A DNA stretch of 64,000 bases from Candidatus Poribacteria bacterium (GTDB lineage: Bacteria > Poribacteria > WGA-4E > WGA-3G): NCBI GenBank assembly GCA_003635315.1, contig PYJD01000031.1, positions 62,001 through 126,000 on the forward strand, written 5' to 3'. How positions within the stretch are numbered: the first letter of the stretch is position 1; every line of letters begins with the position of its first letter. A program made the translations under genes and the position numbers. The notes under the pieces are model-generated. The model was given only the letters and a program-made list of their open reading frames with translations, was not told the origin of the DNA and did no database searches. Below, in pieces: positions 1 to 64,000 of this stretch.

Positions 1-60
1 AGTTAAAATCTGACAGTTTCATTTAAAGGTAAATAGGAATGAAAACATAAGGATGGATAC

Positions 61-1074
61 TTAGGATAGGTGACCATCAAATAGAGAAGGTTGAGTATGG
101 GTTGTGTAACCAAAATATTTATATGCAGCCTCAGTTGCAACACGTCCACTTGGGGTAAGCATAATAAATCCTTCTTTTATATAATGGGGTTCATATACTT
201 CTTCGATAGTTCTTTCATCTTCACTGAGTGCAACAGCTAAAGCCTTTTTCCCTGCTCTCCCTTTAAACTTTTCAATAAGTGCTTGAAAATATGCGTAGTC
301 CTGAGCATCTAACCCGCGCTCATCAATCCCAAAAAACTCCAATGCTTCTTCAACAACCTCGAGTGTTAGGACACCTTCACTTTTCACCTCTGCATAATCT
401 CGCACGTTAGCAAGGAGTTTATTTGCTGTCCGCATGGTTCCGCGTGAACGAAGTGCCAAGGCATATTCTGCATCTTCGTGGATTTCGATATTCAGTTTTC
501 CACTGTTGATCCGTATAGCTTGTTGTAAATCTTCAGGTTCATAATAATCGAGATGAATATGTATTCCAAACCTTGCACGAAAGGGTCCAGCCAATAATCC
601 TTCCCGTGTTGTTGCTCCAACAAGCGTAAACTGGGAGATTTCAACCTGAACAACATCAGAACCTGGACCTTGACCAATAGATAAATCAAGAACAAAATCC
701 TCAAGAACGGGATAGAGGGATTCTTGAACATTTACCTTCATTCTATGTATTTCGTCAATGAATAAAATGTCTCCTTTCTCAAGGTTAGTCAATGTTGTTG
801 CTAAATCGAGACGTTCCATTACAGTTCCAATAGCTTGTTTGAAGTTAGTTCCGAATTCATTTGAGATGATTTTTGCAAGCGTTGTTTTGCCAAGTCCTGG
901 AGGACCAACGAGTAAAACGTGCTCAATCACATCACTTCGTGTTTTTGCAGCTTCAATGTGAATCCGTAACTGTTCCTTAGCTTGATCCTGTCCGATAAAT
1001 TCACTCAATGTTTCAGGACGTAGACTATATCCCAATTCATCTTCAGTAGTATCGTGAATATCGTATTTTTCCAT
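61..1074 (-). CDS. ruvB: Holliday junction branch migration helicase RuvB
   Basis: Hexameric AAA+ motor that, with RuvA, drives branch migration of Holliday junctions in the cytoplasm. The 337-residue length is normal for the family. The Walker A motif GPPGLGKTT is at residues 57-65 and the Walker B FIDEIHR at about 105-111. The sensor-type segment LVGATTREG and the GPFRARFG stretch follow, then the winged-helix C-terminal domain with the RuvB-type segment ending in TPSGRVA. It is the last gene of a yebC-ruvC-ruvA-ruvB run on the minus strand, 71 bp after ruvA. The ATG at 1074 fits the usual RuvB N-terminus. Identification is secure. Confidence 0.98.
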   Translation of the reverse strand: MEKYDIHDTTEDELGYSLRPETLSEFIGQDQAKEQLRIHIEAAKTRSDVIEHVLLVGPPGLGKTTLAKIISNEFGTNFKQAIGTVMERLDLATTLTNLEKGDILFIDEIHRMKVNVQESLYPVLEDFVLDLSIGQGPGSDVVQVEISQFTLVGATTREGLLAGPFRARFGIHIHLDYYEPEDLQQAIRINSGKLNIEIHEDAEYALALRSRGTMRTANKLLANVRDYAEVKSEGVLTLEVVEEALEFFGIDERGLDAQDYAYFQALIEKFKGRAGKKALAVALSEDERTIEEVYEPHYIKEGFIMLTPSGRVATEAAYKYFGYTTHTQPSLFDGHLS

Positions 1075-1145
1075 TTGATTCCTGGTCGTATATACTCAGT
1101 GTTGTGTATGGGAATAATGTATTGAAATGAAATTATGTTCCATAT

Positions 1146-1742
1146 TTAATTTCGGATATATCGGAGGGCTTCTTTCATTAAGGCATCTCGTTCAGTAGAT
1201 TCCCCAAGTGATTTTTGTGCTTTCTCAACGGCTTGTTCTGCCTCAATGGATGATGCACCAAGATTGATGAGGACATCTATGACCGCTTGATGGTCGGAAC
1301 CAGCCGTGAGTACTTCGACCTTCTCTTCTAATTTTATTTTCGCTATTTTCTTTTTTAATTTCAGAATTAATAACTGGGCAACTTCTGTACTAACCCGTGG
1401 AACACGCATCAACACAGGTATATTATCCCGCATAACTGCTTGCTGGAATTGGGTTGGTGATAGTCTCGTCACAATATTCTGTGCTAATGCAGGTCCAACG
1501 CCTTTCACTGTCAATGCCAATTTAAAGATTCTTAACTCATCTCTTGAAGTAAATCCGTAGAGTTTTATGTCGTTATCTCTACTCTGACTGTAATGCGTGT
1601 AAAACGATATCGGTTCACCCACAGTTGGTAATTCATCGACCGTTCGCGGAGCAACTTCAACCAAATAACCTATACCGTTAACATCAACTACGACATCTTT
1701 TTCACCTATATCGAGGAGCGTACCATTGACATAAGCTATCAT
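1146..1742 (-). CDS. ruvA: Holliday junction DNA-binding protein RuvA
   Basis: Tetrameric junction-binding subunit that loads RuvB onto Holliday junctions. The 198 residues show the N-terminal OB-fold (starting MIAYVNGTL, with the family-typical GIGYLVEV), a helix-hairpin-helix region (LTVKGVGPALAQNIV) and the short C-terminal domain III that contacts RuvB (LINLGASSIEAEQAV...ALRYIRN). The start codon overlaps the ruvC stop by 4 bases, so the two are probably translationally coupled. No oddities seen. Confidence 0.97.
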   Translation of the reverse strand: MIAYVNGTLLDIGEKDVVVDVNGIGYLVEVAPRTVDELPTVGEPISFYTHYSQSRDNDIKLYGFTSRDELRIFKLALTVKGVGPALAQNIVTRLSPTQFQQAVMRDNIPVLMRVPRVSTEVAQLLILKLKKKIAKIKLEEKVEVLTAGSDHQAVIDVLINLGASSIEAEQAVEKAQKSLGESTERDALMKEALRYIRN

Positions 1743-2275
1743 ACTGAAGTGTTATCCTTTTTATCTACAGTGAGTTTTGCTGAAATTGATTCTTTCAAGT
1801 GCAGGAGTTTATGAGAACGAGCATGGCATATTGCTAATGCTAATGCATCTGCAGCGTGGTCAGGTTTAGGCAATTCTTTCAACTTCAATAAGGCTTGTAC
1901 CATTCTCTGTACTTGTATTTTTTCTGCCTTACCATACCCCACTACGGATTGTTTAACTTGTAAGGGAGTATATGTAGTTACAGGTGAATTTGTATTTGCA
2001 CCTGCTAATTTTACTATACCCTTTACTTCACCAACAACAATGGCACTGTTTACATTCTTATTGAAGAATATATCTTCAAGCACCACCTCGTCAACCTTAA
2101 ACTGATCTATCAGTTCAATTATGGTATCGTAGATTGTTTTCAATCGTAGCTCAGATATTTCTTTGGAACTGGTCTTGATATGACCATAGTGAAGTGGCTG
2201 TACTTTGTTGGTAATAGATTTTACGATACCGTATCCTGTATTTGCGATTCCAGGGTCGATTCCAAGAATAATCAT
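1739..2275 (-). CDS. ruvC: Crossover junction endodeoxyribonuclease RuvC
   Basis: Dimeric resolvase that nicks Holliday junctions symmetrically. The RNase H-like fold's acidic residues are visible: D7 in ILGIDPGIANTGYG, E67 in VVLEDIFF, and the D139/D143 pair in PDHAADALALAIC. The 178-residue length is normal. It lies 16 bp after the yebC-family gene and overlaps ruvA by 4 bp. The gene ends with TGA, which is useful evidence that UGA is an ordinary stop in this genome. Confidence 0.97.
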   Translation of the reverse strand: MIILGIDPGIANTGYGIVKSITNKVQPLHYGHIKTSSKEISELRLKTIYDTIIELIDQFKVDEVVLEDIFFNKNVNSAIVVGEVKGIVKLAGANTNSPVTTYTPLQVKQSVVGYGKAEKIQVQRMVQALLKLKELPKPDHAADALALAICHARSHKLLHLKESISAKLTVDKKDNTSV

Positions 2276-2291
2276 CGAGGTGTATCCCTAA

Positions 2292-3038
2292 TTAGGCTGC
2301 TGCTTCAAGAATATCATCAGGGATATCAAAGTTTGCATAAACCTTTTGTACATCATCAAGTTCATCCAAGGCATCCATCAACTTTACCATCCGTTCAGCT
2401 TCTTTTCCCTCAAGCTTTACTGTATTCTGAGGTATCATACTCAGTTCAGCTAATTGCACGTCTGCATCGGTGGATTGGATCGCTGTAACAACATTGTCAA
2501 ACTGATCGAATGGAGTAATAATTTCAAATGCATCATCTAAAGAAGTAATATCTTCTGCACCAGCATCTGCTGCAACCAAAAACAGATCATCCTCTTCGAT
2601 AGTATTTGCGTCGACAACAATCAAACCACATTTGTCGAACCCCCATGCAACACAACCTCGTTCTCCGATTCTCCCTTCATATTTCCCTAATGTGTGACGT
2701 ACTTCAGCGATTGCACGATTCTTGTTATCCGTAATAACCTCAATCATTAAGGCTACCCCACCTGGACCATATCCTTCATATACAACTTCTTCAATGGATT
2801 CACCCTCAAGATCTCCTGTTCCCCGAAGCACTGCTTTCTCAATGTTATCACTTGGAACATTACTGGATTTCGCTGCTGCAATAGCGGTTCTTAAACGAGG
2901 ATTCATGTCAATATCACCGCCACCTAAACGTGCGGCAGCTGTTATCTCTTTGACTAATTTTGAAAATAGTTTTCCTCGTTTTGAGTCGTTTGCTGCTTTC
3001 TTATGTTTTATTGTTGACCATTTAGAGTGTCCTGACAT
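2292..3038 (-). CDS. yebC: YebC/PmpR family (TACO1-like) regulatory protein
   Basis: 248-residue member of the YebC/TACO1 family. Relatives act as DNA-binding regulators or as factors that help ribosomes through difficult stretches; which role applies here cannot be told from sequence. The signature N-terminus MSGHSKWSTIKHKKAAND is present, followed by GKLFSKLVKEI, the PSDNIEKAV segment and the acidic C-terminal half with DDVQKVYANFDIP. An AAAGGAAA ribosome-binding site precedes the ATG. It heads the yebC-ruvCAB run, an arrangement found in many bacteria. Confidence 0.96.
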   Translation of the reverse strand: MSGHSKWSTIKHKKAANDSKRGKLFSKLVKEITAAARLGGGDIDMNPRLRTAIAAAKSSNVPSDNIEKAVLRGTGDLEGESIEEVVYEGYGPGGVALMIEVITDNKNRAIAEVRHTLGKYEGRIGERGCVAWGFDKCGLIVVDANTIEEDDLFLVAADAGAEDITSLDDAFEIITPFDQFDNVVTAIQSTDADVQLAELSMIPQNTVKLEGKEAERMVKLMDALDELDDVQKVYANFDIPDDILEAAA

Positions 3039-3313
3039 AATCTGTTTCCTTTCTTATAATCCTTTCCACAACATGGAAAATGTCTGTCCAAAGGTATATA
3101 CTGAATAGCACGGTGGAGTTAGAATAATACATTTTTAGTATATCATAAAATGGTAAGTTATTCAAAGAAATTACATTTTGAATCAGATATAGTTCATCTC
3201 ACTACACCATTTATGGATGGATGATATTGGTGGTTTTGGATTTATTATAGGAATCAAAACCGAATCTAATCTTTTACTGAGAATGCGTCGTTTTTACATC
3301 ATACATATAATAA

Positions 3314-3476
3314 TACCATATCTAATTGACAAGTATCATTCCGATTCTTGAGTTTCTTTGTAGGAGTGACATCCTGATCGCGACCAGAGGTCGCTCCTAC
3401 AGAAGAGAGTGTTGTATTCCGACAAACGAATCGCGACCAAAGGTCGCTCCTACAGAAGAGAGTGTTGTATATGGTA
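3314..3476. repeat. MITE-like palindromic element with TAA flanks (copy 1)
   Basis: This 163-bp element fills most of the 3039-3486 gap between the PAP2-like gene and yebC. It begins TACCATATCTAA, ends ATATGGTA, and is flanked on both sides by TAA (3311-3313 and 3477-3479). Inside are two copies of a 'GGTCGCTCCTACAGAAGAG' block facing a 'TAGGAGTGAC' block, giving strong hairpin potential. It belongs to the same family as 7999-8537 and 55998-56152. The rest of the gap (3039-3310) is the yebC upstream region; I see no gene in it. Confidence 0.75.
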
Positions 3477-3486
3477 TAACATTTTC

Positions 3487-4089
3487 TTACTGCAGAAAAT
3501 GAAAAACAAGCGCGGTATTGATAATTGCCAATAAAGTGCCTACCACTGTCTGAAGGAAGGTGTGTCTTTCTCTGTAGATTCTTGCCCATGCAATTAAAGG
3601 AATGAGAAGAAAAAACCAGATGAAACTGGTATTTACAAGGAATACCAGCACCATAATACAACCGGTTGTTACACTGGTATGAAAACTGATTTTCCAGAGT
3701 GGGGTAATTGCAGAGAATACTATGCTATTTGCTATAAATGCAATACAAGCAAGAATGATCTTTTGCGCCGCACCAATCTTATATAGGATTACTGTTCCAA
3801 GAATCATACTTAAAACAATAAAACATAAAGGGATTATCCTCTCTTCTTTGGCATGAAGATGTAAATTCCCCACCTTCGAAAACTTTACTAATAGTACGAT
3901 GCCAAGTATTGGGAGAATTGTAACAAATAGAGTGACAATCCCTAACCAAAGTAACACATCCTGACTTGTCATCGCATGCTTCTGAATAACGATGACAGCC
4001 GTTACAATTGGTACAATAAACGGACTAAAAGCGACAGACGTGCCCAACGCTACCCATTCGGGAAAAGCCGAGAATGTCTTCTGATACAT
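3487..4089 (-). CDS. PAP2-like integral membrane protein
   Basis: 200-residue, very hydrophobic protein with about six predicted membrane segments. The C-terminal half resembles the PAP2 phosphatase superfamily. It has a KISFHTSVTTG segment where PAP2 enzymes carry the S-x-H motif, and ARIYRERHTFLQTVVGTLL, matching the third PAP2 motif (R-x5-H-x3-D, with Q where Asp is usual). The first PAP2 motif (K-x6-RP) is not obvious, so catalysis is doubtful. The start ATG overlaps the stop of the upstream double peroxiredoxin (TAATG), so the two are probably translated together. What a selenoprotein and a lipid-phosphatase-like membrane protein share is not apparent. Confidence 0.6.
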   Translation of the reverse strand: MYQKTFSAFPEWVALGTSVAFSPFIVPIVTAVIVIQKHAMTSQDVLLWLGIVTLFVTILPILGIVLLVKFSKVGNLHLHAKEERIIPLCFIVLSMILGTVILYKIGAAQKIILACIAFIANSIVFSAITPLWKISFHTSVTTGCIMVLVFLVNTSFIWFFLLIPLIAWARIYRERHTFLQTVVGTLLAIINTALVFHFLQ

Positions 4090-5096
4090 TAGTTCGTTTG
4101 TTGTGATTTGATGAAGTTTACTAAATCAGATCCTTGTGTTTCTGGTTTTACATCTTTGTCAATTTGGATTATCTTACCAGATTTATCAATTACAATAGTG
4201 ATTCGATTGAACCGTCCTTCTAACTTATCAGTTGCTCCAAACAGTAATGCAAGATTTCTACCAGTGTCTAACAATAATGGAAAGTTCAATTTATTCTCTT
4301 CAGAGAATTTTTGATGGGATTCAGCATCATTAGGAGTGATTCCAAAAGCTTGAATATCTTGCTGATCAAGATGACTCGACTCATCACGGAGCGAGCAGAC
4401 TTGAACCGTTCAGCTACGACCAAAATCACGGGGATAGAAGACTAATGCGACATGTTTCTTATCCTTGAGTTTGCTGAGTTGGTATTGCTTTTCTTCACTG
4501 TCAAAGGCAATAAACTCTGGTGCCATCTCTCCTACTTCAATTTTTGGCAGGACATTTCCCAGCATTTTGACTACATCTTCACCATGTGTTCTCACTTTGA
4601 CGTCTTTATCAATTGCGCGAATATATCCCGCTTTATCAATGATAAATGTGACTCTATTTGAAGCATTGAATCTTTCCATTATCCCACTATACTGTTTGCT
4701 AACATCAAACTCAGTATCGGCAAGTAATGAAAAACCGAAATTTTCATCATCTCTGAACTTCTTGTGTGATTCAACGGTATCAACACTCACGCCAAATACA
4801 ACAGTTCCAGTTTTTTCTATTTCGCTCAATTTATCCCGGAGCGATTGTAGTTCAGCAGTTCAACCACCGGTAAAATCTTTTGGATAAAAGGCAAGTACGA
4901 CGTTTTTCTTACCTAAGAATTCTGTGAGATTACGTTCTGTTCCTGTTTCATCTTTTAGTGTGAAATTAGGTGCAACCATCCCAACTTCAAGCTCTTTATT
5001 ATTTTCCACTTCATTCTCCGCTAAAGCTAATGGAATCAAAAGTATGGTAATTAAAACGAGGATACAAACATAACGGGTAGACATAAAATGATACAT
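4089..5096 (-). CDS. Secreted two-domain peroxiredoxin, putative double selenoprotein (two in-frame UGA)
   Basis: Read through two TGA codons, this is one 335-residue protein; conventional translation breaks it into three fragments in the same frame. Residues 1-26 are a signal peptide (ending LIPLALA). Domain 1 (about 36-175) has FYPKDFTGG-UGA-TAEL with UGA at residue 79. Domain 2 (about 185-335) has FYPRDFGRS-UGA-TVQVCSLRD with UGA at residue 229. Both UGAs sit exactly where AhpC/BCP-type peroxiredoxins have the peroxidatic Cys of FYP-x4-C-T. Domain 2 keeps a Cys five residues later (the BCP resolving-Cys position); domain 1 has Gln there. Known: Sec-containing peroxiredoxins exist. Inference: a periplasmic hydroperoxide reductase with two Sec sites. 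An AGAGG ribosome-binding site lies 9 bp before the ATG. The TAA stop overlaps the next gene's ATG. Confidence 0.88.
4374..4396 (-). promoter_or_regulatory. SECIS-like hairpin after UGA-229
   Basis: Beginning 17 nt from the U of the second UGA, GCUCG pairs with CGAGU. The helix can continue CUC/GAG past a single bulged U, leaving a 6-nt apical loop CGUGAU that contains GU. A bulged U and an apical GU are hallmarks of the E. coli SECIS, although here the bulge is on the 3' side. The 5' arm (UCGCUCCG) matches the first hairpin. A competing hairpin GAUGA/UCAUC overlaps it. Confidence 0.6.
4817..4850 (-). promoter_or_regulatory. SECIS-like hairpin after UGA-79
   Basis: Starting 13 nt from the U of the first UGA (counting it as 1), the mRNA can fold with CUA/UAG as a lower helix, a small CAA/AA internal loop, a perfect 6-bp helix UCGCUC/GAGCGA and an 11-nt loop CGGGAUAAAUU containing GG. 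Position and size fit bacterial SECIS elements, which lie within the coding sequence just downstream of the UGA. The fold was read by eye; no energy was computed. Confidence 0.65.
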
Positions 5097-5216
5097 CTTT
5101 TAATTCCTCTAAATAGTTATTTTTATCAGATTGTCGTTATAGATTTTATAATAACGCATAACACCTTATTCTATAAGTATACTTTCTCTCAATCTGAATG
5201 TCAATTTCACGTTAAT

Positions 5217-6080
5217 TTATGAAGAGATAATTCCTTTCTCTATTAACCACATCTTTAAGGGAACATCATCATCTTTGGGTGAAAAATGACCATTTGCATT
5301 TGTGCCACCGCCGAGAAGTTGTTGTCGAATAGGATCGTTCTGAGCGAAGATATCATCCGGTATTGTCATATCATCTTTGCTGCGTAACCACCGATAACCG
5401 TACCCATAGAACAGTCCTTTCCGAGTGATGTCAGAGTCGTTTTCACTTCTGGCATGCCAAATTCGTCTGTCAAAAAATACCGCATCTCCCGGTTTACAAC
5501 AGATTGGGGTTGCACCTTCTGGAAGTGCACCATTATCCGGTCTATTGAATTTATCCCAGAGATGACTGCCTGGGATAACATAGAAGTTGCCACGTCCCGG
5601 TTCTGAACAATCCGATAGCCAATAAACGATCTTAATGGATAGACGTGGTCGAGGTGAACTTTCGATTTCAACGTTTACACGTCCACTATCTTGGTGCCAG
5701 CCGAGTGGACCTGTCTTACCACGTAATTCCTCTGATCTTGGAGGTGTAATGATGAAATGACTATGGTATGAATAGATATTCCAGCCTAAGATACCCCATA
5801 CCTTTGGAAATGTCTTATACCAATCTAAAATGTTTATAAATGCTTGATCTCTCCCAAGAAAATTTGGATAGAAGAAATTATCATGAGGTGTTAACTGTCT
5901 TTTTGTATATGGATCGTATTCCGCATCTAAATGACCTTTATAGATCGTATCAGTAAGTTCTTCTAATTGTACTACGACATCTAAAGGAAGAGCATCCTCA
6001 ACAATAATATATCCATTAACATTTAAACTGTTAAGTTGCTCTTCTGTGATTTGATGCTGGATATGACGTTCATCAAGCAT
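5217..6080 (-). CDS. Phytanoyl-CoA dioxygenase (PhyH) family protein
   Basis: 287-residue Fe(II)/2-oxoglutarate dioxygenase of the PhyH family. The jelly-roll metal triad is visible: H129 and D131 in GWHQDSGR, and H209 in DRRIWHARSEN. R220 is a candidate 2-oxoglutarate-binding Arg. The N-terminus ITEEQLNSLNVNGYIIVEDALP is the usual helix of the family. It shares strand with, and sits 22 bp after, the Gfo/Idh/MocA gene, so the two may form an operon that modifies a small metabolite. The substrate cannot be predicted; such genes are abundant in Poribacteria. Confidence 0.88.
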   Translation of the reverse strand: MLDERHIQHQITEEQLNSLNVNGYIIVEDALPLDVVVQLEELTDTIYKGHLDAEYDPYTKRQLTPHDNFFYPNFLGRDQAFINILDWYKTFPKVWGILGWNIYSYHSHFIITPPRSEELRGKTGPLGWHQDSGRVNVEIESSPRPRLSIKIVYWLSDCSEPGRGNFYVIPGSHLWDKFNRPDNGALPEGATPICCKPGDAVFFDRRIWHARSENDSDITRKGLFYGYGYRWLRSKDDMTIPDDIFAQNDPIRQQLLGGGTNANGHFSPKDDDVPLKMWLIEKGIISS

Positions 6081-6102
6081 CTATAGTTCTCCTTCTTATA
6101 TA

Positions 6103-7053
6103 CTATGGAAGTGGTCCTTCTATTTGGTCAACAAGTCGTATTGAATGGATTACATCCCGCAGATCCGTGAGTGGAACTGTCTTATTTCTCACGGAATCAA
6201 CGAAATGTTGATGCATCGTGAGTACACCTTCATAACTCGGTGAATCGCGTTCATCAACACCATCAACTTCCCATCCACCCATGACATGTCTGTTATTATT
6301 CTCATGGATCTCAATTTCTTCGGGTATTTTCATATAACAGCCTATACCAACACCATGTAATTCAGACCTTAAGACCCGTCCGCCGGATGCTCTGTTACCA
6401 AAGACGACACCTGTGACATTGTTATCAAACCGTACAAATGCTGTATAGAAGTTCCGTTGTTCTGCATTGAATGTATCTCGATGTGCAGTGACTTCAACGG
6501 GTTCACCACCAGCCATATACCTTAACAGATCAACAACATGGCAAACATCGTTCCATAGTGTAGTGGTAAACTCACGGTTTCCACCGATCATCTGTTTATT
6601 AAATGTTGTTACTGCCAATGAAACCGGACCTTTTTCAGCAACGCGTCGCATGGCTTCTCGTGTAACAGCAGCGAATCTTCTTTGGAACCCAACCATACAG
6701 TAGACATCATTTGCAACGGCAGCTTCCATTAGTTGTTGAGTTTCATCGCTTGTTGCCCCAGGTGGTTTTTCAATGAATAGATGTTTTCCAGCATTTAGAC
6801 AATCGAGTGCCGGTTGTAAAATCCACTTTTCATTCATCACACAGTAGACAACATCCAAATCCAACGTATCCAACATTTTTCTGTGATCAGTGAATGTATG
6901 TGGAAATTCGTACTTTTGTGCAACCTGATTTAACTTTCCTTCATCCAGTTCACATGCGGCAGACATTTCCACGTCATCCTCAAGTCGGTTGACACTTGGA
7001 TAATGTGCTCCTTGACTTCGACCACCAGCACCAATAAATCCCGCTTTTAGCAT
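6103..7053 (-). CDS. Gfo/Idh/MocA family NAD(P)-dependent oxidoreductase
   Basis: 316 residues. An N-terminal Rossmann fold carries the nucleotide-binding GFIGAGGRSQGAH (residues 5-17) and the family EKP motif at 95-97 (LFIEKPPGA). A C-terminal alpha/beta domain with the FNKQMIGG...DVCHVVDLLRYM region follows, D-x3-H being the usual catalytic stretch. Members oxidise or reduce sugars, inositols or related compounds. It lies directly upstream of the PhyH gene and probably shares its transcript. Substrate unknown. Confidence 0.9.
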   Translation of the reverse strand: MLKAGFIGAGGRSQGAHYPSVNRLEDDVEMSAACELDEGKLNQVAQKYEFPHTFTDHRKMLDTLDLDVVYCVMNEKWILQPALDCLNAGKHLFIEKPPGATSDETQQLMEAAVANDVYCMVGFQRRFAAVTREAMRRVAEKGPVSLAVTTFNKQMIGGNREFTTTLWNDVCHVVDLLRYMAGGEPVEVTAHRDTFNAEQRNFYTAFVRFDNNVTGVVFGNRASGGRVLRSELHGVGIGCYMKIPEEIEIHENNNRHVMGGWEVDGVDERDSPSYEGVLTMHQHFVDSVRNKTVPLTDLRDVIHSIRLVDQIEGPLP

Positions 7054-7998
7054 TGGTATACCTCTTCAATATAGCTTTGAACTTAAAGGTATTTTATATG
7101 ATGGTTTCATTTATTGCAAGTGGTTTCCCTTATATAGAACTGTATAAAAGACATTCCCGTCCCATATCAAAGTGGCTATTATGATGCACTCGTAATGGGA
7201 ACTAATTAAATAGAATTCGTATGCTATTTTTTTAAATTTTTAGGTTTACCACATTTCACATATGTTATATTTATTATTTATTTAGTTAAAAATGTTACAC
7301 TTTTTGACACATTGTGTGTCATTAGTAAAACGGCTGTCCGCCCTGTCACAGTCTATGTTCATCGGTGTTTTTTTTAGAATTATAAAAATTCTTAAATTGT
7401 GTAATTTTGTGTCTTTCTTCTTTTTTATTTTTTATATTTTGGGAATATTTATTACAGACATTTTTAATACGTTTTCTAAATGATAATATCTCATTATTGG
7501 AACATAACCTTTTAGGGTGTATCCAATTAGATAACATCCCCATGCAGCTATTTTTCTTAGAAATAGTATAGGTGATGCTGTATTTGTATTTAAAATTAAT
7601 TTGAGTGTATTGGATAGTCATTAGATAGTTTTCTGTATTTGTGTAAAAAGTTACGAAATCGTAACTTTTTTCTGTCACACCAATTTTTTTATAGTCGCTG
7701 TTATGTCTGTCCCTATCTATGCTTACAGCCAATTTACGAATTTCTGTAAAAAAATAAAAAAGTTCTCTTGATAGATTTCTTTTCATTTTATTTCCCTATA
7801 AGCTGTGTGAGATTGACATTTATAAAACTGTGTATATTTTCTTTAATCATAATGATTTATCTTCTATTAAGTATTAGTATGCGTATAATATTTATTCTCT
7901 ATATGTTATTGTAACGTATATTTCCTCTTGTGTCAATCTCTTTTCGTATATGTGATGTCTGTATTTAAAAATTCTTCAATTTACTTTTTTAAAACTAA
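7054..7998. other. AT-rich intergenic region, no convincing gene
   Basis: Very AT-rich stretch between two gene blocks. It holds the 36-bp palindrome-containing motif at 7288-7323 described separately, a T8 run near 7367, and many short open frames with biased K/N/I/Y composition that I take as chance. No tRNA or rRNA was recognised. Confidence 0.6.
7288..7323. repeat. Palindrome-containing 36-bp motif, inverted twin of 27381-27414
   Basis: Contains GACACA-TTG-TGTGTC (a perfect 6-bp dyad with 3-bp centre) preceded by TGTTACACTTTTT. Nearly the same ~33 bp, with one central mismatch (T/C), occurs on the opposite strand at 27381-27414, while the flanks differ completely. This is the pattern of an operator or a small mobile-element remnant rather than chance. 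Confidence 0.6.
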
Positions 7999-8537
7999 TA
8001 CCATTTCTAAATAATGGTAGGACATTATTCATAAATCGGTTCTCAGAGGACAACTCTCTCTTCTGTAGGAGCGACCTCCTGGTCGCGACCTACAAAAAAA
8101 CTCAAGAAGATGTCTGTTTTTTAATTTTTTCATTTTATTTTTAAAACTAATACCATTTCTAAATAATGATAGGACATTATTTCATAAATCGGTTGTCCGA
8201 GGACAACTCTCTCTTCTGTAGGAGCGACCTCCTGGTCGCGACCTACAAAAAAACTCAAGAAGATGTCTGTTTTTTAATTTTTTCATTTTATTTTTAAAAC
8301 TAATACCATTTCTAAATAATGGTAGGACATTATTCATAAATCGGTTCTCAGAGGACAACTCTCTCTTCTGTAGGAGCGACCTCCTGGTCGCGACCGGGAG
8401 GTCGCTCCTACAGAAGAGTTGTGGGATGCGAACATCCTACAAAAGAGGTGTGGGATGTGAATATATGTTGAGCCAATAGAAAATGTTGTATTAATTTTAT
8501 TGTTCACTATAAGACACCTATTCATATAGAAATGGTA
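7999..8537. repeat. Composite MITE-like element with about three 152-bp tandem units
   Basis: Three tandem units begin at about 7991, 8143 and 8296 (period 152-153 bp). Each has TACCATTTCTAA, an 'ATAAATCGGTT' block and 'CTTCTGTAGGAGCGACCTCC'. The outer ends are TACCATTTCTA at 7999 and AAATGGTA at 8537, with TAA on both outer sides (7996-7998, 8538-8540). In the last unit a perfect 22-bp inverted repeat (8363-8384 with 8397-8418) forms a long hairpin around GGTCGCGACC. It looks like one inserted element amplified internally. Confidence 0.75.
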
Positions 8538-8557
8538 TAATTTTAGAATTGAACATG

Positions 8558-8586
8558 TTGATTTAATCTCACTTTTATGATAATGT
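8558..8586 (+). promoter_or_regulatory. Possible sigma-70 promoter for the NhaC-type gene
   Basis: TTGATT (8558-8563), a 17-bp spacer and TAATGT (8581-8586). It would start transcription near 8593, about 50 bp before the gene's start. Both boxes are imperfect and the region is AT-rich, so this is tentative. Confidence 0.3.
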
Positions 8587-8641
8587 ATCTGAAATCCATT
8601 CAACAATTTTTACCTAACCAACGAATACTTATGAGGATATT

Positions 8642-10312
8642 TTGAGCATTAAACAGAAAGCATTGTTATGTGTTCCAATCTTTCTTGCTATATGTATTTC
8701 TTTAATATTGTTCTTTCCTAAAGTTGAATTGGATGACGGAACAATTGTTGGTTGGTATAGTGTAATCCCTCCACTCATTGCTATAACCTTAGCAGTGATT
8801 ACAACGAAATTATTTCTAAGTCTTGGTGTTGCTGTAGGCTCTGGACTTATCCTTTCTTGGACACAACAGAATTTTTCTATATACGGTTTCTTCTCTGAAT
8901 TGATCTGGTTTACACGTGCTGTTACCATTTCTAATGATGGTATCGACCTATTTAATATGTGGGTGATACTGTTTGTTCTCTTTATGATGTCGATGATTTC
9001 GGTGGTAATAGCATCAGGTGGAATTGCAGGTGCGATTAGCATTCTTTCCAAATTGGCACGAGGTCCACGGACGACCCAATTTATCACATCTCTCATGGGT
9101 AGTCTGATATTTATAGGGGATTATAGCAATGCCATGCTTGTTGGACCTACGATGCGTCCCCTAACCGATAAGTATAAGGTGTGTCGTGAGAAATTAGCAT
9201 ATATTGTTGATTCAACAAGTGCCCCCATTGCAGGACTCGCTTTTGTTAGCACCTGGATTGGCTATGAGGTCGGTTTATTTAATAGTGTCGCGGATAATAT
9301 AGGATTAGATAGTGATGGATATTCTATGTTCTTTGATGCCCTTCCGTTCAGATTCTATTGTATCTTAACCATTCTATTCGTCATGATAAATGCCATCAGT
9401 GGTCGTGATTATGGAACTATGCGGGGTGCATCAACACGAGCAAAAAACACGGGACAGGTGTCTGCACCTGACGCACAAGCGATGGGTGGTATTTCTGCTG
9501 ATCTGAACGTTTCAGAAAACAAGAATCAATTACTTTCTGCTTTTATACCCCTCACCCTCCTATTCGGACTGATCCTGGGTGGATTATGGATTGATGGAAA
9601 AGGTACAGGATCAATCTTATCCCTGACATCGTGGCGTGATGCTTTGTCGAATGCGAATAATGTTAAGATTCTTGCATCAGCAGCAATTACATCATTTTTT
9701 GCTGCGATCCTATGTGGTATATTTATTTCAAGGATGCCATTTTATCAGATTGGTAAGGCAATTAAGGATGGGTTATCCGGTACACTCCTGCCAATTGCTA
9801 TTATCTTATGTGCATGGGGTATCAAGGCAAGTTGTGACAAATTAGTTACAGGTGAATATATTGCGTCTCTATTAAGTGATGTTGTTTCACCGTTATGGTT
9901 TCCAGCACTTGTATTTGTTGTTGCGTCCTTAACCTCCTTTGCAACAGGAACAAGTTGGGGGACAATGGCAATTCTGATACCAACTGCTATTCCAGTAGCC
10001 TTTACACTTGATAATGATGTGTATGGTATAACAACCATAATATGTTTAGGGGCGGTCTTGGATGGCGCGATATTTGGGGATCACTGTTCACCCATATCAG
10101 ATACCACAATTTTGAGTGCAATTGTGAGTAGTTGTGATCCAATGCATCATGTTAGAACACAGATACCTTATGCTCTGACAGTTGCATTTGTAGCATTGAT
10201 ATGTGGTTATTTACCTGCTGCACTTGGAATTCCGTCGTATGTTGGTATTCTCATCGGTTTAGGCATTTTTATCCTGTTATTTTTCGGATTATTGCGATTA
10301 AGAACTGAATAA
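8642..10312 (+). CDS. NhaC-family Na+/H+ antiporter
   Basis: 556-residue inner-membrane transporter with about 12 hydrophobic segments. NhaC-family features include the FIGDYSNAMLVGPTMRPLTDK segment (about residues 157-178), the DSTSAPIAGLAF stretch after it, and the late FATGTSWGTMAIL...GAVLDGAIFGDHCSPISDTTILS region. These conserved polar membrane segments are typical of the family. Such proteins exchange Na+ for H+ or, in some members, malate for lactate. No ATG fits; the TTG at 8642 follows GAGGA with a short 4-bp gap. It stands alone, with repeats on both sides. Ion and substrate specificity are not deducible. Confidence 0.9.
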   Translation: MSIKQKALLCVPIFLAICISLILFFPKVELDDGTIVGWYSVIPPLIAITLAVITTKLFLSLGVAVGSGLILSWTQQNFSIYGFFSELIWFTRAVTISNDGIDLFNMWVILFVLFMMSMISVVIASGGIAGAISILSKLARGPRTTQFITSLMGSLIFIGDYSNAMLVGPTMRPLTDKYKVCREKLAYIVDSTSAPIAGLAFVSTWIGYEVGLFNSVADNIGLDSDGYSMFFDALPFRFYCILTILFVMINAISGRDYGTMRGASTRAKNTGQVSAPDAQAMGGISADLNVSENKNQLLSAFIPLTLLFGLILGGLWIDGKGTGSILSLTSWRDALSNANNVKILASAAITSFFAAILCGIFISRMPFYQIGKAIKDGLSGTLLPIAIILCAWGIKASCDKLVTGEYIASLLSDVVSPLWFPALVFVVASLTSFATGTSWGTMAILIPTAIPVAFTLDNDVYGITTIICLGAVLDGAIFGDHCSPISDTTILSAIVSSCDPMHHVRTQIPYALTVAFVALICGYLPAALGIPSYVGILIGLGIFILLFFGLLRLRTE

Positions 10313-10425
10313 ATATATTGTAGTGATCATAAAGGTATACCGTTTCTATTAATTTCGTAGTTCAGACAAAAATCCGTGGTTCAGATAAGAAACCAATACA
10401 TAAAACACCACATCTATTTAAATGA

Positions 10426-10461
10426 TACCATATCTAAATACGGAACGAGTTGTGTGTGGTA
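10426..10461. repeat. Short deletion derivative of the TACC...GGTA element
   Basis: TACCATATCTAA near one end and GTGTGGTA at the other, only 36 bp apart, matching the outer ends of the larger elements. The right flank is TAA, the left TGA. It lies in the 270-bp gap after the NhaC gene. The rest of the gap contains 'atccgtggttcagataag'-type filler common to other gaps here. Confidence 0.4.
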
Positions 10462-10488
10462 TAAGTTTCTTGTGTAGGATAGAGGTTT

Positions 10489-11840
10489 TTTATCTGAATT
10501 GCAGATTGCGCGGAGGAGTGGGTTTGGGATGGATTCGTCGTGTTTGTAAACCATCCCACTAATGAAATCTGATGTTTTATTCTTACGATGTTTCTACTTC
10601 TTGTAGAAATGTTTCAACGCTGAGTGTTTTGACAGCAATGAGTAGTAGTTCTGATAAACGATCAAGGTCTTGAATGGATTCAAGGATTTCTGCTACAGGT
10701 TCCGTATCACTCAACGGAAAACGTTCTGATAGAATAGATAGAATGTTCTTTATGCAGACTTGAAGTGAACCTTGTTCAATGCCTTGTTCAATGCCCTGGT
10801 TAATGCCGCGCTGCATGATGATTTCGTAAAAAGGAGATTCTTGCATCATTTCCTCCGATATTAGTTTCTGAAAGAGATTAGGATCATAGTTTAGACTACC
10901 CAAGGTGGTTAACGCATACAGCAGTGTGCTCTGCGTTTGTGAGTCAACAGGTGCGGATTTTGTTGTTTCAACACATTTCTGTAACCATCCTTCCGTGTTC
11001 AAGTTTAAAGGTGGTCTCATTAATGGTGTGAATGGCAATAATCCTACAGATGCTGAATCTAAATATGATTCACCTTCCAAATCTGATAGTCGTTTACCTG
11101 ATACTTATGTTGCAATCCAAACTGTTCATTTCCATAACTATAGCCGTCTGGAGTGGATGGATGGAAGAGGTTTATGTCTGAATCGCGGATTACGCGGATA
11201 AGAGACTTGGAATGGATTCACCGTGATTGTATACCATTCCACCTGTGAAATCTGATGTATTATTCTTACGATGTTTCTACTTCTTGTAGAAATGTATCAA
11301 CACTGAGTGTTTGGACAGCTATGAGTAGTAGCTCTGATAGCCGCTCAAGGTCTTGTATGGATTCAAGGGCTTCTGCTACGGGTGCTGTATCACTCAACGG
11401 GAAACGTTTTGTTAGAATAGATAGAATGTTCTTTATGCAGTTTTGAAGTGCACCTTTTTCAATGCCTTCTTCTCTGCCGCGCTGCATGATGATTTCGTAA
11501 AAAGGAGATTCTTGCATCATTTCCTCCGATATTAGTTTCTGAAAAAGATTAGGATCATAGTTTAGACTACCCAAGGTGGTTAACGCATACAGCAGTGTGC
11601 TCCGCGTTTGTAAGTCAACAGGTGCGGATTCTGTTCTTTCAACACATTTCTGTAACCATCCTTCAGTGTTCAGGTCTACTGGTGGTTTCATTAATGGCGT
11701 GAACGGCAACAACCCTACTGATGCTGAATCTAAATATGATTCACCTTCTAAATCTACCAACCGAATCACCTGATATCTATGTTGTAATCCAAACTGGTCA
11801 TTTCCATAACTATAACCACCCGGATCGGTTTGTCCGGCAT
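10489..11840. repeat. Tandem duplication carrying the Rpn-type gene
   Basis: Two direct copies of about 660 bp, roughly 10489-11150 and 11178-11840. Each includes the 3' half of the gene and the same downstream flank (a 'tctgaat..cggatt.cgcgga' block, then a block ending 'ttcttacgatgtttctac'). The duplication explains why the downstream copy lacks its 5' half. Confidence 0.75.
10583..11150 (-). pseudogene. Truncated Rpn-type PD-(D/E)XK gene (5' half lost)
   Basis: A near-identical copy of the 3' half of the gene at 11266-12153. The open part codes for 165 residues starting at the internal EGESYLDSASVGLLPF segment. Homology to the intact copy continues upstream to about 11150 but with a 1-bp deletion (around 11090), then stops abruptly. 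The N-terminal nuclease core is missing, so no nuclease activity is expected. The linker carries extra G-I-E-Q units (GINQGIEQGIEQG) compared with the intact copy (GREEGIEKG), a simple-sequence expansion. Confidence 0.8.
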
Positions 11841-12153
11841 TTGAGCTTAAATATAGGACTACTGAATAGACTGGAAGTTCATACCGTAGTAAAAGTTCAC
11901 CAGCATACGCGAGTACACGGAACGGCATCGGTTTATCTCTACTATCCTGGGTTTGCACCTCTATATGTAGAATAACTGTTTCATTGTTCCATAACACTTT
12001 AAATGTCATGTCGTTCCGATGGACTTTAACGGTTTGTTGCTCTGTGTCAAGTGTCTCTAAAACTTCAACATCGGGTGTAGCAAAGGATAGGATTGCGAAG
12101 TCATTTGCGAATCTATCCATCAGATGCTTCACGATTTCATCGTATTGTGCCAT
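11266..12153 (-). CDS. Rpn-family PD-(D/E)XK nuclease/transposase-like protein
   Basis: 295 residues. The N-terminal half has the PD-(D/E)XK-type core of the Rpn/YhgA family, with the E-x-Q strand in ILHIEVQTQDSRDKPMPFRVLAYAGELLLRY cut here by the family's 'MP.R...Y' signature. A G-x3-G-x3-G linker (RGREEGIEKGAL) leads to a C-terminal helical domain resembling DUF4351. Family members are recombination-promoting nucleases or defence-related effectors. A ribosome-binding site is weak. Its 3' half is duplicated just downstream as a pseudogene. Assignment is good at family level; the biological role is unknown. Confidence 0.8.
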   Translation of the reverse strand: MAQYDEIVKHLMDRFANDFAILSFATPDVEVLETLDTEQQTVKVHRNDMTFKVLWNNETVILHIEVQTQDSRDKPMPFRVLAYAGELLLRYELPVYSVVLYLSSNAGQTDPGGYSYGNDQFGLQHRYQVIRLVDLEGESYLDSASVGLLPFTPLMKPPVDLNTEGWLQKCVERTESAPVDLQTRSTLLYALTTLGSLNYDPNLFQKLISEEMMQESPFYEIIMQRGREEGIEKGALQNCIKNILSILTKRFPLSDTAPVAEALESIQDLERLSELLLIAVQTLSVDTFLQEVETS

Positions 12154-12242
12154 GTAAAGTGCTATTACCTCACTAAGAATTCCTTCTATTAATTTTATAT
12201 TGTGGGGTGGTATGTTGTCAAGTTAATCCGCGATTAAGACAC

Positions 12243-13142
12243 CTATGAGTTGAGATCTGGGAATCGGAGAAACCTTTTGGCATTCCCACCCATAATATCT
12301 TCTAATTCTGATTGCCGGATATGTGGCATGAGTTTCTCAATTATCGTTGTCAACTCACCATAACCGGGTTCCTCCAGAATCCACGGAAAATCAGTTGCCC
12401 ACATAACCCTTTTCGATCCAAAATCGTTGAAAAGATTACTATGCATTCCTGCTAAGTTCTTATACGGATAAGGTTCCTTGCTAAATGCATATTGTCCTGA
12501 TAGATGGACGGTAACATTTTCATATCGAGCCAATCGGAAGGTCGTATGCATATTTAGGTTATACCCACCAATCTGAATCTGTGGTCTACCGAGTTCGTCC
12601 TGTGTGAATTTGCCTTTCCCAGGTGTCATACCGAGATGATTTAGGACGACACGAACTTGTGGAAATTCTTGAACCAAGAAGGGGAGTAGATGTGCGTCAA
12701 TGGATCTCGGATATACCCACATGACATAGTCTTTTTCTGCGGCACACTTCCAAATTGGGTATGTGCTAAATTCAGTAACATCTTTCGTTTCGAAAATATC
12801 ACGCGGTCCACCAAGGTCAAAGAGTCGAAAACCGATTATACCTGTACCTTCTGCCAGTTCTGTCATGTGTTCTTCTGGATTCGGATGATCTTGCGGTACA
12901 AGTCCAATACCGAGAAACCTATCTGGATAGGTCTTAAGACAATGAAGTAAATAACTGTGTTGTTCTATTGTTCTCCCACCAATTTGTACGAGAACTGCTT
13001 GGTCCACCCCGGTTTCCTTCATTAATCCCAATAGCTTTTCTGCGGATTCATCTCTATCAGCAGGTGTATTCGATGAAACTTCACGGGGGAATTCATCCGA
13101 AACAGTCGTAAATACATGTACATGTGCATCAATTACAGGCAT
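12243..13142 (-). CDS. Amidohydrolase family (PF04909-type) metal-dependent hydrolase
   Basis: 299-residue TIM-barrel amidohydrolase. It starts with the metal-binding H7-x-H9 of IDAHVHVF, has the mid-barrel His in VVLNHLGMTPG (about residue 169) and the late Asp in VMWATDFPWILEEPGYG. These are the landmarks of the amidohydrolase-2 group, which includes decarboxylases and lactonases such as 4-sulfomuconolactone hydrolase and L-fuconolactonase-like enzymes. The substrate is not predictable. It is followed 60 bp upstream on the same strand by the VOC gene, a loose pairing compatible with small-molecule catabolism. Confidence 0.88.
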   Translation of the reverse strand: MPVIDAHVHVFTTVSDEFPREVSSNTPADRDESAEKLLGLMKETGVDQAVLVQIGGRTIEQHSYLLHCLKTYPDRFLGIGLVPQDHPNPEEHMTELAEGTGIIGFRLFDLGGPRDIFETKDVTEFSTYPIWKCAAEKDYVMWVYPRSIDAHLLPFLVQEFPQVRVVLNHLGMTPGKGKFTQDELGRPQIQIGGYNLNMHTTFRLARYENVTVHLSGQYAFSKEPYPYKNLAGMHSNLFNDFGSKRVMWATDFPWILEEPGYGELTTIIEKLMPHIRQSELEDIMGGNAKRFLRFPDLNS

Positions 13143-13202
13143 CTCAACATTTCCTTATATTTATCTTTCGTTTAATAAACTTACCGAAAATACGCTTGAT
13201 CC

Positions 13203-13601
13203 TTACTCAGTATCTACGATCTGAATATTGTTTCCACAAGTATCATTGAAAACAGCAAAAATTGTTACTCCTATATCAGTAGGTTCTACACTGAATTCGA
13301 CGCCAAGGGTGATTAAGCGCTCATATTCTTCCTGAACGTCTTCCACATAGAATTGGGCACAAGGAATTCCTGCATTAAATAGAGCTTCTTGATACGTTTT
13401 GGCGGGTCCAAAACTATTCTCAGATAATGGTTCTAACAAAAGTTCAGTCCCGTCTTGTTCTTCTTTTGATACAACTGTAAGCCATCTGTCACCATTTCCT
13501 AAGGGAATGTCCCTCTTTTTAACAAATCCCAATTTTTCAGTATAAAATTCTAACGCACTGTCCTGATCTTGAACAAAAATGCTGGTTACTCTAATTTTCA
13601 T
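13203..13601 (-). CDS. VOC (glyoxalase/bleomycin-resistance fold) family protein
   Basis: 132-residue vicinal-oxygen-chelate protein with two beta-alpha-beta-beta-beta modules. The first is IRVTSIFVQDQDSALEFY...LGFVKK, the second IPCAQFYVEDVQEEYERL...IFAVFNDTCGNNIQIVDTE. The late E-L-L-L-E of the first module and I-Q-I-V-D of the second are near metal-ligand positions, but the usual His/Glu set is incomplete. It could be an enzyme or a binding or resistance protein. Function unassigned beyond the fold. Confidence 0.85.
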   Translation of the reverse strand: MKIRVTSIFVQDQDSALEFYTEKLGFVKKRDIPLGNGDRWLTVVSKEEQDGTELLLEPLSENSFGPAKTYQEALFNAGIPCAQFYVEDVQEEYERLITLGVEFSVEPTDIGVTIFAVFNDTCGNNIQIVDTE

Positions 13602-14151
13602 TAAGTTATTTACCTCGAATTTGGTAAGAAATTATAAATTACCAAATATAAATTTTTGAAAAGTCCTTGTAGGGAATCAACGCAGTTTGCGCCTATGGCA
13701 TGCTGCGGGGTTGAATCCAAGCTGAAACACATCATATACGGTATATGAAAACGTTTCATGTTGGGTTTCGTTTCAACCCAACCTACAAGAGGAGTATACA
13801 TCGCGCAATTATGATTGGAGAATTCGTAAATTGACACCTATTGGTGGTTTGAATCTGTTCCGATGATTCAAATATTACTTATCCTATCAATTTACTTTTA
13901 TAACGACTTGTGTCAGTTAACTAATTGTTTGTATTAAATTCACACATGCTGTATTAAACAAATAAACATTTCGTCCCTACAGGACTCAAGAGGTTTATGT
14001 GACGTTTTTCTATAAACATTTCGTCCCTACAGGACTCAAGAGAGATCAGAGAAAAAGGAAAACGCTCAAAACCTTCTGTTTATGTGAAATTACTTTCTAC
14101 AATTAATCATTTAGCACAACTCGTTTTTATAATTTTCATGTATCAAGATTC
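13602..14151. other. Intergenic region with dispersed repeats
   Basis: Holds a 'gttgggtttcgtttcaaccc' palindromic block near 13750-13795 (a repeat seen again near 18720, 27575 and 31270), an AT-rich stretch, and the 31-bp direct repeat described separately. No convincing gene. Confidence 0.6.
13962..14042. repeat. 31-bp direct repeat separated by 19 bp
   Basis: 'ATAAACATTTCGTCCCTACA' plus GGACTCAAGAG occurs at 13962-13992 and again identically at 14012-14042. The first 17 bases are the complement of the 'GGGACGAAATGTTTATA' block found near 16130 and 29930. The spacing is too short and the copies too few for a CRISPR array. Confidence 0.8.
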
Positions 14152-14880
14152 TTAATGTGATAAGGCATCTAAACTAAAAATCTTGCGACGCGCAGGTGTG
14201 TTACAGTGTTCTGCAATGGATGCGAATTGTGTTGGTCCCACCCGTCCCGGTGTACGTTTCTCATAGATAAGTATAATAGACTTCCGTGGTGTGTCTGAAG
14301 AATTATCCATTGAGGTATGCCATCCACATGAATTAAACATGATAGCCGTACCAGCCTTACCGGGAAAACTTTTATGTCCCGGCATACTCTCCTGTAATAA
14401 GGGACGTTTATAGGGACCAGACCCGTGTCTATGACTTCCCGGGACAAATCCAAACTCCCCACCACCTTTCGGGACATCATTAACATATATCTGCACCTTA
14501 ATATGTATAGGATTATCCTTACCTACATCAGGATGCCAACCCGTATAACTTACTGGCCACGGAGCAACTGTTCTCACTTGAGGTCCGAGTAGGATTACAT
14601 CGTCATCAGTGAATTCCATCAACGCTCCGTAATAACTCGGATGATCTATGATGTCTATAAATATAGTGTCTTTCTCAAGTGGATTTGGAATATCATAGAA
14701 AGTGGCAGCAGCATCTGCTGTTTCAACCCTTTCTAACCATTCCTCCTTACATTCATCTGCCCAAAAATCAAAGGCAGTTTGGAGACGTTTTAATTGTTCA
14801 CCTTGGATGGCATTTTCAAACACAAGATATCCGTCACGTTCCCACTGTTCTTTTTCTTCAGGTGTCGGTCTATTCATCAT
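14152..14880 (-). CDS. Phytanoyl-CoA dioxygenase (PhyH) family protein
   Basis: 242-residue Fe(II)/2-oxoglutarate oxygenase. The facial triad is H116 and D118 in TGWHPDVGK and H188 in CGWHTSMDN. R199 (TPRKSIILIYE) is the candidate 2-oxoglutarate Arg. The GGGEFGFVPGSHRHG strand is typical of the family. Its ATG overlaps the TGA of the upstream PLP-enzyme gene by 4 bases, so the two products are made together. This suggests oxygenation of an amino-acid-like or hydroxy-amino-acid substrate. Exact substrate unknown. Confidence 0.88.
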   Translation of the reverse strand: MMNRPTPEEKEQWERDGYLVFENAIQGEQLKRLQTAFDFWADECKEEWLERVETADAAATFYDIPNPLEKDTIFIDIIDHPSYYGALMEFTDDDVILLGPQVRTVAPWPVSYTGWHPDVGKDNPIHIKVQIYVNDVPKGGGEFGFVPGSHRHGSGPYKRPLLQESMPGHKSFPGKAGTAIMFNSCGWHTSMDNSSDTPRKSIILIYEKRTPGRVGPTQFASIAEHCNTPARRKIFSLDALSH

Positions 14881-15920
14881 TTCACCTTTCCTCTACCGGC
14901 AATTTGCCAGACTGTTTCTACTTTATCGCCTCGTATACCAACCAATTCATCGTGTAGATTACTTGTCATTCCTTGATGTAATGGAATGACTGACAGTTTA
15001 TCACCAACTTGGAATTTATTTGTGCAATTACTTACATCAACATGTCCGTGTTCAACAGACATACCATATATTTTTGCATCTGGAAATTCAATTATATGAC
15101 CATAAGGACTGGGTGGATAACTCGCAAAGGTTTTCTGTCCTCCGTCAATAATAATTCGTTCCGGTGTAGGTGTGCTAACAACAGTTGTTAATACACGAAG
15201 CACACACTCTTCTGGAGATAACATATCAGAATTACCGATTCGAGACAACCCTTCATAAACATAAGATCCGCTCCGTGTTTCTGTACATCCAATTTCTTTC
15301 GATGCTGCTTCTGAACCTGTTCCACCCCCGCTAATTATGTTTACCGATAACCCATCAATTTTAAAGAGATCTACTGTTTCTGAGATATACTGTTTTACTC
15401 TTACATTACTGGGATAAGTCATGATCCCTTGTAAATCTACTCCCGACAATTTATCAATTTTCTGTGCAAGTTGTAGTGCATGTATTGGGGATTGAACACC
15501 ACATCTGCCACTACCAGTATCTAATTCAATTATCAGAGGAATTACACACCCATCTTGCGTAGCTTGCAGAGATATACCATTGGCAGTTGTTTCTGAATCA
15601 ACAGCGACAATAATTGTTGCACGTTTTGACAAGGCAGTTAATCGCTTCACCTTTGGTGTTCCGACAATGTTATAGGGTATCAGGATATTGTCTATACCTG
15701 CATCCACCATGGATTCTGCTTCACCTAATTTCTGACAAGTAATCCCTTGTGAACCTGCAGCGAGTTGCAATTTTGAAATTTCTGGCACTTTATGGGTTTT
15801 GGTATGAACACGGAGCGGGATATCAAGATTTTGACAGAGCGATGCCATGTCTTGAATATTCTTTTCAAGCACATCTAAATCAGCAATAAGGGTGGGAGTG
15901 TCTAAATCATGGATGTGCAT
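14877..15920 (-). CDS. D-threonine aldolase / D-serine dehydratase-like PLP enzyme
   Basis: 347 residues, alanine-racemase-like fold III PLP protein of the D-threonine aldolase (DTA/DSD1) family. The N-terminal LDTPTLIADLDVLEKNI and RVHTKTHK give the PLP Lys (K41). IELDTGSGRCGV and the phosphate-binding SGGGTG are also present. In DTA/DSD1 enzymes a divalent metal is bound by His and a Cys or Asp two residues later (H-x-C/D); here the matching site reads PLHQGMTSNL, so the second ligand is Gly. Activity may therefore differ. It is translationally coupled to the downstream PhyH oxygenase (ATGA overlap). Confidence 0.85.
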   Translation of the reverse strand: MHIHDLDTPTLIADLDVLEKNIQDMASLCQNLDIPLRVHTKTHKVPEISKLQLAAGSQGITCQKLGEAESMVDAGIDNILIPYNIVGTPKVKRLTALSKRATIIVAVDSETTANGISLQATQDGCVIPLIIELDTGSGRCGVQSPIHALQLAQKIDKLSGVDLQGIMTYPSNVRVKQYISETVDLFKIDGLSVNIISGGGTGSEAASKEIGCTETRSGSYVYEGLSRIGNSDMLSPEECVLRVLTTVVSTPTPERIIIDGGQKTFASYPPSPYGHIIEFPDAKIYGMSVEHGHVDVSNCTNKFQVGDKLSVIPLHQGMTSNLHDELVGIRGDKVETVWQIAGRGKVK

Positions 15921-16288
15921 AGAAATTTTTCCTCTTAAGTAGGTAATACTTTATCTTTTGTGTAGTATTGTGTCAAGTCAATTGAGCAGGATTATTTAGT
16001 TTTTAATTTATTCAATACATTTTATCTATTCCGTTAATGTTCATATTGGTCTTGAGTCACGACAAATGCCCGGAGAATGCCTTATGGCATTCATACCGTT
16101 GATTCCGCGCATTTGGTGTTGATTTGGTTGGGACGAAATGTTTATAGCAAAGTGCATACACCATATTGAGCCCCCGACAACAGATGCTAATGGAATTACA
16201 TCAAGTTAATCTGTTGATGGAGGGTTACACCTCTGTTTTACGTTGCCTGCGGGGGATATGTGACGGTGGTATTAGGTGAACTCTAACG
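15921..16288. other. Intergenic region with dispersed palindromic repeats
   Basis: Contains an 'AATGCCTTATGGCATTCAT' dyad near 16076-16094, the 'cgcatttggtgttgatttgg' block and GGGACGAAATGTTTATAG near 16132. The same composite occurs near 29890-30060. Also a 'caatacattttatctattcc' block repeated near 18490. No gene seen. Confidence 0.6.
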
Positions 16289-18028
16289 TTATTTATCAGA
16301 CTGACTAATTTCTTCCCAGTCCCAAAGAAGGATCGTCCCATCCCCACTGCAACTTGCCAAGGTTCTACCATCAGGAGAAAATCGCAAAGCATTAACACCT
16401 TCTGTGTGTCCAGCAATTGTTTTCAATATACGTCCACCTGGAACTTCCCACACACGAATTAGATTGAGACTTTTTTGTGCACGATCGTACACACCACCCC
16501 CTGCGAGTGTTTTTCCATCTGGGGAAAAGGTTATAGCGGTAGTGTAACTTGAATAGGTGGGAATCATAAGTAATTCTTTACCTGTGGACACCTCCCACAA
16601 GCGAATTGTCATATCTTTACTTGTTGTAGCAAGCGTTTCCCTGTCAGGTGAAAAACTATAACGCCAGATAATATCCTTATGTCCAGTAATATGGTACATG
16701 TCTGTGCCTGTTTCAATATCAAAAATACGAATAGCAGTCCGTTCTTTTATATATTCTGCAGAAATACGACGTTGAGAAGTTTTTGATTTTTGTTTTGTGG
16801 AATATCTTTTTTGCTGAGGTGCAGAAATTTCAGCACCCGTCTCTGTATCCAAAAACTTAAGTTTGTCTTTACCACTTATAGTGTTAAGTATTTTTCCATC
16901 AGGTGAAAATTGTAATGTTTTGCCTACTGTGCCATGCCCTGTTGTAAATATTGAATGTTCTAAAGTTACTGGATTCCAAGATACAATTGTATCTCCCCAA
17001 CCGCCAGACAAAAGCGTGCTTCCATCAGGTGAGATTGCCAAAGATTTTATTTGATATGTGTCTGGTGTAGGAGTGGACATTAACAGACCACCAGTATTTA
17101 CATTCCATTTGTGTATATACGGTTGCCGTCCGATAGTGTCTCCACCCAAATAACCTATACCGAAAAGGTCGTTACCATCGGGAGAAAATACTAAATCCTG
17201 GGGAAAGGGAACATAATGAAAATGGCGCGATTCGTGTTTACCATTTTGGAAAGTATGTAGCAGAATTTCTTGTGTCCTTGTACAACTTACTAACTTTTTT
17301 CCATCGGATGAGAATGCTAAACCGTCGATACCTGTACTTTTGTGGTCTCCAACCGTTGAAAGTTTTCGTCCAGTTTGTGCTTCCCATAAACGCAGAGTTC
17401 CATCTCGATGCCCACTCGCAAAGATTTTCCCATCAGGTGAAAAAGCCAATGCTTCAATCGCATTCGAATCTGGCATAGTAATAGATCTGTCAAGGTATAT
17501 CTTCAATCGACGAAACAGATTATCCCAGTATTTGGAGTGCCGCTTAATTTGATTGCCTGTTGCTACATCCCAAAGAATGATAGTTGTATCATAAGTTCCT
17601 CCACTGACGACGGTTTTCCCGTCAGGTGACACGGCGATGCTTCCAATTGAACCCCTATGTCCGGCGAATACAGCGGTTTGTTCCCCTGTGTCTATGTTCC
17701 ACAATCGGACTGTTCTATCAAGACTGCAACTCACGAGAAAACTACCATCTGTAGGAAAGTCTATTGCTGTCACCCTTTTTGTATTACCTGTGAGAAGCGC
17801 GAGTTCTCTTCGCGTGTGTGCATCGTATATCCAGATTCCAATATCTGTTGCGACTGCAACACGGTTACCGTCTGGTGTGAATTTGATGTCATTTAGTTCT
17901 CCCTTTCCAATCCGAAGTTTTGCACCTTCAGGGAGTTGCCATCTGTTATAATCTTGAGCAAAGAGGTTTAGGCAAAACAGAGTTGAGGCGAAAAGCCAAA
18001 TCAAAAGGAGGAATTTTGTGATTTTCAT
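16289..18028 (-). CDS. Secreted WD40-repeat protein lacking dockerin and sorting domain
   Basis: 579 residues. A signal peptide (1-24, ending LNLFA) is followed by QDYNRWQLPEGAKLRIGKG, the N-terminal signature shared with the proteins of the 45.7-64 kb array. About 12-13 WD40 blades follow, each with FSPDG...LASGS...D-x-T-I-x-LWD spacing. It ends right after the last blade (ILLWDWEEISQSDK), exactly where the array members continue into the dockerin-like and C-terminal sorting modules. It is therefore likely periplasmic rather than a cargo of the outer-membrane exporter. A protein-interaction role is inferred; no catalytic domain is seen. It stands alone in the window, far from its paralogues. 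Confidence 0.88.
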   Translation of the reverse strand: MKITKFLLLIWLFASTLFCLNLFAQDYNRWQLPEGAKLRIGKGELNDIKFTPDGNRVAVATDIGIWIYDAHTRRELALLTGNTKRVTAIDFPTDGSFLVSCSLDRTVRLWNIDTGEQTAVFAGHRGSIGSIAVSPDGKTVVSGGTYDTTIILWDVATGNQIKRHSKYWDNLFRRLKIYLDRSITMPDSNAIEALAFSPDGKIFASGHRDGTLRLWEAQTGRKLSTVGDHKSTGIDGLAFSSDGKKLVSCTRTQEILLHTFQNGKHESRHFHYVPFPQDLVFSPDGNDLFGIGYLGGDTIGRQPYIHKWNVNTGGLLMSTPTPDTYQIKSLAISPDGSTLLSGGWGDTIVSWNPVTLEHSIFTTGHGTVGKTLQFSPDGKILNTISGKDKLKFLDTETGAEISAPQQKRYSTKQKSKTSQRRISAEYIKERTAIRIFDIETGTDMYHITGHKDIIWRYSFSPDRETLATTSKDMTIRLWEVSTGKELLMIPTYSSYTTAITFSPDGKTLAGGGVYDRAQKSLNLIRVWEVPGGRILKTIAGHTEGVNALRFSPDGRTLASCSGDGTILLWDWEEISQSDK

Positions 18029-19035
18029 GTGTTAAGTGCCTTTTATCAACCAAGTGTATCTGTGCTTGTTAAAATTTGGTGGTTGGTAAGTGATACCATA
18101 CCGTTTTCCAACATTCATGAAATCATACCATAAATTGCAATGAAGAATATGTAAATATTTTGGCATTAACTATCTCATCTGTCCTGTTGGAGGGAAACCT
18201 TGTCCACGCGATTTATAGTAAACATTGAAAATAATAACACAAACTCCCTGTAGGAGCGATCTCCGAATCGCGATTTAACTCGGTGATAATCGGGAATCGG
18301 CCAGAATCATGTTAACTGGTCTCCTACAGCTCAAAATGTACCATTAATTCAAAAGTTTACTCATAAAGGCTTTGGTTCTTCACCGCATACATTAGACATT
18401 GTATACTTAATTTGCAAAGTATTCCATATAGATGCCATTTTATCAAGTGAAAATGCTAAATCACCAGGGTTATTTGGTTTTCTAAATTTTCAATACATTT
18501 TATCAATTCCGTTATTGTTCAAATTGGTATCCTATACCATTTCTAAGAAAATTTATGACATATCAACACCAATCACCCAACCCGGTAGGTTCGGTTTGAA
18601 ACCGAATCATAGGTGTCAATTTAGCACATTTCCCAAACATGGTAGGTTCGGTTTGGAACCGAACCATAGGCGTCAATTTAAGGATTTTCCAATACAATTG
18701 TGTGATTTTTACCTATCTTGTAGGTTGGGTTGAGGCACGAAACCCAACATGAAACGCTTTTACATGCAGAAATGTTGTGCTTCACCTACGATTCAACACT
18801 ACCTACGAGCACATGTAATCACTAAATTGACGCCAATAGTTCGGTTTGGAACCGAACCATAAATGTCAATTTAGGGATATACACCTAAATTTCAGCACCA
18901 GAGGTGCGGAATGTATATAGCACACAGTGTCAAGTCAGAACCGAACCCATAGGGGCAGAATGCGCGTATGGCATGCTGCATGAGGTGTCTTTGTGTACTT
19001 AGTGATACACCTTTCGCACCTCTAATGTATCTCTA
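18029..19035. repeat. Repeat-rich intergenic region (palindromic 'GGTTCGGTTT' family)
   Basis: A 40-bp unit starting GGTAGGTTCGGTTT and ending GTCAATTTA is present at 18584-18623 and 18641-18680. A third copy at 18823-18873 has outer arms TAAATTGAC/GTCAATTTA and inner arms GGTTCGG-type around TTTGGAA, a nested palindrome. There is also a 'CCTGTAGGAGCGATC' block near 18252, a TACCATTTCTAA end at 18536 and a 'gtaggttgggttgaggcacg' block near 18720. No convincing gene. Confidence 0.7.
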
Positions 19036-19884
19036 TTACATAATATTCTCTTTCTGTGAACGATGATTGAAATAGAGTATTGTGATACTGATAGCGTAAA
19101 TCGGTGTTATCCAAGCATTTATAGCAGTGGAGAAGATTGTTGTGATCCAATCTGTTACCGACGTCGGTGTGTATTCTGATGTAATCAGCAATCGTAGTTG
19201 TTTCTGTATAACCTCCCAAAATGATGTCTCTGATTGAAAGAATCCAAGGAGTTGCAAGAGTATCACGAAAGAGAGTAAAATAATAAAGTAAATTACCAAC
19301 ATGAATATTAATAACTGGAAGACTTTCCAGAATGTACGCCACCACATACCATGTATAAGGTATCTGCTTCTGCTAAATGCATGCATAGCAGTTGTATTCT
19401 CAATCATAAGAACCGGTCCATAAAATATCCAATTGATTATTAAATAGAATATAATAGGCCCCGAAAAAATATACACAACCAGTATGATCAAAATTAAACT
19501 GATAGAAGTTAAACCGATTGAAGTTACTGTTTCACTTTCTGGCAATAGTTGAGGGAGATGCAGAGTTACAACATAGATAATAGAACAACAAAGATACGGA
19601 TATATTCGTTCTAAAAACCGTTGTATCACCTGCCTGAGTGTAATCTGCTGACTGAGATAGATTTCACTCGCTAAGATAATCATTAACCCGCACATTAATG
19701 TATATAGTAACGAATTAGTGATTTGTTCCATTAAATCGAAAACTTTCCCGTTTCCAATGAAATGAAACCCTATCACGATCAATATGTCAAATACAAAATA
19801 GAACGTAGTCAACCAGAAAAATATTCGAAAATGTCTACGATAAAGGCTAAATGCAGTATCTACAATCTCTGTGAAATGCATCAT
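19036..19884 (-). CDS. Polytopic membrane protein, GDPD-membrane-domain-like
   Basis: 282 residues with about six hydrophobic helices. The segment ENTTAMHAFSRSRYLIHG followed by MWWRTFWKVFQLL resembles the 'E...A..RS..L..G..WR.F' signature of membrane domains attached to glycerophosphodiester phosphodiesterases and of related stand-alone proteins. No phosphodiesterase domain is present. Function unknown. It starts at MMHFTEIVDTAF; either Met is possible. The neighbours give no functional clue. Confidence 0.7.
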   Translation of the reverse strand: MMHFTEIVDTAFSLYRRHFRIFFWLTTFYFVFDILIVIGFHFIGNGKVFDLMEQITNSLLYTLMCGLMIILASEIYLSQQITLRQVIQRFLERIYPYLCCSIIYVVTLHLPQLLPESETVTSIGLTSISLILIILVVYIFSGPIIFYLIINWIFYGPVLMIENTTAMHAFSRSRYLIHGMWWRTFWKVFQLLIFMLVIYFIILLSFVILLQLLGFFQSETSFWEVIQKQLRLLITSEYTPTSVTDWITTIFSTAINAWITPIYAISITILYFNHRSQKENIM

Positions 19885-20045
19885 ATTCGGGTATTCCTCT
19901 ATTCAAATCGGGGATGGCTAATAGTGCTAAATTGAAACCTATAATGATTTCTGTGAGAACACCAACTAACAGTTTGTGGTACAAGAAATTGGGATTGTTC
20001 TGTCTTAATTGTGAATTATGGGATGTCTATATAATAGGGAGTGGA

Positions 20046-23000
20046 TTACAAGGAAGGTAATCCGTTCACTATTTCAACTGTTCGCAAACTCACACCAATC
20101 ACCCGACCGATTAAATCTACTATATAACGTTCGTCATCGGCACGATTTGGGTCATTCACAATACCGCTCCGTTTGTCGGTCTTAATACGATACTGATCAA
20201 CAACCCACTCCAACGCTGACCGCGTCCCAAGGCGATATTCATATACCTCCTTTGGAATGCCAGAAATAGTCAGAAAATCGTTATAGACCAACGATGTCTT
20301 GTCTTTCGACAACTTCATCTTCTCTACCTTCAGATTGATGGGGACATTCGGGGTTTCGATATGTTGTAGCTGCGGATGGATGGGATACTCTTCATAGTTG
20401 ATGTGTATGTCAGCGAGTTCCACACCAGCATGTGCGAATCCCCAGAAATCAGGGGCATACGGTATATGGGGTAGATCGCGTTTTAGGTTTGCCTGATATT
20501 TTTCACGATATTCGGGGTGATGTAGAAGTCCGTAGGTATAATGAAAGATGTCCCATTTGTTGATGTTGTTGTCGTTGTAATGTTCTCGGTATGCTGCAAG
20601 TGCCCAATCTGTGATGTTCTCTTTGCGATTCGAACCGTCTTCGTCATAAGTGTAGAAAGGGAAGCATTGTGTTGGTGAACCAAAACCTGCTGTTACCACA
20701 AGATTCGGAATACAATCACTCATCAAACAAGTAAAAGGTTTTTCAGGTGTAACGTTGACACAAATGACTCTATTTGCTTTTTCTGACTTTGGTAATGGAA
20801 AAATGTAGGGAAACACACCAGGTCTTTCAGTTAGAATATTGTCAAAATATAGATTTGTCTTAGTATAAGGACGATAAAGCAATTGTCTGATTTTTGATTT
20901 TGTCAACTCCACCCGATGTCCAGCTGTTAGATGTCGTTTTAAGGTAGCACTCCACTTGATCCTAGTTTCGTCGTAATTCACAAAATCATCAATCTTTAGT
21001 CCTTTTTCAGGATTTCGTTGCCATCTATCAATTTCAGTATTATAACATTGACTTAAACGTTCTACATTGTAAGTCAAGACAGTTCGGTTGAAATTGCAAA
21101 TCCAAGCATCACGACCTGTTAGAACTCCATTACTAAAAGTCTTGAAAATTACATTTAGTACAGAATTTTTCTCTGCTTTTACCTTCTTTGTTCCCATTGG
21201 AATAAAGGTCTCAAATTCTGGAAGCAGCCCTTTAGTTAACCATCTATACCTGTTATCAGGTATTATATCTTCCCATTGTATGTTCTGATAATATCCTTTT
21301 ATATTTAGATATTCGTATTTCTGCTCTTTTCTCCAAGATTCATCAACTCTTGAATAGAAAATATGTGGGAATTCTGTTTTTCTATTCTTCTTTACAAATA
21401 AGTTAATACTAACCCCTACTTGTATTCCAAAGACATTGTGTGTTGATCCAGATAACTTCGGATTTTTTCTGACGTTACCACCCAAATCCAAAATAAAAAT
21501 GGAATTGAATTCATCTGCAAGATGTTTCCGCATTCCATCAAAAGCTTTTCCATCTATAAAGCCATTGTTTGTAACAAAAGCAACCACTCCTTCTTTGTCT
21601 ATCCTATCTATAGCCCACCGAATTGCTTTTACATACGGATCATATAATCCTGTCTTTAGAGTAGTTTCTGAATCCAAAACAAATGAATCAGAAATTCGTC
21701 TATTCATAGTCTTATAATCACGATTTTTGTTGTTATCACTTTCATTCACCTGTCTTAAATTATACGGTGGATTCCCAATCACAACGAACATATCGGTATT
21801 TTTCTGCCTTGCCACGCGATCCGTATTTTCTTCAGAAAACAATTCTATCTGTTCTTTCTCAAGCATCTCAAAGGTATCCGCAAGTGCAATACCTTCAAAA
21901 GGGAGGTATTGTTGTGTACGTTGGTAATACTCCTGTTCAATATTCAAACTGGCTATGTAGTATGGTAGGAGCATCACTTCGTTACAGTGGAGTTCGTTCT
22001 GATATTTGTGCTTCAAGTTCATCCCATCAATATCCCGCATCAATCGCACAATGAAATTACCAGTACCAACAAACGGATCAATGATATGCACGCCTTCACT
22101 CGATAGTGAACGATCGAATTCTGTATTGAGAATATGTTCAACACTATTCACCATAAAATCCACGATCGGTTGCGGTGTATAGACAATACCGTGTGTATCC
22201 GCCACATCTGCCGAAAAACCTTGAAAAAATTGTTCATAGAATGTGTTCAATAGATGCTGTTTCTGTGAAAAGTCTCGGCAGCCTTTCGCTGCATTCTCAA
22301 TGGCACGGTAGAACGGATCAAGCGGACGGAGAAATACATCTCGACTGATGGCTTGATGCATCAACGCACCCGTAACTTTTTCAATCTCTTGTGCGATGAT
22401 GTTCCGTGTTGTGAAATCGGATCGGTCAAACACGGTTCGGAAGATACGTTCTGTGAGAATATGCTGTATGAGCATCTCCTCAACTGCTTTCTGAGACAGG
22501 TTCGGATTGATGGCTGATTTGCATGTCTCATAAAACCCAGTAAATGCTGTGCGGAATGTTGAATCGTTCTCTAACTGCGTTTCTATAAGATCCATCATCT
22601 CCGTTGCGAGATCCGGAACGTGTGTTCTGAAGTCGGCGACGGCGCGTTCCCAATCTTCGTGGACAGGTGTGGTGTATCCAAAAAGTTGCTGCAGTGTGTT
22701 GACAAGATTGTTAGGATCGGTCAGATCCGTATCCAGTGTTCTCTGTCCGTTCTGAAAGAGGATACCACGTTCGGGTGTTTGGAACAGGATATTGTCTAAT
22801 GGATATCCTGCCTGTTGTTTCTCTTGAACGGCTTGAGGTAGGTCGTCGTGTATATCTTTGGCTTCCCAGTAAGCAAGTGGCATACCGAGTTTAGTTACAG
22901 CACCGTCAATGATAATACGGTCACCCGAATCCGTTTGCATCTGGTATTGCTGAGAGAAGGTGGCATCAATCTGTTTAGCACAGATATTTAGGAGTGTACC

Positions 23001-23114
23001 GAAAGGTGCGCTGACAGCACCTTCATGGGTTATCGCCTGTTGGTTGAATTGTTGTAATGTGGCGTAATAGTCTTTAATGGGTTTATGAGTCGGTTTAAGG
23101 TTCAACAGTGGCAT
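20046..23114 (-). CDS. Type ISP/IIG-like restriction-modification enzyme (nuclease + N6-adenine methyltransferase)
   Basis: 1022 residues in one polypeptide. An N-terminal PD-(D/E)XK-type nuclease core is suggested by D70 (IIIDGAV) and E84-A-K86 (AYWEAKD). A helical linker follows. The gamma-type adenine methyltransferase has motif I DPFVGTGNF at 347-355 and motif IV NPPY at 449-452. A large target-recognition region and a C-terminal segment (ISGIPKEVYEYRLGTRSALE...) typical of type ISP enzymes complete it. Unlike LlaGI/LlaBIII there is no helicase domain between nuclease and methyltransferase, so it should act more like a type IIG enzyme. No separate specificity or methylase gene is adjacent. 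Flanking gaps are repeat-poor on the 5' side. Confidence 0.9.
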   Translation of the reverse strand: MPLLNLKPTHKPIKDYYATLQQFNQQAITHEGAVSAPFGTLLNICAKQIDATFSQQYQMQTDSGDRIIIDGAVTKLGMPLAYWEAKDIHDDLPQAVQEKQQAGYPLDNILFQTPERGILFQNGQRTLDTDLTDPNNLVNTLQQLFGYTTPVHEDWERAVADFRTHVPDLATEMMDLIETQLENDSTFRTAFTGFYETCKSAINPNLSQKAVEEMLIQHILTERIFRTVFDRSDFTTRNIIAQEIEKVTGALMHQAISRDVFLRPLDPFYRAIENAAKGCRDFSQKQHLLNTFYEQFFQGFSADVADTHGIVYTPQPIVDFMVNSVEHILNTEFDRSLSSEGVHIIDPFVGTGNFIVRLMRDIDGMNLKHKYQNELHCNEVMLLPYYIASLNIEQEYYQRTQQYLPFEGIALADTFEMLEKEQIELFSEENTDRVARQKNTDMFVVIGNPPYNLRQVNESDNNKNRDYKTMNRRISDSFVLDSETTLKTGLYDPYVKAIRWAIDRIDKEGVVAFVTNNGFIDGKAFDGMRKHLADEFNSIFILDLGGNVRKNPKLSGSTHNVFGIQVGVSINLFVKKNRKTEFPHIFYSRVDESWRKEQKYEYLNIKGYYQNIQWEDIIPDNRYRWLTKGLLPEFETFIPMGTKKVKAEKNSVLNVIFKTFSNGVLTGRDAWICNFNRTVLTYNVERLSQCYNTEIDRWQRNPEKGLKIDDFVNYDETRIKWSATLKRHLTAGHRVELTKSKIRQLLYRPYTKTNLYFDNILTERPGVFPYIFPLPKSEKANRVICVNVTPEKPFTCLMSDCIPNLVVTAGFGSPTQCFPFYTYDEDGSNRKENITDWALAAYREHYNDNNINKWDIFHYTYGLLHHPEYREKYQANLKRDLPHIPYAPDFWGFAHAGVELADIHINYEEYPIHPQLQHIETPNVPINLKVEKMKLSKDKTSLVYNDFLTISGIPKEVYEYRLGTRSALEWVVDQYRIKTDKRSGIVNDPNRADDERYIVDLIGRVIGVSLRTVEIVNGLPSL

Positions 23115-23667
23115 GGTGGGTATGTTAGCAGGTGTATTGTGTTGGTGTCAAGTAGGTATGTTTGGGTATTGGATTATTAAATCTTATGAATGACAAATTA
23201 TGCAGGGTGGTACGCAATTAATGTATTAAATTTAAGGTTTGTAATGTTCTAATACATCTAAAAAAATAACAACACATAAAACATTACAAACTAACATTCC
23301 TTACGATAAAATCCCTCTACGTCTATATTTGATAGGTGTAGAAATAAAATGGAATAAGGGAGTTGGGATAGAAATAAGGTAAATTTGTAAAGTTGGCACG
23401 ATATTTGCTTAAGATTGTTAGGTTAATATCACCATATCATAAATTGTTTGAATACAATGACGATCTATTTCCATCTTATGAATCTGTCAACCAAAATGGG
23501 TGTAATAGGAATGGAGTTATTAACAGCTCATTACCGGCTGTTAGGAACGAAACGGGTACTGCACAAACTGACAGTTTATGTGATACTGCCTAACCTAAAG
23601 GTTATATATAAAAAAGTAATATTTTTATTTAGAAACGGTATAACATTTTAATTAAGGAGTGAAACTT
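23115..23667. other. Divergent intergenic region and long 5' leader of the 23.7-26.4 kb operon
   Basis: Lies between the restriction-modification gene (minus) and the three-gene operon (plus). Holds the sigma-54-type promoter at 23393-23408, a hairpin TAACAGC/GCTGTTA near 23520-23543 in the leader, and an orphan TAGAAACGGTATAA end near 23630. No gene seen. Confidence 0.55.
23393..23408 (+). promoter_or_regulatory. Sigma-54 (RpoN) -24/-12 promoter
   Basis: TTGGCACGATATTTGC: the -24 TGGCAC, five bases, then the -12 TTGC followed by T, matching the consensus YTGGCACG-N4-TTGCW. Transcription would start near 23420, giving a leader of about 250 nt before the first gene (23668). No enhancer site or activator gene was recognised nearby. 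The exact match in a non-coding divergent region makes chance unlikely but not excluded. Confidence 0.7.
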
Positions 23668-24279
23668 ATGAGAAATAGGAAATATTGGGGGATCGTAACC
23701 CTCATTATACTACTACTTGGTGTCACTGCTGTTTTATTACTGCGGGATACAGACACCGAGCCTGAAGTTATCTACAAAACAGATGTAGAACCAGCAAGGA
23801 AAACAGAAACACAGATTGCAGAGAAACGGACCGCCAAGCCTGGATTTGAAATGGTGCAACATGGCGATCATTGGCATGAAGTGCCGATCTCTGAACCACC
23901 TGTCGTAACCGATGAAGAAGTTACCCCAGAAGTTGTGGCTAAACCCGATTGGATATATGATCCTGATAGAGAAAAGCCGGACGGGTGGGATCCCAAACTC
24001 GTGTGGGAAAATAGCGAAGTGAAAATTGATTTTAACTATTTTCGCCCCATGACAGAAGAAGAACAAGCGGAATATGAACGTCTGAAATCTATGGAAAACC
24101 CTGAAGATCACGGTATTGATGTTAATAATGAGGCAGACCTTCGATTTATGGCTATCGTGAATATGCAGTCAGATTTATTGCTACGTGCACGGAATGCTCG
24201 CGGCACTCTTGAAGGGGACAGGCTGTTTGCAGAATACGAGAATCTATACGGTTTCACCAAGTATTTTTTGCCCGATTAA
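23668..24279 (+). CDS. Membrane-anchored histidine-triad (HxxHxH) protein, paralogue 1
   Basis: 203 residues from the ATG at 23668, chosen because AAGGAG lies 8 bp upstream (a GTG 9 bp earlier overlaps that site). A single N-terminal hydrophobic anchor (about 8-25) precedes a soluble, acidic region. The motif GFEMVQHGDHWHEVPIS puts H65, H68 and H70 in an H-x-x-H-x-H arrangement, as in zinc-binding streptococcal histidine-triad proteins. The rest is not recognised. First gene of a three-gene operon; its start region and the motif are duplicated in the next gene. Metal binding at the cell envelope is an inference. Confidence 0.75.
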   Translation: MRNRKYWGIVTLIILLLGVTAVLLLRDTDTEPEVIYKTDVEPARKTETQIAEKRTAKPGFEMVQHGDHWHEVPISEPPVVTDEEVTPEVVAKPDWIYDPDREKPDGWDPKLVWENSEVKIDFNYFRPMTEEEQAEYERLKSMENPEDHGIDVNNEADLRFMAIVNMQSDLLLRARNARGTLEGDRLFAEYENLYGFTKYFLPD

Positions 24280-24324
24280 TACTAAGAGGAGAGGGTATTA
24301 CATTTAAATTAAGGAGTGAAACTC

Positions 24325-25086
24325 ATGAGAAAGAAAATGTATTGGGGGATCGCTACCCTCATTCTATTACTCGGTGGATTCTGTGTGTTCTTGTTTATTA
24401 AGGATCGCGCTGAAATACGACAACTTAAAGAAGAGTTAACCGAATCGAATAAACTATTGGAAGAGCAGAATAAGGAAAAAACTAAACAACCGTCACTTGC
24501 AAGAGACGGTTTCAAGATGGTGCCGCATGATGATCATTGGCATGAAGTGCCGATTGAAGCACCGGATACGGGGCAAGGTGAACCTGCCATACAGTCCGAT
24601 TCTGTCAAACCGTATACCGGTAAGTTGACATACCACAAGGAACTTTTAGAGACGCATCCGGTTGAAGCACTTCGTAAGCAGGCGGAAGAACGTGGACACT
24701 GGAGTGCAAAATGGATACCCCCATTTCCACCAGAAGACCAAGAAGCCGCCGAAACCGCACGGACGGAATATTTCATCATTTACTATGAAACTATTGGAGA
24801 TACAGACAATCCCGAGTACAGAAAGGCAAATCGTGCAGGTTGGGAGCAGACACGTCGTGGATTTGAGAGAACAAGGGAGATACGCGCATTGGGCAGGACA
24901 AAGGAGGCGGTGGACGCACGCGGGCGTCGTAATGATTTAAATATATTATCCTGGCCGAGATTCCCTGAAGCGGATGTACCACAATTTCCACTTTATGAAA
25001 AAGGATGGCGCACGTCATCTTCGAATTATTTTCCGAGGCGTATTGAAGATTTGAAATTTCCACTGCATATTTCTGATTCCAAATAA
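24325..25086 (+). CDS. Membrane-anchored histidine-triad (HxxHxH) protein, paralogue 2
   Basis: 253 residues from the ATG at 24325 (AAGGAG 8 bp upstream). N-terminal membrane anchor (about 7-26) and a coiled-coil-like stretch EIRQLKEELTESNKLLEEQ (30-48). The motif GFKMVPHDDHWHEVPIE has H68, H71 and H73, the same triad as in the preceding gene. The leader, ribosome-binding site and first residues (MRxxxYWGI.TLI) are nearly the same in both genes, showing tandem duplication, while the C-terminal halves have diverged completely. Lies 45 bp after paralogue 1. Function unknown beyond probable metal binding. Confidence 0.75.
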   Translation: MRKKMYWGIATLILLLGGFCVFLFIKDRAEIRQLKEELTESNKLLEEQNKEKTKQPSLARDGFKMVPHDDHWHEVPIEAPDTGQGEPAIQSDSVKPYTGKLTYHKELLETHPVEALRKQAEERGHWSAKWIPPFPPEDQEAAETARTEYFIIYYETIGDTDNPEYRKANRAGWEQTRRGFERTREIRALGRTKEAVDARGRRNDLNILSWPRFPEADVPQFPLYEKGWRTSSSNYFPRRIEDLKFPLHISDSK

Positions 25087-25102
25087 AAGGAGGAACTTAA
25101 TC

Positions 25103-26425
25103 ATGTTCAAAACTTCATCACGACTCACCTTAATCGTTTGTGTGTTATCAATCTCAATTTGCAATAACGTATCCTTTGCAGGTGATGTATCAAACTATGA
25201 GTATAAGCAACTTGGGATCAAGTATGATAACGTAGATGACAAAGAGCAAGATCTCATAGATGTTCGAACTGTCCTTGGTCATCTCAACTCAGGTTGGGAT
25301 GCCAGAATAGAATCCGCTGATAGCAACGTTCAGGTGACTTTGATCACTGGTGGGAGTGCAGCAGTGAGCGGCATTGTTGCTGCAGTAAGTGGCGGATCAC
25401 TTTTACCTGCATCGTTTGCTGCCTGGGTCGCCCTGCTTCAAGCAAATGAAGCACAGAAAGATAGGGTCGCGAGTAACGATTATTTGCAAGCGATATCCGC
25501 GACTGTGTCGCAGCTGGATACTGCATTGGCTGCAGTAGAGACAGCCTACACACTCTACGCTGCGCAGCATGATACGTATTTGGGCGTCATGACGCCACAT
25601 CTTGGTAGAGTGAAATCTACGCTTGCTACAGCATCAGGTGCCGGTCAAACGTCTTTCTCTCACACCGGAAACACCAGCGGAAACCCACATTCTGTTGATC
25701 CACTCTGGGGTAGAGATCATTGGCCTACGAAGGACCTCCCGAAAACCAATGCGTGTAAATCTCACAATCCGTGTATGTATTCTTACCGTACACCCTATGA
25801 AGCGTTCACTGCACATCAGTGGACTTGTGGGTCGGATTACTCTATTGTGAGTCATCTGATCCCTGGGTGTGGCAGAAAGTATTATAAATGCCCTAATTCT
25901 GAAATTCCTAATTATCACAATACCTTCCGATGCACAAGATATGTCATGGTTTTGAAGCAGGTTGAAAGTGATCGTGTCAGAGAATACTGTGGTACCCTCT
26001 TCCGCTATTGCACCAATTTTACTTTTGATTCCTATGGGTCTTTAACGGGAACTACGGAGGCTGGAAGGTGTACTTCATTTTTCGGTCCGGGACGGTCAGG
26101 TTCACACGATCATAGTGGATCAGATGATACAGATACTTCTCCTGGCAATCACCAGCAATCTGAAGTTACGGAGACCACCATCACGTATGCGTGTGATGTT
26201 CATAGTGGGGTTGCTAATAGCGCGAGTGGGCACGTCGCAGCGGGTTGTGGCAACCCGAATCACTTTACTTGTGATAACAGCGATCATTCGGCTTCAAGCT
26301 GTGGGCATATAGATCATTTTAATTGTGATAGTCTGACGCATGTTGAGGAGCAATGCACGGTCACAAATTCGAACGGTGATAGGTGTACGTATACGTTCTG
26401 GCGATGTGTGCATCCGACCGTTTAG
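25103..26425 (+). CDS. Secreted Cys/His-rich protein of unknown function
   Basis: 440 residues; AGGAGG lies 9 bp before the ATG. The signal peptide (about 1-27) ends NVSFA. A middle helical region with a Gly/Ala-rich hydrophobic stretch (about 75-115) is followed by a Cys-rich half. The last ~85 residues repeat a pattern of C-x-x-H/C-G-H pairs (ACDVHSG, GCGNPNHFTCDNSDH, SCGHIDHFNCDSLTH), resembling small zinc-binding knuckles, with a C-terminal C-x4-CTYTFWRC. Third gene of the operon, 16 bp after paralogue 2, so probably an envelope partner of the HxxHxH proteins. I do not recognise the family. Confidence 0.72.
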   Translation: MFKTSSRLTLIVCVLSISICNNVSFAGDVSNYEYKQLGIKYDNVDDKEQDLIDVRTVLGHLNSGWDARIESADSNVQVTLITGGSAAVSGIVAAVSGGSLLPASFAAWVALLQANEAQKDRVASNDYLQAISATVSQLDTALAAVETAYTLYAAQHDTYLGVMTPHLGRVKSTLATASGAGQTSFSHTGNTSGNPHSVDPLWGRDHWPTKDLPKTNACKSHNPCMYSYRTPYEAFTAHQWTCGSDYSIVSHLIPGCGRKYYKCPNSEIPNYHNTFRCTRYVMVLKQVESDRVREYCGTLFRYCTNFTFDSYGSLTGTTEAGRCTSFFGPGRSGSHDHSGSDDTDTSPGNHQQSEVTETTITYACDVHSGVANSASGHVAAGCGNPNHFTCDNSDHSASSCGHIDHFNCDSLTHVEEQCTVTNSNGDRCTYTFWRCVHPTV

Positions 26426-27138
26426 GTTTCCACCCAAAAACCACTCACATTACACCCTCTTATCTACGATTCAGACAAGAAAAACGCGTCATCCGCACAA
26501 ACCATCATTCTTACAAAATCCCTCTCATCCGTGTAATCCGCGATTCAGACAAACCCCATTCCCTGTAATCCATGAATTCCGCAATTCAAATTAAAATAAA
26601 AATAATGAATAAAATCTAAACATAGACATCTAAAGTAACATACGTGAAAAATAAGTTTGCATATTATTTATGTGTATGTTATAATAGTCTTGTATATAAT
26701 GTGATATATAAACAACCAAGGTTTATTATGTTATGATAAATTATAATTCAAAAACTAAAATGATAAATATCGGGCAATTCTATGCAATCCCTTTACACTA
26801 CTGTGTTTACAGAAGATTGACCAAAAAACACAGTTTTCAAGTTTTTCAAATTATTAAAAAATTACCTAATTTTAGTGAACCGCTATGAACACAGGTCCAG
26901 ACTTACTGCAAGGCACTTCAAATTCGGAAATGTAAAAATCCGACTAAAAAAACTTGAAAAACTAAAAAAATAAAGGATATCCATGAATCCTACACGAATT
27001 GCAGAACTAAAGACAGAGACTTTTTGTAGGTGGATAAAATGAAGCTAATGAAAGATATACATGAAAAATGGTACAATATCGTAACTTTCTCAATTATATC
27101 CAACACATCCTGGATCAGAAAGTATATAGACATAACTC

Positions 27139-27159
27139 AAAAAAACACCGTGAGGTGTT
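27139..27159 (-). terminator. Terminator-like hairpin on the minus strand
   Basis: AACACC/GGTGTT 6-bp stem with a 4-nt loop, followed on the minus strand by a run of five T. No annotated minus-strand gene lies upstream, so it may end an unannotated RNA or be chance. Confidence 0.35.
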
Positions 27160-27380
27160 CAGGAAATCCTTGTTCAGAAATGCCATTAACTGTTAATCAA
27201 CAACCGACAACTAACTGCTATAAACTAATAATTGCCAACATAAATATAACAAATGTGAAAATACAGCACAAAAACTGAAATAACACAAAAATGAGAAATT
27301 AGAAATTTTACTTTCTTCTATATTTAAGACAATGAACCCAGTACAGCACTGGTCTGAAAGCCATAATTTTACTGAAAATA

Positions 27381-27414
27381 AATGACACACGATGTGTCAA
27401 AAAGTGTAACATTT
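27381..27414. repeat. Palindrome-containing motif, inverted twin of 7288-7323
   Basis: Reads TGACACACGATGTGTCA then AAAAGTGTAACATT on the plus strand; its complement matches 7288-7323 with one central mismatch. A further half-site CGACACATG lies at 27425-27433. Confidence 0.6.
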
Positions 27415-27466
27415 TCCCGTTTTTCGACACATGCTAAACTTATGAATAGAAACTTTTCAAAGGAAA

Positions 27467-27496
27467 TTGACACGCAAAATAAATTAACGTTATAGT
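27467..27496 (+). promoter_or_regulatory. Possible sigma-70 promoter upstream of the frameshifted gene
   Basis: TTGACA (27467-27472), 18 bp, TATAGT (27491-27496). It would give a leader of nearly 390 nt before the reading frame at 27894. The match is good, but the region is very AT-rich. Confidence 0.4.
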
Positions 27497-27893
27497 AATT
27501 AATAATGCATCTCTCAAAGACGTAACAAGTATACAATTACTTCGTTTTTTCTAATTCGATATCAATTCCTCTTGTAGGTCTGGTAGAGGAACGAAACCCG
27601 ACGAATTCCATACGCGGATTCGGTGTTGATTTGGACGAATTCCATACGCGGATTCGGCGTTGATTTGGACATGAGAACCTTTTATATATTGAAAATGTTG
27701 GGTTTCACCTACGATTTAACAACGCAAGAATACTCGTAATGTGAGCAATGTAAATAGAACTGATATTATTTTATAGACTGATTTAAGATTCTACTAACCA
27801 CTTAAGATACAAGATTAAAAATGAAGAAAAATCCACATAGCACAACTATAATATACAACTATAGCCACTAAGGAGTATCACCTTCGTAAATCC

Positions 27894-28507
27894 ATGAATT
27901 CCAAAAATATAATCATCACATTAATAATAATTTCCTTTATCACCATACCCAATCTGACCTATGCCATACGGTTTCAAACCGCACAATTTGCAGATAATGG
28001 GTATCTACAGAATGATACTATACAAAAACAAGCACAATACGATGCAGAAAAAGATGCAATACAAAATACAAATAGCCTTCTATGGTTTGGAACAGGTTTG
28101 GCTTGTTGTTTAACAACATCTTCTTGTGCCATCGTGGGTGGTATGATGGGTGGTATTATAAATCCACCCCAATTATTCAGGACGACGCGGGTGATATCTT
28201 TCTATATGACACCACACTAATAGGAAATAGTTCCAGTGCATACGAAAATGGTTGTATAGAGGAAGGATGTTTATTAGGTTCATTATTTGGTTGCCTAATT
28301 CCTCTTATAGGGGTTTACAACTATAAGATCAATCCATCACCACAAAAATTAATTGGAAAATCACCTGAATATATAGATCAATACACAAAAACCTATAAAA
28401 ATAAAAAACGATCCATACGTAGAAACATGGCAATTACAGGATTCTCTACTGGATGTTTATCCGTAGGAGTACTATTCTTTATTGCGGATTACACATACAT
28501 TCCATAA
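27894..28507 (+). pseudogene. Membrane protein gene broken by a frameshift
   Basis: Frame 1 gives a signal peptide (1-24, ending NLTYA), then a soluble part and the hydrophobic LLWFGTGLACCLTTSSCAIV segment up to INPP. From there the natural continuation is in the -1 frame (IIQDDAGDIFLYD..., a hydrophobic Gly-rich segment, LIGKSPEYIDQYTKTYKNK and a last membrane helix ending ADYTYIP). Adding one C to the CCCC run at 28167-28170 restores a single protein of about 204 residues. This could be a real mutation, a sequencing error or recoding. I do not know the family's function. Confidence 0.7.
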
Positions 28508-28575
28508 AAGATTTATAAGGCGTTTCTTCAAATAGTAAACGGTAAATCATTATTTTGAAATGGTATAATAATTCC

Positions 28576-28603
28576 TTGACGATACCCGTAAAATCTGTAG
28601 AAT
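28576..28603 (+). promoter_or_regulatory. Possible promoter giving a leaderless transcript
   Basis: TTGACG (28576-28581), 16 bp, TAGAAT (28598-28603), only 8 bp before the ATG at 28612. No ribosome-binding site is visible there, so if real the mRNA would be leaderless. Confidence 0.3.
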
Positions 28604-28611
28604 ACAACATT

Positions 28612-29754
28612 ATGAAGATAACAGCAATCCACACATTCATGGCAAACTTCGGCAGCCGTCCACGAGGTCTCATCAAGGTAGAAACCGATGAAGGTATTGA
28701 TGGATGGGGAGAAGCATATTCAACGGGTCCAGATCTCTCTGTTGAACCCATAGCGAATTATATTTTTGAGATGATTCAAGGTGAAGACCCACGCCGAATT
28801 GAATATATCATGCTAAAGTTGTTTCAACAGTTCAGATTTCCACCTGGAGGTGCAGGTCTCGCTGTTATCTCAGCAATTGACCACGCACTCTGGGACATCA
28901 GCGGAAAAGCAGCTGGATTACCTGTCTACATGCTACTCGGTGGACATGCACGAGATCGTATACGTATTTATAGAGGTATCGGTGGAAGAGATGGAATAGA
29001 GGCTGCAGACCAAGCAAGAAAACTAAACGAAGAATGGGGATTCACCGCATTTAAGACAAGTCCATATCAACTTGACCCTGATGCAGACAGATGGGGTAGA
29101 GTCTGTGATGCTGCAGCAACATACTTTGAACAAATACGACACAACACACCTGACGACTGGGAAATTGCATTTGACCCCCATGCAAAAATATTCGAACCCA
29201 TTCGTGCTTTACAACTTGCAAACGCACTTGCTCCATACGATCCCTATTTCTACGAAGAACCATTACGTCCAGAACATATTCCTGCATGGTCACGACTTCG
29301 TTCTCAAATGCAAGTTCCACTCGCTACAGGTGAATCCTTATACACCCGTTTTGAATTCCTTGATATCATAGCAGCACAAGGTGCAGATATTATTCAACCA
29401 GATGTATGTGTATGTGGTGGTCTATTAGAAATGCGGAAAATCGCAGCCATTGCCGAAGCACATTACGTTTCCATCGCACCCCATAATCCGATGGGACCTC
29501 TTGCCACAGCGGTAAACGTGCATTTTGCAGCAGCAACGCCAAACTTCAAAATCCTTGAATATCTATTACCCACAGATGCAGTGTGGAATACATGGGTAGA
29601 CGAACCCTACATGCCAAAAGATGGATACTTGGAATTACGCGACCGTCCAGGTCTTGGTGTCGAAATTAACGAAGAAGCCGTTACCGACAATGAGTATGTT
29701 CATTGGCAACGCACATGTCCAATCCGACCTGACGGGTCTACTGGGTATATTTAA
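28612..29754 (+). CDS. Enolase-superfamily dehydratase, D-galactonate dehydratase-like
   Basis: 380 residues from the ATG at 28612, where the family N-terminus MKITAIHTF begins (a TTG 57 bp upstream would add unrelated residues). The mandelate-racemase-type barrel shows the metal ligands D188, E215/E216 (YEEPL) and E241 (TGES). D188-P-H190, then D264 (QPDVCVCGG) and H291 (APHNPMGP), match the arrangement of galactonate/mannonate-type acid-sugar dehydratases. It likely dehydrates a sugar acid to a 2-keto-3-deoxy acid. A Gfo/Idh/MocA dehydrogenase follows on the same strand about 390 bp later, compatible with sugar-acid use. Exact substrate uncertain. Confidence 0.88.
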   Translation: MKITAIHTFMANFGSRPRGLIKVETDEGIDGWGEAYSTGPDLSVEPIANYIFEMIQGEDPRRIEYIMLKLFQQFRFPPGGAGLAVISAIDHALWDISGKAAGLPVYMLLGGHARDRIRIYRGIGGRDGIEAADQARKLNEEWGFTAFKTSPYQLDPDADRWGRVCDAAATYFEQIRHNTPDDWEIAFDPHAKIFEPIRALQLANALAPYDPYFYEEPLRPEHIPAWSRLRSQMQVPLATGESLYTRFEFLDIIAAQGADIIQPDVCVCGGLLEMRKIAAIAEAHYVSIAPHNPMGPLATAVNVHFAAATPNFKILEYLLPTDAVWNTWVDEPYMPKDGYLELRDRPGLGVEINEEAVTDNEYVHWQRTCPIRPDGSTGYI

Positions 29755-30147
29755 AGTAGATTAACCCTCTTCTGTAGGAGGGAACTCCGATTCCCGACTG
29801 TATTTGGGGATCGCGATTCGGAAATCGCTCCTACAAAAGAGTCCATTTTACATTCTATATAAACATTAAAGTGACGCCTATAAGCCCGACAAATGCCACA
29901 CGCGCATTTGGCGTTGATTTGGTAGGGACGAAATGTTTATAGCAAAAATGGAATACAAAATATTGAGTCCCGACAAATGCCACACGGGGAATGTCTAAAT
30001 GACATTCATACCGTTGATTTGGCGCATTTGGTGTTGATTTGGTAGGGACGGAATGTCTATATTCATTTTGGACTAAAAGATGGAAGTAGACTCATCCTTC
30101 AAACCATAGAGTGAATTGTACTAAACTAATCATAAAATGGAGAATAT
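29755..30147. other. Intergenic region with dispersed repeats
   Basis: An inverted pair around 'gaTCGCGATTCGGAAATCGCTCC' (29770-29850, related to the TAGGAGCGACC block) and two copies of the 'catttggcgttgatttggta' plus GGGACGAAATGTTTATA composite (near 29905-29945 and 30015-30060, the second as GGGACGGAATGTCTATA). No gene seen. Confidence 0.6.
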
Positions 30148-31209
30148 ATGGAACCAGTCAAATTAGGTGTTATAGGATGTGGTGTCATCGGAAGCAGACA
30201 TCTCAGCGTAGCAACAGAATCAGATCATATTGAATTGGTCGCCGCAGCAGATCTCGTAGAGTCCTACCGAGAAAGTGCTACAGCACGTTTCAATCCACCC
30301 AAAGTATACTCAAATGACATAGATCTCTTGGATGATGAAAATGTGGAAGCGGTCGTTCTTGCATTTCCAACACAATTCCGAACGGAAGTTGCCTTACGTG
30401 CCTTCGAAAGAGGAATACATGTCCTCATTGAAAAACCGATCGCAATGAACGTTGGAGAGGTCAATCAACTCATCGAAGCACGAGGGGATTTAGTATCAGG
30501 TTGTTGTTCATCCAGAAACAGATTCAACAAAGCTGCACGTCTTGCCACCCAACTTATCACATCGGGTGGATTAGGTGATCTCCGAACGGTTCACTGCCGC
30601 GCACTCAGAGGGTGTGGTAAAGAACCGGATTCCCCACGACCTGCATGGCGTTTAAAGAAAGCACTAAATGGTGGTGGTATCCTTGTTAACTGGGGATGTT
30701 ACGATATAGATTTTCTATTGGGAATTACAGGTTGGGAATTGAAACCAAAAACAGTGTTTGCTCAGACATGGACAGTACCACCTATATTTGAATCACACAT
30801 AGCTGAAGGTTCAGATGCAGAAACCCATTACAATGCTCTAATTCGATGCGAAGATGACACAACAATCACTCTTGAACGTAGTGAATTTATGGCAGCACAA
30901 TCAAGTGCGAATTGGGAAATCATCGGTTCGGAAGGTGCATTAAGGCTGAATATGGGGAATGGTGACCCTGAGAAGGTCATACGTACACAGTCAACCACTG
31001 CTGATGGTGTGAGTTCAGTTCCACTTGAAAACTCGGAAGATCTACCAGGTCCACATTACAGTGATCCATTGGCAGATTTTGCAGCGGCTATTCGGCAAGA
31101 CCGACAACCCATAACCGGATTAGAACAAGCACTTGTTGTTCAGCAAATTACCGATGGGATTTATGCTTCTGCTGAATCAGGGACATCTGTCGAAATCGCT
31201 GACCTGTAG
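30148..31209 (+). CDS. Gfo/Idh/MocA family oxidoreductase
   Basis: 353 residues. The Rossmann signature GVIGCGVIGSRH lies at about 8-19, the EKP motif at IEKPIAM (about 95-101), and the C-terminal substrate domain includes GGGILVNWGCYDIDFLLGITG, where the D-x3-H-like catalytic stretch reads C-Y-D-I-D. Likely an NAD(P)-dependent sugar or polyol dehydrogenase. It follows the galactonate-dehydratase-like gene on the same strand but is separated by a repeat-filled gap, so co-transcription is uncertain. Confidence 0.9.
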   Translation: MEPVKLGVIGCGVIGSRHLSVATESDHIELVAAADLVESYRESATARFNPPKVYSNDIDLLDDENVEAVVLAFPTQFRTEVALRAFERGIHVLIEKPIAMNVGEVNQLIEARGDLVSGCCSSRNRFNKAARLATQLITSGGLGDLRTVHCRALRGCGKEPDSPRPAWRLKKALNGGGILVNWGCYDIDFLLGITGWELKPKTVFAQTWTVPPIFESHIAEGSDAETHYNALIRCEDDTTITLERSEFMAAQSSANWEIIGSEGALRLNMGNGDPEKVIRTQSTTADGVSSVPLENSEDLPGPHYSDPLADFAAAIRQDRQPITGLEQALVVQQITDGIYASAESGTSVEIADL

Positions 31210-31654
31210 TTATGAATCCTAAGATAACACAAAAGGATTCTCCAATCATATTTAGGTAATTTCTACCCTCTTGTAGGTTGGGTTGAGGAACGAAACCCAT
31301 AGGTATAAATTAAGCACCCTTTCCCACCCCCGGTAGGTTCGGTTTGTAACCGAACCTATAGGGTCAATTTCAGGAAAAACAACCGTTGTAACCCCAGACC
31401 TGGTAGGAGCGGTTTGGAACCGCTCCGGATTTTAGAGATCAACCTTGTATACCACAAAACCCTTTTAAGTCTTGTGTCCCAGGAAGTTTAATTATAGAAA
31501 CCTTCTCCTGTCTGGTAGGATGGGTATAAACCCTGTGAATCAACGCCGAATCCGCGTATGGAATTCGTCCAAATCAATGGTATGAATGCCATTTAGGCAT
31601 TCACCGGGTTCCAAACCGAACCTACCATGTCAGGGAAATGTGCTAAATTAACAC
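31210..31654. other. Repeat-rich convergent intergenic region
   Basis: Contains 'gtaggttgggttgaggaacg' (near 31273), a GGTAGGTTCGGTTTGTAACC unit (31332-31351) with downstream GGTCAATTT, a 'GGAGCGGTTTGGAACCGCTCC' palindrome near 31406, and inverted fragments near 31530-31625. It separates two convergent genes, where such hairpins could end transcription on both strands. No gene seen. Confidence 0.6.
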
Positions 31655-33280
31655 CTATGGATGGGGTTCACCTGCTTTCGGTTTCGCCTTTGGTGCATTA
31701 GATTCCTCACCAAAACGTATATGCACAGCAGCACCTGGGGCATGTTCCTTACCATAGATAGCATGTTTAATTCCCCAGAATAACAAGGATGTTCCCACCA
31801 AAATTCCTATACCCCATATCGGTAAATACATTAACCAATCAGAGAATGAAAACTCACTACCTGTCTGTTTTGAAATCAGATGTGGACCGATCGTAACCAA
31901 TACGGTACATAATATTGCATTAAAGGCAATTGTTCCTTCCGTAATCATCCGTCCAGCACTAAAGTTAGTTAATGCACGCTCAAAATTAAAGATGACAATC
32001 CACCATAAGAATATCAGATATAACAACTGTCCCTTCCCAACCCAACTCTCAGGAATAAAGGGAAGAGGGTTCTTAAGATGAAACGTCAATATGGCAACCA
32101 AGGCAATCCCTAAACCGATATAGAAAAGTTCAAACCAACCTATCCATCCACGGGTATGTCGAAACCAACCGACCACAGGGATTCTAAACATCTTATCCGT
32201 AATTGAATCTACAATATCTACCCAAGTCTGTGCGGCTTTTCTATAGTTCAAATAGGTCAAAGCTATTACCACACAAAAAACGGAGAATATTTCTACCCAC
32301 CTTGGAAATACAGGTTCCATATTCAATACTGGTGTTCGGTTAATCAGAAATCCAAATGCAACAGCAATACCTATACCAAAAAGAAATCCCTGCGTCTGCT
32401 CCATCACACTATGCCAATTCGTACTCCGACCTGTACGAATACCAATCATCTTTAGTAATTGTCCAAATGAAAATGCTACGCCACCTGTTATACCTGTTAG
32501 GATGGTTGCAAATGCCAAACCCCCAAGATTATACTGCCAACAAAATACCAGTAACCCTGCCACCATACCTACACAACCAGACCAATTATCTCCGCGTGGT
32601 GGTGTCATACGTAGTTTAAATACATTGACTAATAGCAAAAATCCTATAAACCACCCAACTCCCATATACAGGATAAGTGCAGTGGCGATATCAATTCCAC
32701 CACGAAATAGGATGACAATTACAGCAGAGACAATAGCAACTAAGGCTGCAACCCAATCGGTGTCAAACCAATACAATGGACTCTCGTGACGTTCCATTCG
32801 TTGCGTTGCAAGAATACGATCTATTAGCACTGCCTGTAACGACCAACCAGCAAACACTACACATACTGGTGTAAAAAAGAGTGTTAAGGCTGGTGTAGAT
32901 TGGGTATGTTCAACACTTGCAAGAAACGCTGGCAGTGCCGTTCCTGCTCCACCAAGTGCAGCCCAAAGAAAACCGATAACAAATAAATTAGCAAACCCAT
33001 ATAATACTGTCTTGGATTGTGGTGAATGAGAATATCCCACAACCATCATATACGACATACTTCCACCGAATGACCACCCTATTGCCCCGAATAAAGCAAA
33101 AAAGTGTACATATCTATACCAATCTTCTCGTCCCGACAAAAGTACAATTGCAATTGCTGTCAATGCTCCCGGAAGAGCAGCACCATATTCATGTCCAAAA
33201 TTTCCTCTGATCCCCCATCCCACACAGAGTGATAATCCACACAAAATCACAAATTCCCACGGAAGAGATACTAAATCCAT
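31655..33280 (-). CDS. Large polytopic membrane protein of unknown function
   Basis: 541 residues with roughly 12-14 membrane helices and a short charged, Pro/Lys-rich cytoplasmic tail (EESNAPKAKPKAGEPHP). Notable motifs are the N-terminal CVGWGIRGNFGHEYGAALPG, IGWSFGGSMSYMMVVGYSHS and the later WNxxxxTQG-like NWHSVMEQTQGFLFG. I recall similar proteins in Planctomycetes and Poribacteria but cannot name a characterised family. Gly-rich helices suggest a transporter or channel, which is only an inference. It is the only gene on the minus strand in its neighbourhood. Confidence 0.75.
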   Translation of the reverse strand: MDLVSLPWEFVILCGLSLCVGWGIRGNFGHEYGAALPGALTAIAIVLLSGREDWYRYVHFFALFGAIGWSFGGSMSYMMVVGYSHSPQSKTVLYGFANLFVIGFLWAALGGAGTALPAFLASVEHTQSTPALTLFFTPVCVVFAGWSLQAVLIDRILATQRMERHESPLYWFDTDWVAALVAIVSAVIVILFRGGIDIATALILYMGVGWFIGFLLLVNVFKLRMTPPRGDNWSGCVGMVAGLLVFCWQYNLGGLAFATILTGITGGVAFSFGQLLKMIGIRTGRSTNWHSVMEQTQGFLFGIGIAVAFGFLINRTPVLNMEPVFPRWVEIFSVFCVVIALTYLNYRKAAQTWVDIVDSITDKMFRIPVVGWFRHTRGWIGWFELFYIGLGIALVAILTFHLKNPLPFIPESWVGKGQLLYLIFLWWIVIFNFERALTNFSAGRMITEGTIAFNAILCTVLVTIGPHLISKQTGSEFSFSDWLMYLPIWGIGILVGTSLLFWGIKHAIYGKEHAPGAAVHIRFGEESNAPKAKPKAGEPHP

Positions 33281-33491
33281 GACAAACCCCTTTATGTAGT
33301 ATTGTAATTATTCCCATAGACTTGCTAACAGAATACCTAATCTTTTCTATTATGATGGTTCTTAGGTTTGTTGTCAACAATAGTTACATCAATCATCAAA
33401 CCTACACATCATATTCACTCAATGTAAACCAGAAACTTTCTTTTCCGTTACACTACTATCAAAAAACAGTCATTAATTGGAGCACACACTT

Positions 33492-36400
33492 TTGCAGCCA
33501 AAGTACACACTTTGTATTATACTATTCCTTCTCATCGGAATTCTCGTTACTGCCTATCCCGCCCACACAGCAAATAAAGAAGAAAATAACGAACCCACAC
33601 AACAGGAGACAACATCCTCTGAAGCTCCTAACAACAAAGAGAATCCATTTGATCCTCCAATTAAAAAAGATGAATGGAAACAAGAAGATACCGATACCGA
33701 TAAAACTGATGATGAAGAAACATCTGATGTTGATTCAGTTATTTCTCCACGTCGACAAATCTTAATACCCTATTTTGACACATTAAGAAGATGGAAGTAT
33801 TCACCAAATTTCGGTGATTTATCCAAACTATACGACTGGAAACCTCGCCAAGTAAAAGATACGAAAGGTATAGATCTGCCAATGGATTCTAACCTCACAA
33901 TCACAGGTTTTCAATCCGTAACTATTGAGGCAAATAAAACACACTATTTTGGTGAAGGAGATATTAACAGGTATGGTGGATATGGCTATGGTAGTTATGG
34001 TAGTGGATACGGTTCCGGTCTTGATCTGGGTCTATCATCTTCATACGGCTATGAGGATTTCGGATATAGTGGCGGTGGATTCGGTGGTGGATATGACAGT
34101 TTTGGTTCAAGTTATGGAGGTGGGTACGGAAGTGGATACAGTAGTTTTGGTAGAGGTGGTGTACCAAGAGCAAGCGGTATCAACATTCGGCAACAACAGA
34201 AAATTGGATTGCATGGGCGTGTCGGTGAACGGACACATATTGCTGTAGACTATAACGCAGGAGATGCATTTGGGGGTGGATACGGTGGCTACGGCGGTGG
34301 ATACGGTAGTTATGGTGGTGGATATGGTCTTGGAGGAGCCAAAGAACAAAAAATAAAAATCTGGTATGAAGGGAAACCAAATGAATTCATACAGACAATT
34401 TCATTTGGTGATATCACGCTTAGTCTGCCAAATACGCGATTTTTAAATATTAACAGAAACCTGTTCGGTCTTGAAGGGGTCTTTGAGTATAAGAATACTC
34501 GATTGACTGCCTTTGGTTCCAGAAGTAAAGGTGTACGTGAGGTACGAACCTTCCGAGGACAATCCCGTAGAGCTGGTTTTGGATACGGACCCCGCGGAAT
34601 CCAGATTGCTGATGGCAACTACGTTCAGAACAGATATTATTTAGTTCATAAGGGTGAGGATGGACTTTTACATCAGGCATACCTCCCGATTAAATCAGGG
34701 AGTGTCGAGATTTATATTGATGATAACGTGGTTGGCAATAACCAAGGTGGAAAAAGAACAAGTCAAGGATACTTCAATCCTCAGTTTCCAGGGCAAGATT
34801 ATAACATAGATTATGAAACCGGTGAAATCGAATTCCTTACTTCAATTGCAGCTAATTATACTGTAGTCGTTGCATACGAATACATAGGGGATGGTGGAGG
34901 AAGTGTAGGAAATCCAGGCAATGTCTTTGCAGATGAGAATGGTGACGGTTCTATTGATGAAGAAGGTGAAGAGATCGGATATGTGAAACTTAAAGAGAAA
35001 GGGTTTCGCGGAACAACGGCTGATAATGTGTATTATCTTGGAAATCGAAACATTAACCCGAGAGATTTTCAATTAACGATCATACGGCAAGGTGAAAGTG
35101 AGACCTTTCAAACTGAAAATGGACTTGTACCCTACATTGAAATCTTTGGATTAGATCAGAATAGAGATGGGATCGTCGATCCACAGTTTATTGACTATGA
35201 TAGAGGGATACTCCGATTTCCAAACTTACACTCCTTTCAAATTAATGATCCCACCAATCCATACTTCAAATATCGGGATTCCATAAACAATAACGCGATT
35301 TACCAAGAATCACTTAGAAACACAGACCAAATCTACTCTATTGTCGCTGACTATTCATATCAATCGGAGACCTACTATGTTGGACCATTTGTTATACCAG
35401 ATAGTGAAACCGTTCGTAGAAATGGTCGATTATTAACCCGCAACACCGATTACCAGATGATTTATGAGACGGGATCTATCCGTTTCTTCACGGAATTGGA
35501 TGAATTTGACGAAATCGTGGTCGAATTTGAGAAAACACCTTTCGGTGGTGGAGCACAACAGGTTGTTACTGGTTTGTGGTTTGATTATACACATAAACCT
35601 AAACCCAAATCACCGAAGGAGCAGAATCTTGAAGATCGGTTCAATCGCTTAGGTGGAATACAAAGTAGACAGAACGGTTTCGATGATAACAATCTCATAG
35701 GAGATACATTTTCAAACAATTTTCCAAATACAGGTTCACGCAGAAATACTGGTTTTGGCAGATCAGGTCTTGGAAGTGGTAGGTTCGGTAGTGGAATTGA
35801 TGGGGGTTTTGGTAGTGGTGGATATAGCAGTTTTGGCAGTTACGGTGGTCGTTCGCGAATAGGACCAAGTTATTACGGTGGTTATGGAACAGGTATGAAC
35901 TACTTCAATCCTGTCTATCAAAAAGGATTCAATATATCTACAGGATATATACTCACTACTGGACAGAAACCAGCGGAAATCCCAAATGTTAATGAAGTGC
36001 CAAACAGACTACAAGCCTTTAATATCAATACAAGCTTCGGTAGAGAATTCAATTTAGCCTGGTTGATTAATCCATTACCTTTTGTTCAAGTAAACAATTT
36101 TCCATTATCCATAGACTTTAGTGGGGAATCTGCATACTCCCATAATAATCCTAACAGTATCGGGGTAGCTCTCATTGACAGTATGGAAGGCGTTAAGCAA
36201 ACTACCACGATTCCAACATTAAAATATAATTGGAAACCCAGTAGTATACCTTTTGTTCCGGAAACACCTCCATCTGGCGTACAAACACACGATTACCATG
36301 TTATCCCAACACTTGAGAATAGAACACTATTCAAGGTGGTGTTAAAAGATAGAGAAGAAGCAGAAGCCGTTGGTAACTATATGCGAAACCGTGATGTTCC

Positions 36401-39400
36401 CGCTTCTTCTATACAACCACTCTCTCTATCTACTGAAGAAAGATTGATTATGGAAATAGGCTATGATTTTACTGATGTAATTCAAGAATGGGGTGGATTT
36501 TCAAATGGTCTTTCCAATTCTGGTGTTGATTACTCTGAACGCGGTTTTGTAGAAATGTGGTTACGGGTACAGGGAGACGAAGATGTAACACTATACCTAA
36601 ATCTTGGTGCAGTCAGTGAGGATACCGATGCAGATGGCCGTCTTGATAGTGAAGATCTACCACAAGGATTAGAAGACACTAACGGAGATAGTGTGATAGA
36701 TGCACTGGATCTCGATCTTGAAAATCTTCCGGATGCGTATCGATATCGTGGTAACGGGGGTTTGGATACAGGTGAAGATGTCGGATGGACTTATGATAGT
36801 CCTTTTGAATCGGTTTCGTTTGGAGCAGACAATCAGATATTAGATAGTGAAGATCTAAACGGTGATGGAGTACTTGATAGTGTAGACGCGTATTTTCAAC
36901 TGGCTATTCCTCTAAATAAAATACCAAACGAATGGATAAAAGGTGAAAATAAAAATGGATGGACATTCCTAAGTATCCCCTTAACAGAATTTGTTCCTGA
37001 AGGATCACGTTTACCAAGTCTTGTATTTGTGCAGCATTTCCGTCTTTGGCTCATGAAGAATCGACCCGGTAGTGTTAAGGGCACATTTCAATGGGCTTCC
37101 ATTGAAATTGTAGGCAATAAATGGGAACAGGGTGTCGTCACACAAACGGCTTCAACATCTGAAGCAAGTCTTTCTGAACAACAGGTTATAGAAGACACTG
37201 TGGAGAAGTTCATTGTAGGAACAAAAGATAACTTTAGTTATGATGATTATCAGAGTGCATATTTGGAGATTGAAGATGACGAACTTTTTAAGAAACTCCA
37301 TCCATTCACTGCAACATCTCTCGGATTTCAAACACAGTATCAAAGAGAACAAACACTTAGTTTGGAGTATTTCCTATTCCCCGATTCCTACGGTATAACA
37401 TCAAGACAATTAAAAGGGTTCACACAAAGTGAAGGACAAGACTTTAGTCAACACGACACACTAAGACTGTGGTTATATGGCGATAAGAGCCACACAACCT
37501 TTATTCTGCAACTCGCACCGAATGTACGTACCGGATACCGTAGTTCTTTCTATAGTTCTGATCCATTCCTGAATCAACCCCAACAAGAAGAGGATGTTAA
37601 CATATTTGAAAACCTTAAAGATTACTATGAGTACACTATTCCCATCGATTTTGATGGTTGGAAATTGATTGAAATTAACTTGAAAGATGAAAAAGCTAAC
37701 GAATATCCAGATAGGGTGCAAAATTTGGAAACCGGGACAGGTGTAATTCAAAACCAACAAGCAACACCTATTCCAGTTGGACCGGATGGACACCCAGATG
37801 GATTCATAGTTAGAGGAACTGGAACATCAACAAGTCGCTCCCAACTATCAATAAAAAATATCGGAGGCATATTACTCGGTATACGGAACGAAACTGATAG
37901 AGAAGTAAGTGGTGAGGTATGGGTAAATGAAATACACCTTGGGGACCCACTTGTCCGTTCTGGATGGGCACGTAGGGGGAATATGTCTGTATCACTCGGG
38001 AGACTGCTAAATCTACGCGGCGGTTATGCAAGCCAGGATAAAGATTTTGAGAGTGGTGCTGGAGAAATCGGTCGACAAAGATTATCATCACGGGGTTACA
38101 GCACAACCAATAACGACTACAACCTTGATGCAGATGTTACAATCTTTAGATGGTTGCCAATCCGATATTCTATACGCGAACAAGAATCAGAGACAGAAGC
38201 TCTCCGGGGTAGTTACAGTTCTTATCAAAGCGGCAAAAGTGAAACCCATAATCGGGATATGTCGGTTCAATTTAACAGAAACCCGTTTCCAAATCTTGGT
38301 TTTGCCTATAACTTCCAAGACTTTTGGAACGAACGTCAAGGCACTCAGATTAGTCATTTGTATACCGGTTCAGTTCGTTATGATATAGGACAGAAAATTG
38401 GATTCAATGTTCAATACAGACATGAGGACATCATCGCAAAACCGGAGGAAGCAACCGATACATCCGGTTCTTCATCATCGTTTTATAGCTACGGATACGG
38501 TAGAAATCGTGATGAAAAAACTGACAGCGGATCCATAACCTTAAACATCAATCCTATCAGTGCCTTTAGTCTGAATCCAAGTTATGACGTTAGACGGACA
38601 CTTGAGAGACGTAATCCCAACCGAACCCAATCCACATTTTCTTCAATTAATTTCGCAAATAAAACGAATGTATCAGATGCTAATACTGAGGAAGAAAGTG
38701 AAGAAGTTCCTGGTTTTTCTTTAGCCCAAAGGGAACACAGACTGTCATTGACACCTCGACTGAATCGTGATCTTTTAGGATTACGACCTACTGTAACAAG
38801 TCGTGTGAGTTTCCGGGAGAACTGGTTCACGACACAAAAAGATGCATCTCTCATTGGAAACGTAAGTGTCGGTTTAAACCTACGGATTCAGAAATGGTTT
38901 TCATGGTTAATTCCCAAACCAAAAACTGAACCCCAAATGGAAGGTGTACCCCAAGCAGATGGAGTAAAACAAGAAAAGACTTCTATACAATCTAAAACTC
39001 CAACTGCAAGTTCTGTTGAACAGTTGAGGAAATCTAACATTAATGAATCACAAATTCAAACAGCAATAGAAGAACAGGGAGATTGGATTAGTAGAGACAA
39101 AGCAGATATTTCTACAGGGCAAGGAGCACCAGTTCCACAAGTCAAAGAAGGACTTTTCGGAAGAATCATCAATACATTCTCAATTAGTACAAATGCAAAC
39201 TTTTCTGCATCAGAATCCTATAGGCAACTGGAAAACGGACAAGATTTATTGGATATTTGGAATCTTGAGGATGATGCTGAAGAACGCACGAATTCACGCA
39301 AAAGCAACAGGTACAATCTAAGAACTTCAGTGGATCCATGGAGTTGGGTTTCAATCGGTACCAGCATAATTACTTCGGACTCCTTTCGAAAGAGTTATGC

Positions 39401-39980
39401 AAGTACATACCTATCTGATGCTATAACATACGAAGGTAATCTTCAACTAAAAGCACAGGAAGCTTCTCGTTTTCAACTCCGCTATAGTTATACACTACGA
39501 AACAGTTCAAATTTGGAGATTGTCCTCAGTGATAGTAAAGCACACACACCATCACTCAGTTGGATACATAAATGGGCGCCAGAAACAACAACATCCATAG
39601 GAATTCGCACAACCCTTCGAGACCAGCTTCGAAGTGGTATAAATACGAACGCTTTTATCATCACTCCGAATTTAAGTATTGATTATCGTTATCGCACGGA
39701 GGGTGGAATTCGCATTCCATTTTTCGGACGAATACCCCTTAAACATAATCTTGACCTAACCAATACATTATCATTAGCAATACGTCGTGAAAACTACGGG
39801 GCAAATAAACAAGAAAAGTCGGAAAGATATGAGACAACATTAAGGGCAGGATATAGACTTAGTAATCATCTCACGGCGAATCTTCATTTGGGTCTTAGCT
39901 ACAACCACGATAGGGTTGAAGAGGGAAGAGATTTTCTATCAATCGCCAGTGCCTTAACAGTCCGTGGTGAATTTCAGTAA
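33492..39980 (+). CDS. SprA/Sov-like outer-membrane protein (type IX secretion translocon family)
   Basis: About 2162 residues. The TTG at 33492 has GGAG 9 bp upstream and opens directly into a signal peptide (KYTLCIILFLLIGILV...); a TTG at 33477 is the alternative. Repeated 'DY..DYETG.I.FL......V.V.YEY' modules and the later beta-rich, barrel-like half ending in strands (LTVRGEFQ) match SprA/Sov proteins. In Bacteroidetes these form the 36-strand outer-membrane pore of type IX secretion, with about 2400 residues. Unusual are two Gly/Tyr/Ser-rich inserts (about residues 155-290 and 750-810) and several EF-hand-like loops (DENGDGSIDEE, DQNRDGIVD, DLNGDGVLD). The window's C-terminal-domain proteins are plausible cargo. 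Family call fairly confident; function inferred. Confidence 0.75.
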   Translation: MQPKYTLCIILFLLIGILVTAYPAHTANKEENNEPTQQETTSSEAPNNKENPFDPPIKKDEWKQEDTDTDKTDDEETSDVDSVISPRRQILIPYFDTLRRWKYSPNFGDLSKLYDWKPRQVKDTKGIDLPMDSNLTITGFQSVTIEANKTHYFGEGDINRYGGYGYGSYGSGYGSGLDLGLSSSYGYEDFGYSGGGFGGGYDSFGSSYGGGYGSGYSSFGRGGVPRASGINIRQQQKIGLHGRVGERTHIAVDYNAGDAFGGGYGGYGGGYGSYGGGYGLGGAKEQKIKIWYEGKPNEFIQTISFGDITLSLPNTRFLNINRNLFGLEGVFEYKNTRLTAFGSRSKGVREVRTFRGQSRRAGFGYGPRGIQIADGNYVQNRYYLVHKGEDGLLHQAYLPIKSGSVEIYIDDNVVGNNQGGKRTSQGYFNPQFPGQDYNIDYETGEIEFLTSIAANYTVVVAYEYIGDGGGSVGNPGNVFADENGDGSIDEEGEEIGYVKLKEKGFRGTTADNVYYLGNRNINPRDFQLTIIRQGESETFQTENGLVPYIEIFGLDQNRDGIVDPQFIDYDRGILRFPNLHSFQINDPTNPYFKYRDSINNNAIYQESLRNTDQIYSIVADYSYQSETYYVGPFVIPDSETVRRNGRLLTRNTDYQMIYETGSIRFFTELDEFDEIVVEFEKTPFGGGAQQVVTGLWFDYTHKPKPKSPKEQNLEDRFNRLGGIQSRQNGFDDNNLIGDTFSNNFPNTGSRRNTGFGRSGLGSGRFGSGIDGGFGSGGYSSFGSYGGRSRIGPSYYGGYGTGMNYFNPVYQKGFNISTGYILTTGQKPAEIPNVNEVPNRLQAFNINTSFGREFNLAWLINPLPFVQVNNFPLSIDFSGESAYSHNNPNSIGVALIDSMEGVKQTTTIPTLKYNWKPSSIPFVPETPPSGVQTHDYHVIPTLENRTLFKVVLKDREEAEAVGNYMRNRDVPASSIQPLSLSTEERLIMEIGYDFTDVIQEWGGFSNGLSNSGVDYSERGFVEMWLRVQGDEDVTLYLNLGAVSEDTDADGRLDSEDLPQGLEDTNGDSVIDALDLDLENLPDAYRYRGNGGLDTGEDVGWTYDSPFESVSFGADNQILDSEDLNGDGVLDSVDAYFQLAIPLNKIPNEWIKGENKNGWTFLSIPLTEFVPEGSRLPSLVFVQHFRLWLMKNRPGSVKGTFQWASIEIVGNKWEQGVVTQTASTSEASLSEQQVIEDTVEKFIVGTKDNFSYDDYQSAYLEIEDDELFKKLHPFTATSLGFQTQYQREQTLSLEYFLFPDSYGITSRQLKGFTQSEGQDFSQHDTLRLWLYGDKSHTTFILQLAPNVRTGYRSSFYSSDPFLNQPQQEEDVNIFENLKDYYEYTIPIDFDGWKLIEINLKDEKANEYPDRVQNLETGTGVIQNQQATPIPVGPDGHPDGFIVRGTGTSTSRSQLSIKNIGGILLGIRNETDREVSGEVWVNEIHLGDPLVRSGWARRGNMSVSLGRLLNLRGGYASQDKDFESGAGEIGRQRLSSRGYSTTNNDYNLDADVTIFRWLPIRYSIREQESETEALRGSYSSYQSGKSETHNRDMSVQFNRNPFPNLGFAYNFQDFWNERQGTQISHLYTGSVRYDIGQKIGFNVQYRHEDIIAKPEEATDTSGSSSSFYSYGYGRNRDEKTDSGSITLNINPISAFSLNPSYDVRRTLERRNPNRTQSTFSSINFANKTNVSDANTEEESEEVPGFSLAQREHRLSLTPRLNRDLLGLRPTVTSRVSFRENWFTTQKDASLIGNVSVGLNLRIQKWFSWLIPKPKTEPQMEGVPQADGVKQEKTSIQSKTPTASSVEQLRKSNINESQIQTAIEEQGDWISRDKADISTGQGAPVPQVKEGLFGRIINTFSISTNANFSASESYRQLENGQDLLDIWNLEDDAEERTNSRKSNRYNLRTSVDPWSWVSIGTSIITSDSFRKSYASTYLSDAITYEGNLQLKAQEASRFQLRYSYTLRNSSNLEIVLSDSKAHTPSLSWIHKWAPETTTSIGIRTTLRDQLRSGINTNAFIITPNLSIDYRYRTEGGIRIPFFGRIPLKHNLDLTNTLSLAIRRENYGANKQEKSERYETTLRAGYRLSNHLTANLHLGLSYNHDRVEEGRDFLSIASALTVRGEFQ

Positions 39981-40015
39981 ATGGTTAACCTATATGAAAC
40001 CTTCTAAAACCTTAT

Positions 40016-40234
40016 TTACCCACCCTGAACAGCACGGATAATCTCAACTTCACTACCTTCTTTCAATACAGTTGTTTTCCACTGCGACTTAGGAATTACC
40101 TCACGATCAATAGCCACAGCAATCCCAGATTGCTGCGGATCCAGCTCAATATTGATGAGTAGATCATATACATTAATTTCTTGAAGGACACTCTTCTCTT
40201 CACCGTTTATATTTATCTTCATGTTCAATCCCAT
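40016..40234 (-). CDS. thiS: Sulfur carrier protein ThiS
   Basis: Small ubiquitin-like sulfur carrier for the thiazole half of thiamine. 72 residues from the ATG at 40234, which directly abuts the thiO stop; an internal ATG at 40222 (MKININGEEK) would give 68 residues. The essential C-terminal Gly-Gly is present (IIRAVQGG), as is the MKIxxNG beta-hairpin start. It is the last gene of the riboswitch-controlled operon. thiG and thiF are not in the window. Confidence 0.94.
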   Translation of the reverse strand: MGLNMKININGEEKSVLQEINVYDLLINIELDPQQSGIAVAIDREVIPKSQWKTTVLKEGSEVEIIRAVQGG

Positions 40235-41371
40235 CTACTCCAAAAATCGATCTATTTGAAAAGGTGCAATCACATCTGATGTCACATCGGATAATACCAA
40301 TTTTGAAATCTCATAAGCAGTAATAGGAGTTAAGAGAATACCATTGCGGTAATGTCCAGTAGCATATATCAGATTCTCAATAGGAGTTTTTCCAAGAATC
40401 GGTGCATTATCTCTGCTACCTGGACGTAATCCTGCCCAAGTTTCTAAAATCGGTAGTTCATATACACCTGGTACCGCTTCCCACGCACCACGAAGCAATT
40501 CAAACATACCACCAACAGTTAACCGTGTATCAAACCCCATCTCTTCACTTGTCGCACCAATAATCAGTCGTCCATCTGTTCTCGGTACAAGATAAACATT
40601 GGTCGGATACCTTGCACGGACAGACCGAATGACACTGCTAATGGAGATTCCTTCTTCCATCTGAAGTGCCATCATTTGCCCTTTTACAGGACGGACAGGA
40701 GGTCGAATGCTGTCCGGTATCCCATCAATCTGTGATGACCAACATCCCGCAGACAAGATGACTATATCACTACGGTGAAATCCTTCACGGGTCTCAATAC
40801 CACCTACCTGACAATCTTTAACATGGATTTTCTCAATTGGATTATTCTCGTTTAGTACACCACCATTTTTTAGATAAGCGGTTTTTAAAGCATTCACCAT
40901 CAGACGGTTGTCAACCTGATAATCACTTTCACACTGAATTGCCGCAGAAACTCGTGGTGAAAGTGCCGATTCAATTTCCCTTACTTCTCCACCACTAAGC
41001 CAATGCACCTGTAAACCTAATTGCTGTTGTGCTTGGTAAAGATGCTGAAGTTGGTGTGTATCATCAGATTCAAGACCAATTATATGTGTCCCTTCAACAC
41101 GAAAACCAACCGACATTTCAGCATCTGATTCTAATTCATTGACCCATTTAGGATATAAGGCTAAACTATCACAACCTAACTTAAGGAGTTCTGGTTCTTC
41201 AGTATGTGCTTCTGCAAGAGGTGCAAGCATGCCAGCGGCAGCCCAAGATGCTGCACGACCTGCTTCCGCACTATCATAAATTGTTACATCAACACATGAC
41301 TTGGTTAGTTGCCATCCAATGCCAAGTCCAATGACACCACCACCAATGATGGAAATCTCTTTATTCTTCAT
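40235..41371 (-). CDS. thiO: Glycine oxidase ThiO
   Basis: 378-residue FAD-dependent oxidase that makes dehydroglycine for thiazole synthesis. The FAD-binding GGGVIGLGIGWQL lies at about 10-22, with the DAAO-like AASWAAAGMLAPLAEAH motif at about 40-56. The late TWAGLRPGSRDNAPILG and ATGHYRNGILLTP strands are typical of ThiO. It overlaps the end of the upstream binding-protein gene by 11 bp and abuts thiS. Expected to be under TPP control through the leader at 43.3 kb. Confidence 0.93.
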   Translation of the reverse strand: MKNKEISIIGGGVIGLGIGWQLTKSCVDVTIYDSAEAGRAASWAAAGMLAPLAEAHTEEPELLKLGCDSLALYPKWVNELESDAEMSVGFRVEGTHIIGLESDDTHQLQHLYQAQQQLGLQVHWLSGGEVREIESALSPRVSAAIQCESDYQVDNRLMVNALKTAYLKNGGVLNENNPIEKIHVKDCQVGGIETREGFHRSDIVILSAGCWSSQIDGIPDSIRPPVRPVKGQMMALQMEEGISISSVIRSVRARYPTNVYLVPRTDGRLIIGATSEEMGFDTRLTVGGMFELLRGAWEAVPGVYELPILETWAGLRPGSRDNAPILGKTPIENLIYATGHYRNGILLTPITAYEISKLVLSDVTSDVIAPFQIDRFLE

Positions 41372-42347
41372 CTAATAAATTGACAAATAGATCTTCTGCT
41401 TTAACATCCTTGGAAATCAGCTTATTTTTCAGAGCAAATTTAGTAAAAGCATCCCACTTCTCTTTAGATTGCATCTGTGTAGAAGCAAATAAGTTCACAG
41501 TATCTCGAAATGCAAGTTCTTCTAATTCCTTATTTTTATCTGGGTTTGCTTTGAAAAACATCTGTAATGCCATATCCGGACTTTTTTTCGTATAAGCAAT
41601 CGCCTCTTGTATTGCCAACATTAACTTTTTAGCATTATCAGGATGATTTTCCAAATAAGTGTCATTCGTGATTATAACAAGTTCGTAGTAGTCTGGAATA
41701 CCGTGTTTTTCAAGAGGGAAAAAATCTGCATCTATCCCCTTAAGTTTTAATATATTAATCTCATAATTGCGAAACGGGCCTATCACTGCATGTATCTGAT
41801 TTTGAACAAGTGGTGCTATAATGTTTGTACCAACATTAATCAAATCATAATCATCTTCCGATAATCCTGCATTCGCTGCTATCGTATTAAATAGTAACAC
41901 ATCCAAGGGAGCTACAGTGTACCCTATTTTTTTACCTTTGAAATCAGCTGGGGTTTTAATACCTGACTTTTTGAGAAAGGTAATGGTATTCAATGGATGT
42001 TCGACAAGTAATCCTATTGATTTGACCGGTAATTCCTCTTTACTGGTTCGCGCAATTGTCACACTATGTTGATAACTCACAGCAAAGGGATATTTCCCAG
42101 CGGCAACTAGTTTTAATGGAGCATCCGGATCACCACCCCATAGTAATTCCACATCTAATCCATGTTTTCTAAAAGTCTGTTGTTTAGCTACATACAATGG
42201 AACATGATCGATATTCTCAATCCAATCCAAGAGTAGTGTAACCTTTTGCAATTCAGATTCAAGATGACTATCTGCCTTACAATCAATATATCCTACGAAT
42301 ATACTCATAGAACAGATAAGTATCGTTATGTAATATAATTTTTTCAT
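41361..42347 (-). CDS. thiY: ABC transporter substrate-binding protein, ThiY-like (thiamine precursor)
   Basis: 328 residues from the ATG at 42347, preceded by AAAGGAG 11 bp upstream; an earlier in-frame start would add residues before the signal peptide. Signal peptide MKKLYYITILICSMSIFVGY. The NMT1/THI5-like fold has VTLLLDWIENIDHVPLYVAKQQ at the front and the characteristic NVGTNIIAPLVQNQIHAVIGPFRNYE. Known ThiY proteins bind formylaminopyrimidine, a thiamine breakdown product. Placement between thiX and thiO under a TPP riboswitch supports that role. Confidence 0.9.
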   Translation of the reverse strand: MKKLYYITILICSMSIFVGYIDCKADSHLESELQKVTLLLDWIENIDHVPLYVAKQQTFRKHGLDVELLWGGDPDAPLKLVAAGKYPFAVSYQHSVTIARTSKEELPVKSIGLLVEHPLNTITFLKKSGIKTPADFKGKKIGYTVAPLDVLLFNTIAANAGLSEDDYDLINVGTNIIAPLVQNQIHAVIGPFRNYEINILKLKGIDADFFPLEKHGIPDYYELVIITNDTYLENHPDNAKKLMLAIQEAIAYTKKSPDMALQMFFKANPDKNKELEELAFRDTVNLFASTQMQSKEKWDAFTKFALKNKLISKDVKAEDLFVNLLDEE

Positions 42348-42383
42348 ATCAGAATCATCTCCTTTTATGTTTAAGAATTCCAT

Positions 42384-43151
42384 CTACTGAAATTCAGGTA
42401 TTGCGTTTTGGTATTGCCTCCACGGCATAGCAAATCGTTCAATTATTGTCATCAGTGTAAAAAGACCTAACCCTAAAAAAGTTAAGCAGAATATAGCAGC
42501 AAACACAAGTGATACTTCCAGACTTGAATTGGCATCTAACATGAGTTTACCCAACCCTTTCTCCGCTCCTACCCATTCACCAATTACTGCCCCAATCGTA
42601 GAAATTGATATACCAATCTTTGCACCTGAGAAAATGAATGGCAATGCAGTCGGTAAACGGAGTTTCCAAAGTATTTGCCATCTGCTGGCACGCATTATAC
42701 GAAACAAATTCACTGTATCTGAATCAGTTGATTTTAATCCGTCTAATGTATTCAATACAATTGCAAAAAAGACAATAAGTGCTGCCATTGCAACTTTAGA
42801 TGAAATACCATATCCAAACCATACTACTAATAAAGGTGCTATAGCAAACACAGGTACAGTCTGGGATCCGATAACATAAGGATAAAATGCCTTCTCAAGT
42901 ACTGGAAATTCAAACATTAATACTGCCAACGGGATACCAATACTTATAGCAAGGATAAATCCAAGTAACATTTCCTGAAGTGTAACCCACGAATGTTCAA
43001 GTAAACGTAATCTTTCTTCAAATAAAGTCATTACTATTTTAGATGGTGGTGGAAGAATAAAGTGTCTTATCTCAAATAAGAAAACATATAATTCCCATAA
43101 ACCTAACAAGATCAGAAGGATGCCGATGGGTATTGCAATTTTGTAGAACAT
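42384..43151 (-). CDS. thiX: ABC transporter permease, ThiX-like
   Basis: 255 residues from the ATG at 43151, which has GGAG 7 bp upstream; longer starts would run through the terminator hairpin just upstream and are rejected. About six membrane helices; the ABC permease EAA-type loop is MRASRWQILWKLRLPTALPFIFSG. First structural gene after the TPP riboswitch. The partner ATPase (ThiZ) is not in the window, so it must be encoded elsewhere or shared. Imports a pyrimidine precursor together with the ThiY-like protein. Confidence 0.9.
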   Translation of the reverse strand: MFYKIAIPIGILLILLGLWELYVFLFEIRHFILPPPSKIVMTLFEERLRLLEHSWVTLQEMLLGFILAISIGIPLAVLMFEFPVLEKAFYPYVIGSQTVPVFAIAPLLVVWFGYGISSKVAMAALIVFFAIVLNTLDGLKSTDSDTVNLFRIMRASRWQILWKLRLPTALPFIFSGAKIGISISTIGAVIGEWVGAEKGLGKLMLDANSSLEVSLVFAAIFCLTFLGLGLFTLMTIIERFAMPWRQYQNAIPEFQ

Positions 43152-43165
43152 ACTCAGACTCCAAC

Positions 43166-43217
43166 AAAAAAAACCGTCTTCCTTTTTGTGTGATTGGGAT
43201 GCACCCAAAGGAAACGG
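43166..43217 (-). terminator. Intrinsic terminator in the TPP riboswitch leader, next to thiX
   Basis: On the minus strand CCGTTTCCTTT pairs with AAAGGAAGACGG (one bulged G) across a loop containing GGGTGCATCCC, and is followed by eight T. It ends about 15 nt before the thiX start, so it can shut off the operon. Confidence 0.82.
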
Positions 43218-43286
43218 CTTTATTCCTCTTAGATTGAGGATGACAATTCTAAGGCATAGAATCTTATACCTAATTGTCATTGAGCT

Positions 43287-43311
43287 AAAAAGTGCGAATT
43301 CAATGCACTTT
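43287..43311 (-). terminator. Second terminator-like hairpin directly after the aptamer
   Basis: Minus-strand AAAGTGC/GCACTTT 7-bp stem, 9-nt loop, then UUUUU (the last stem bases form part of the U run). It starts only about 8 nt past the aptamer and so is the more usual place for a riboswitch expression platform. Confidence 0.6.
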
Positions 43312-43318
43312 CATATAT

Positions 43319-43394
43319 TTCCCTACGCTGGCATGACCCAGATCAGGTTCAAAGGGTGTTTTCTCAGCTCCTATTATAATAAGAGCACCCCGTT
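43319..43394 (-). promoter_or_regulatory. TPP riboswitch (THI element)
   Basis: The minus strand carries the conserved parts in order: GGGGTGCTC, GAGCTGAGA, ACACCCTTTGAACCTGATC, TGGGTCATGCCAGCGTAGGGA. All match the thi-box consensus. It lies upstream of thiX-thiY-thiO-thiS and is followed by two terminator-like hairpins, so TPP should reduce read-through into the operon. Confidence 0.96.
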
Positions 43395-43484
43395 ATGACT
43401 ATATATTATTACTATACTATCATATCCTCAGATAAAATGCAAATTCTAAGTGTCGTATTTTACGGTTATCTTTTAATTATATCC

Positions 43485-44165
43485 TCAATCTAACTGTTCT
43501 GTCCATTCTTTTAGAACGCGCGTCATTTCCACAAAAACATCCTCATCAGATTTCCTTGAACGTTTCAGTGTCTTAAATCCATGGTCTGCAGTATCCAACA
43601 AATGTAATGTGGCATTATCACCCAGTTTTTCACATACAGGTTTGAGTAAATCAAGATTCGCCAATTTATCGCGTGTACCAGAAAGAAATAACATGGGTAT
43701 GGTTACATCGCTGAGATGTTCGGCACGTTCTGTTCCTTCCTTTCCAGATGGATGTAGTGGAAATGCGAAGAATACTAAACCTTTGACATTTTCAATTGGA
43801 GATTGTGCTGCTGACATTGATGACATTCGACCACTGTAAGAGTGTCCACCAACAAGAATGGATAAATCAGGCGCAGCTTCATGTGCGGCTGCGGCAGCCG
43901 ATTTCACTGTCTGTAAAGCTACTGCTTCGGATTCTCGACCACCCCCACCACGTTCCATATAAGGAAACTGATATCGGAAGGTAGCAACATCAATATCTGC
44001 TAACCGTTCAGCTATAGTCTGAAGAGTTGAACTACGCATATTCGTACTGGCACCATGTCCAAGCACTAATAACCATTCTGATTTATCTGGTTGGATGAGA
44101 AGTGAAGATACTTCACCTTTTTCAGGTGTTGCAATAAATTTTGATTCGATTGCTTCGTATGACAT
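43485..44165 (-). CDS. Alpha/beta hydrolase, KANL3/Tex30-like
   Basis: 226 residues. The catalytic triad is readable: nucleophile Ser in GGHSYSGRM (about residue 107-115), Asp in LFLSGTRDKLA and His in DTADHGF. The oxyanion-type LVLGHGASTNM is present near residue 35. The short family of KANL3/Tex30-like bacterial hydrolases (dienelactone-hydrolase fold) fits its length. It lies 35 bp after the HD-domain oxygenase-like gene on the same strand and may be its operon partner, but a link to phosphonate use is not established. Confidence 0.87.
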   Translation of the reverse strand: MSYEAIESKFIATPEKGEVSSLLIQPDKSEWLLVLGHGASTNMRSSTLQTIAERLADIDVATFRYQFPYMERGGGGRESEAVALQTVKSAAAAAHEAAPDLSILVGGHSYSGRMSSMSAAQSPIENVKGLVFFAFPLHPSGKEGTERAEHLSDVTIPMLFLSGTRDKLANLDLLKPVCEKLGDNATLHLLDTADHGFKTLKRSRKSDEDVFVEMTRVLKEWTEQLD

Positions 44166-44200
44166 TATTATTCCTTCTAAGTTTCAATTTTCTAATACAT

Positions 44201-44800
44201 TTATGGAGTTAAACACTGTTGTACTATCTCACGATAGGTTTCTAATTCTTGAGTCTGTAAACCTTTCACTTTTGCCAAATCATCCCACCGTCTTAATGTA
44301 AGTGCATCTTCGTAGTGCGGAATCTTTTCAAATGCTGCTTTTTCCGTATCAGACATAATTCCTCCCTGAACTTTCAAACTCTTTTTTGAGGCATCAGATA
44401 GGCCATCATGGTAGGAATCATCAACAGTGCATAAATACCGTTTAGCAGGAACATGGAGACGAATGGGAGTAATAACAGATTCAGGGAAAAATGGACTCAT
44501 ATACTCAGCACCCACCTCTTCATGGTTTAAATCTATATCTAAGAATGCAATATCCGCATTGTGTTCATCCAATACAAAGTGTCCTATATCATGCAATAAT
44601 GCACCCGTTATTACCGTTGAACTGGCGTTGTTTTTCTCAGCTAAAGCTGCACATTGTAAAGCATGTTCTAACTGTGTCACTACCTCATCATAAAACGTCT
44701 GTCCCTTCTTTTTCATGTAGGAAAACAGCACGTCAACCTTTTCTTCTGATGAAACGTCCGTCATATCTTCTGCAAGCGATGTATCAATTAGATTTTGCAT
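44201..44800 (-). CDS. HD-domain oxygenase, PhnZ/TmpB-like (phosphonate degradation)
   Basis: 199 residues of the HD family group linked to phosphonate operons (HDIG type). The expected di-iron ligands are all in place: H46 (TQLEHALQ), H70-D71 (LLHDIGH), H93 (LNHEEVG), H116 (IRLHVPAKRYL) and D173 (RRWDDLAK). E39 lies in the entrance helix. Known PhnZ/TmpB enzymes cleave the C-P bond of a 1-hydroxy-phosphonate with O2. Its start overlaps the upstream PhyH-family gene by 17 bp, reproducing the PhnY-PhnZ pairing. Function is inferred from family plus context. Confidence 0.83.
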   Translation of the reverse strand: MQNLIDTSLAEDMTDVSSEEKVDVLFSYMKKKGQTFYDEVVTQLEHALQCAALAEKNNASSTVITGALLHDIGHFVLDEHNADIAFLDIDLNHEEVGAEYMSPFFPESVITPIRLHVPAKRYLCTVDDSYHDGLSDASKKSLKVQGGIMSDTEKAAFEKIPHYEDALTLRRWDDLAKVKGLQTQELETYREIVQQCLTP

Positions 44801-45578
44801 TTTTTATAGATTTTCCTCGGAAATGTGCGATTTTACTTATTTGTCCGTCCCGGTTTGTTCCGTCTTTTACATATTCAGCGAAAGCTTTTCGTTTGTCGTC
44901 ATAATATTTCTCTCGCCAATTACCTTGAGATTTGGGATTGTAAGTAAGGTAGATAATGCGTCTCGGTTCATCAGACCTATTGGGTGGACTCTTGTGTGGA
45001 ATGTACGAACCAAAAAGGAGGATATCACCAGGATCCGTTGGTACACAAGTCCATGTCATAGTATCTGCAGTTTCAGGGGAGACACAACCGTTCTCGTCCA
45101 GTGCTATAACACCTTCTTGATGTCTTCCAGATGCAAAATAGAGACACCCACTTTCTGGTGTTGATGCATCCACCGAAATTAGGCATGTTATATGAAAATC
45201 AACAAATTCGTATGCAGGAGCATCCTGATGTGCTACATAACCACCACCCCCAGGATATTTATAGTTGATTTTCTCTTTATAAAGTATCGCTGGTTCATTC
45301 ATCACTTCAGAAACAACATCTATTACTTTTCCGCTGGTAACAGTGTCTTTCAACTTGTCATGATATGGAACAAAGTTCTCTGATCGAGAGAGTCGTGCCC
45401 CATCAGGTGTTGATTCATAATGGTGCATCCATTTATCCGTTGTTGTTTCCCATGTTGAGATGTTAGAAACCCAACTCTGTAGATTATCCACTTCATCAGC
45501 ATTGAAAAAACCGGACAGCTTCAAATATCCGTTGTTTTCCCAGTCTTGATGTTGAGAAGAATTCAGGTATGTCATCAT
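44784..45578 (-). CDS. Fe(II)/2-oxoglutarate dioxygenase, PhnY/TmpA-like
   Basis: 264 residues from the ATG at 45578 (another Met follows at once; an upstream TTG would place the start inside the promoter leader). PhyH fold with, counted from the TTG, H120 and D122 (YVAHQDAP), H198 (YIPHKSPPN) and R209/R210. KEKINYKYPGGGGY, DILLFGSYIPH and the C-terminal YYDDKRKAF are patterns I associate with the phosphonate-hydroxylating PhnY*/TmpA enzymes. It overlaps the PhnZ-like gene and has a strong promoter 50 bp upstream. Predicted reaction: 1-hydroxylation of 2-aminoethylphosphonate or its N-methylated form. Confidence 0.82.
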   Translation of the reverse strand: MMTYLNSSQHQDWENNGYLKLSGFFNADEVDNLQSWVSNISTWETTTDKWMHHYESTPDGARLSRSENFVPYHDKLKDTVTSGKVIDVVSEVMNEPAILYKEKINYKYPGGGGYVAHQDAPAYEFVDFHITCLISVDASTPESGCLYFASGRHQEGVIALDENGCVSPETADTMTWTCVPTDPGDILLFGSYIPHKSPPNRSDEPRRIIYLTYNPKSQGNWREKYYDDKRKAFAEYVKDGTNRDGQISKIAHFRGKSIKNAKSN

Positions 45579-45607
45579 CTGATCCAAATAAGATTCATAT
45601 TGAATTA

Positions 45608-45636
45608 ATAATATATTGAAATGGGTTTATTGTCAA
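45608..45636 (-). promoter_or_regulatory. Sigma-70 promoter of the PhnY/PhnZ-like operon
   Basis: TTGACA (45636-45631), a 17-bp spacer and TATTAT (45613-45608) on the minus strand: a nearly perfect match. Transcription would start near 45601, about 23 nt before the ATG at 45578. No Pho box was recognised. Confidence 0.72.
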
Positions 45637-45739
45637 ATTTCATATTACTTTTTTGGATACCAGTTTCTCAAACCCATTCTTCTAAAATAAAGGCGCTGAT
45701 AGTTGACATGCGTGAATCTACACATCATATTTCCATAAA

Positions 45740-48289
45740 TTACTTTTGTATTGTCATTTTGCGAGTTGTGGTGTATTGTCCTGCTGTTAGAGTGTAGAAA
45801 TATATACCACTTGCAACAGGTTCACCCACTTCATTTTTACCATCCCAATAGGCAGCGCGAGTGCGATCTTGGTAAAGTCCTGGTTGCTGATGTCCTAATG
45901 CTATGTTTCGAATCTCTATACCATCAGCTGAATAAATTTGGATGGAAACATCTGATGATTCTGATAGTTGATATGGTATCCACGTTTCAGGATTGAATGG
46001 ATTGGGGTAATTTGGTAGGAGCGTTGTCGTAGTTGGTTTTAGCTGAAGTAGAAACTGTTCCAGAAAATGAATCCCTTTCTGAGTAATCGGATCTAATAAG
46101 TTAAGCTGTTGAGCTTGTATCAACCATTGGTGTATATTTTCAGTCATAAGATTATAATTCTTACTATATTTTCCAGGGGCACCATTACCATCATTCAATA
46201 CTCCTGCAACTTTGATAAGATCAGCAATATCAACGATATTATCCCCATTTACATCTGCTGCATTTTCACCAGTCTGTCCAAAATTTGCCGCAATAAAGAC
46301 TAAATCATTAACATCCACAACACCATCGTTATTAACGTCTTCTTCTATGCGTTGAGAAGAGAAAAAAGAGGAATAATCCCAAAATAGAATTGTTCCATCA
46401 ACTCCTAATGTTGCGAGCGTATTCCCATCCGGACTAAACTCTATGTCATCAATTCCATTTGGCATACCAGTAAGAATAGATTTAAGTTCTCCATTTGATG
46501 TGTCCCAGATTCGTATTGTTCCATCGTCTATAGCTCCAGCAGAAATAATACTTTTCCCATCTGGACTGAAAGTAATATTAACATGTCTATCCGTATGTCC
46601 TGTGGTGATAATCGTTCGTTCACCAGTAAATATATCCCATATATTCACCTTTAGTGATCCACTCACAGAAGCGATCAATCTTCCATCTGGACTGAATACT
46701 ATATTTGTTCCAATGGCAGATTGTTGTGGTATATTAGTAATAAGCAGTTTTGTTGAAAAGTCCCATAATTTTATACCAGATATATTTCCTGTAGCCAAGA
46801 TTCTTCCATTTGGACTAAACGCAATCCTCTTGGTTGCATTAAATTCTGGTGGAATAGTCCACAATGGCTGATAGGATTTTGTATCCCAGAGTATGACCGG
46901 ACCTTTGTTCACAGACGCAGCAACAATGGGTTCGTATGGATGGAATGCAACATAACTCACATTATTTTGATGTCCATACAGAATTGCTTTTGTTTTACCC
47001 GTCGTCACATCCCATAACCTCACAGAATCTTCATTTGCATTCCAAATAGATTTATACCTAATAGATGTTTCAGAACCCGTAGCAATGGTTCGTCCATCTG
47101 GACTATACGATACAGATGCTAATGGATCAAATTGACCATGGCCAGTACTGATGAGTTTTCCAGTTGTAATATCCAAAAGACGAAGTGTGTTATCACGGCC
47201 AATTGATACGACAGTTTCACCATCTGGGCTAAAGTCAATTTCAGACCATAAAGCAAGGTGATTATTTATGGTCTTTCTCTTCTCAAGTGTTTGACTATCC
47301 CATAGATGAATTGTTCCATCCATACTACCACTGACCAACGTGTGTCCGTCATGACTAAATGCTACACTAATAGCGGAAGAAGTATGTGCAATGCGTGTAT
47401 TCATGTGACTCATTGTATTCATATCCCATAGACATAAAATTCCATCATCACAAACACTTGAAAGGATACTACCGTCTTGATTATAATCTATGCTATTTAC
47501 CCCAATCATGTGTCCCAATAGGGTCTGTATCAATGAACCCGTTTCTACATCCCATAGATGTATGGATGTATTCCAACGACCTTCACAACTTGCCAGTGTT
47601 TTACCATCTGGACTAAATGAAATATCCGGTACACCAAAGGAACCATGCAGACTATTTGTTAGAATCGTCTTAATTAGTGAACCATTAGTAACATCCCATA
47701 GCTTAATTGTATTACGGTTATCATAACCGCCTGTAGCGAGGGTTTTTCCATCTGGACTGAATTCAAGACAGGTCACATCATCCTCATGTCCTTCGAGGGT
47801 TGTGATAATTGATCCAGTATCCACATTCCATAGTTTCACAGATGAATCCCGGTTCCAACTACATGTAGCGAGGATTTTTCCATCTGGACTAAATTCCAGA
47901 TCAGTAATCTCATCTGCGTGAGCAGAGAGAACCGTTATGAGTTCACCTGTGTGTACATCCCATAATATGAATTCTCCTGAACTACTACTTGCCAATGTAT
48001 TCCCATCTGGACTGAATGATACACTTGTTACACTTCTTGAATGATTCGTTAAGAGCTTTTGTTCCTTACCGGAATTTGCAGAATATAGCCAAACGCCAAT
48101 TGAACTTGACACTGCTATGTGTGAATTGTCAGGCGAAAAGATGATATTTCCAGTAATCTCTCCTTTACCAAGCCGTTTTTTGGCACCATTAGGTAGTTCC
48201 CATTCTGTGTAATCTTGGGCAAATACGGCACATGAATAATAACATGTCATTAGAAGTAAGATAGCAATGGATAGTTGGCACTTTTTCAT
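45740..48289 (-). CDS. Secreted WD40-dockerin-sorting-domain protein (array member 1)
   Basis: 849 residues. Signal peptide 1-24 (ending CAVFA), then the array signature (YTEWELPNGAKKRLGKG), about 14 WD40 blades (45-640), a duplicated Ca-binding dockerin-type module at about 651-700 (DVNNDGVVDVNDL, DVNGDNIVDIADL), a ~60-residue helical linker, and a C-terminal domain (about 759-849) opening LPNYPNPFNPETWIPYQL and ending ATxKM-like TTTRKMTIQK. The last domain resembles FlgD-Ig/type IX type-A sorting domains. Last gene of the array, 9 bp after member 2. Surface display and protein binding are inferred. Confidence 0.9.
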   Translation of the reverse strand: MKKCQLSIAILLLMTCYYSCAVFAQDYTEWELPNGAKKRLGKGEITGNIIFSPDNSHIAVSSSIGVWLYSANSGKEQKLLTNHSRSVTSVSFSPDGNTLASSSSGEFILWDVHTGELITVLSAHADEITDLEFSPDGKILATCSWNRDSSVKLWNVDTGSIITTLEGHEDDVTCLEFSPDGKTLATGGYDNRNTIKLWDVTNGSLIKTILTNSLHGSFGVPDISFSPDGKTLASCEGRWNTSIHLWDVETGSLIQTLLGHMIGVNSIDYNQDGSILSSVCDDGILCLWDMNTMSHMNTRIAHTSSAISVAFSHDGHTLVSGSMDGTIHLWDSQTLEKRKTINNHLALWSEIDFSPDGETVVSIGRDNTLRLLDITTGKLISTGHGQFDPLASVSYSPDGRTIATGSETSIRYKSIWNANEDSVRLWDVTTGKTKAILYGHQNNVSYVAFHPYEPIVAASVNKGPVILWDTKSYQPLWTIPPEFNATKRIAFSPNGRILATGNISGIKLWDFSTKLLITNIPQQSAIGTNIVFSPDGRLIASVSGSLKVNIWDIFTGERTIITTGHTDRHVNITFSPDGKSIISAGAIDDGTIRIWDTSNGELKSILTGMPNGIDDIEFSPDGNTLATLGVDGTILFWDYSSFFSSQRIEEDVNNDGVVDVNDLVFIAANFGQTGENAADVNGDNIVDIADLIKVAGVLNDGNGAPGKYSKNYNLMTENIHQWLIQAQQLNLLDPITQKGIHFLEQFLLQLKPTTTTLLPNYPNPFNPETWIPYQLSESSDVSIQIYSADGIEIRNIALGHQQPGLYQDRTRAAYWDGKNEVGEPVASGIYFYTLTAGQYTTTRKMTIQK

Positions 48290-48298
48290 TTTATTCTC

Positions 48299-50824
48299 CT
48301 ATTTCCGTATTAGCAATTTTCTGGTAGCGATAAACTGACCTGAAGAGAGTGTATAAAAATAATTACCACTCGCTACGCGTTCACCATATTCGTTCTTTCC
48401 ATCCCAATATGCTGCACGGGATCGGGAATGATAGATTCCTGCAGGTTGTAATCCAACTTCTATTATCCGAACTAACTCACCATTAGCAGTATAGATACGA
48501 ATAGTTACATTTGAAGGTATTTTAAGTTGATAGGGTATCCAAGTTTCTGGATTAGCAGGATTAGGGTAATTTGGTAAGAGCATTGTATTTTCTGGAGCTA
48601 ACATCAATATGATACTTTCAAGTACAGCAATACCTTTTTGTTGTTTTGAAGTTTTATTCGGAAGCATCTGAGATTGTGTTAACCATTGTTGAAGTTTAGT
48701 AGGGTTCAAAATACTATTAGAATCTACAAATTTCCGGGGTGCATTATTAACACCTTCAAGTGCAGCTGCAACTAACAATAGATCCTCAATGTTAACGACT
48801 CCATCATTGTTAATGTCAGCACTATTTTCTGTACCTGTTTTTCCAAATTGTATAGCGATATAGATCAGATCTTGTAAATCAACCACACCATCAGAATTTA
48901 CATCTTCTCTGGATTTTTCTTGTATATCTTTCGTATCCAAAATTGAATTGTAATCCCATAATAACACTGTCCCGTCCATACTCCCACTTGCAAATGTTTG
49001 TCCATCGGCACTGAATACTACATCCAATACACTATATCCATGTCCCTTCAGTGTTCTTACTAATTCACCAGTATTTACGTACCAAACTTTCACACTACTA
49101 TCATCCCATCCACCACAACTCACGATATATTTTCCTTCTTTACTAAATGCTATTTTCCTGACCTCATCTCTATGTGCTGAATGAATTACCCTCGAATCTT
49201 CACTTGACATATCCCAAAAGAAAATCGAATTGTCCTTACCACAACTTGCCAGAATACTTCCATCATGATTAAAATCAACACAATGGACTCTGTCAGTATG
49301 ACCTTTAAATGTAGAAATGTTATATCCTGTTGAAACATCCCATATACGTACTGTTTGATCATTGCTTCCGCTCGCAAGGATACGTCCATCTGGACTGAAT
49401 TTTACGGAAGTTACACCAGCGGTATGACCGATAAATGCATCTATATGTGTCCTTCCCACATACCAGATATGAACAGCAGTATTGTATTCATAACCCCCTG
49501 CGAGGAATTGACCATCAGGACTATAGTCTAAACCAACAAAAAATGCACTTGATGTTAGATTCTCACCGCCATTTCCTGTTAGTATCGCAAGATGTGTTTG
49601 AAGGTTAACATCCCAAATATGTGTTTCTCTACCATCTTGACTTGCAAGAATATTACCATCTGGACTGAAAACCAAACCGGAAAATAGATTGTACCAATCA
49701 TTCACATAAAAGTGGCCAACTCGTTCGGTAGATGAAGTATTCCACAGATTTATTTGATAAAGACTTCCAGTTGCAAGAATGTCTCTAACTGGACTAAATG
49801 CTACGGCTCGAATTCCAGTTGTATGTCCTTTAATTGAGAAAATACGTTCACCAGAATTTGCATCCCAGGTGAATAAACTATCTGAACTACCACTTGCGAG
49901 TTTCGTACCATCAGGACTGAACACTATCGTATATACACTCTCCTTTTTATGTCCAAAAAAATCTGTGATATGTTCTCGTGTATCAACATTCAATAGATAT
50001 AACCTACCATATCTATTACCAATAGCAATAGTACTTCCGTCAGGACTAAAAGCAATTTCAGAGATATTTTCTTCTAATTGAATTGGATGATTTCTATCAG
50101 AAATTACATCCAATATATTCACTCTATTCTGATTGGAACTTATACTTGCTACTTTACTTCCGTCAGGACTAAAGATAACTTTTGAAATGCTATTACGATG
50201 GTTAGTAAGAACTTTCTTCTGTGTAGCCGTTGCAACATCCCACAAACGTACGGTATCATGCCAATTTCCACTTGCAAGGGTGTTCCCATCAGGACTGAAG
50301 GCAAGTGAATCCACACTACCGGTATGTCCTGTAAGAGTCGTTATCTTTTCACCCGAAACGATGTCCCATAATACTATCGTTTTGCCAATTCCTGCAGCAA
50401 AGATATTACCATCAGGACTAATTACAGCTGTTCGCCTATGGGTTGTGTCTCCTTGGATCTCTGATATTAAACTGTCATCCTCCATTGATCGAATATGATA
50501 TCTATTTTCTATGTCCACAGTTACAAACATCTCCCCATTCGGACTAACACCAAGTATGTCTCTATCATAGGTCGAAATAAAACTTAATTCCACGCCAGTT
50601 TGTGCATCATAAGTCCAAATACCATTATCGCATTCAACAATCAATCTTGTTCCGTCAGGTGAATACGTAAGATTACTCACTTCCCCTTTGCCAATTCTTA
50701 ATTTTGCGCCTTCAGGTAAATCCCACTTCATATAATCATTTGCAAAAGAAAGGGGGAGAAACAGTACAGAAATATATAGAATTATAAGTATTACTTGTTT
50801 GATAGTCTTCATAATAGTCCTCAT
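48299..50824 (-). CDS. Secreted WD40-dockerin-sorting-domain protein (array member 2)
   Basis: 841 residues. The start at 50824 overlaps the TGA of member 3 by 4 bases; the ATG at 50812 has GAGG 6 bp upstream and may be the real start. Signal peptide to about residue 29 (PLSFA), then MKWDLPEGAKLRIGKG, WD40 blades, the dockerin pair (DVNSDGVVDLQDL, DINNDGVVNIEDL) and the terminal domain, in which the usual PNPFNPE reads PNPANPE. The first two blades are degenerate (ISTYDRDILGVSPNGEMF). Otherwise built as its neighbours. Confidence 0.9.
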   Translation of the reverse strand: MRTIMKTIKQVILIILYISVLFLPLSFANDYMKWDLPEGAKLRIGKGEVSNLTYSPDGTRLIVECDNGIWTYDAQTGVELSFISTYDRDILGVSPNGEMFVTVDIENRYHIRSMEDDSLISEIQGDTTHRRTAVISPDGNIFAAGIGKTIVLWDIVSGEKITTLTGHTGSVDSLAFSPDGNTLASGNWHDTVRLWDVATATQKKVLTNHRNSISKVIFSPDGSKVASISSNQNRVNILDVISDRNHPIQLEENISEIAFSPDGSTIAIGNRYGRLYLLNVDTREHITDFFGHKKESVYTIVFSPDGTKLASGSSDSLFTWDANSGERIFSIKGHTTGIRAVAFSPVRDILATGSLYQINLWNTSSTERVGHFYVNDWYNLFSGLVFSPDGNILASQDGRETHIWDVNLQTHLAILTGNGGENLTSSAFFVGLDYSPDGQFLAGGYEYNTAVHIWYVGRTHIDAFIGHTAGVTSVKFSPDGRILASGSNDQTVRIWDVSTGYNISTFKGHTDRVHCVDFNHDGSILASCGKDNSIFFWDMSSEDSRVIHSAHRDEVRKIAFSKEGKYIVSCGGWDDSSVKVWYVNTGELVRTLKGHGYSVLDVVFSADGQTFASGSMDGTVLLWDYNSILDTKDIQEKSREDVNSDGVVDLQDLIYIAIQFGKTGTENSADINNDGVVNIEDLLLVAAALEGVNNAPRKFVDSNSILNPTKLQQWLTQSQMLPNKTSKQQKGIAVLESIILMLAPENTMLLPNYPNPANPETWIPYQLKIPSNVTIRIYTANGELVRIIEVGLQPAGIYHSRSRAAYWDGKNEYGERVASGNYFYTLSSGQFIATRKLLIRK

Positions 50825-53325
50825 TTTACAATTACCATTTGTCGTGTGGCACTAAATTGTCCTGCAGTAAATTCGTATAAATATAAACCACTTGCCACAG
50901 GTTCACCCAGTTCATTCTTACCATCCCAATATGCTGCGTGTGAACGAGAATTGTATAGTCCTGGTTGCCTATGTCCTAATGCTATATTCCGAATCAATTG
51001 TCCATTAGATGCATATATACGGATTGTAACATCTGATGGTTCAGATAGTTGGTACGGTATCCACGTTTCAGGATTGAAGGGGTTGGGGTAATTTGGAAGT
51101 ACTGTGGTTTTTTCAGGATAGATACGTTTTAAGAGTTGTTCAAGGAAGTATATTCCCTTTTGTAACACTGGGTCTGTAATGTTTTGTGTTTGCTCTTGTG
51201 TCAACCACTCCTTGACCGAACCTATATTTAGATAATTGGTATATGAGCCATCTGGTGGAGCAGCAGCATCCCCATTAATTTCTGCTGCAACCAAGATAAG
51301 ATCCGTAATATCAACAACACCATCTTCATTGACATCAGCTGCATTCGGACCTGTTTTATTAAAGTTTGTAGCAACTACAATCAAATCCTTAATGTCAACA
51401 ATGCCATCCCGATTTATATCAACTGTTGATGACTTGGGTTGAATTATGTCTTCAAAATCCCACAAATAGATCACTCCTCCATCACCGGCAGTTGCAACTG
51501 TGCTTCCATCTTTACTGATCCTAATTTGACCTAAGCCAGCCGGTATCCCAGTAAATTCATGTACTATTTCCGCTGTTCCAGGATCCCAGAATGATATAGT
51601 ATCACCATCAAAATTATCTTGTGCAATTAGGAACTTTCCATTAGGACTATAAGCAAAGTCACCAATTCTGCTATATGGCTTGATGAGTTCTCTCTTAAGT
51701 GTTCCCGTTTCCACATCCCATAAAATCACAAAATTTGGTATACCTACGGCTGCAAGTGTGTTTCCATTAGGACTGAATGTCAATGACCTAATCCTATAAG
51801 AACTAAGATAGAATCTTCTTAACTTCTGTCTACTTGATATATCCCATAACAGTAATGAACCCCATCCTCCAGATGCCAACATTTGACCATCCGGACTAAA
51901 TGCTAAATAACCTGTAGACTGGGTTGGTTCAGTTAAAGTGGCAATGTGATTTCCTGTCAGTGTATCCCATAGATTTACATTTCTATCTCTACCTCCTGTG
52001 GCAAGCATCTTTCCATCAGGACTGAATCTTACAACATGAATGTCTCCATTATGTCCCATTAGTATCCGTTTAGTTTCTCCAGTTTCTACATCCCATAATC
52101 GAGCAGATCTATCATGAAAACTGCCACTACTTGCAATAGTTTTACCATCTGGACTTATATCAATTGATTGAATATAATCTGTATGACCGATTAATGTATT
52201 TATTCTTTTCCCAGTTTCTGTATTCCAAAGGTGTAACTTGTTATCCCAACTACTTCCAACTAATAGATCTCCATTAGAACTCAGATCAATACTCCTGAAT
52301 CCTGTTAAATGACCTGAAATCTTAGTAATGGTATCTAAAGTCGCAGCATTTCTGATGCGTATAGTTCCATCAAGACTACTACTTACTAAAAGGTTGCCAT
52401 CTGGACTATATAGGACATTTTGTACTCTGTATGTATGGTCAAGGAGAGTTGTTTTGTATGTTCCACTGCGCGCATCCCATAATACGACCGTTCCATCATA
52501 ACCTCCACTCGTAAGCGTTCTCCCATCTGGACTAAAAGATACACTGTTAACAAGTTTTGTATGTCCAGAAAGTGAATGAACCAGTTCTCCTGTGTCAGTA
52601 TTCCATAGACGAATGGTGTTATCTAACCAATCACTACCTCCAGCAAGTATACTTCCATCAGGACTAAATGCTAAACTCTGGATACCTTCTTCATGTCCTA
52701 TGATAGTCTTTTTTAATTTGAGGGTATCAACATCCCATAACATCACCTCATTTTCATCTTCTGTGCAACTTGCAAGAGTTTTTCCGTCAGGACTAAATGT
52801 CACATCTATTACTCCATCCGAATGTTCAGTGAATATTTTTAAAGATCCACCACTTTTCACATCCCATAATATCACTGATTCGTCTAACCTCCCTCCACAA
52901 CTGGCAAGTATACTCCCATCAGGACTAAATGCGACACCACGGATTTCATCTTGATGACCCATAAATCTTCTTATGACTTTTCCTGTGGAGACATCCCATA
53001 GAGATAATTTCCCTTCCCAACTCCCAATTGCCATCGTCTTTCCGTCCGGACTGTAAGCTACACTCGCATCACCTTCTTTATGTTCAAATAACAAATTGAG
53101 TTCTTTTCCTGAATACACATCATAAATCCATGTTCCGATAGGTGTTGAAACTGCAAGTGTTTTGCTATTAGGAGAAAATGCAATATCTCCATATAACATA
53201 CCTTTTCCAATTCTTAATTTTGCACGTTCCGGTAAATTCCATCTCATATACTCTTGTGCATTTAAAGTGAATGGTGATGCTATTATCATTAAAAAGATGA
53301 AGGAAAAATATCGTAATTTTTTCAT
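50821..53325 (-). CDS. Secreted WD40-dockerin-sorting-domain protein (array member 3)
   Basis: 834 residues. Signal peptide 1-23 (TLNA), EYMRWNLPERAKLRIGKG, then about 14 WD40 blades. The dockerin pair DINRDGIVDIKDL/DVNEDGVVDITDL starts near residue 640, and the terminal domain is complete, ending ATRQMVIVK-TGA. That TGA overlaps the next start (ATGA), showing translational coupling inside the array and normal use of UGA as a stop. Blades in the middle (ISGHLTGFRSIDLSSNG) are more divergent than the flanking ones. Confidence 0.9.
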   Translation of the reverse strand: MKKLRYFSFIFLMIIASPFTLNAQEYMRWNLPERAKLRIGKGMLYGDIAFSPNSKTLAVSTPIGTWIYDVYSGKELNLLFEHKEGDASVAYSPDGKTMAIGSWEGKLSLWDVSTGKVIRRFMGHQDEIRGVAFSPDGSILASCGGRLDESVILWDVKSGGSLKIFTEHSDGVIDVTFSPDGKTLASCTEDENEVMLWDVDTLKLKKTIIGHEEGIQSLAFSPDGSILAGGSDWLDNTIRLWNTDTGELVHSLSGHTKLVNSVSFSPDGRTLTSGGYDGTVVLWDARSGTYKTTLLDHTYRVQNVLYSPDGNLLVSSSLDGTIRIRNAATLDTITKISGHLTGFRSIDLSSNGDLLVGSSWDNKLHLWNTETGKRINTLIGHTDYIQSIDISPDGKTIASSGSFHDRSARLWDVETGETKRILMGHNGDIHVVRFSPDGKMLATGGRDRNVNLWDTLTGNHIATLTEPTQSTGYLAFSPDGQMLASGGWGSLLLWDISSRQKLRRFYLSSYRIRSLTFSPNGNTLAAVGIPNFVILWDVETGTLKRELIKPYSRIGDFAYSPNGKFLIAQDNFDGDTISFWDPGTAEIVHEFTGIPAGLGQIRISKDGSTVATAGDGGVIYLWDFEDIIQPKSSTVDINRDGIVDIKDLIVVATNFNKTGPNAADVNEDGVVDITDLILVAAEINGDAAAPPDGSYTNYLNIGSVKEWLTQEQTQNITDPVLQKGIYFLEQLLKRIYPEKTTVLPNYPNPFNPETWIPYQLSEPSDVTIRIYASNGQLIRNIALGHRQPGLYNSRSHAAYWDGKNELGEPVASGLYLYEFTAGQFSATRQMVIVK

Positions 53326-53386
53326 AATATGCCTTAAAAATAGTATATATGTAAGGTGATATTGTTCTAATAAATATTGTGTTAAG

Positions 53387-55960
53387 CTACTTGATAATTA
53401 ACATCCGTCGGGTTGCAGTATATTCTCCTGCAGACATAGTACATAAATAAACACCACTTGCAACAGGTTCGCCTGCTTGATTCTTTCCATCCCAATATAT
53501 TGCTACGTCTCTATTAATATACTTGCCAGCAGGTCTATACCCTAAGTCTATATGTCTTACTAAATGTCCATTGGATGTATAGATCTGTATGGAAACATCC
53601 GTCGGTTTAGCCAGTTGGAATGGAATCCACGTTTCTGGATTGAAGGGATTAGGATAATTTGGTAAAAGAACTGTCTCTTTTGGTGTTAGAAGTGCTAAAA
53701 GTTGTTCAAGTACAGCAATTCCCCTTCGGTATTTGTCTGACACATTATTGGTATTTTGTGCTTGATTTAACCACGTTTTAACTGTTTCAATAGCCAAGGG
53801 ATAGTTAGATTTAGAAGTTCCAATTGGTGCACTATCCGTGTTCATAATTGCACCTGCCACCAGCACAATATCTGTAACATCCACAACTCCATCGTTGTTA
53901 ACATCTGCAATATTCTCTGCTCCAATTTTGCCAAATTGTGATGCTACATAGATTAGGTCTTGAATATCCACAACACCATCACTATTAACATCTTCAGGAA
54001 TTATCGTTATCTCTTCTATACCGTTTATAGAGGTCCAATCCCAAACTAATGCTGTTCCATCTGTGCTCACACTCACAAAGTTGCGTCCATCACTGGTGAA
54101 AGAAATTCCATCAATTCTTGAGTAATGACCATAGAGGGGAGGAAGTGGATCACCAGTAAAGACATCCCATAGACGAATAAAGTTGTCCGTAACCCCAACA
54201 CTTGCCAGGGTCTCTCCATCAGGACTAAAAGCTACACTTGTAACCCAACTGGAATGTCCGAATAATTGTCTAATTTGTTTGCCAGTGTTAACATCCCATA
54301 AAATCACAGTATTGTCTTTACTCCCACTGGCAACGATATTTCCTTTCTGATTATAGGCAACAGAATTGACATGATCAGTATGTCCTTTGAATGTAGTAAT
54401 TAATTCCTCATTTTCAACATCCCAAAATCCTACGGTATTATCTCGACTTCCGCTTACCAGATAACGACAATCAGGACTGAAGGCAATAGAATAAATACCA
54501 TCACTATGTCCAACAAGTGTTCCTTTGAGAGTACGACCTGAATACCATAATTGCACGGTACCGTCACTACTTCCGCTTGCCAGATATCTACCATCTGGAC
54601 TATAGACAATTGATGCGATACCATAACCTGATGCTCCATTACCTAAATAACCTTTGAGAGTTGCAATGGGAACTCTTTGATTATGATTCCATAAACGGAT
54701 AGACCATCCAATATCACATGCAAGTGTCTGACCATCAGGACTAAACGCCATAGCCCGGTTAAATTCATCAAACTCATAGAGTGTTGTCTTATATTCCCCA
54801 GTGGAAATATCCCATAAATGAATAACGTCTCGACCACCTGTAGCCACTATACGATTATTAGGTGAAATTGCTAGTCCATATAGATAAGAAGTATGTCCTG
54901 GTATTGACATTTTCCTTGCACCTGTCATTACATCCCATAAAAATAATTCTTCGTGTCCTCCACTTACTAATGTTCGACCATCAGGACTGAATGCGAATGT
55001 GGAAATGTATTTCGTATGCAATGTCAGTTCAAATAGTTTCTCCTCAGATTGAAAATCCCATAAGGATAGATTCCTTTTATCGGCATTGGCAATTAATCTA
55101 CCATCTGAACTGAAAGTAGCATTAGTGGTAATAGGTATAGATGCTTCTCCAAGATAATTGCCAGTTTCTATATCCCATTTATATATCTTACTTCTATTAT
55201 TTCCTATATTATTACTGACCGTTGCAAAAGTGTTACTATTGGGATGGAAATGGATTTGTGTAACCCCATTAGTGTGTTTTCTAAGTGTATACCTATTTTC
55301 TCCTGTTGTTATATCCCATATACGTACAGAACAATCCCAACTCCCGGTTACGAGTGTTTTTCCATCTGTATTAAAAACCATTGATGTAATAGTCCTTATG
55401 TGTCCTTTGAATGTGGTTATCTGTACTCCTGTGTTAACATCCCATAAAGTGATTGAATAGTCTGAATTTGCAGTTACAATTGTATTTCTATCCGGACTTA
55501 AAATTACAGAAGTAATAGAATTACCATATGGTGGAATACTCTTCACTATTTTCCCTGTTGTAGTGTCAATTATATGGATATATTGAAATTCATCAAAATA
55601 GGAGAGTGTACTACCATCAGGACTGAATTCTATCAAATTTATCTTTGAATGCACATCAGAGAACAGTTTTAATGTCTTACCTGTATGAGCATCATAAATC
55701 CATATACCGATAGAACTTTTAACAGCAATATACTCTCCATTAGGGGAATATAAAACCTTTTGTATTATCCCTTTACCTAAACGATATTTAGCTTTATCAG
55801 GTAAATTCCATTGAGAAAACTCTTCTCCGACAACACTTGCTGTATTCAAGGAGGTTATCATTAGAAGAATAATGAAGGTATGGATTCCAACAGAACCACT
55901 GAAAAGTTCTCTTAGGATAATCATTCTATTTAAAGTTTTCATAATTAAACCTATAAACAT
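53387..55960 (-). CDS. Secreted WD40-dockerin-sorting-domain protein (array member 4)
   Basis: 857 residues, the longest member, because the N-terminus is extended. From either MFIGLI or MKTLNR the hydrophobic signal segment (GIHTFIILLMITSLNTA) is reached only after about 25-30 residues. Then FSQWNLPDKAKYRLGKG, WD40 blades, the dockerin pair (DVNSDGVVDIQDL, DVNNDGVVDVTDI) and the terminal domain, in which IPYQL reads IPFQL. First gene downstream of the MITE-like element at 55998-56152, so it may need its own promoter. Confidence 0.9.
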   Translation of the reverse strand: MFIGLIMKTLNRMIILRELFSGSVGIHTFIILLMITSLNTASVVGEEFSQWNLPDKAKYRLGKGIIQKVLYSPNGEYIAVKSSIGIWIYDAHTGKTLKLFSDVHSKINLIEFSPDGSTLSYFDEFQYIHIIDTTTGKIVKSIPPYGNSITSVILSPDRNTIVTANSDYSITLWDVNTGVQITTFKGHIRTITSMVFNTDGKTLVTGSWDCSVRIWDITTGENRYTLRKHTNGVTQIHFHPNSNTFATVSNNIGNNRSKIYKWDIETGNYLGEASIPITTNATFSSDGRLIANADKRNLSLWDFQSEEKLFELTLHTKYISTFAFSPDGRTLVSGGHEELFLWDVMTGARKMSIPGHTSYLYGLAISPNNRIVATGGRDVIHLWDISTGEYKTTLYEFDEFNRAMAFSPDGQTLACDIGWSIRLWNHNQRVPIATLKGYLGNGASGYGIASIVYSPDGRYLASGSSDGTVQLWYSGRTLKGTLVGHSDGIYSIAFSPDCRYLVSGSRDNTVGFWDVENEELITTFKGHTDHVNSVAYNQKGNIVASGSKDNTVILWDVNTGKQIRQLFGHSSWVTSVAFSPDGETLASVGVTDNFIRLWDVFTGDPLPPLYGHYSRIDGISFTSDGRNFVSVSTDGTALVWDWTSINGIEEITIIPEDVNSDGVVDIQDLIYVASQFGKIGAENIADVNNDGVVDVTDIVLVAGAIMNTDSAPIGTSKSNYPLAIETVKTWLNQAQNTNNVSDKYRRGIAVLEQLLALLTPKETVLLPNYPNPFNPETWIPFQLAKPTDVSIQIYTSNGHLVRHIDLGYRPAGKYINRDVAIYWDGKNQAGEPVASGVYLCTMSAGEYTATRRMLIIK

Positions 55961-55997
55961 ATCATATTGAAGAATTGATAGAAAATGCTGATTCTAA

Positions 55998-56152
55998 TAC
56001 CATTTCTAATTGCCTAAGTATCATTCCGATACTTGAGTTTCTTTGTAGGAGCGACCTTCTGGTCGCGACCAAAGGTCGCTCCTACAGAAGAGAGTGTTGT
56101 ATTCGGACAACCGATTTATGAAATAATGTCCTATCATTATTTAGAAATGGTA
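55998..56152. repeat. MITE-like element with perfect terminal inverted repeats (copy 3)
   Basis: 155 bp, ends TACCATTTCTAA and TTAGAAATGGTA, exact complements, flanked by TAA on both sides (55995-55997, 56153-56155) as expected of a target-site duplication. The centre holds TAGGAGCGACC facing GGTCGCTCCTA. It fills half of the 55961-56276 gap and splits the gene array; the rest of the gap shows no gene. Confidence 0.82.
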
Positions 56153-56276
56153 TAACTATATTTAGTGTTACAACAGCAATTTTAATGCCAAATAATTGAT
56201 GTGAATTAGTTTGATTCAATGCACAGAATCGTGCATTATGAATTAGAGCGTACGATATTGTGCATTGATCCGTTGT

Positions 56277-58799
56277 TTACTTCTGTATAGTCATTTTTCG
56301 TGTGGATCTATATTCGTTTGCTGTCAATGTATAATAATATAGACCACTTGCAACAGGTTCACCCAGTTCATTTTTTCCATCCCAATATGCTGCGCGGGTA
56401 CGAGTATGGTATAGTCCTGGTTGCTGATGTCCCAATGCTATATTCCGAACTAATTTGCCATTAGATGCATAAATACGGATAGTTACATCTGATGGTTCAG
56501 ATAGTTGATACGGTATCCACGTTTCAGGATTAAACGGATTAGGGTAGTTTGGTAGGAGAGTTGTCATTTTAGGCGTAAATAGTTTCAGGAGTTGTTCAAG
56601 GTAGGAGATACCATTTTGTGTAATTGGATCCCTATTATTTAATATTTGTGCTTCTGTAATCCACTGTTGAATAGATTCAGCATTTAGATTTGGCATTGTT
56701 ATCAGTATGGATGGTGCAGCATTTCCGACATTAATTGCTGCAGCAACTGCAATTAGATCTGCAATATTTACAACACCATCCCCATTGACATCTGCCCTAT
56801 TTTCACCAATTTTTCCGAAATTTGCTGCTACCAGTACTAAGTCGTTGTAATCTACAACCCCATCCCTATTAATATCTGCTATATGGGTAGGTGGTTCAAT
56901 TGCAAATGGGAAATTCCACAAGTAAATTACACCTCCATTACCAGTTGTTGCGAGTGTATTCCCATCAGGACTAAATGTGAGTTGATATACCTGATCAGGA
57001 TTACTGGTGATAGTATATTTATGCTCATTATTTTCAAGATCCCAGAACCGAATTGTATTGTCATTGGGAAAACCTGCAGTGGCAAGTGTCTTGCCATCCA
57101 CACTAAAAGCCGTAATTATGTACCTACCTTTATTTTCTGTTTGTATGGTTTCATATAAACCAGTCGAAATATTCAACAGATATACTTCTGGATTCCCTCC
57201 CGATACTGCAAGTGTACGACCATCAGGACTGTATACTCCATAGGCATATCCCAGTGGTATACCGGTATATGTTGGAATTTGCTGCATGGTATTTAGGTCC
57301 CAGAACTGGATTCCTAACCTTCCCCAAGTAATGAATGTATTCCCATCAGGACTAAAAGTAATGCTCCCCATAGGATTCTTATTATCACCCCCAAGTGTCC
57401 AAAGAGGATTTCCTGTTTTTACATCCCAAAGAATACTATCCCCTGCACTTGAACTTGTAAGGATACTTCCATCCATGCTAAATGAAAGATTATAGATATC
57501 AGAATAATGACCAATCAATGTTCTCTTTATTTCTCCACTAACAACATCCCATAGTTTTATTGAAAAGTCATCAGAGTACCAACCAACTATCGTAGATCCA
57601 TAATCTCCTCCACTCGCTATGGTTTGACCGTCAGGACTAAACACTACGCTGCTTACAGGAGAATTATGTCCCAAGAATGTATTTAGGTTTATTCCAGTTG
57701 CAACATCCCATAATCGAACTGTTCTATCTTTACTACCACTTACGATTGTCTTTCCATCCGGACTGAAATCGAATTCATTGATTCGATTATAATGTCCTGT
57801 TATTTTGTATTTCTTTTGATAGTTTTTAGCATCCCACAATACTATTGTTCCATCCATACTCCCTGTTGCAAGCGTGTTGCCATCAGGACTAAATGCGACA
57901 CTCACAACATCATCAGTATGTTCTACGAATGTCTCCAGATAACTTCCGTTATTTACATCCCACAAACAGATAGTTCTATCCAAACTACCACTTACAAGAT
58001 TCTCACCATCAGGAGTAAAAGCGATACTTCCAATACCACCAATGTGTCCGATAAGTGTCTCTCGTAGTGAAGTAGATGTAACATCCCACAATTTTATCTT
58101 GGCGTCCCATCTACCTCTACTAATTCCTAATGTATTTCCATTGGGACTGAATACAACATTCACCTCCGAAGCAAGAGTTCCAGAATTATAGGTTGACTTA
58201 AGTTCACCGGTATTGACATCCCATAATTTCACAGTATCTATATCTTCATCTTCACCACCTGAAGCCAAGGTCATACCATCAGGACTGAATGCAATATTAT
58301 AGACATCATCTGAATGTCCTAACAATTTGTTTATTAGCCTACCTGTAACACTATCCCACAACTTAATCGACTCATCCTTGTAATTCCCACAAGTTGCTAT
58401 AAGTTTGCCATCAGGACTGATTGTAAGATCCGAAATGTCATCCGTATGTGCAGATATAGTTAGTTTTAGTTTTCCTGAATCTACATCCCATAAATAAAAT
58501 TCGGAAGCACTACTCCCCACGAGTGTCTTGTTATCTGGTGAATATGCAATTGAACCTATAAATCCCATATTATTAGTAAGTAGGTTCAATTCCTCACCTG
58601 TACGAATATTATATATCCAGATCCCAATAGAACTTGGTACAGCGAGGTGTGAACTGTCAGGAGAAAACACTATATTCCCTGTTATATAACCTTTTCCGAT
58701 TCGTTTCTTTGCACCATCCGGAAGTCCCCATAGTGTATAATCCTGTGAGAATGCATTTGATAGGAAAGGCAATGAAATAATAAAGAGGGTGGCAATCAA
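56277..58799 (-). CDS. Secreted WD40-dockerin-sorting-domain protein (array member 5)
   Basis: At least 840 residues, from a TTG at 58799. An in-frame CTG at 58817 has AGGAG exactly 8 bp upstream and would add LNIRRL, giving the signal peptide the positive charges it otherwise lacks; there is no ATG. Then QDYTLWGLPDGAKKRIGKG, about 14 WD40 blades, the dockerin pair (DINRDGVVDYNDL, DVNGDGVVNIADL) and the terminal domain ending STRKMTIQK. It begins 29 bp after the stop of member 6 (11 bp if CTG is used). Confidence 0.88.
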   Translation of the reverse strand: MIATLFIISLPFLSNAFSQDYTLWGLPDGAKKRIGKGYITGNIVFSPDSSHLAVPSSIGIWIYNIRTGEELNLLTNNMGFIGSIAYSPDNKTLVGSSASEFYLWDVDSGKLKLTISAHTDDISDLTISPDGKLIATCGNYKDESIKLWDSVTGRLINKLLGHSDDVYNIAFSPDGMTLASGGEDEDIDTVKLWDVNTGELKSTYNSGTLASEVNVVFSPNGNTLGISRGRWDAKIKLWDVTSTSLRETLIGHIGGIGSIAFTPDGENLVSGSLDRTICLWDVNNGSYLETFVEHTDDVVSVAFSPDGNTLATGSMDGTIVLWDAKNYQKKYKITGHYNRINEFDFSPDGKTIVSGSKDRTVRLWDVATGINLNTFLGHNSPVSSVVFSPDGQTIASGGDYGSTIVGWYSDDFSIKLWDVVSGEIKRTLIGHYSDIYNLSFSMDGSILTSSSAGDSILWDVKTGNPLWTLGGDNKNPMGSITFSPDGNTFITWGRLGIQFWDLNTMQQIPTYTGIPLGYAYGVYSPDGRTLAVSGGNPEVYLLNISTGLYETIQTENKGRYIITAFSVDGKTLATAGFPNDNTIRFWDLENNEHKYTITSNPDQVYQLTFSPDGNTLATTGNGGVIYLWNFPFAIEPPTHIADINRDGVVDYNDLVLVAANFGKIGENRADVNGDGVVNIADLIAVAAAINVGNAAPSILITMPNLNAESIQQWITEAQILNNRDPITQNGISYLEQLLKLFTPKMTTLLPNYPNPFNPETWIPYQLSEPSDVTIRIYASNGKLVRNIALGHQQPGLYHTRTRAAYWDGKNELGEPVASGLYYYTLTANEYRSTRKMTIQK

Positions 58800-58828
58800 A
58801 AGTCGTCGTATATTCAGGGGAAGATCTC

Positions 58829-61324
58829 CTATTTTCGTATTACCATGCGTTTTGTTGCCATGTATTTCCCAGCAGAAAAACTATAAAAATAAACGCCACT
58901 TGCAACAGGTTCGCCGTTTTGGTTTTTCCCATCCCAATAGGCTGCACGACTTTGGTCATGATAAATCCCGGCAGGTTTATACCCCAATTCCAGAGTGCGA
59001 ATCAATACTCCATTGGCTGAGAAAATAGTAATTTTTGCATTTGTTGTAGTTGCCAACTGATATGGGATCCATGTTTCTGGATTGAAAGGATTAGGATAGT
59101 TTGTCAATAGAAGCGTCTGATTAGGTGTTAGGTGAACCAGAAGCTGCTTGAGGTAATTCAGACCTTGATGAGAGTCTGTGGTAGTAAGAAATAATTGTGT
59201 TGCTTGATTGATCCAGTCTTGTACTTTTTCGTGGGTAAGAAAACCTTGTGCTTGTGTTAGCTTTAATGGTGCAGCATTCTTATTTGTAATAGCAGCAGCA
59301 ACTAACAAAATATCCGCGATGTTAACAACACCATCCTTGTTAATATCCGCTTGATTTTCTATATCTGAATTCCCAAATTGAGATGCAACATAAATGAGAT
59401 CTTGCACATCCACAACTCCATCCCTATTTACATCTTCTGAAAGGATAACTGGTTGGCTTTCTTCACCTATTATTGCCTTATAATCCCATATCAATATCTC
59501 TCCATCCCAATTTGCTGTAACAAATGTATTCCCATCCGGACTGAAATATAAAAGGCGTGGACCTAACCTATGTCCATTTAGTATCTTTTGTTCACCCGTT
59601 GCTACATCCCAGAGTCTAATTGTCGGATCATCTGCTCCAGCACAACTAACAAGTGTTTTTCCGTCATGACTGAAAGCAAGGCTTTGAATTCCCTGAGTAT
59701 GTCCGGTCAACATGGAAATTGGTAGTCCGGTGATGGTATCCCAAAGAATAATGGTTGCATCATCACTTCCACTGGCAATTATACTTCCATCATGATTAAT
59801 GGCGACATAGTTTACATTATCTGTATGTCCCTTACATGTATGTATTTCAGTTGCTGCGTTAACATCCCATAGACGGACTGTGTTATCTTTACTCCCACTG
59901 GCAAGCATGGTTGTATCTTGACTGAATGCTATGGATGTCACCTCATCTGTATGTCCTCTTAATGTTGTAGCAAATGTACGCCCTTGATAAAATAGATGTA
60001 TATTCCTGTTTCTATTTCCTGCCGCAAGGTATTGACCATCGGTACTATATACAATTGATGTATACCCTCTTAGAGTAGTATTGGGTTGTAGCGTTTCATC
60101 AATACCAAATAGTGTACTTAAAAAAACATAATTTGATAAATCCCATAAAACTATAAGAGAATCAATACATGCGAGGGTTGAACCGTCCGGACTAAAAGCT
60201 AAATCCCTATATATTGAATGATGTCCTGCAAAGATCAGTGCCTTATTTTGACCATTATTTAAACTCCAGAAGTATATTTTTTCACGATTAGAAGTAGCCA
60301 GTGTATTTCCATCTGGACTGATCGCCATTCCCCATACCCCTACATGACCATCAATTGATACCAACCGTCTCTTACTTTCTGTGTCCCATATAAATAATTC
60401 TTCAGCACCACTGCTTGCGAGGGTTGAACCATCCGGACTAAAAGCAATTCTACCAACACCTCTAATATGACCTCCAAGTTTAGCAATGTATGCTCCGGTA
60501 ATTGCATTATATAAGTGTAGACCTTCATATCCCCCGACTGCTATGGTTTTTCCATCTGGACTTACCGCGATGGAGCGAAGTGCGACAGTATCAATCTCCT
60601 TTCTTAATTCTCCGGATTCGATATCCCATAATTTGACATTACCATTATCACTGCCACTAATCAGTGTCTTATCATCTGGTGTAATAATTAAATTTCCAAT
60701 CCCATGAGTGTATTTTGATAAAGTAGCTTTTTCAATTCCTGTAGCTACATCCCACAATCTTAGGGTGCGACCCGAATCTACACTTGCAATCGTCTGACCA
60801 TCGGAACTAAAAGCAATCGTCCTGAACCAACTATCATTTACCTTAAGCATTTTCATCTGTTTGCCAGTGGTTATATCCCATAAATAAACATAATCACTGT
60901 ACATACCAGAAAGTATTTTTCTATCTGGACTGAATATCACTTGACGAATCCCCTCTGTATCCCCCATCAAAGACACATTTAATTCGTGATTCTCCAAGTC
61001 ACGCACATGGAGCGTATTCGATGAATCTAAAATAACATAAGCATTTGAATATGGACTCACGTCAAGAATCTGGGAAGTACTTTCCGATTTAAGGTTAAGT
61101 TCAGTCCCGGTACTGACATCATAAATCCAAAGTCCTATACCTGTTTGAACGATCAAACGTCTACCATCAGGTGAGAATGTGACATCTTTCACGGTCCCTT
61201 TCCCGATACGCGATATAGCACCATCGGGTAAATCCCATTGATGATAATTCTGAGCGATTCCGTTGTGCAGAAACAGAATTGAAATGAGGAACAGAGATAA
61301 TATGTTAAAATGAAACACCTTCAT
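58829..61324 (-). CDS. Secreted WD40-dockerin-sorting-domain protein (array member 6)
   Basis: 831 residues. Signal peptide 1-24 (NGIA), NYHQWDLPDGAISRIGKG, WD40 blades with two degenerate early ones (ILDVSPYSNAYVIL), the dockerin pair (DVNRDGVVDVQDL, DINKDGVVNIADI) and the terminal domain, where LPNYPNP reads LTNYPNP. Its blade order and degenerate early blades resemble member 2 more than its immediate neighbours, suggesting an alternating two-type duplication. 10 bp separate it from member 7. Confidence 0.9.
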   Translation of the reverse strand: MKVFHFNILSLFLISILFLHNGIAQNYHQWDLPDGAISRIGKGTVKDVTFSPDGRRLIVQTGIGLWIYDVSTGTELNLKSESTSQILDVSPYSNAYVILDSSNTLHVRDLENHELNVSLMGDTEGIRQVIFSPDRKILSGMYSDYVYLWDITTGKQMKMLKVNDSWFRTIAFSSDGQTIASVDSGRTLRLWDVATGIEKATLSKYTHGIGNLIITPDDKTLISGSDNGNVKLWDIESGELRKEIDTVALRSIAVSPDGKTIAVGGYEGLHLYNAITGAYIAKLGGHIRGVGRIAFSPDGSTLASSGAEELFIWDTESKRRLVSIDGHVGVWGMAISPDGNTLATSNREKIYFWSLNNGQNKALIFAGHHSIYRDLAFSPDGSTLACIDSLIVLWDLSNYVFLSTLFGIDETLQPNTTLRGYTSIVYSTDGQYLAAGNRNRNIHLFYQGRTFATTLRGHTDEVTSIAFSQDTTMLASGSKDNTVRLWDVNAATEIHTCKGHTDNVNYVAINHDGSIIASGSDDATIILWDTITGLPISMLTGHTQGIQSLAFSHDGKTLVSCAGADDPTIRLWDVATGEQKILNGHRLGPRLLYFSPDGNTFVTANWDGEILIWDYKAIIGEESQPVILSEDVNRDGVVDVQDLIYVASQFGNSDIENQADINKDGVVNIADILLVAAAITNKNAAPLKLTQAQGFLTHEKVQDWINQATQLFLTTTDSHQGLNYLKQLLVHLTPNQTLLLTNYPNPFNPETWIPYQLATTTNAKITIFSANGVLIRTLELGYKPAGIYHDQSRAAYWDGKNQNGEPVASGVYFYSFSAGKYMATKRMVIRK

Positions 61325-61334
61325 CTGATGTCTC

Positions 61335-63863
61335 CTATTTTCGTATTACCATTCTTTTTGTTGCAGAATAATGACCGGTTGAAAATTCATAGAAATATAT
61401 CCCACTGGCAACAGGTTCACCTAACTCATTCTTACCATCCCAATAGGCAGCGTGGGTACGATCTTGGTATAATCCTGCCTGTTTATGTCCTAATGATATA
61501 TTCTTTATCAATAGACCATCTGTGGAATAAATCTTAATTGTAACATCTGCAGCTTCAGATAGTTGGTATGGAATCCAAGTCTCAGGGTTGAAGGGGTTGG
61601 GATAGTTTGGTAGGAGTGCGGTCTTGTTAGGTATTAAGGCAGTTAGAAGTTGTTCCAAAAAGAGAATGCCATTTTTGTATGTTGGATCATTTGAATCGAG
61701 TGATTGAACCTGTGTAATCCACTGTTCAACATCTGAACTTGAAATGGGTAGATTACGAATTTGTAGAGAGACTGATGGTGCTGCCGCATTTCCTAATTCT
61801 GCTGCAATCTTTATGAGATCAGCTATGTTTACGATACCATCACCATTAACGTCTGCATTGTTAGGACCTGTCTTACCGAAGTTTGCAGCAACAGCAATTA
61901 AATCGTAGATGTCCACAACACCATCCCCATTTACATCTGTTTCTAAGTATGTCGGGGTTACAATTGAATTGTATTCCCATAATAGAATAGTGCCATCTAT
62001 ACTTCCCGAAACAAGTGTTTCTCCATCAGAACTTATAGAAACATCAACAATTTCACTCGTATGTCCAGATAAAGTCTGTTGTAGTACCACACTCTTTACA
62101 TCCCATAGAAACAACGATGGATTAGCGAAATTACCTCCCGCAATAACAGTCTTTCCATCTGGACTGAATGTAATACTACTGACAACTCTCGGACTGTCTG
62201 GTAAGATTCTTTGTTCATCAGAAGCGATATCCCATAGTATAACTTTATGGTATGCTCCACCACTTGCCAGCATTCTTCCATTGGGACTGAATTCAAGTGC
62301 CTTGATCCTATTTGAATGACCTGTATATTCCTTAATCAGTCTAAAAGTTATGAGACTCCACAATCGAATTTTTCCATGACTGTCTCCAGATGCCAATATA
62401 TTACCATCAGGAGTGAAAGCAAGACTTAAAATAGGGTCATTGTGAGGCTTGTTAGTAAAATCGGTTAGTGTTACAAAATTATTACCTGTAACCGTGTGAT
62501 ATAAGTAGATGTCGTCGTCATCGCCAGCGGATGCAAGAATCTTTCCATCCGGACTGAATTTAACCTTGTTTATCTTATTTGTATAGCCAAGAACTAATTT
62601 ACTTAAACTCCCATTTTCAGCATCCCACAATCGTACTGTTGGGTCATCATAACTGCTACTACTAACTACCGTCCTACCATCCGGACTGAAGTCAACGGAT
62701 TCAATCCTTGTAAAATGTCCAGTAAGCGTATAAATACCTTCACCGGTCATAGTATCCAATATCCGTATTTTCCTATCCCAACCGCCTGTTACAAGTGTCT
62801 TATTATTAGGATTTAATGCCAAACACGTAATATTAGGAACATGTCCTGAGATAATTCTCTTAGGTTGGAGACTATCAACATTCCAAATTATGACTGTACC
62901 ATCCAAACTACCACTGACAAGTGTCTTACCATCCGAGCTAAAAACAAGACTAATAAGAGAAGCAGAATGTTCAAGCAGTGTTGTCTTGTAGGTATACGAA
63001 GGAACATCCCATAATACAATTGTTCCATCATTACCACCACTGACAAGTGTACGACCATCAACACTGAAGGCAATACTATTGACACCTTGCGTATGTCCAG
63101 TTATCGTGGTTATCAGTTCATTATTAACAGTATCCCAAATACGAATAGTATTATCTAAAAAACCAGCACAACTTGCTAAGACTTTCCCATTTGGACTAAA
63201 TGCAAGATCGTTAATATCCCCTGTATGTCCAATATAAGTTGTTTTTAAATTACCTGTAGCAACATCCCATAACTCTATTAGAGACTCCTTCCATTTCGAT
63301 CCAGTTGCAAGTGTCTTTCCATCAGGAGTAAACGCGAGACTTGAGATTTCTCCAGTAGCAATGATACTGTTTGAGGTTCCATCTCCAGATGCTACATCCC
63401 AAATTAGTACAGTCTTATCGTTCCTACCAGTACTGCTTGCAATGGTTTTTCCATCAGGACTAAATACGATACTTCGTACATTATCAGTGTGTCCTATAAA
63501 TTCAGCTTTAATTACTCTATTATTAACATCCCATAGTAATAAAGTATTATCCGAACTCCCACTGGCGAGTGTGGTACCATCAGGACTAAAGGTTACACCT
63601 GCAATACTGGGTGCTTGCATACTCAACAGGTCTAATTCAGTTCCGGTTTGGACATCATATAACCAGATTCCAATTGTAGTTGCAACTGCAAGAATGGAAT
63701 TGTCGGGTGAAATTGCTATATCTCCAGAGATTCGACCTTTACCGATTCTAAGTTTTGCACCATCCGGTAAATGCCACCTCATATAATCTTCCGCATAACC
63801 TGTTGGCAAGAAATATATTAGAATTAGCAGCGTTAATATCTGTAAGCATGTTCTTGATTTCAT
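61335..63863 (-). CDS. Secreted WD40-dockerin-sorting-domain protein (array member 7)
   Basis: 842 residues. Signal peptide 1-24 (TGYA), DYMRWHLPDGAKLRIGKG, about 14 WD40 blades, the dockerin pair (DVNGDGVVDIYDL, DVNGDGIVNIADL) near 650-695, helical linker, and the complete terminal domain ending ATKRMVIRK. 75 bp downstream of the partial member 8. Two seven-blade propellers would account for the WD40 length. No enzyme domain seen. Confidence 0.9.
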   Translation of the reverse strand: MKSRTCLQILTLLILIYFLPTGYAEDYMRWHLPDGAKLRIGKGRISGDIAISPDNSILAVATTIGIWLYDVQTGTELDLLSMQAPSIAGVTFSPDGTTLASGSSDNTLLLWDVNNRVIKAEFIGHTDNVRSIVFSPDGKTIASSTGRNDKTVLIWDVASGDGTSNSIIATGEISSLAFTPDGKTLATGSKWKESLIELWDVATGNLKTTYIGHTGDINDLAFSPNGKVLASCAGFLDNTIRIWDTVNNELITTITGHTQGVNSIAFSVDGRTLVSGGNDGTIVLWDVPSYTYKTTLLEHSASLISLVFSSDGKTLVSGSLDGTVIIWNVDSLQPKRIISGHVPNITCLALNPNNKTLVTGGWDRKIRILDTMTGEGIYTLTGHFTRIESVDFSPDGRTVVSSSSYDDPTVRLWDAENGSLSKLVLGYTNKINKVKFSPDGKILASAGDDDDIYLYHTVTGNNFVTLTDFTNKPHNDPILSLAFTPDGNILASGDSHGKIRLWSLITFRLIKEYTGHSNRIKALEFSPNGRMLASGGAYHKVILWDIASDEQRILPDSPRVVSSITFSPDGKTVIAGGNFANPSLFLWDVKSVVLQQTLSGHTSEIVDVSISSDGETLVSGSIDGTILLWEYNSIVTPTYLETDVNGDGVVDIYDLIAVAANFGKTGPNNADVNGDGIVNIADLIKIAAELGNAAAPSVSLQIRNLPISSSDVEQWITQVQSLDSNDPTYKNGILFLEQLLTALIPNKTALLPNYPNPFNPETWIPYQLSEAADVTIKIYSTDGLLIKNISLGHKQAGLYQDRTHAAYWDGKNELGEPVASGIYFYEFSTGHYSATKRMVIRK

Positions 63864-63938
63864 ATACGATCCTCAAGTTGTTCTATATGACGTTAAGGCA
63901 ATCCTCTTTCTGGTAACACCATACAACTGAAATTCGAA

Positions 63939-64000
63939 TTATTTCTGTATTACCATTCGTCGTGTAGCGGAAAACTCTCCTGCTGAGAGTGTATAGAAAT
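63939..64000 (-). CDS. Secreted WD40-dockerin-sorting-domain protein (array member 8, partial)
   Basis: Only the last 19 codons plus a TAA stop lie in the window: FYTLSAGEFSATRRMVIQK, which is the end of the C-terminal sorting domain of the array proteins. The 5' part lies beyond the window's right edge, so the array is longer than seen here. Confidence 0.85.
   Translation of the reverse strand, partial: FYTLSAGEFSATRRMVIQK

Follow-up and report, generated by a model that had tools for sequence, protein, structure and literature searches.

A tandem peroxiredoxin of Candidatus Poribacteria with UGA, almost certainly read as selenocysteine, at both catalytic positions

How should a gene be read whose frame is interrupted twice by UGA, each time at the position where a peroxiredoxin would carry its catalytic cysteine? 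The gene considered here lies in a 64-kb stretch of DNA from Candidatus Poribacteria (hereafter the window, by which we mean this whole stretch), and its features are collected in Table 1. A preliminary description had joined three short pieces into one frame through the TGA codons at 4860-4862 and 4410-4412, which is exact in the sequence, and had placed both UGAs at the catalytic Cys positions of two peroxiredoxin halves. The latter placement is borne out by the peroxidatic contexts, FYPKDFTGG-U-TAEL in domain 1 and FYPRDFGRS-U-TVQV in domain 2, and by the AhpC-TSA family (PF00578, Pfam), which matches the 335-residue protein in two stretches (E 8.2e-64). The two UGA residues, one per domain, are 150 residues apart. 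From sequence analysis, we consider it very probable that this is an intact tandem peroxiredoxin gene whose product is probably exported and whose UGAs are both translated as selenocysteine (Sec) by SelB and tRNA-Sec, each with a SECIS element of its own. That both catalytic positions are Sec appears almost certain, and a PrxQ/BCP/AhpE-like tandem peroxiredoxin is the best explanation for the protein.

Table 1. Positions, strand and basis of the features of the tandem peroxiredoxin locus, numbered along the window
Feature	Position	Strand	Basis
Tandem two-UGA peroxiredoxin gene	4089..5096	(-)	335 residues + TAA stop; one frame (translation), Pfam
Probable signal peptide, residues 1-26 (..LIPLALA/EN)	5019..5096	(-)	By eye
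Peroxiredoxin domain 1, ~residues 38-181	4554..4985	(-)	Best Pfam stretch 38-161; structure model
UGA residue 79, domain 1 peroxidatic position	4860..4862	(-)	TGA in 61/61 full tandem genes
SECIS-like hairpin 1 (cols 18-42, alignment A1)	4821..4845	(-)	89.8% of cells paired; covarying outer pair; synonymous constraint
Peroxiredoxin domain 2, ~residues 188-330	4107..4535	(-)	Redoxin stretch 188-324; structure model
Gly226 at the expected catalytic Thr of PxxxTxxU	4419..4421	(-)	Gly in 48/48 family-f1 genes, Thr in 13/13 others
UGA residue 229, domain 2 peroxidatic position	4410..4412	(-)	TGA in 61/61 full tandem genes
Cys234, likely resolving Cys of domain 2 (U+5)	4395..4397	(-)	Cys in 61/61
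SECIS-like hairpin 2 (cols 17-39, alignment A2)	4374..4396	(-)	96.7% of cells paired; two pairs changed on both sides
Next gene, ATG overlapping the tandem stop, 200-aa membrane protein, faintly PAP2-like	3487..4089	(-)	PAP2 E 0.36, below cut-off

Under the standard code each half of the gene is a broken frame, and the list of open reading frames of the window represents it only by a 139-aa piece, which is what a pseudogene or a sequencing error would look like, with two nonsense codons falling on catalytic positions by chance. Against this stands the conservation of the codons. We searched 97 genomes, 71 of which (G000-G070) belong to the order of the window, and found the full tandem gene in 61 of the 71, at 52-87% identity to the window's gene; every one of the 61 has TGA at both sites and Cys at neither. 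Pieces of the gene were found in G012 and G053 and a single domain-2-like gene in G059, and the tandem gene was not found in the remaining seven order genomes (G010, G013, G039, G047, G048, G054, and G055), one of which is 96% complete. Counting the window's gene with its tandem or domain-2-like relatives, TGA occupies site 1 in 62/63 and site 2 in 65/65, far beyond chance, as the preliminary description had argued when it held that random nonsense mutations would not strike the same codon twice. Dozens of separate assemblies show the same TGAs, which leaves no credible case for a sequencing error. The three gene pieces also have a median dN of 0.20-0.26 versus a median dS of 1.6-2.0 (18-33 of 60 dS values being undefined). 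On the conserved TGAs and on dN below dS, we reject the pseudogene or error explanation, to which we would assign a vanishingly small chance.

The homologs also answer the question, raised in the preliminary description, of whether Cys occurs at residues 79 and 229: it does so at the aligned position only in some of the more distant single-domain relatives, others of which have TGA. Among 66 homologous loci, 57 carry Poribacteria in their titles, with identities of up to 87%, and the other nine come from Planctomycetota (five), Myxococcota, Blastocatellia, Gemmatimonadales, and Oceanicaulis. The tandem match in G069 has an extra TAA at its N-terminal edge, upstream of query residue 13. Among the tandem and domain-2-like genes, the sole codon other than TGA is a TCA (Ser) at site 1 of L090 (G005:C108:2900-4800), a diverged second tandem copy that keeps TGA at site 2 and is thus a natural loss of one Sec. 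L092 (G059:C35:151500-153000) is a single-domain, domain-2-like gene with TGA; it shows no evident signal peptide, and its genome has no tandem gene. Six further loci (L171-L175 and L177) are single-domain UGA peroxiredoxins from Planctomycetota and Myxococcota, with a site nearly identical to FYPKDFTGGUT.

If the gene is intact, the UGAs might still be read without selenium, as Cys, as Trp, by a near-cognate tRNA, or through a reassignment of the codon throughout the genome. The Cys at the aligned position of some single-domain relatives would fit such a reading. UGA nevertheless serves as a stop nearby: of the 34 ORFs in the window with 190 aa or more, 4 terminate in TGA, among them one at 14877-15920 with Pfam domains, and general reassignment is rejected on this ground, in keeping with the earlier view that the recoding is site-specific. 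A rough scan of the window for UGA sites returned 10 places, of which two are those of the tandem gene and eight were judged by eye. The Sec machinery is, moreover, complete in the genome of the window (4.33 Mb, 90.2% complete), where selA, selB, selC, and selD, the search proposed at the outset, are all present. The tRNA-Sec scores 76.5 bits against a cut-off of 47 and has a UCA anticodon (read as tRNA-SeC(tca)), the remaining 14 matches of the model falling below the cut-off; selB (368.5 bits) adjoins the tRNA-Sec gene, while selA (599.1 bits) and selD (365.5 bits, with a UGA of its own in the context CAGUASKL) lie at separate places from it. No tRNA genes were found within the window itself, the machinery being on other contigs. 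Four further peroxiredoxin-like genes, at three places of the genome, likewise carry UGA at redox positions, in the contexts FYRGGWU and FYRTGGU (consecutive genes), FFATYGU, and FFRGTWU. Together with the constrained hairpins that directly follow both UGAs, described below, these findings leave decoding without selenium most improbable.

Across the tandem genomes, tRNA-Sec is above the cut-off in 55 of 61. A laxer search of the six negative ones, and of G010 and G053, gave nothing above the cut-off; SelB was found in four of the six and not found in G004 and G063 (81 and 80% complete). We tentatively attribute these gaps to incomplete assemblies. The two consecutive UGA genes mentioned above, at locus L103 (G000:C10:280300-284000), are Prx/SelL-like and, by eye, lipoprotein-like, with one UGA each in the contexts FYRGGW-U-PFC and FYRTGG-U-GAC.

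The sequence after both UGA codons varies far less at synonymous positions than the rest of the gene. At positions where 90% or more of the 61 full tandem genes (a set without L086, cut by a run of N; L088, a domain-2 part; the paralog L090; and the single-domain L092) share the amino acid, normalized codon entropy is 0.322 at residues 80-94 (10 codons) and 0.176 at residues 230-244 (10 codons), against 0.76 elsewhere (132 codons). The contrast gives a Mann-Whitney p of 3e-11, and since the tandem MAGs are related, p values here are only guides. Median dS after the UGAs is likewise 0.56 and 0.37, versus 2.39 and 2.23 over the remainder of the respective domains, where undefined values (42 and 51 of 60) were left out.

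Both constrained stretches can fold into hairpins, which we examined in alignments A1 and A2 of 49 and 56 distinct sequences (A1 without L086 and L090). In hairpin 2, a C-G pair is replaced by U-A in 2/56 sequences and a G-C pair by A-U in 4/56, the latter pair (columns 21-35) being broken in 14/56; the covariation score was matched by one of 500 shuffles, and the number of pair types was not above that of shuffles. The outer pair of hairpin 1 is C-G in 22 sequences, G-C in 6, U-G in 2, A-U in 1, and unpaired in 18. In the window's species it is A-A, with a loop of 11 nt and a folding energy of -7.4 kcal/mol. RNAalifold returned only three common pairs over all site-1 sequences, and we reject the idea that one hairpin form serves site 1 throughout the order, as the outgroups pair in another register. 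Measured against the bSECIS limits quoted in PMC13188914, 61/65 site-2 and 40/61 site-1 sequences lie within them (48/61 at site 1 if loops of up to 11 nt are allowed), compared with 18/124 (~15%) control positions in the same genes; for the window's species, site 2 lies within these limits and site 1 outside. Constrained stretches with hairpins are what a pair of bacterial SECIS elements would be expected to show. These SECIS-like elements had not been sought in the preliminary description and, alongside the machinery, the conserved TGAs, and their recurrence in separate assemblies, add to the support for its Sec peroxiredoxin reading. SelB and tRNA-Sec would then decode U79 and U229, with each SECIS hairpin loop beginning ~21 nt downstream.

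Could the UGAs instead act chiefly as a selenium-dependent switch, at which most ribosomes halt at the first codon and the full-length protein is rare and little used? Two serial recoding events must lower the yield, hairpin 1 looks weak in the window's species, and recoding in E. coli is put at 30-40% in PMC4513850. Yet the sequence downstream of each UGA evolves like that of a translated protein, with dN well below dS, and catalytic residues within it are retained. We therefore hold the switch to be very unlikely, and continue with the reading of a full-length protein with two Sec residues.

What kind of peroxiredoxin would this be? The protein scores 186.8 bits against a cut-off of 140 with the NCBIfam model NF006960 (thiol peroxidase, PrxQ/BCP-type), a score that sums over both domains, and misses the cut-off of NF040737 (PrxU, NCBIfam; 100.9 versus 270 bits). 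The predicted structure, built from 27 sequences (one sequence set comprised the window's gene and 26 of the 57 named Poribacteria loci), has a mean pLDDT of 89.2 and a pTM of 0.85, and it places U79 and U229 in the first turn of helices 79-88 and 227-238. The solved relatives listed first, by sequence as well as by fold, are AhpE, Bcp1, and BCP, and the longest among the 50 fold matches listed has at most 221 residues. The tandem protein thus resembles PrxQ/BCP and AhpE in fold, in passing the PrxQ/BCP model cut-off, and in the +5 Cys of domain 2, and differs from these single-domain Cys enzymes in its two domains and in a family-f1 domain 2 that lacks the catalytic Thr.

The two halves are not alike. 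The motif PxxxTxxC/U is complete in domain 1, with Thr in 61/61 and Pro in 59/61 tandem genes; in domain 2 of the window's species and of every family-f1 gene, Gly stands in place of the Thr. The mature protein has a single Cys in all 15 genes of the window's genus, and domain 1 there is without Cys. The halves therefore differ in that domain 2 carries the +5 Cys and, in f1, Gly for Thr, while domain 1 keeps the Thr and, in the window's genus, has no Cys. Of the motif that the preliminary description had seen in both halves, the UGA position stands and the equivalence of the halves does not. The Gly in f1 domain 2 suggests a division of labor between the domains. The +5 Cys of domain 2, present in 61/61 tandem genes, would permit a selenenylsulfide after the manner of PrxQ-type enzymes. 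We propose that the selenolate of U79 would reduce hydroperoxides, as would that of U229 at least where Thr is kept, and that C234 may resolve U229 as a selenenylsulfide.

With domain 1 lacking a Cys of its own in the window's genus, its reductant must be domain 2, a further subunit, or an external thiol. One possibility, within the Sec reading, is that the two domains work separately as peroxidases of equal rank, drawing on external reductants and without a relay linking them. The families f2-f4 would fit this, with Thr in both domains in 13/13 genes, as would the +5 Cys found also in domain 1 of 23/61 tandem genes, none of them from the window's genus. The Gly of f1 domain 2 (48/48) and the absence of Cys from domain 1 in the window's genus (15/15) speak against it, and we give it slightly less than an even chance. 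The other possibility is an internal relay, in which an f1 domain 2 that has lost the peroxidase Thr would be specialized for resolving rather than for peroxide attack, its Sec-Cys module resolving the selenenic acid formed in domain 1. We put this forward tentatively, and regard it as possible rather than likely; if true, the window's genus would have an exported peroxidase with three chalcogens (U79, U229, and C234).

The protein is probably exported, judging from its N-terminus and from the hydrophobic N-termini seen by eye in the 21 of 61 tandem relatives listed. The preliminary description had found an exported Sec protein of interest in itself; as such it is not new, formate dehydrogenase-N and the periplasmic NiFeSe hydrogenase being exported Sec proteins already. 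Electrons might reach the enzyme from the cytoplasm via a DsbD-type membrane protein, and a DsbD_TM protein is encoded in the genome of the window. Among the neighboring genes examined, no redox partner was found. The faintly PAP2-like gene adjoins the tandem gene in 43 of the 57 named Poribacteria loci, a set that includes loci truncated at a contig end. Elsewhere in the window lie a TPP riboswitch (43302-43402, minus strand, 67.2 bits), which is the only Rfam match; seven successive ORFs of 831-857 aa (45740-63863, minus strand), of which the three scanned are WD40 repeat proteins; a 1022-aa protein resembling Type ISP restriction-modification enzymes (20046-23114); and a 2167-aa ORF (33477-39980) whose sole match, SprA_N, is sub-threshold.

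How did two Sec sites come to lie in one chain? In a tree of 59 domains, built from 22 of the 65 loci L001 and L029-L092 together with 16 single-domain rows (without L101, L176, L179, and other single-domain matches), the 21 domain-1 rows lie on one side of a branch (support 99/98) and the 22 domain-2 rows do likewise (100/99). The two sets together are separated from the 16 single-domain rows with support of 97/79, slightly under the level that the program treats as firm. The tree points to a single duplication that preceded the divergence of families f1-f4 and after which both halves retained Sec; as it is rooted at the midpoint and includes some long outgroup rows, the direction of descent is inferred.

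A review of selenoproteins (PMC13188914) counts 119 families and subfamilies, and in its Table 1 the peroxiredoxin row gives the motif TxxU with one Sec, citing the Eubacterium acidaminophilum enzyme through its reference 83. Such a single-domain Sec-peroxiredoxin shares with the tandem protein the PF00578 fold, the peroxidatic Sec, and, for domain 1, the PxxxTxxU motif; it has one domain and one Sec where the tandem has two of each, two SECIS-like elements, and a probable signal peptide. The same table lists a peroxiredoxin-like thiol:disulfide oxidoreductase with UxxU, which also has more than one Sec per protein and a thioredoxin-like fold, but whose two Sec residues lie in one motif, whereas those of the tandem are spread over two domains. 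It further lists several double selenoproteins of other kinds, which have more than one Sec in common with the tandem and differ from it in fold or domain pair. A tandem peroxiredoxin with Sec in both halves is absent from that table. Peroxiredoxins fused to other domains are described in PMC2398784, and PMC5649159 reports that most sponge symbiont bins have SelA together with SelB, both of which most related references lack. In the open-access literature we found no description of a tandem double-Sec peroxiredoxin, nothing joining Poribacteria and peroxiredoxin, and nothing naming "two peroxiredoxin domains", which agrees with the earlier impression that a secreted tandem fusion with two Sec sites is not well described. 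Sec-peroxiredoxins as such are known; what surprises is that both Sec residues are kept over the order, with two linked SECIS-like elements and asymmetric sites.

Gene callers that terminate at UGA would split this gene into pieces. As a protein, it joins a short list of multi-Sec bacterial proteins, and its mRNA offers a natural pair of SECIS elements in which recoding yield and processivity would be measurable. Sec and Cys are commonly exchanged in bacterial selenoproteins, and here the two Sec codons have been retained in every full tandem gene found despite the two recoding events that each full-length chain requires. This suggests that Poribacteria use selenium for peroxide defense outside the cytoplasm.
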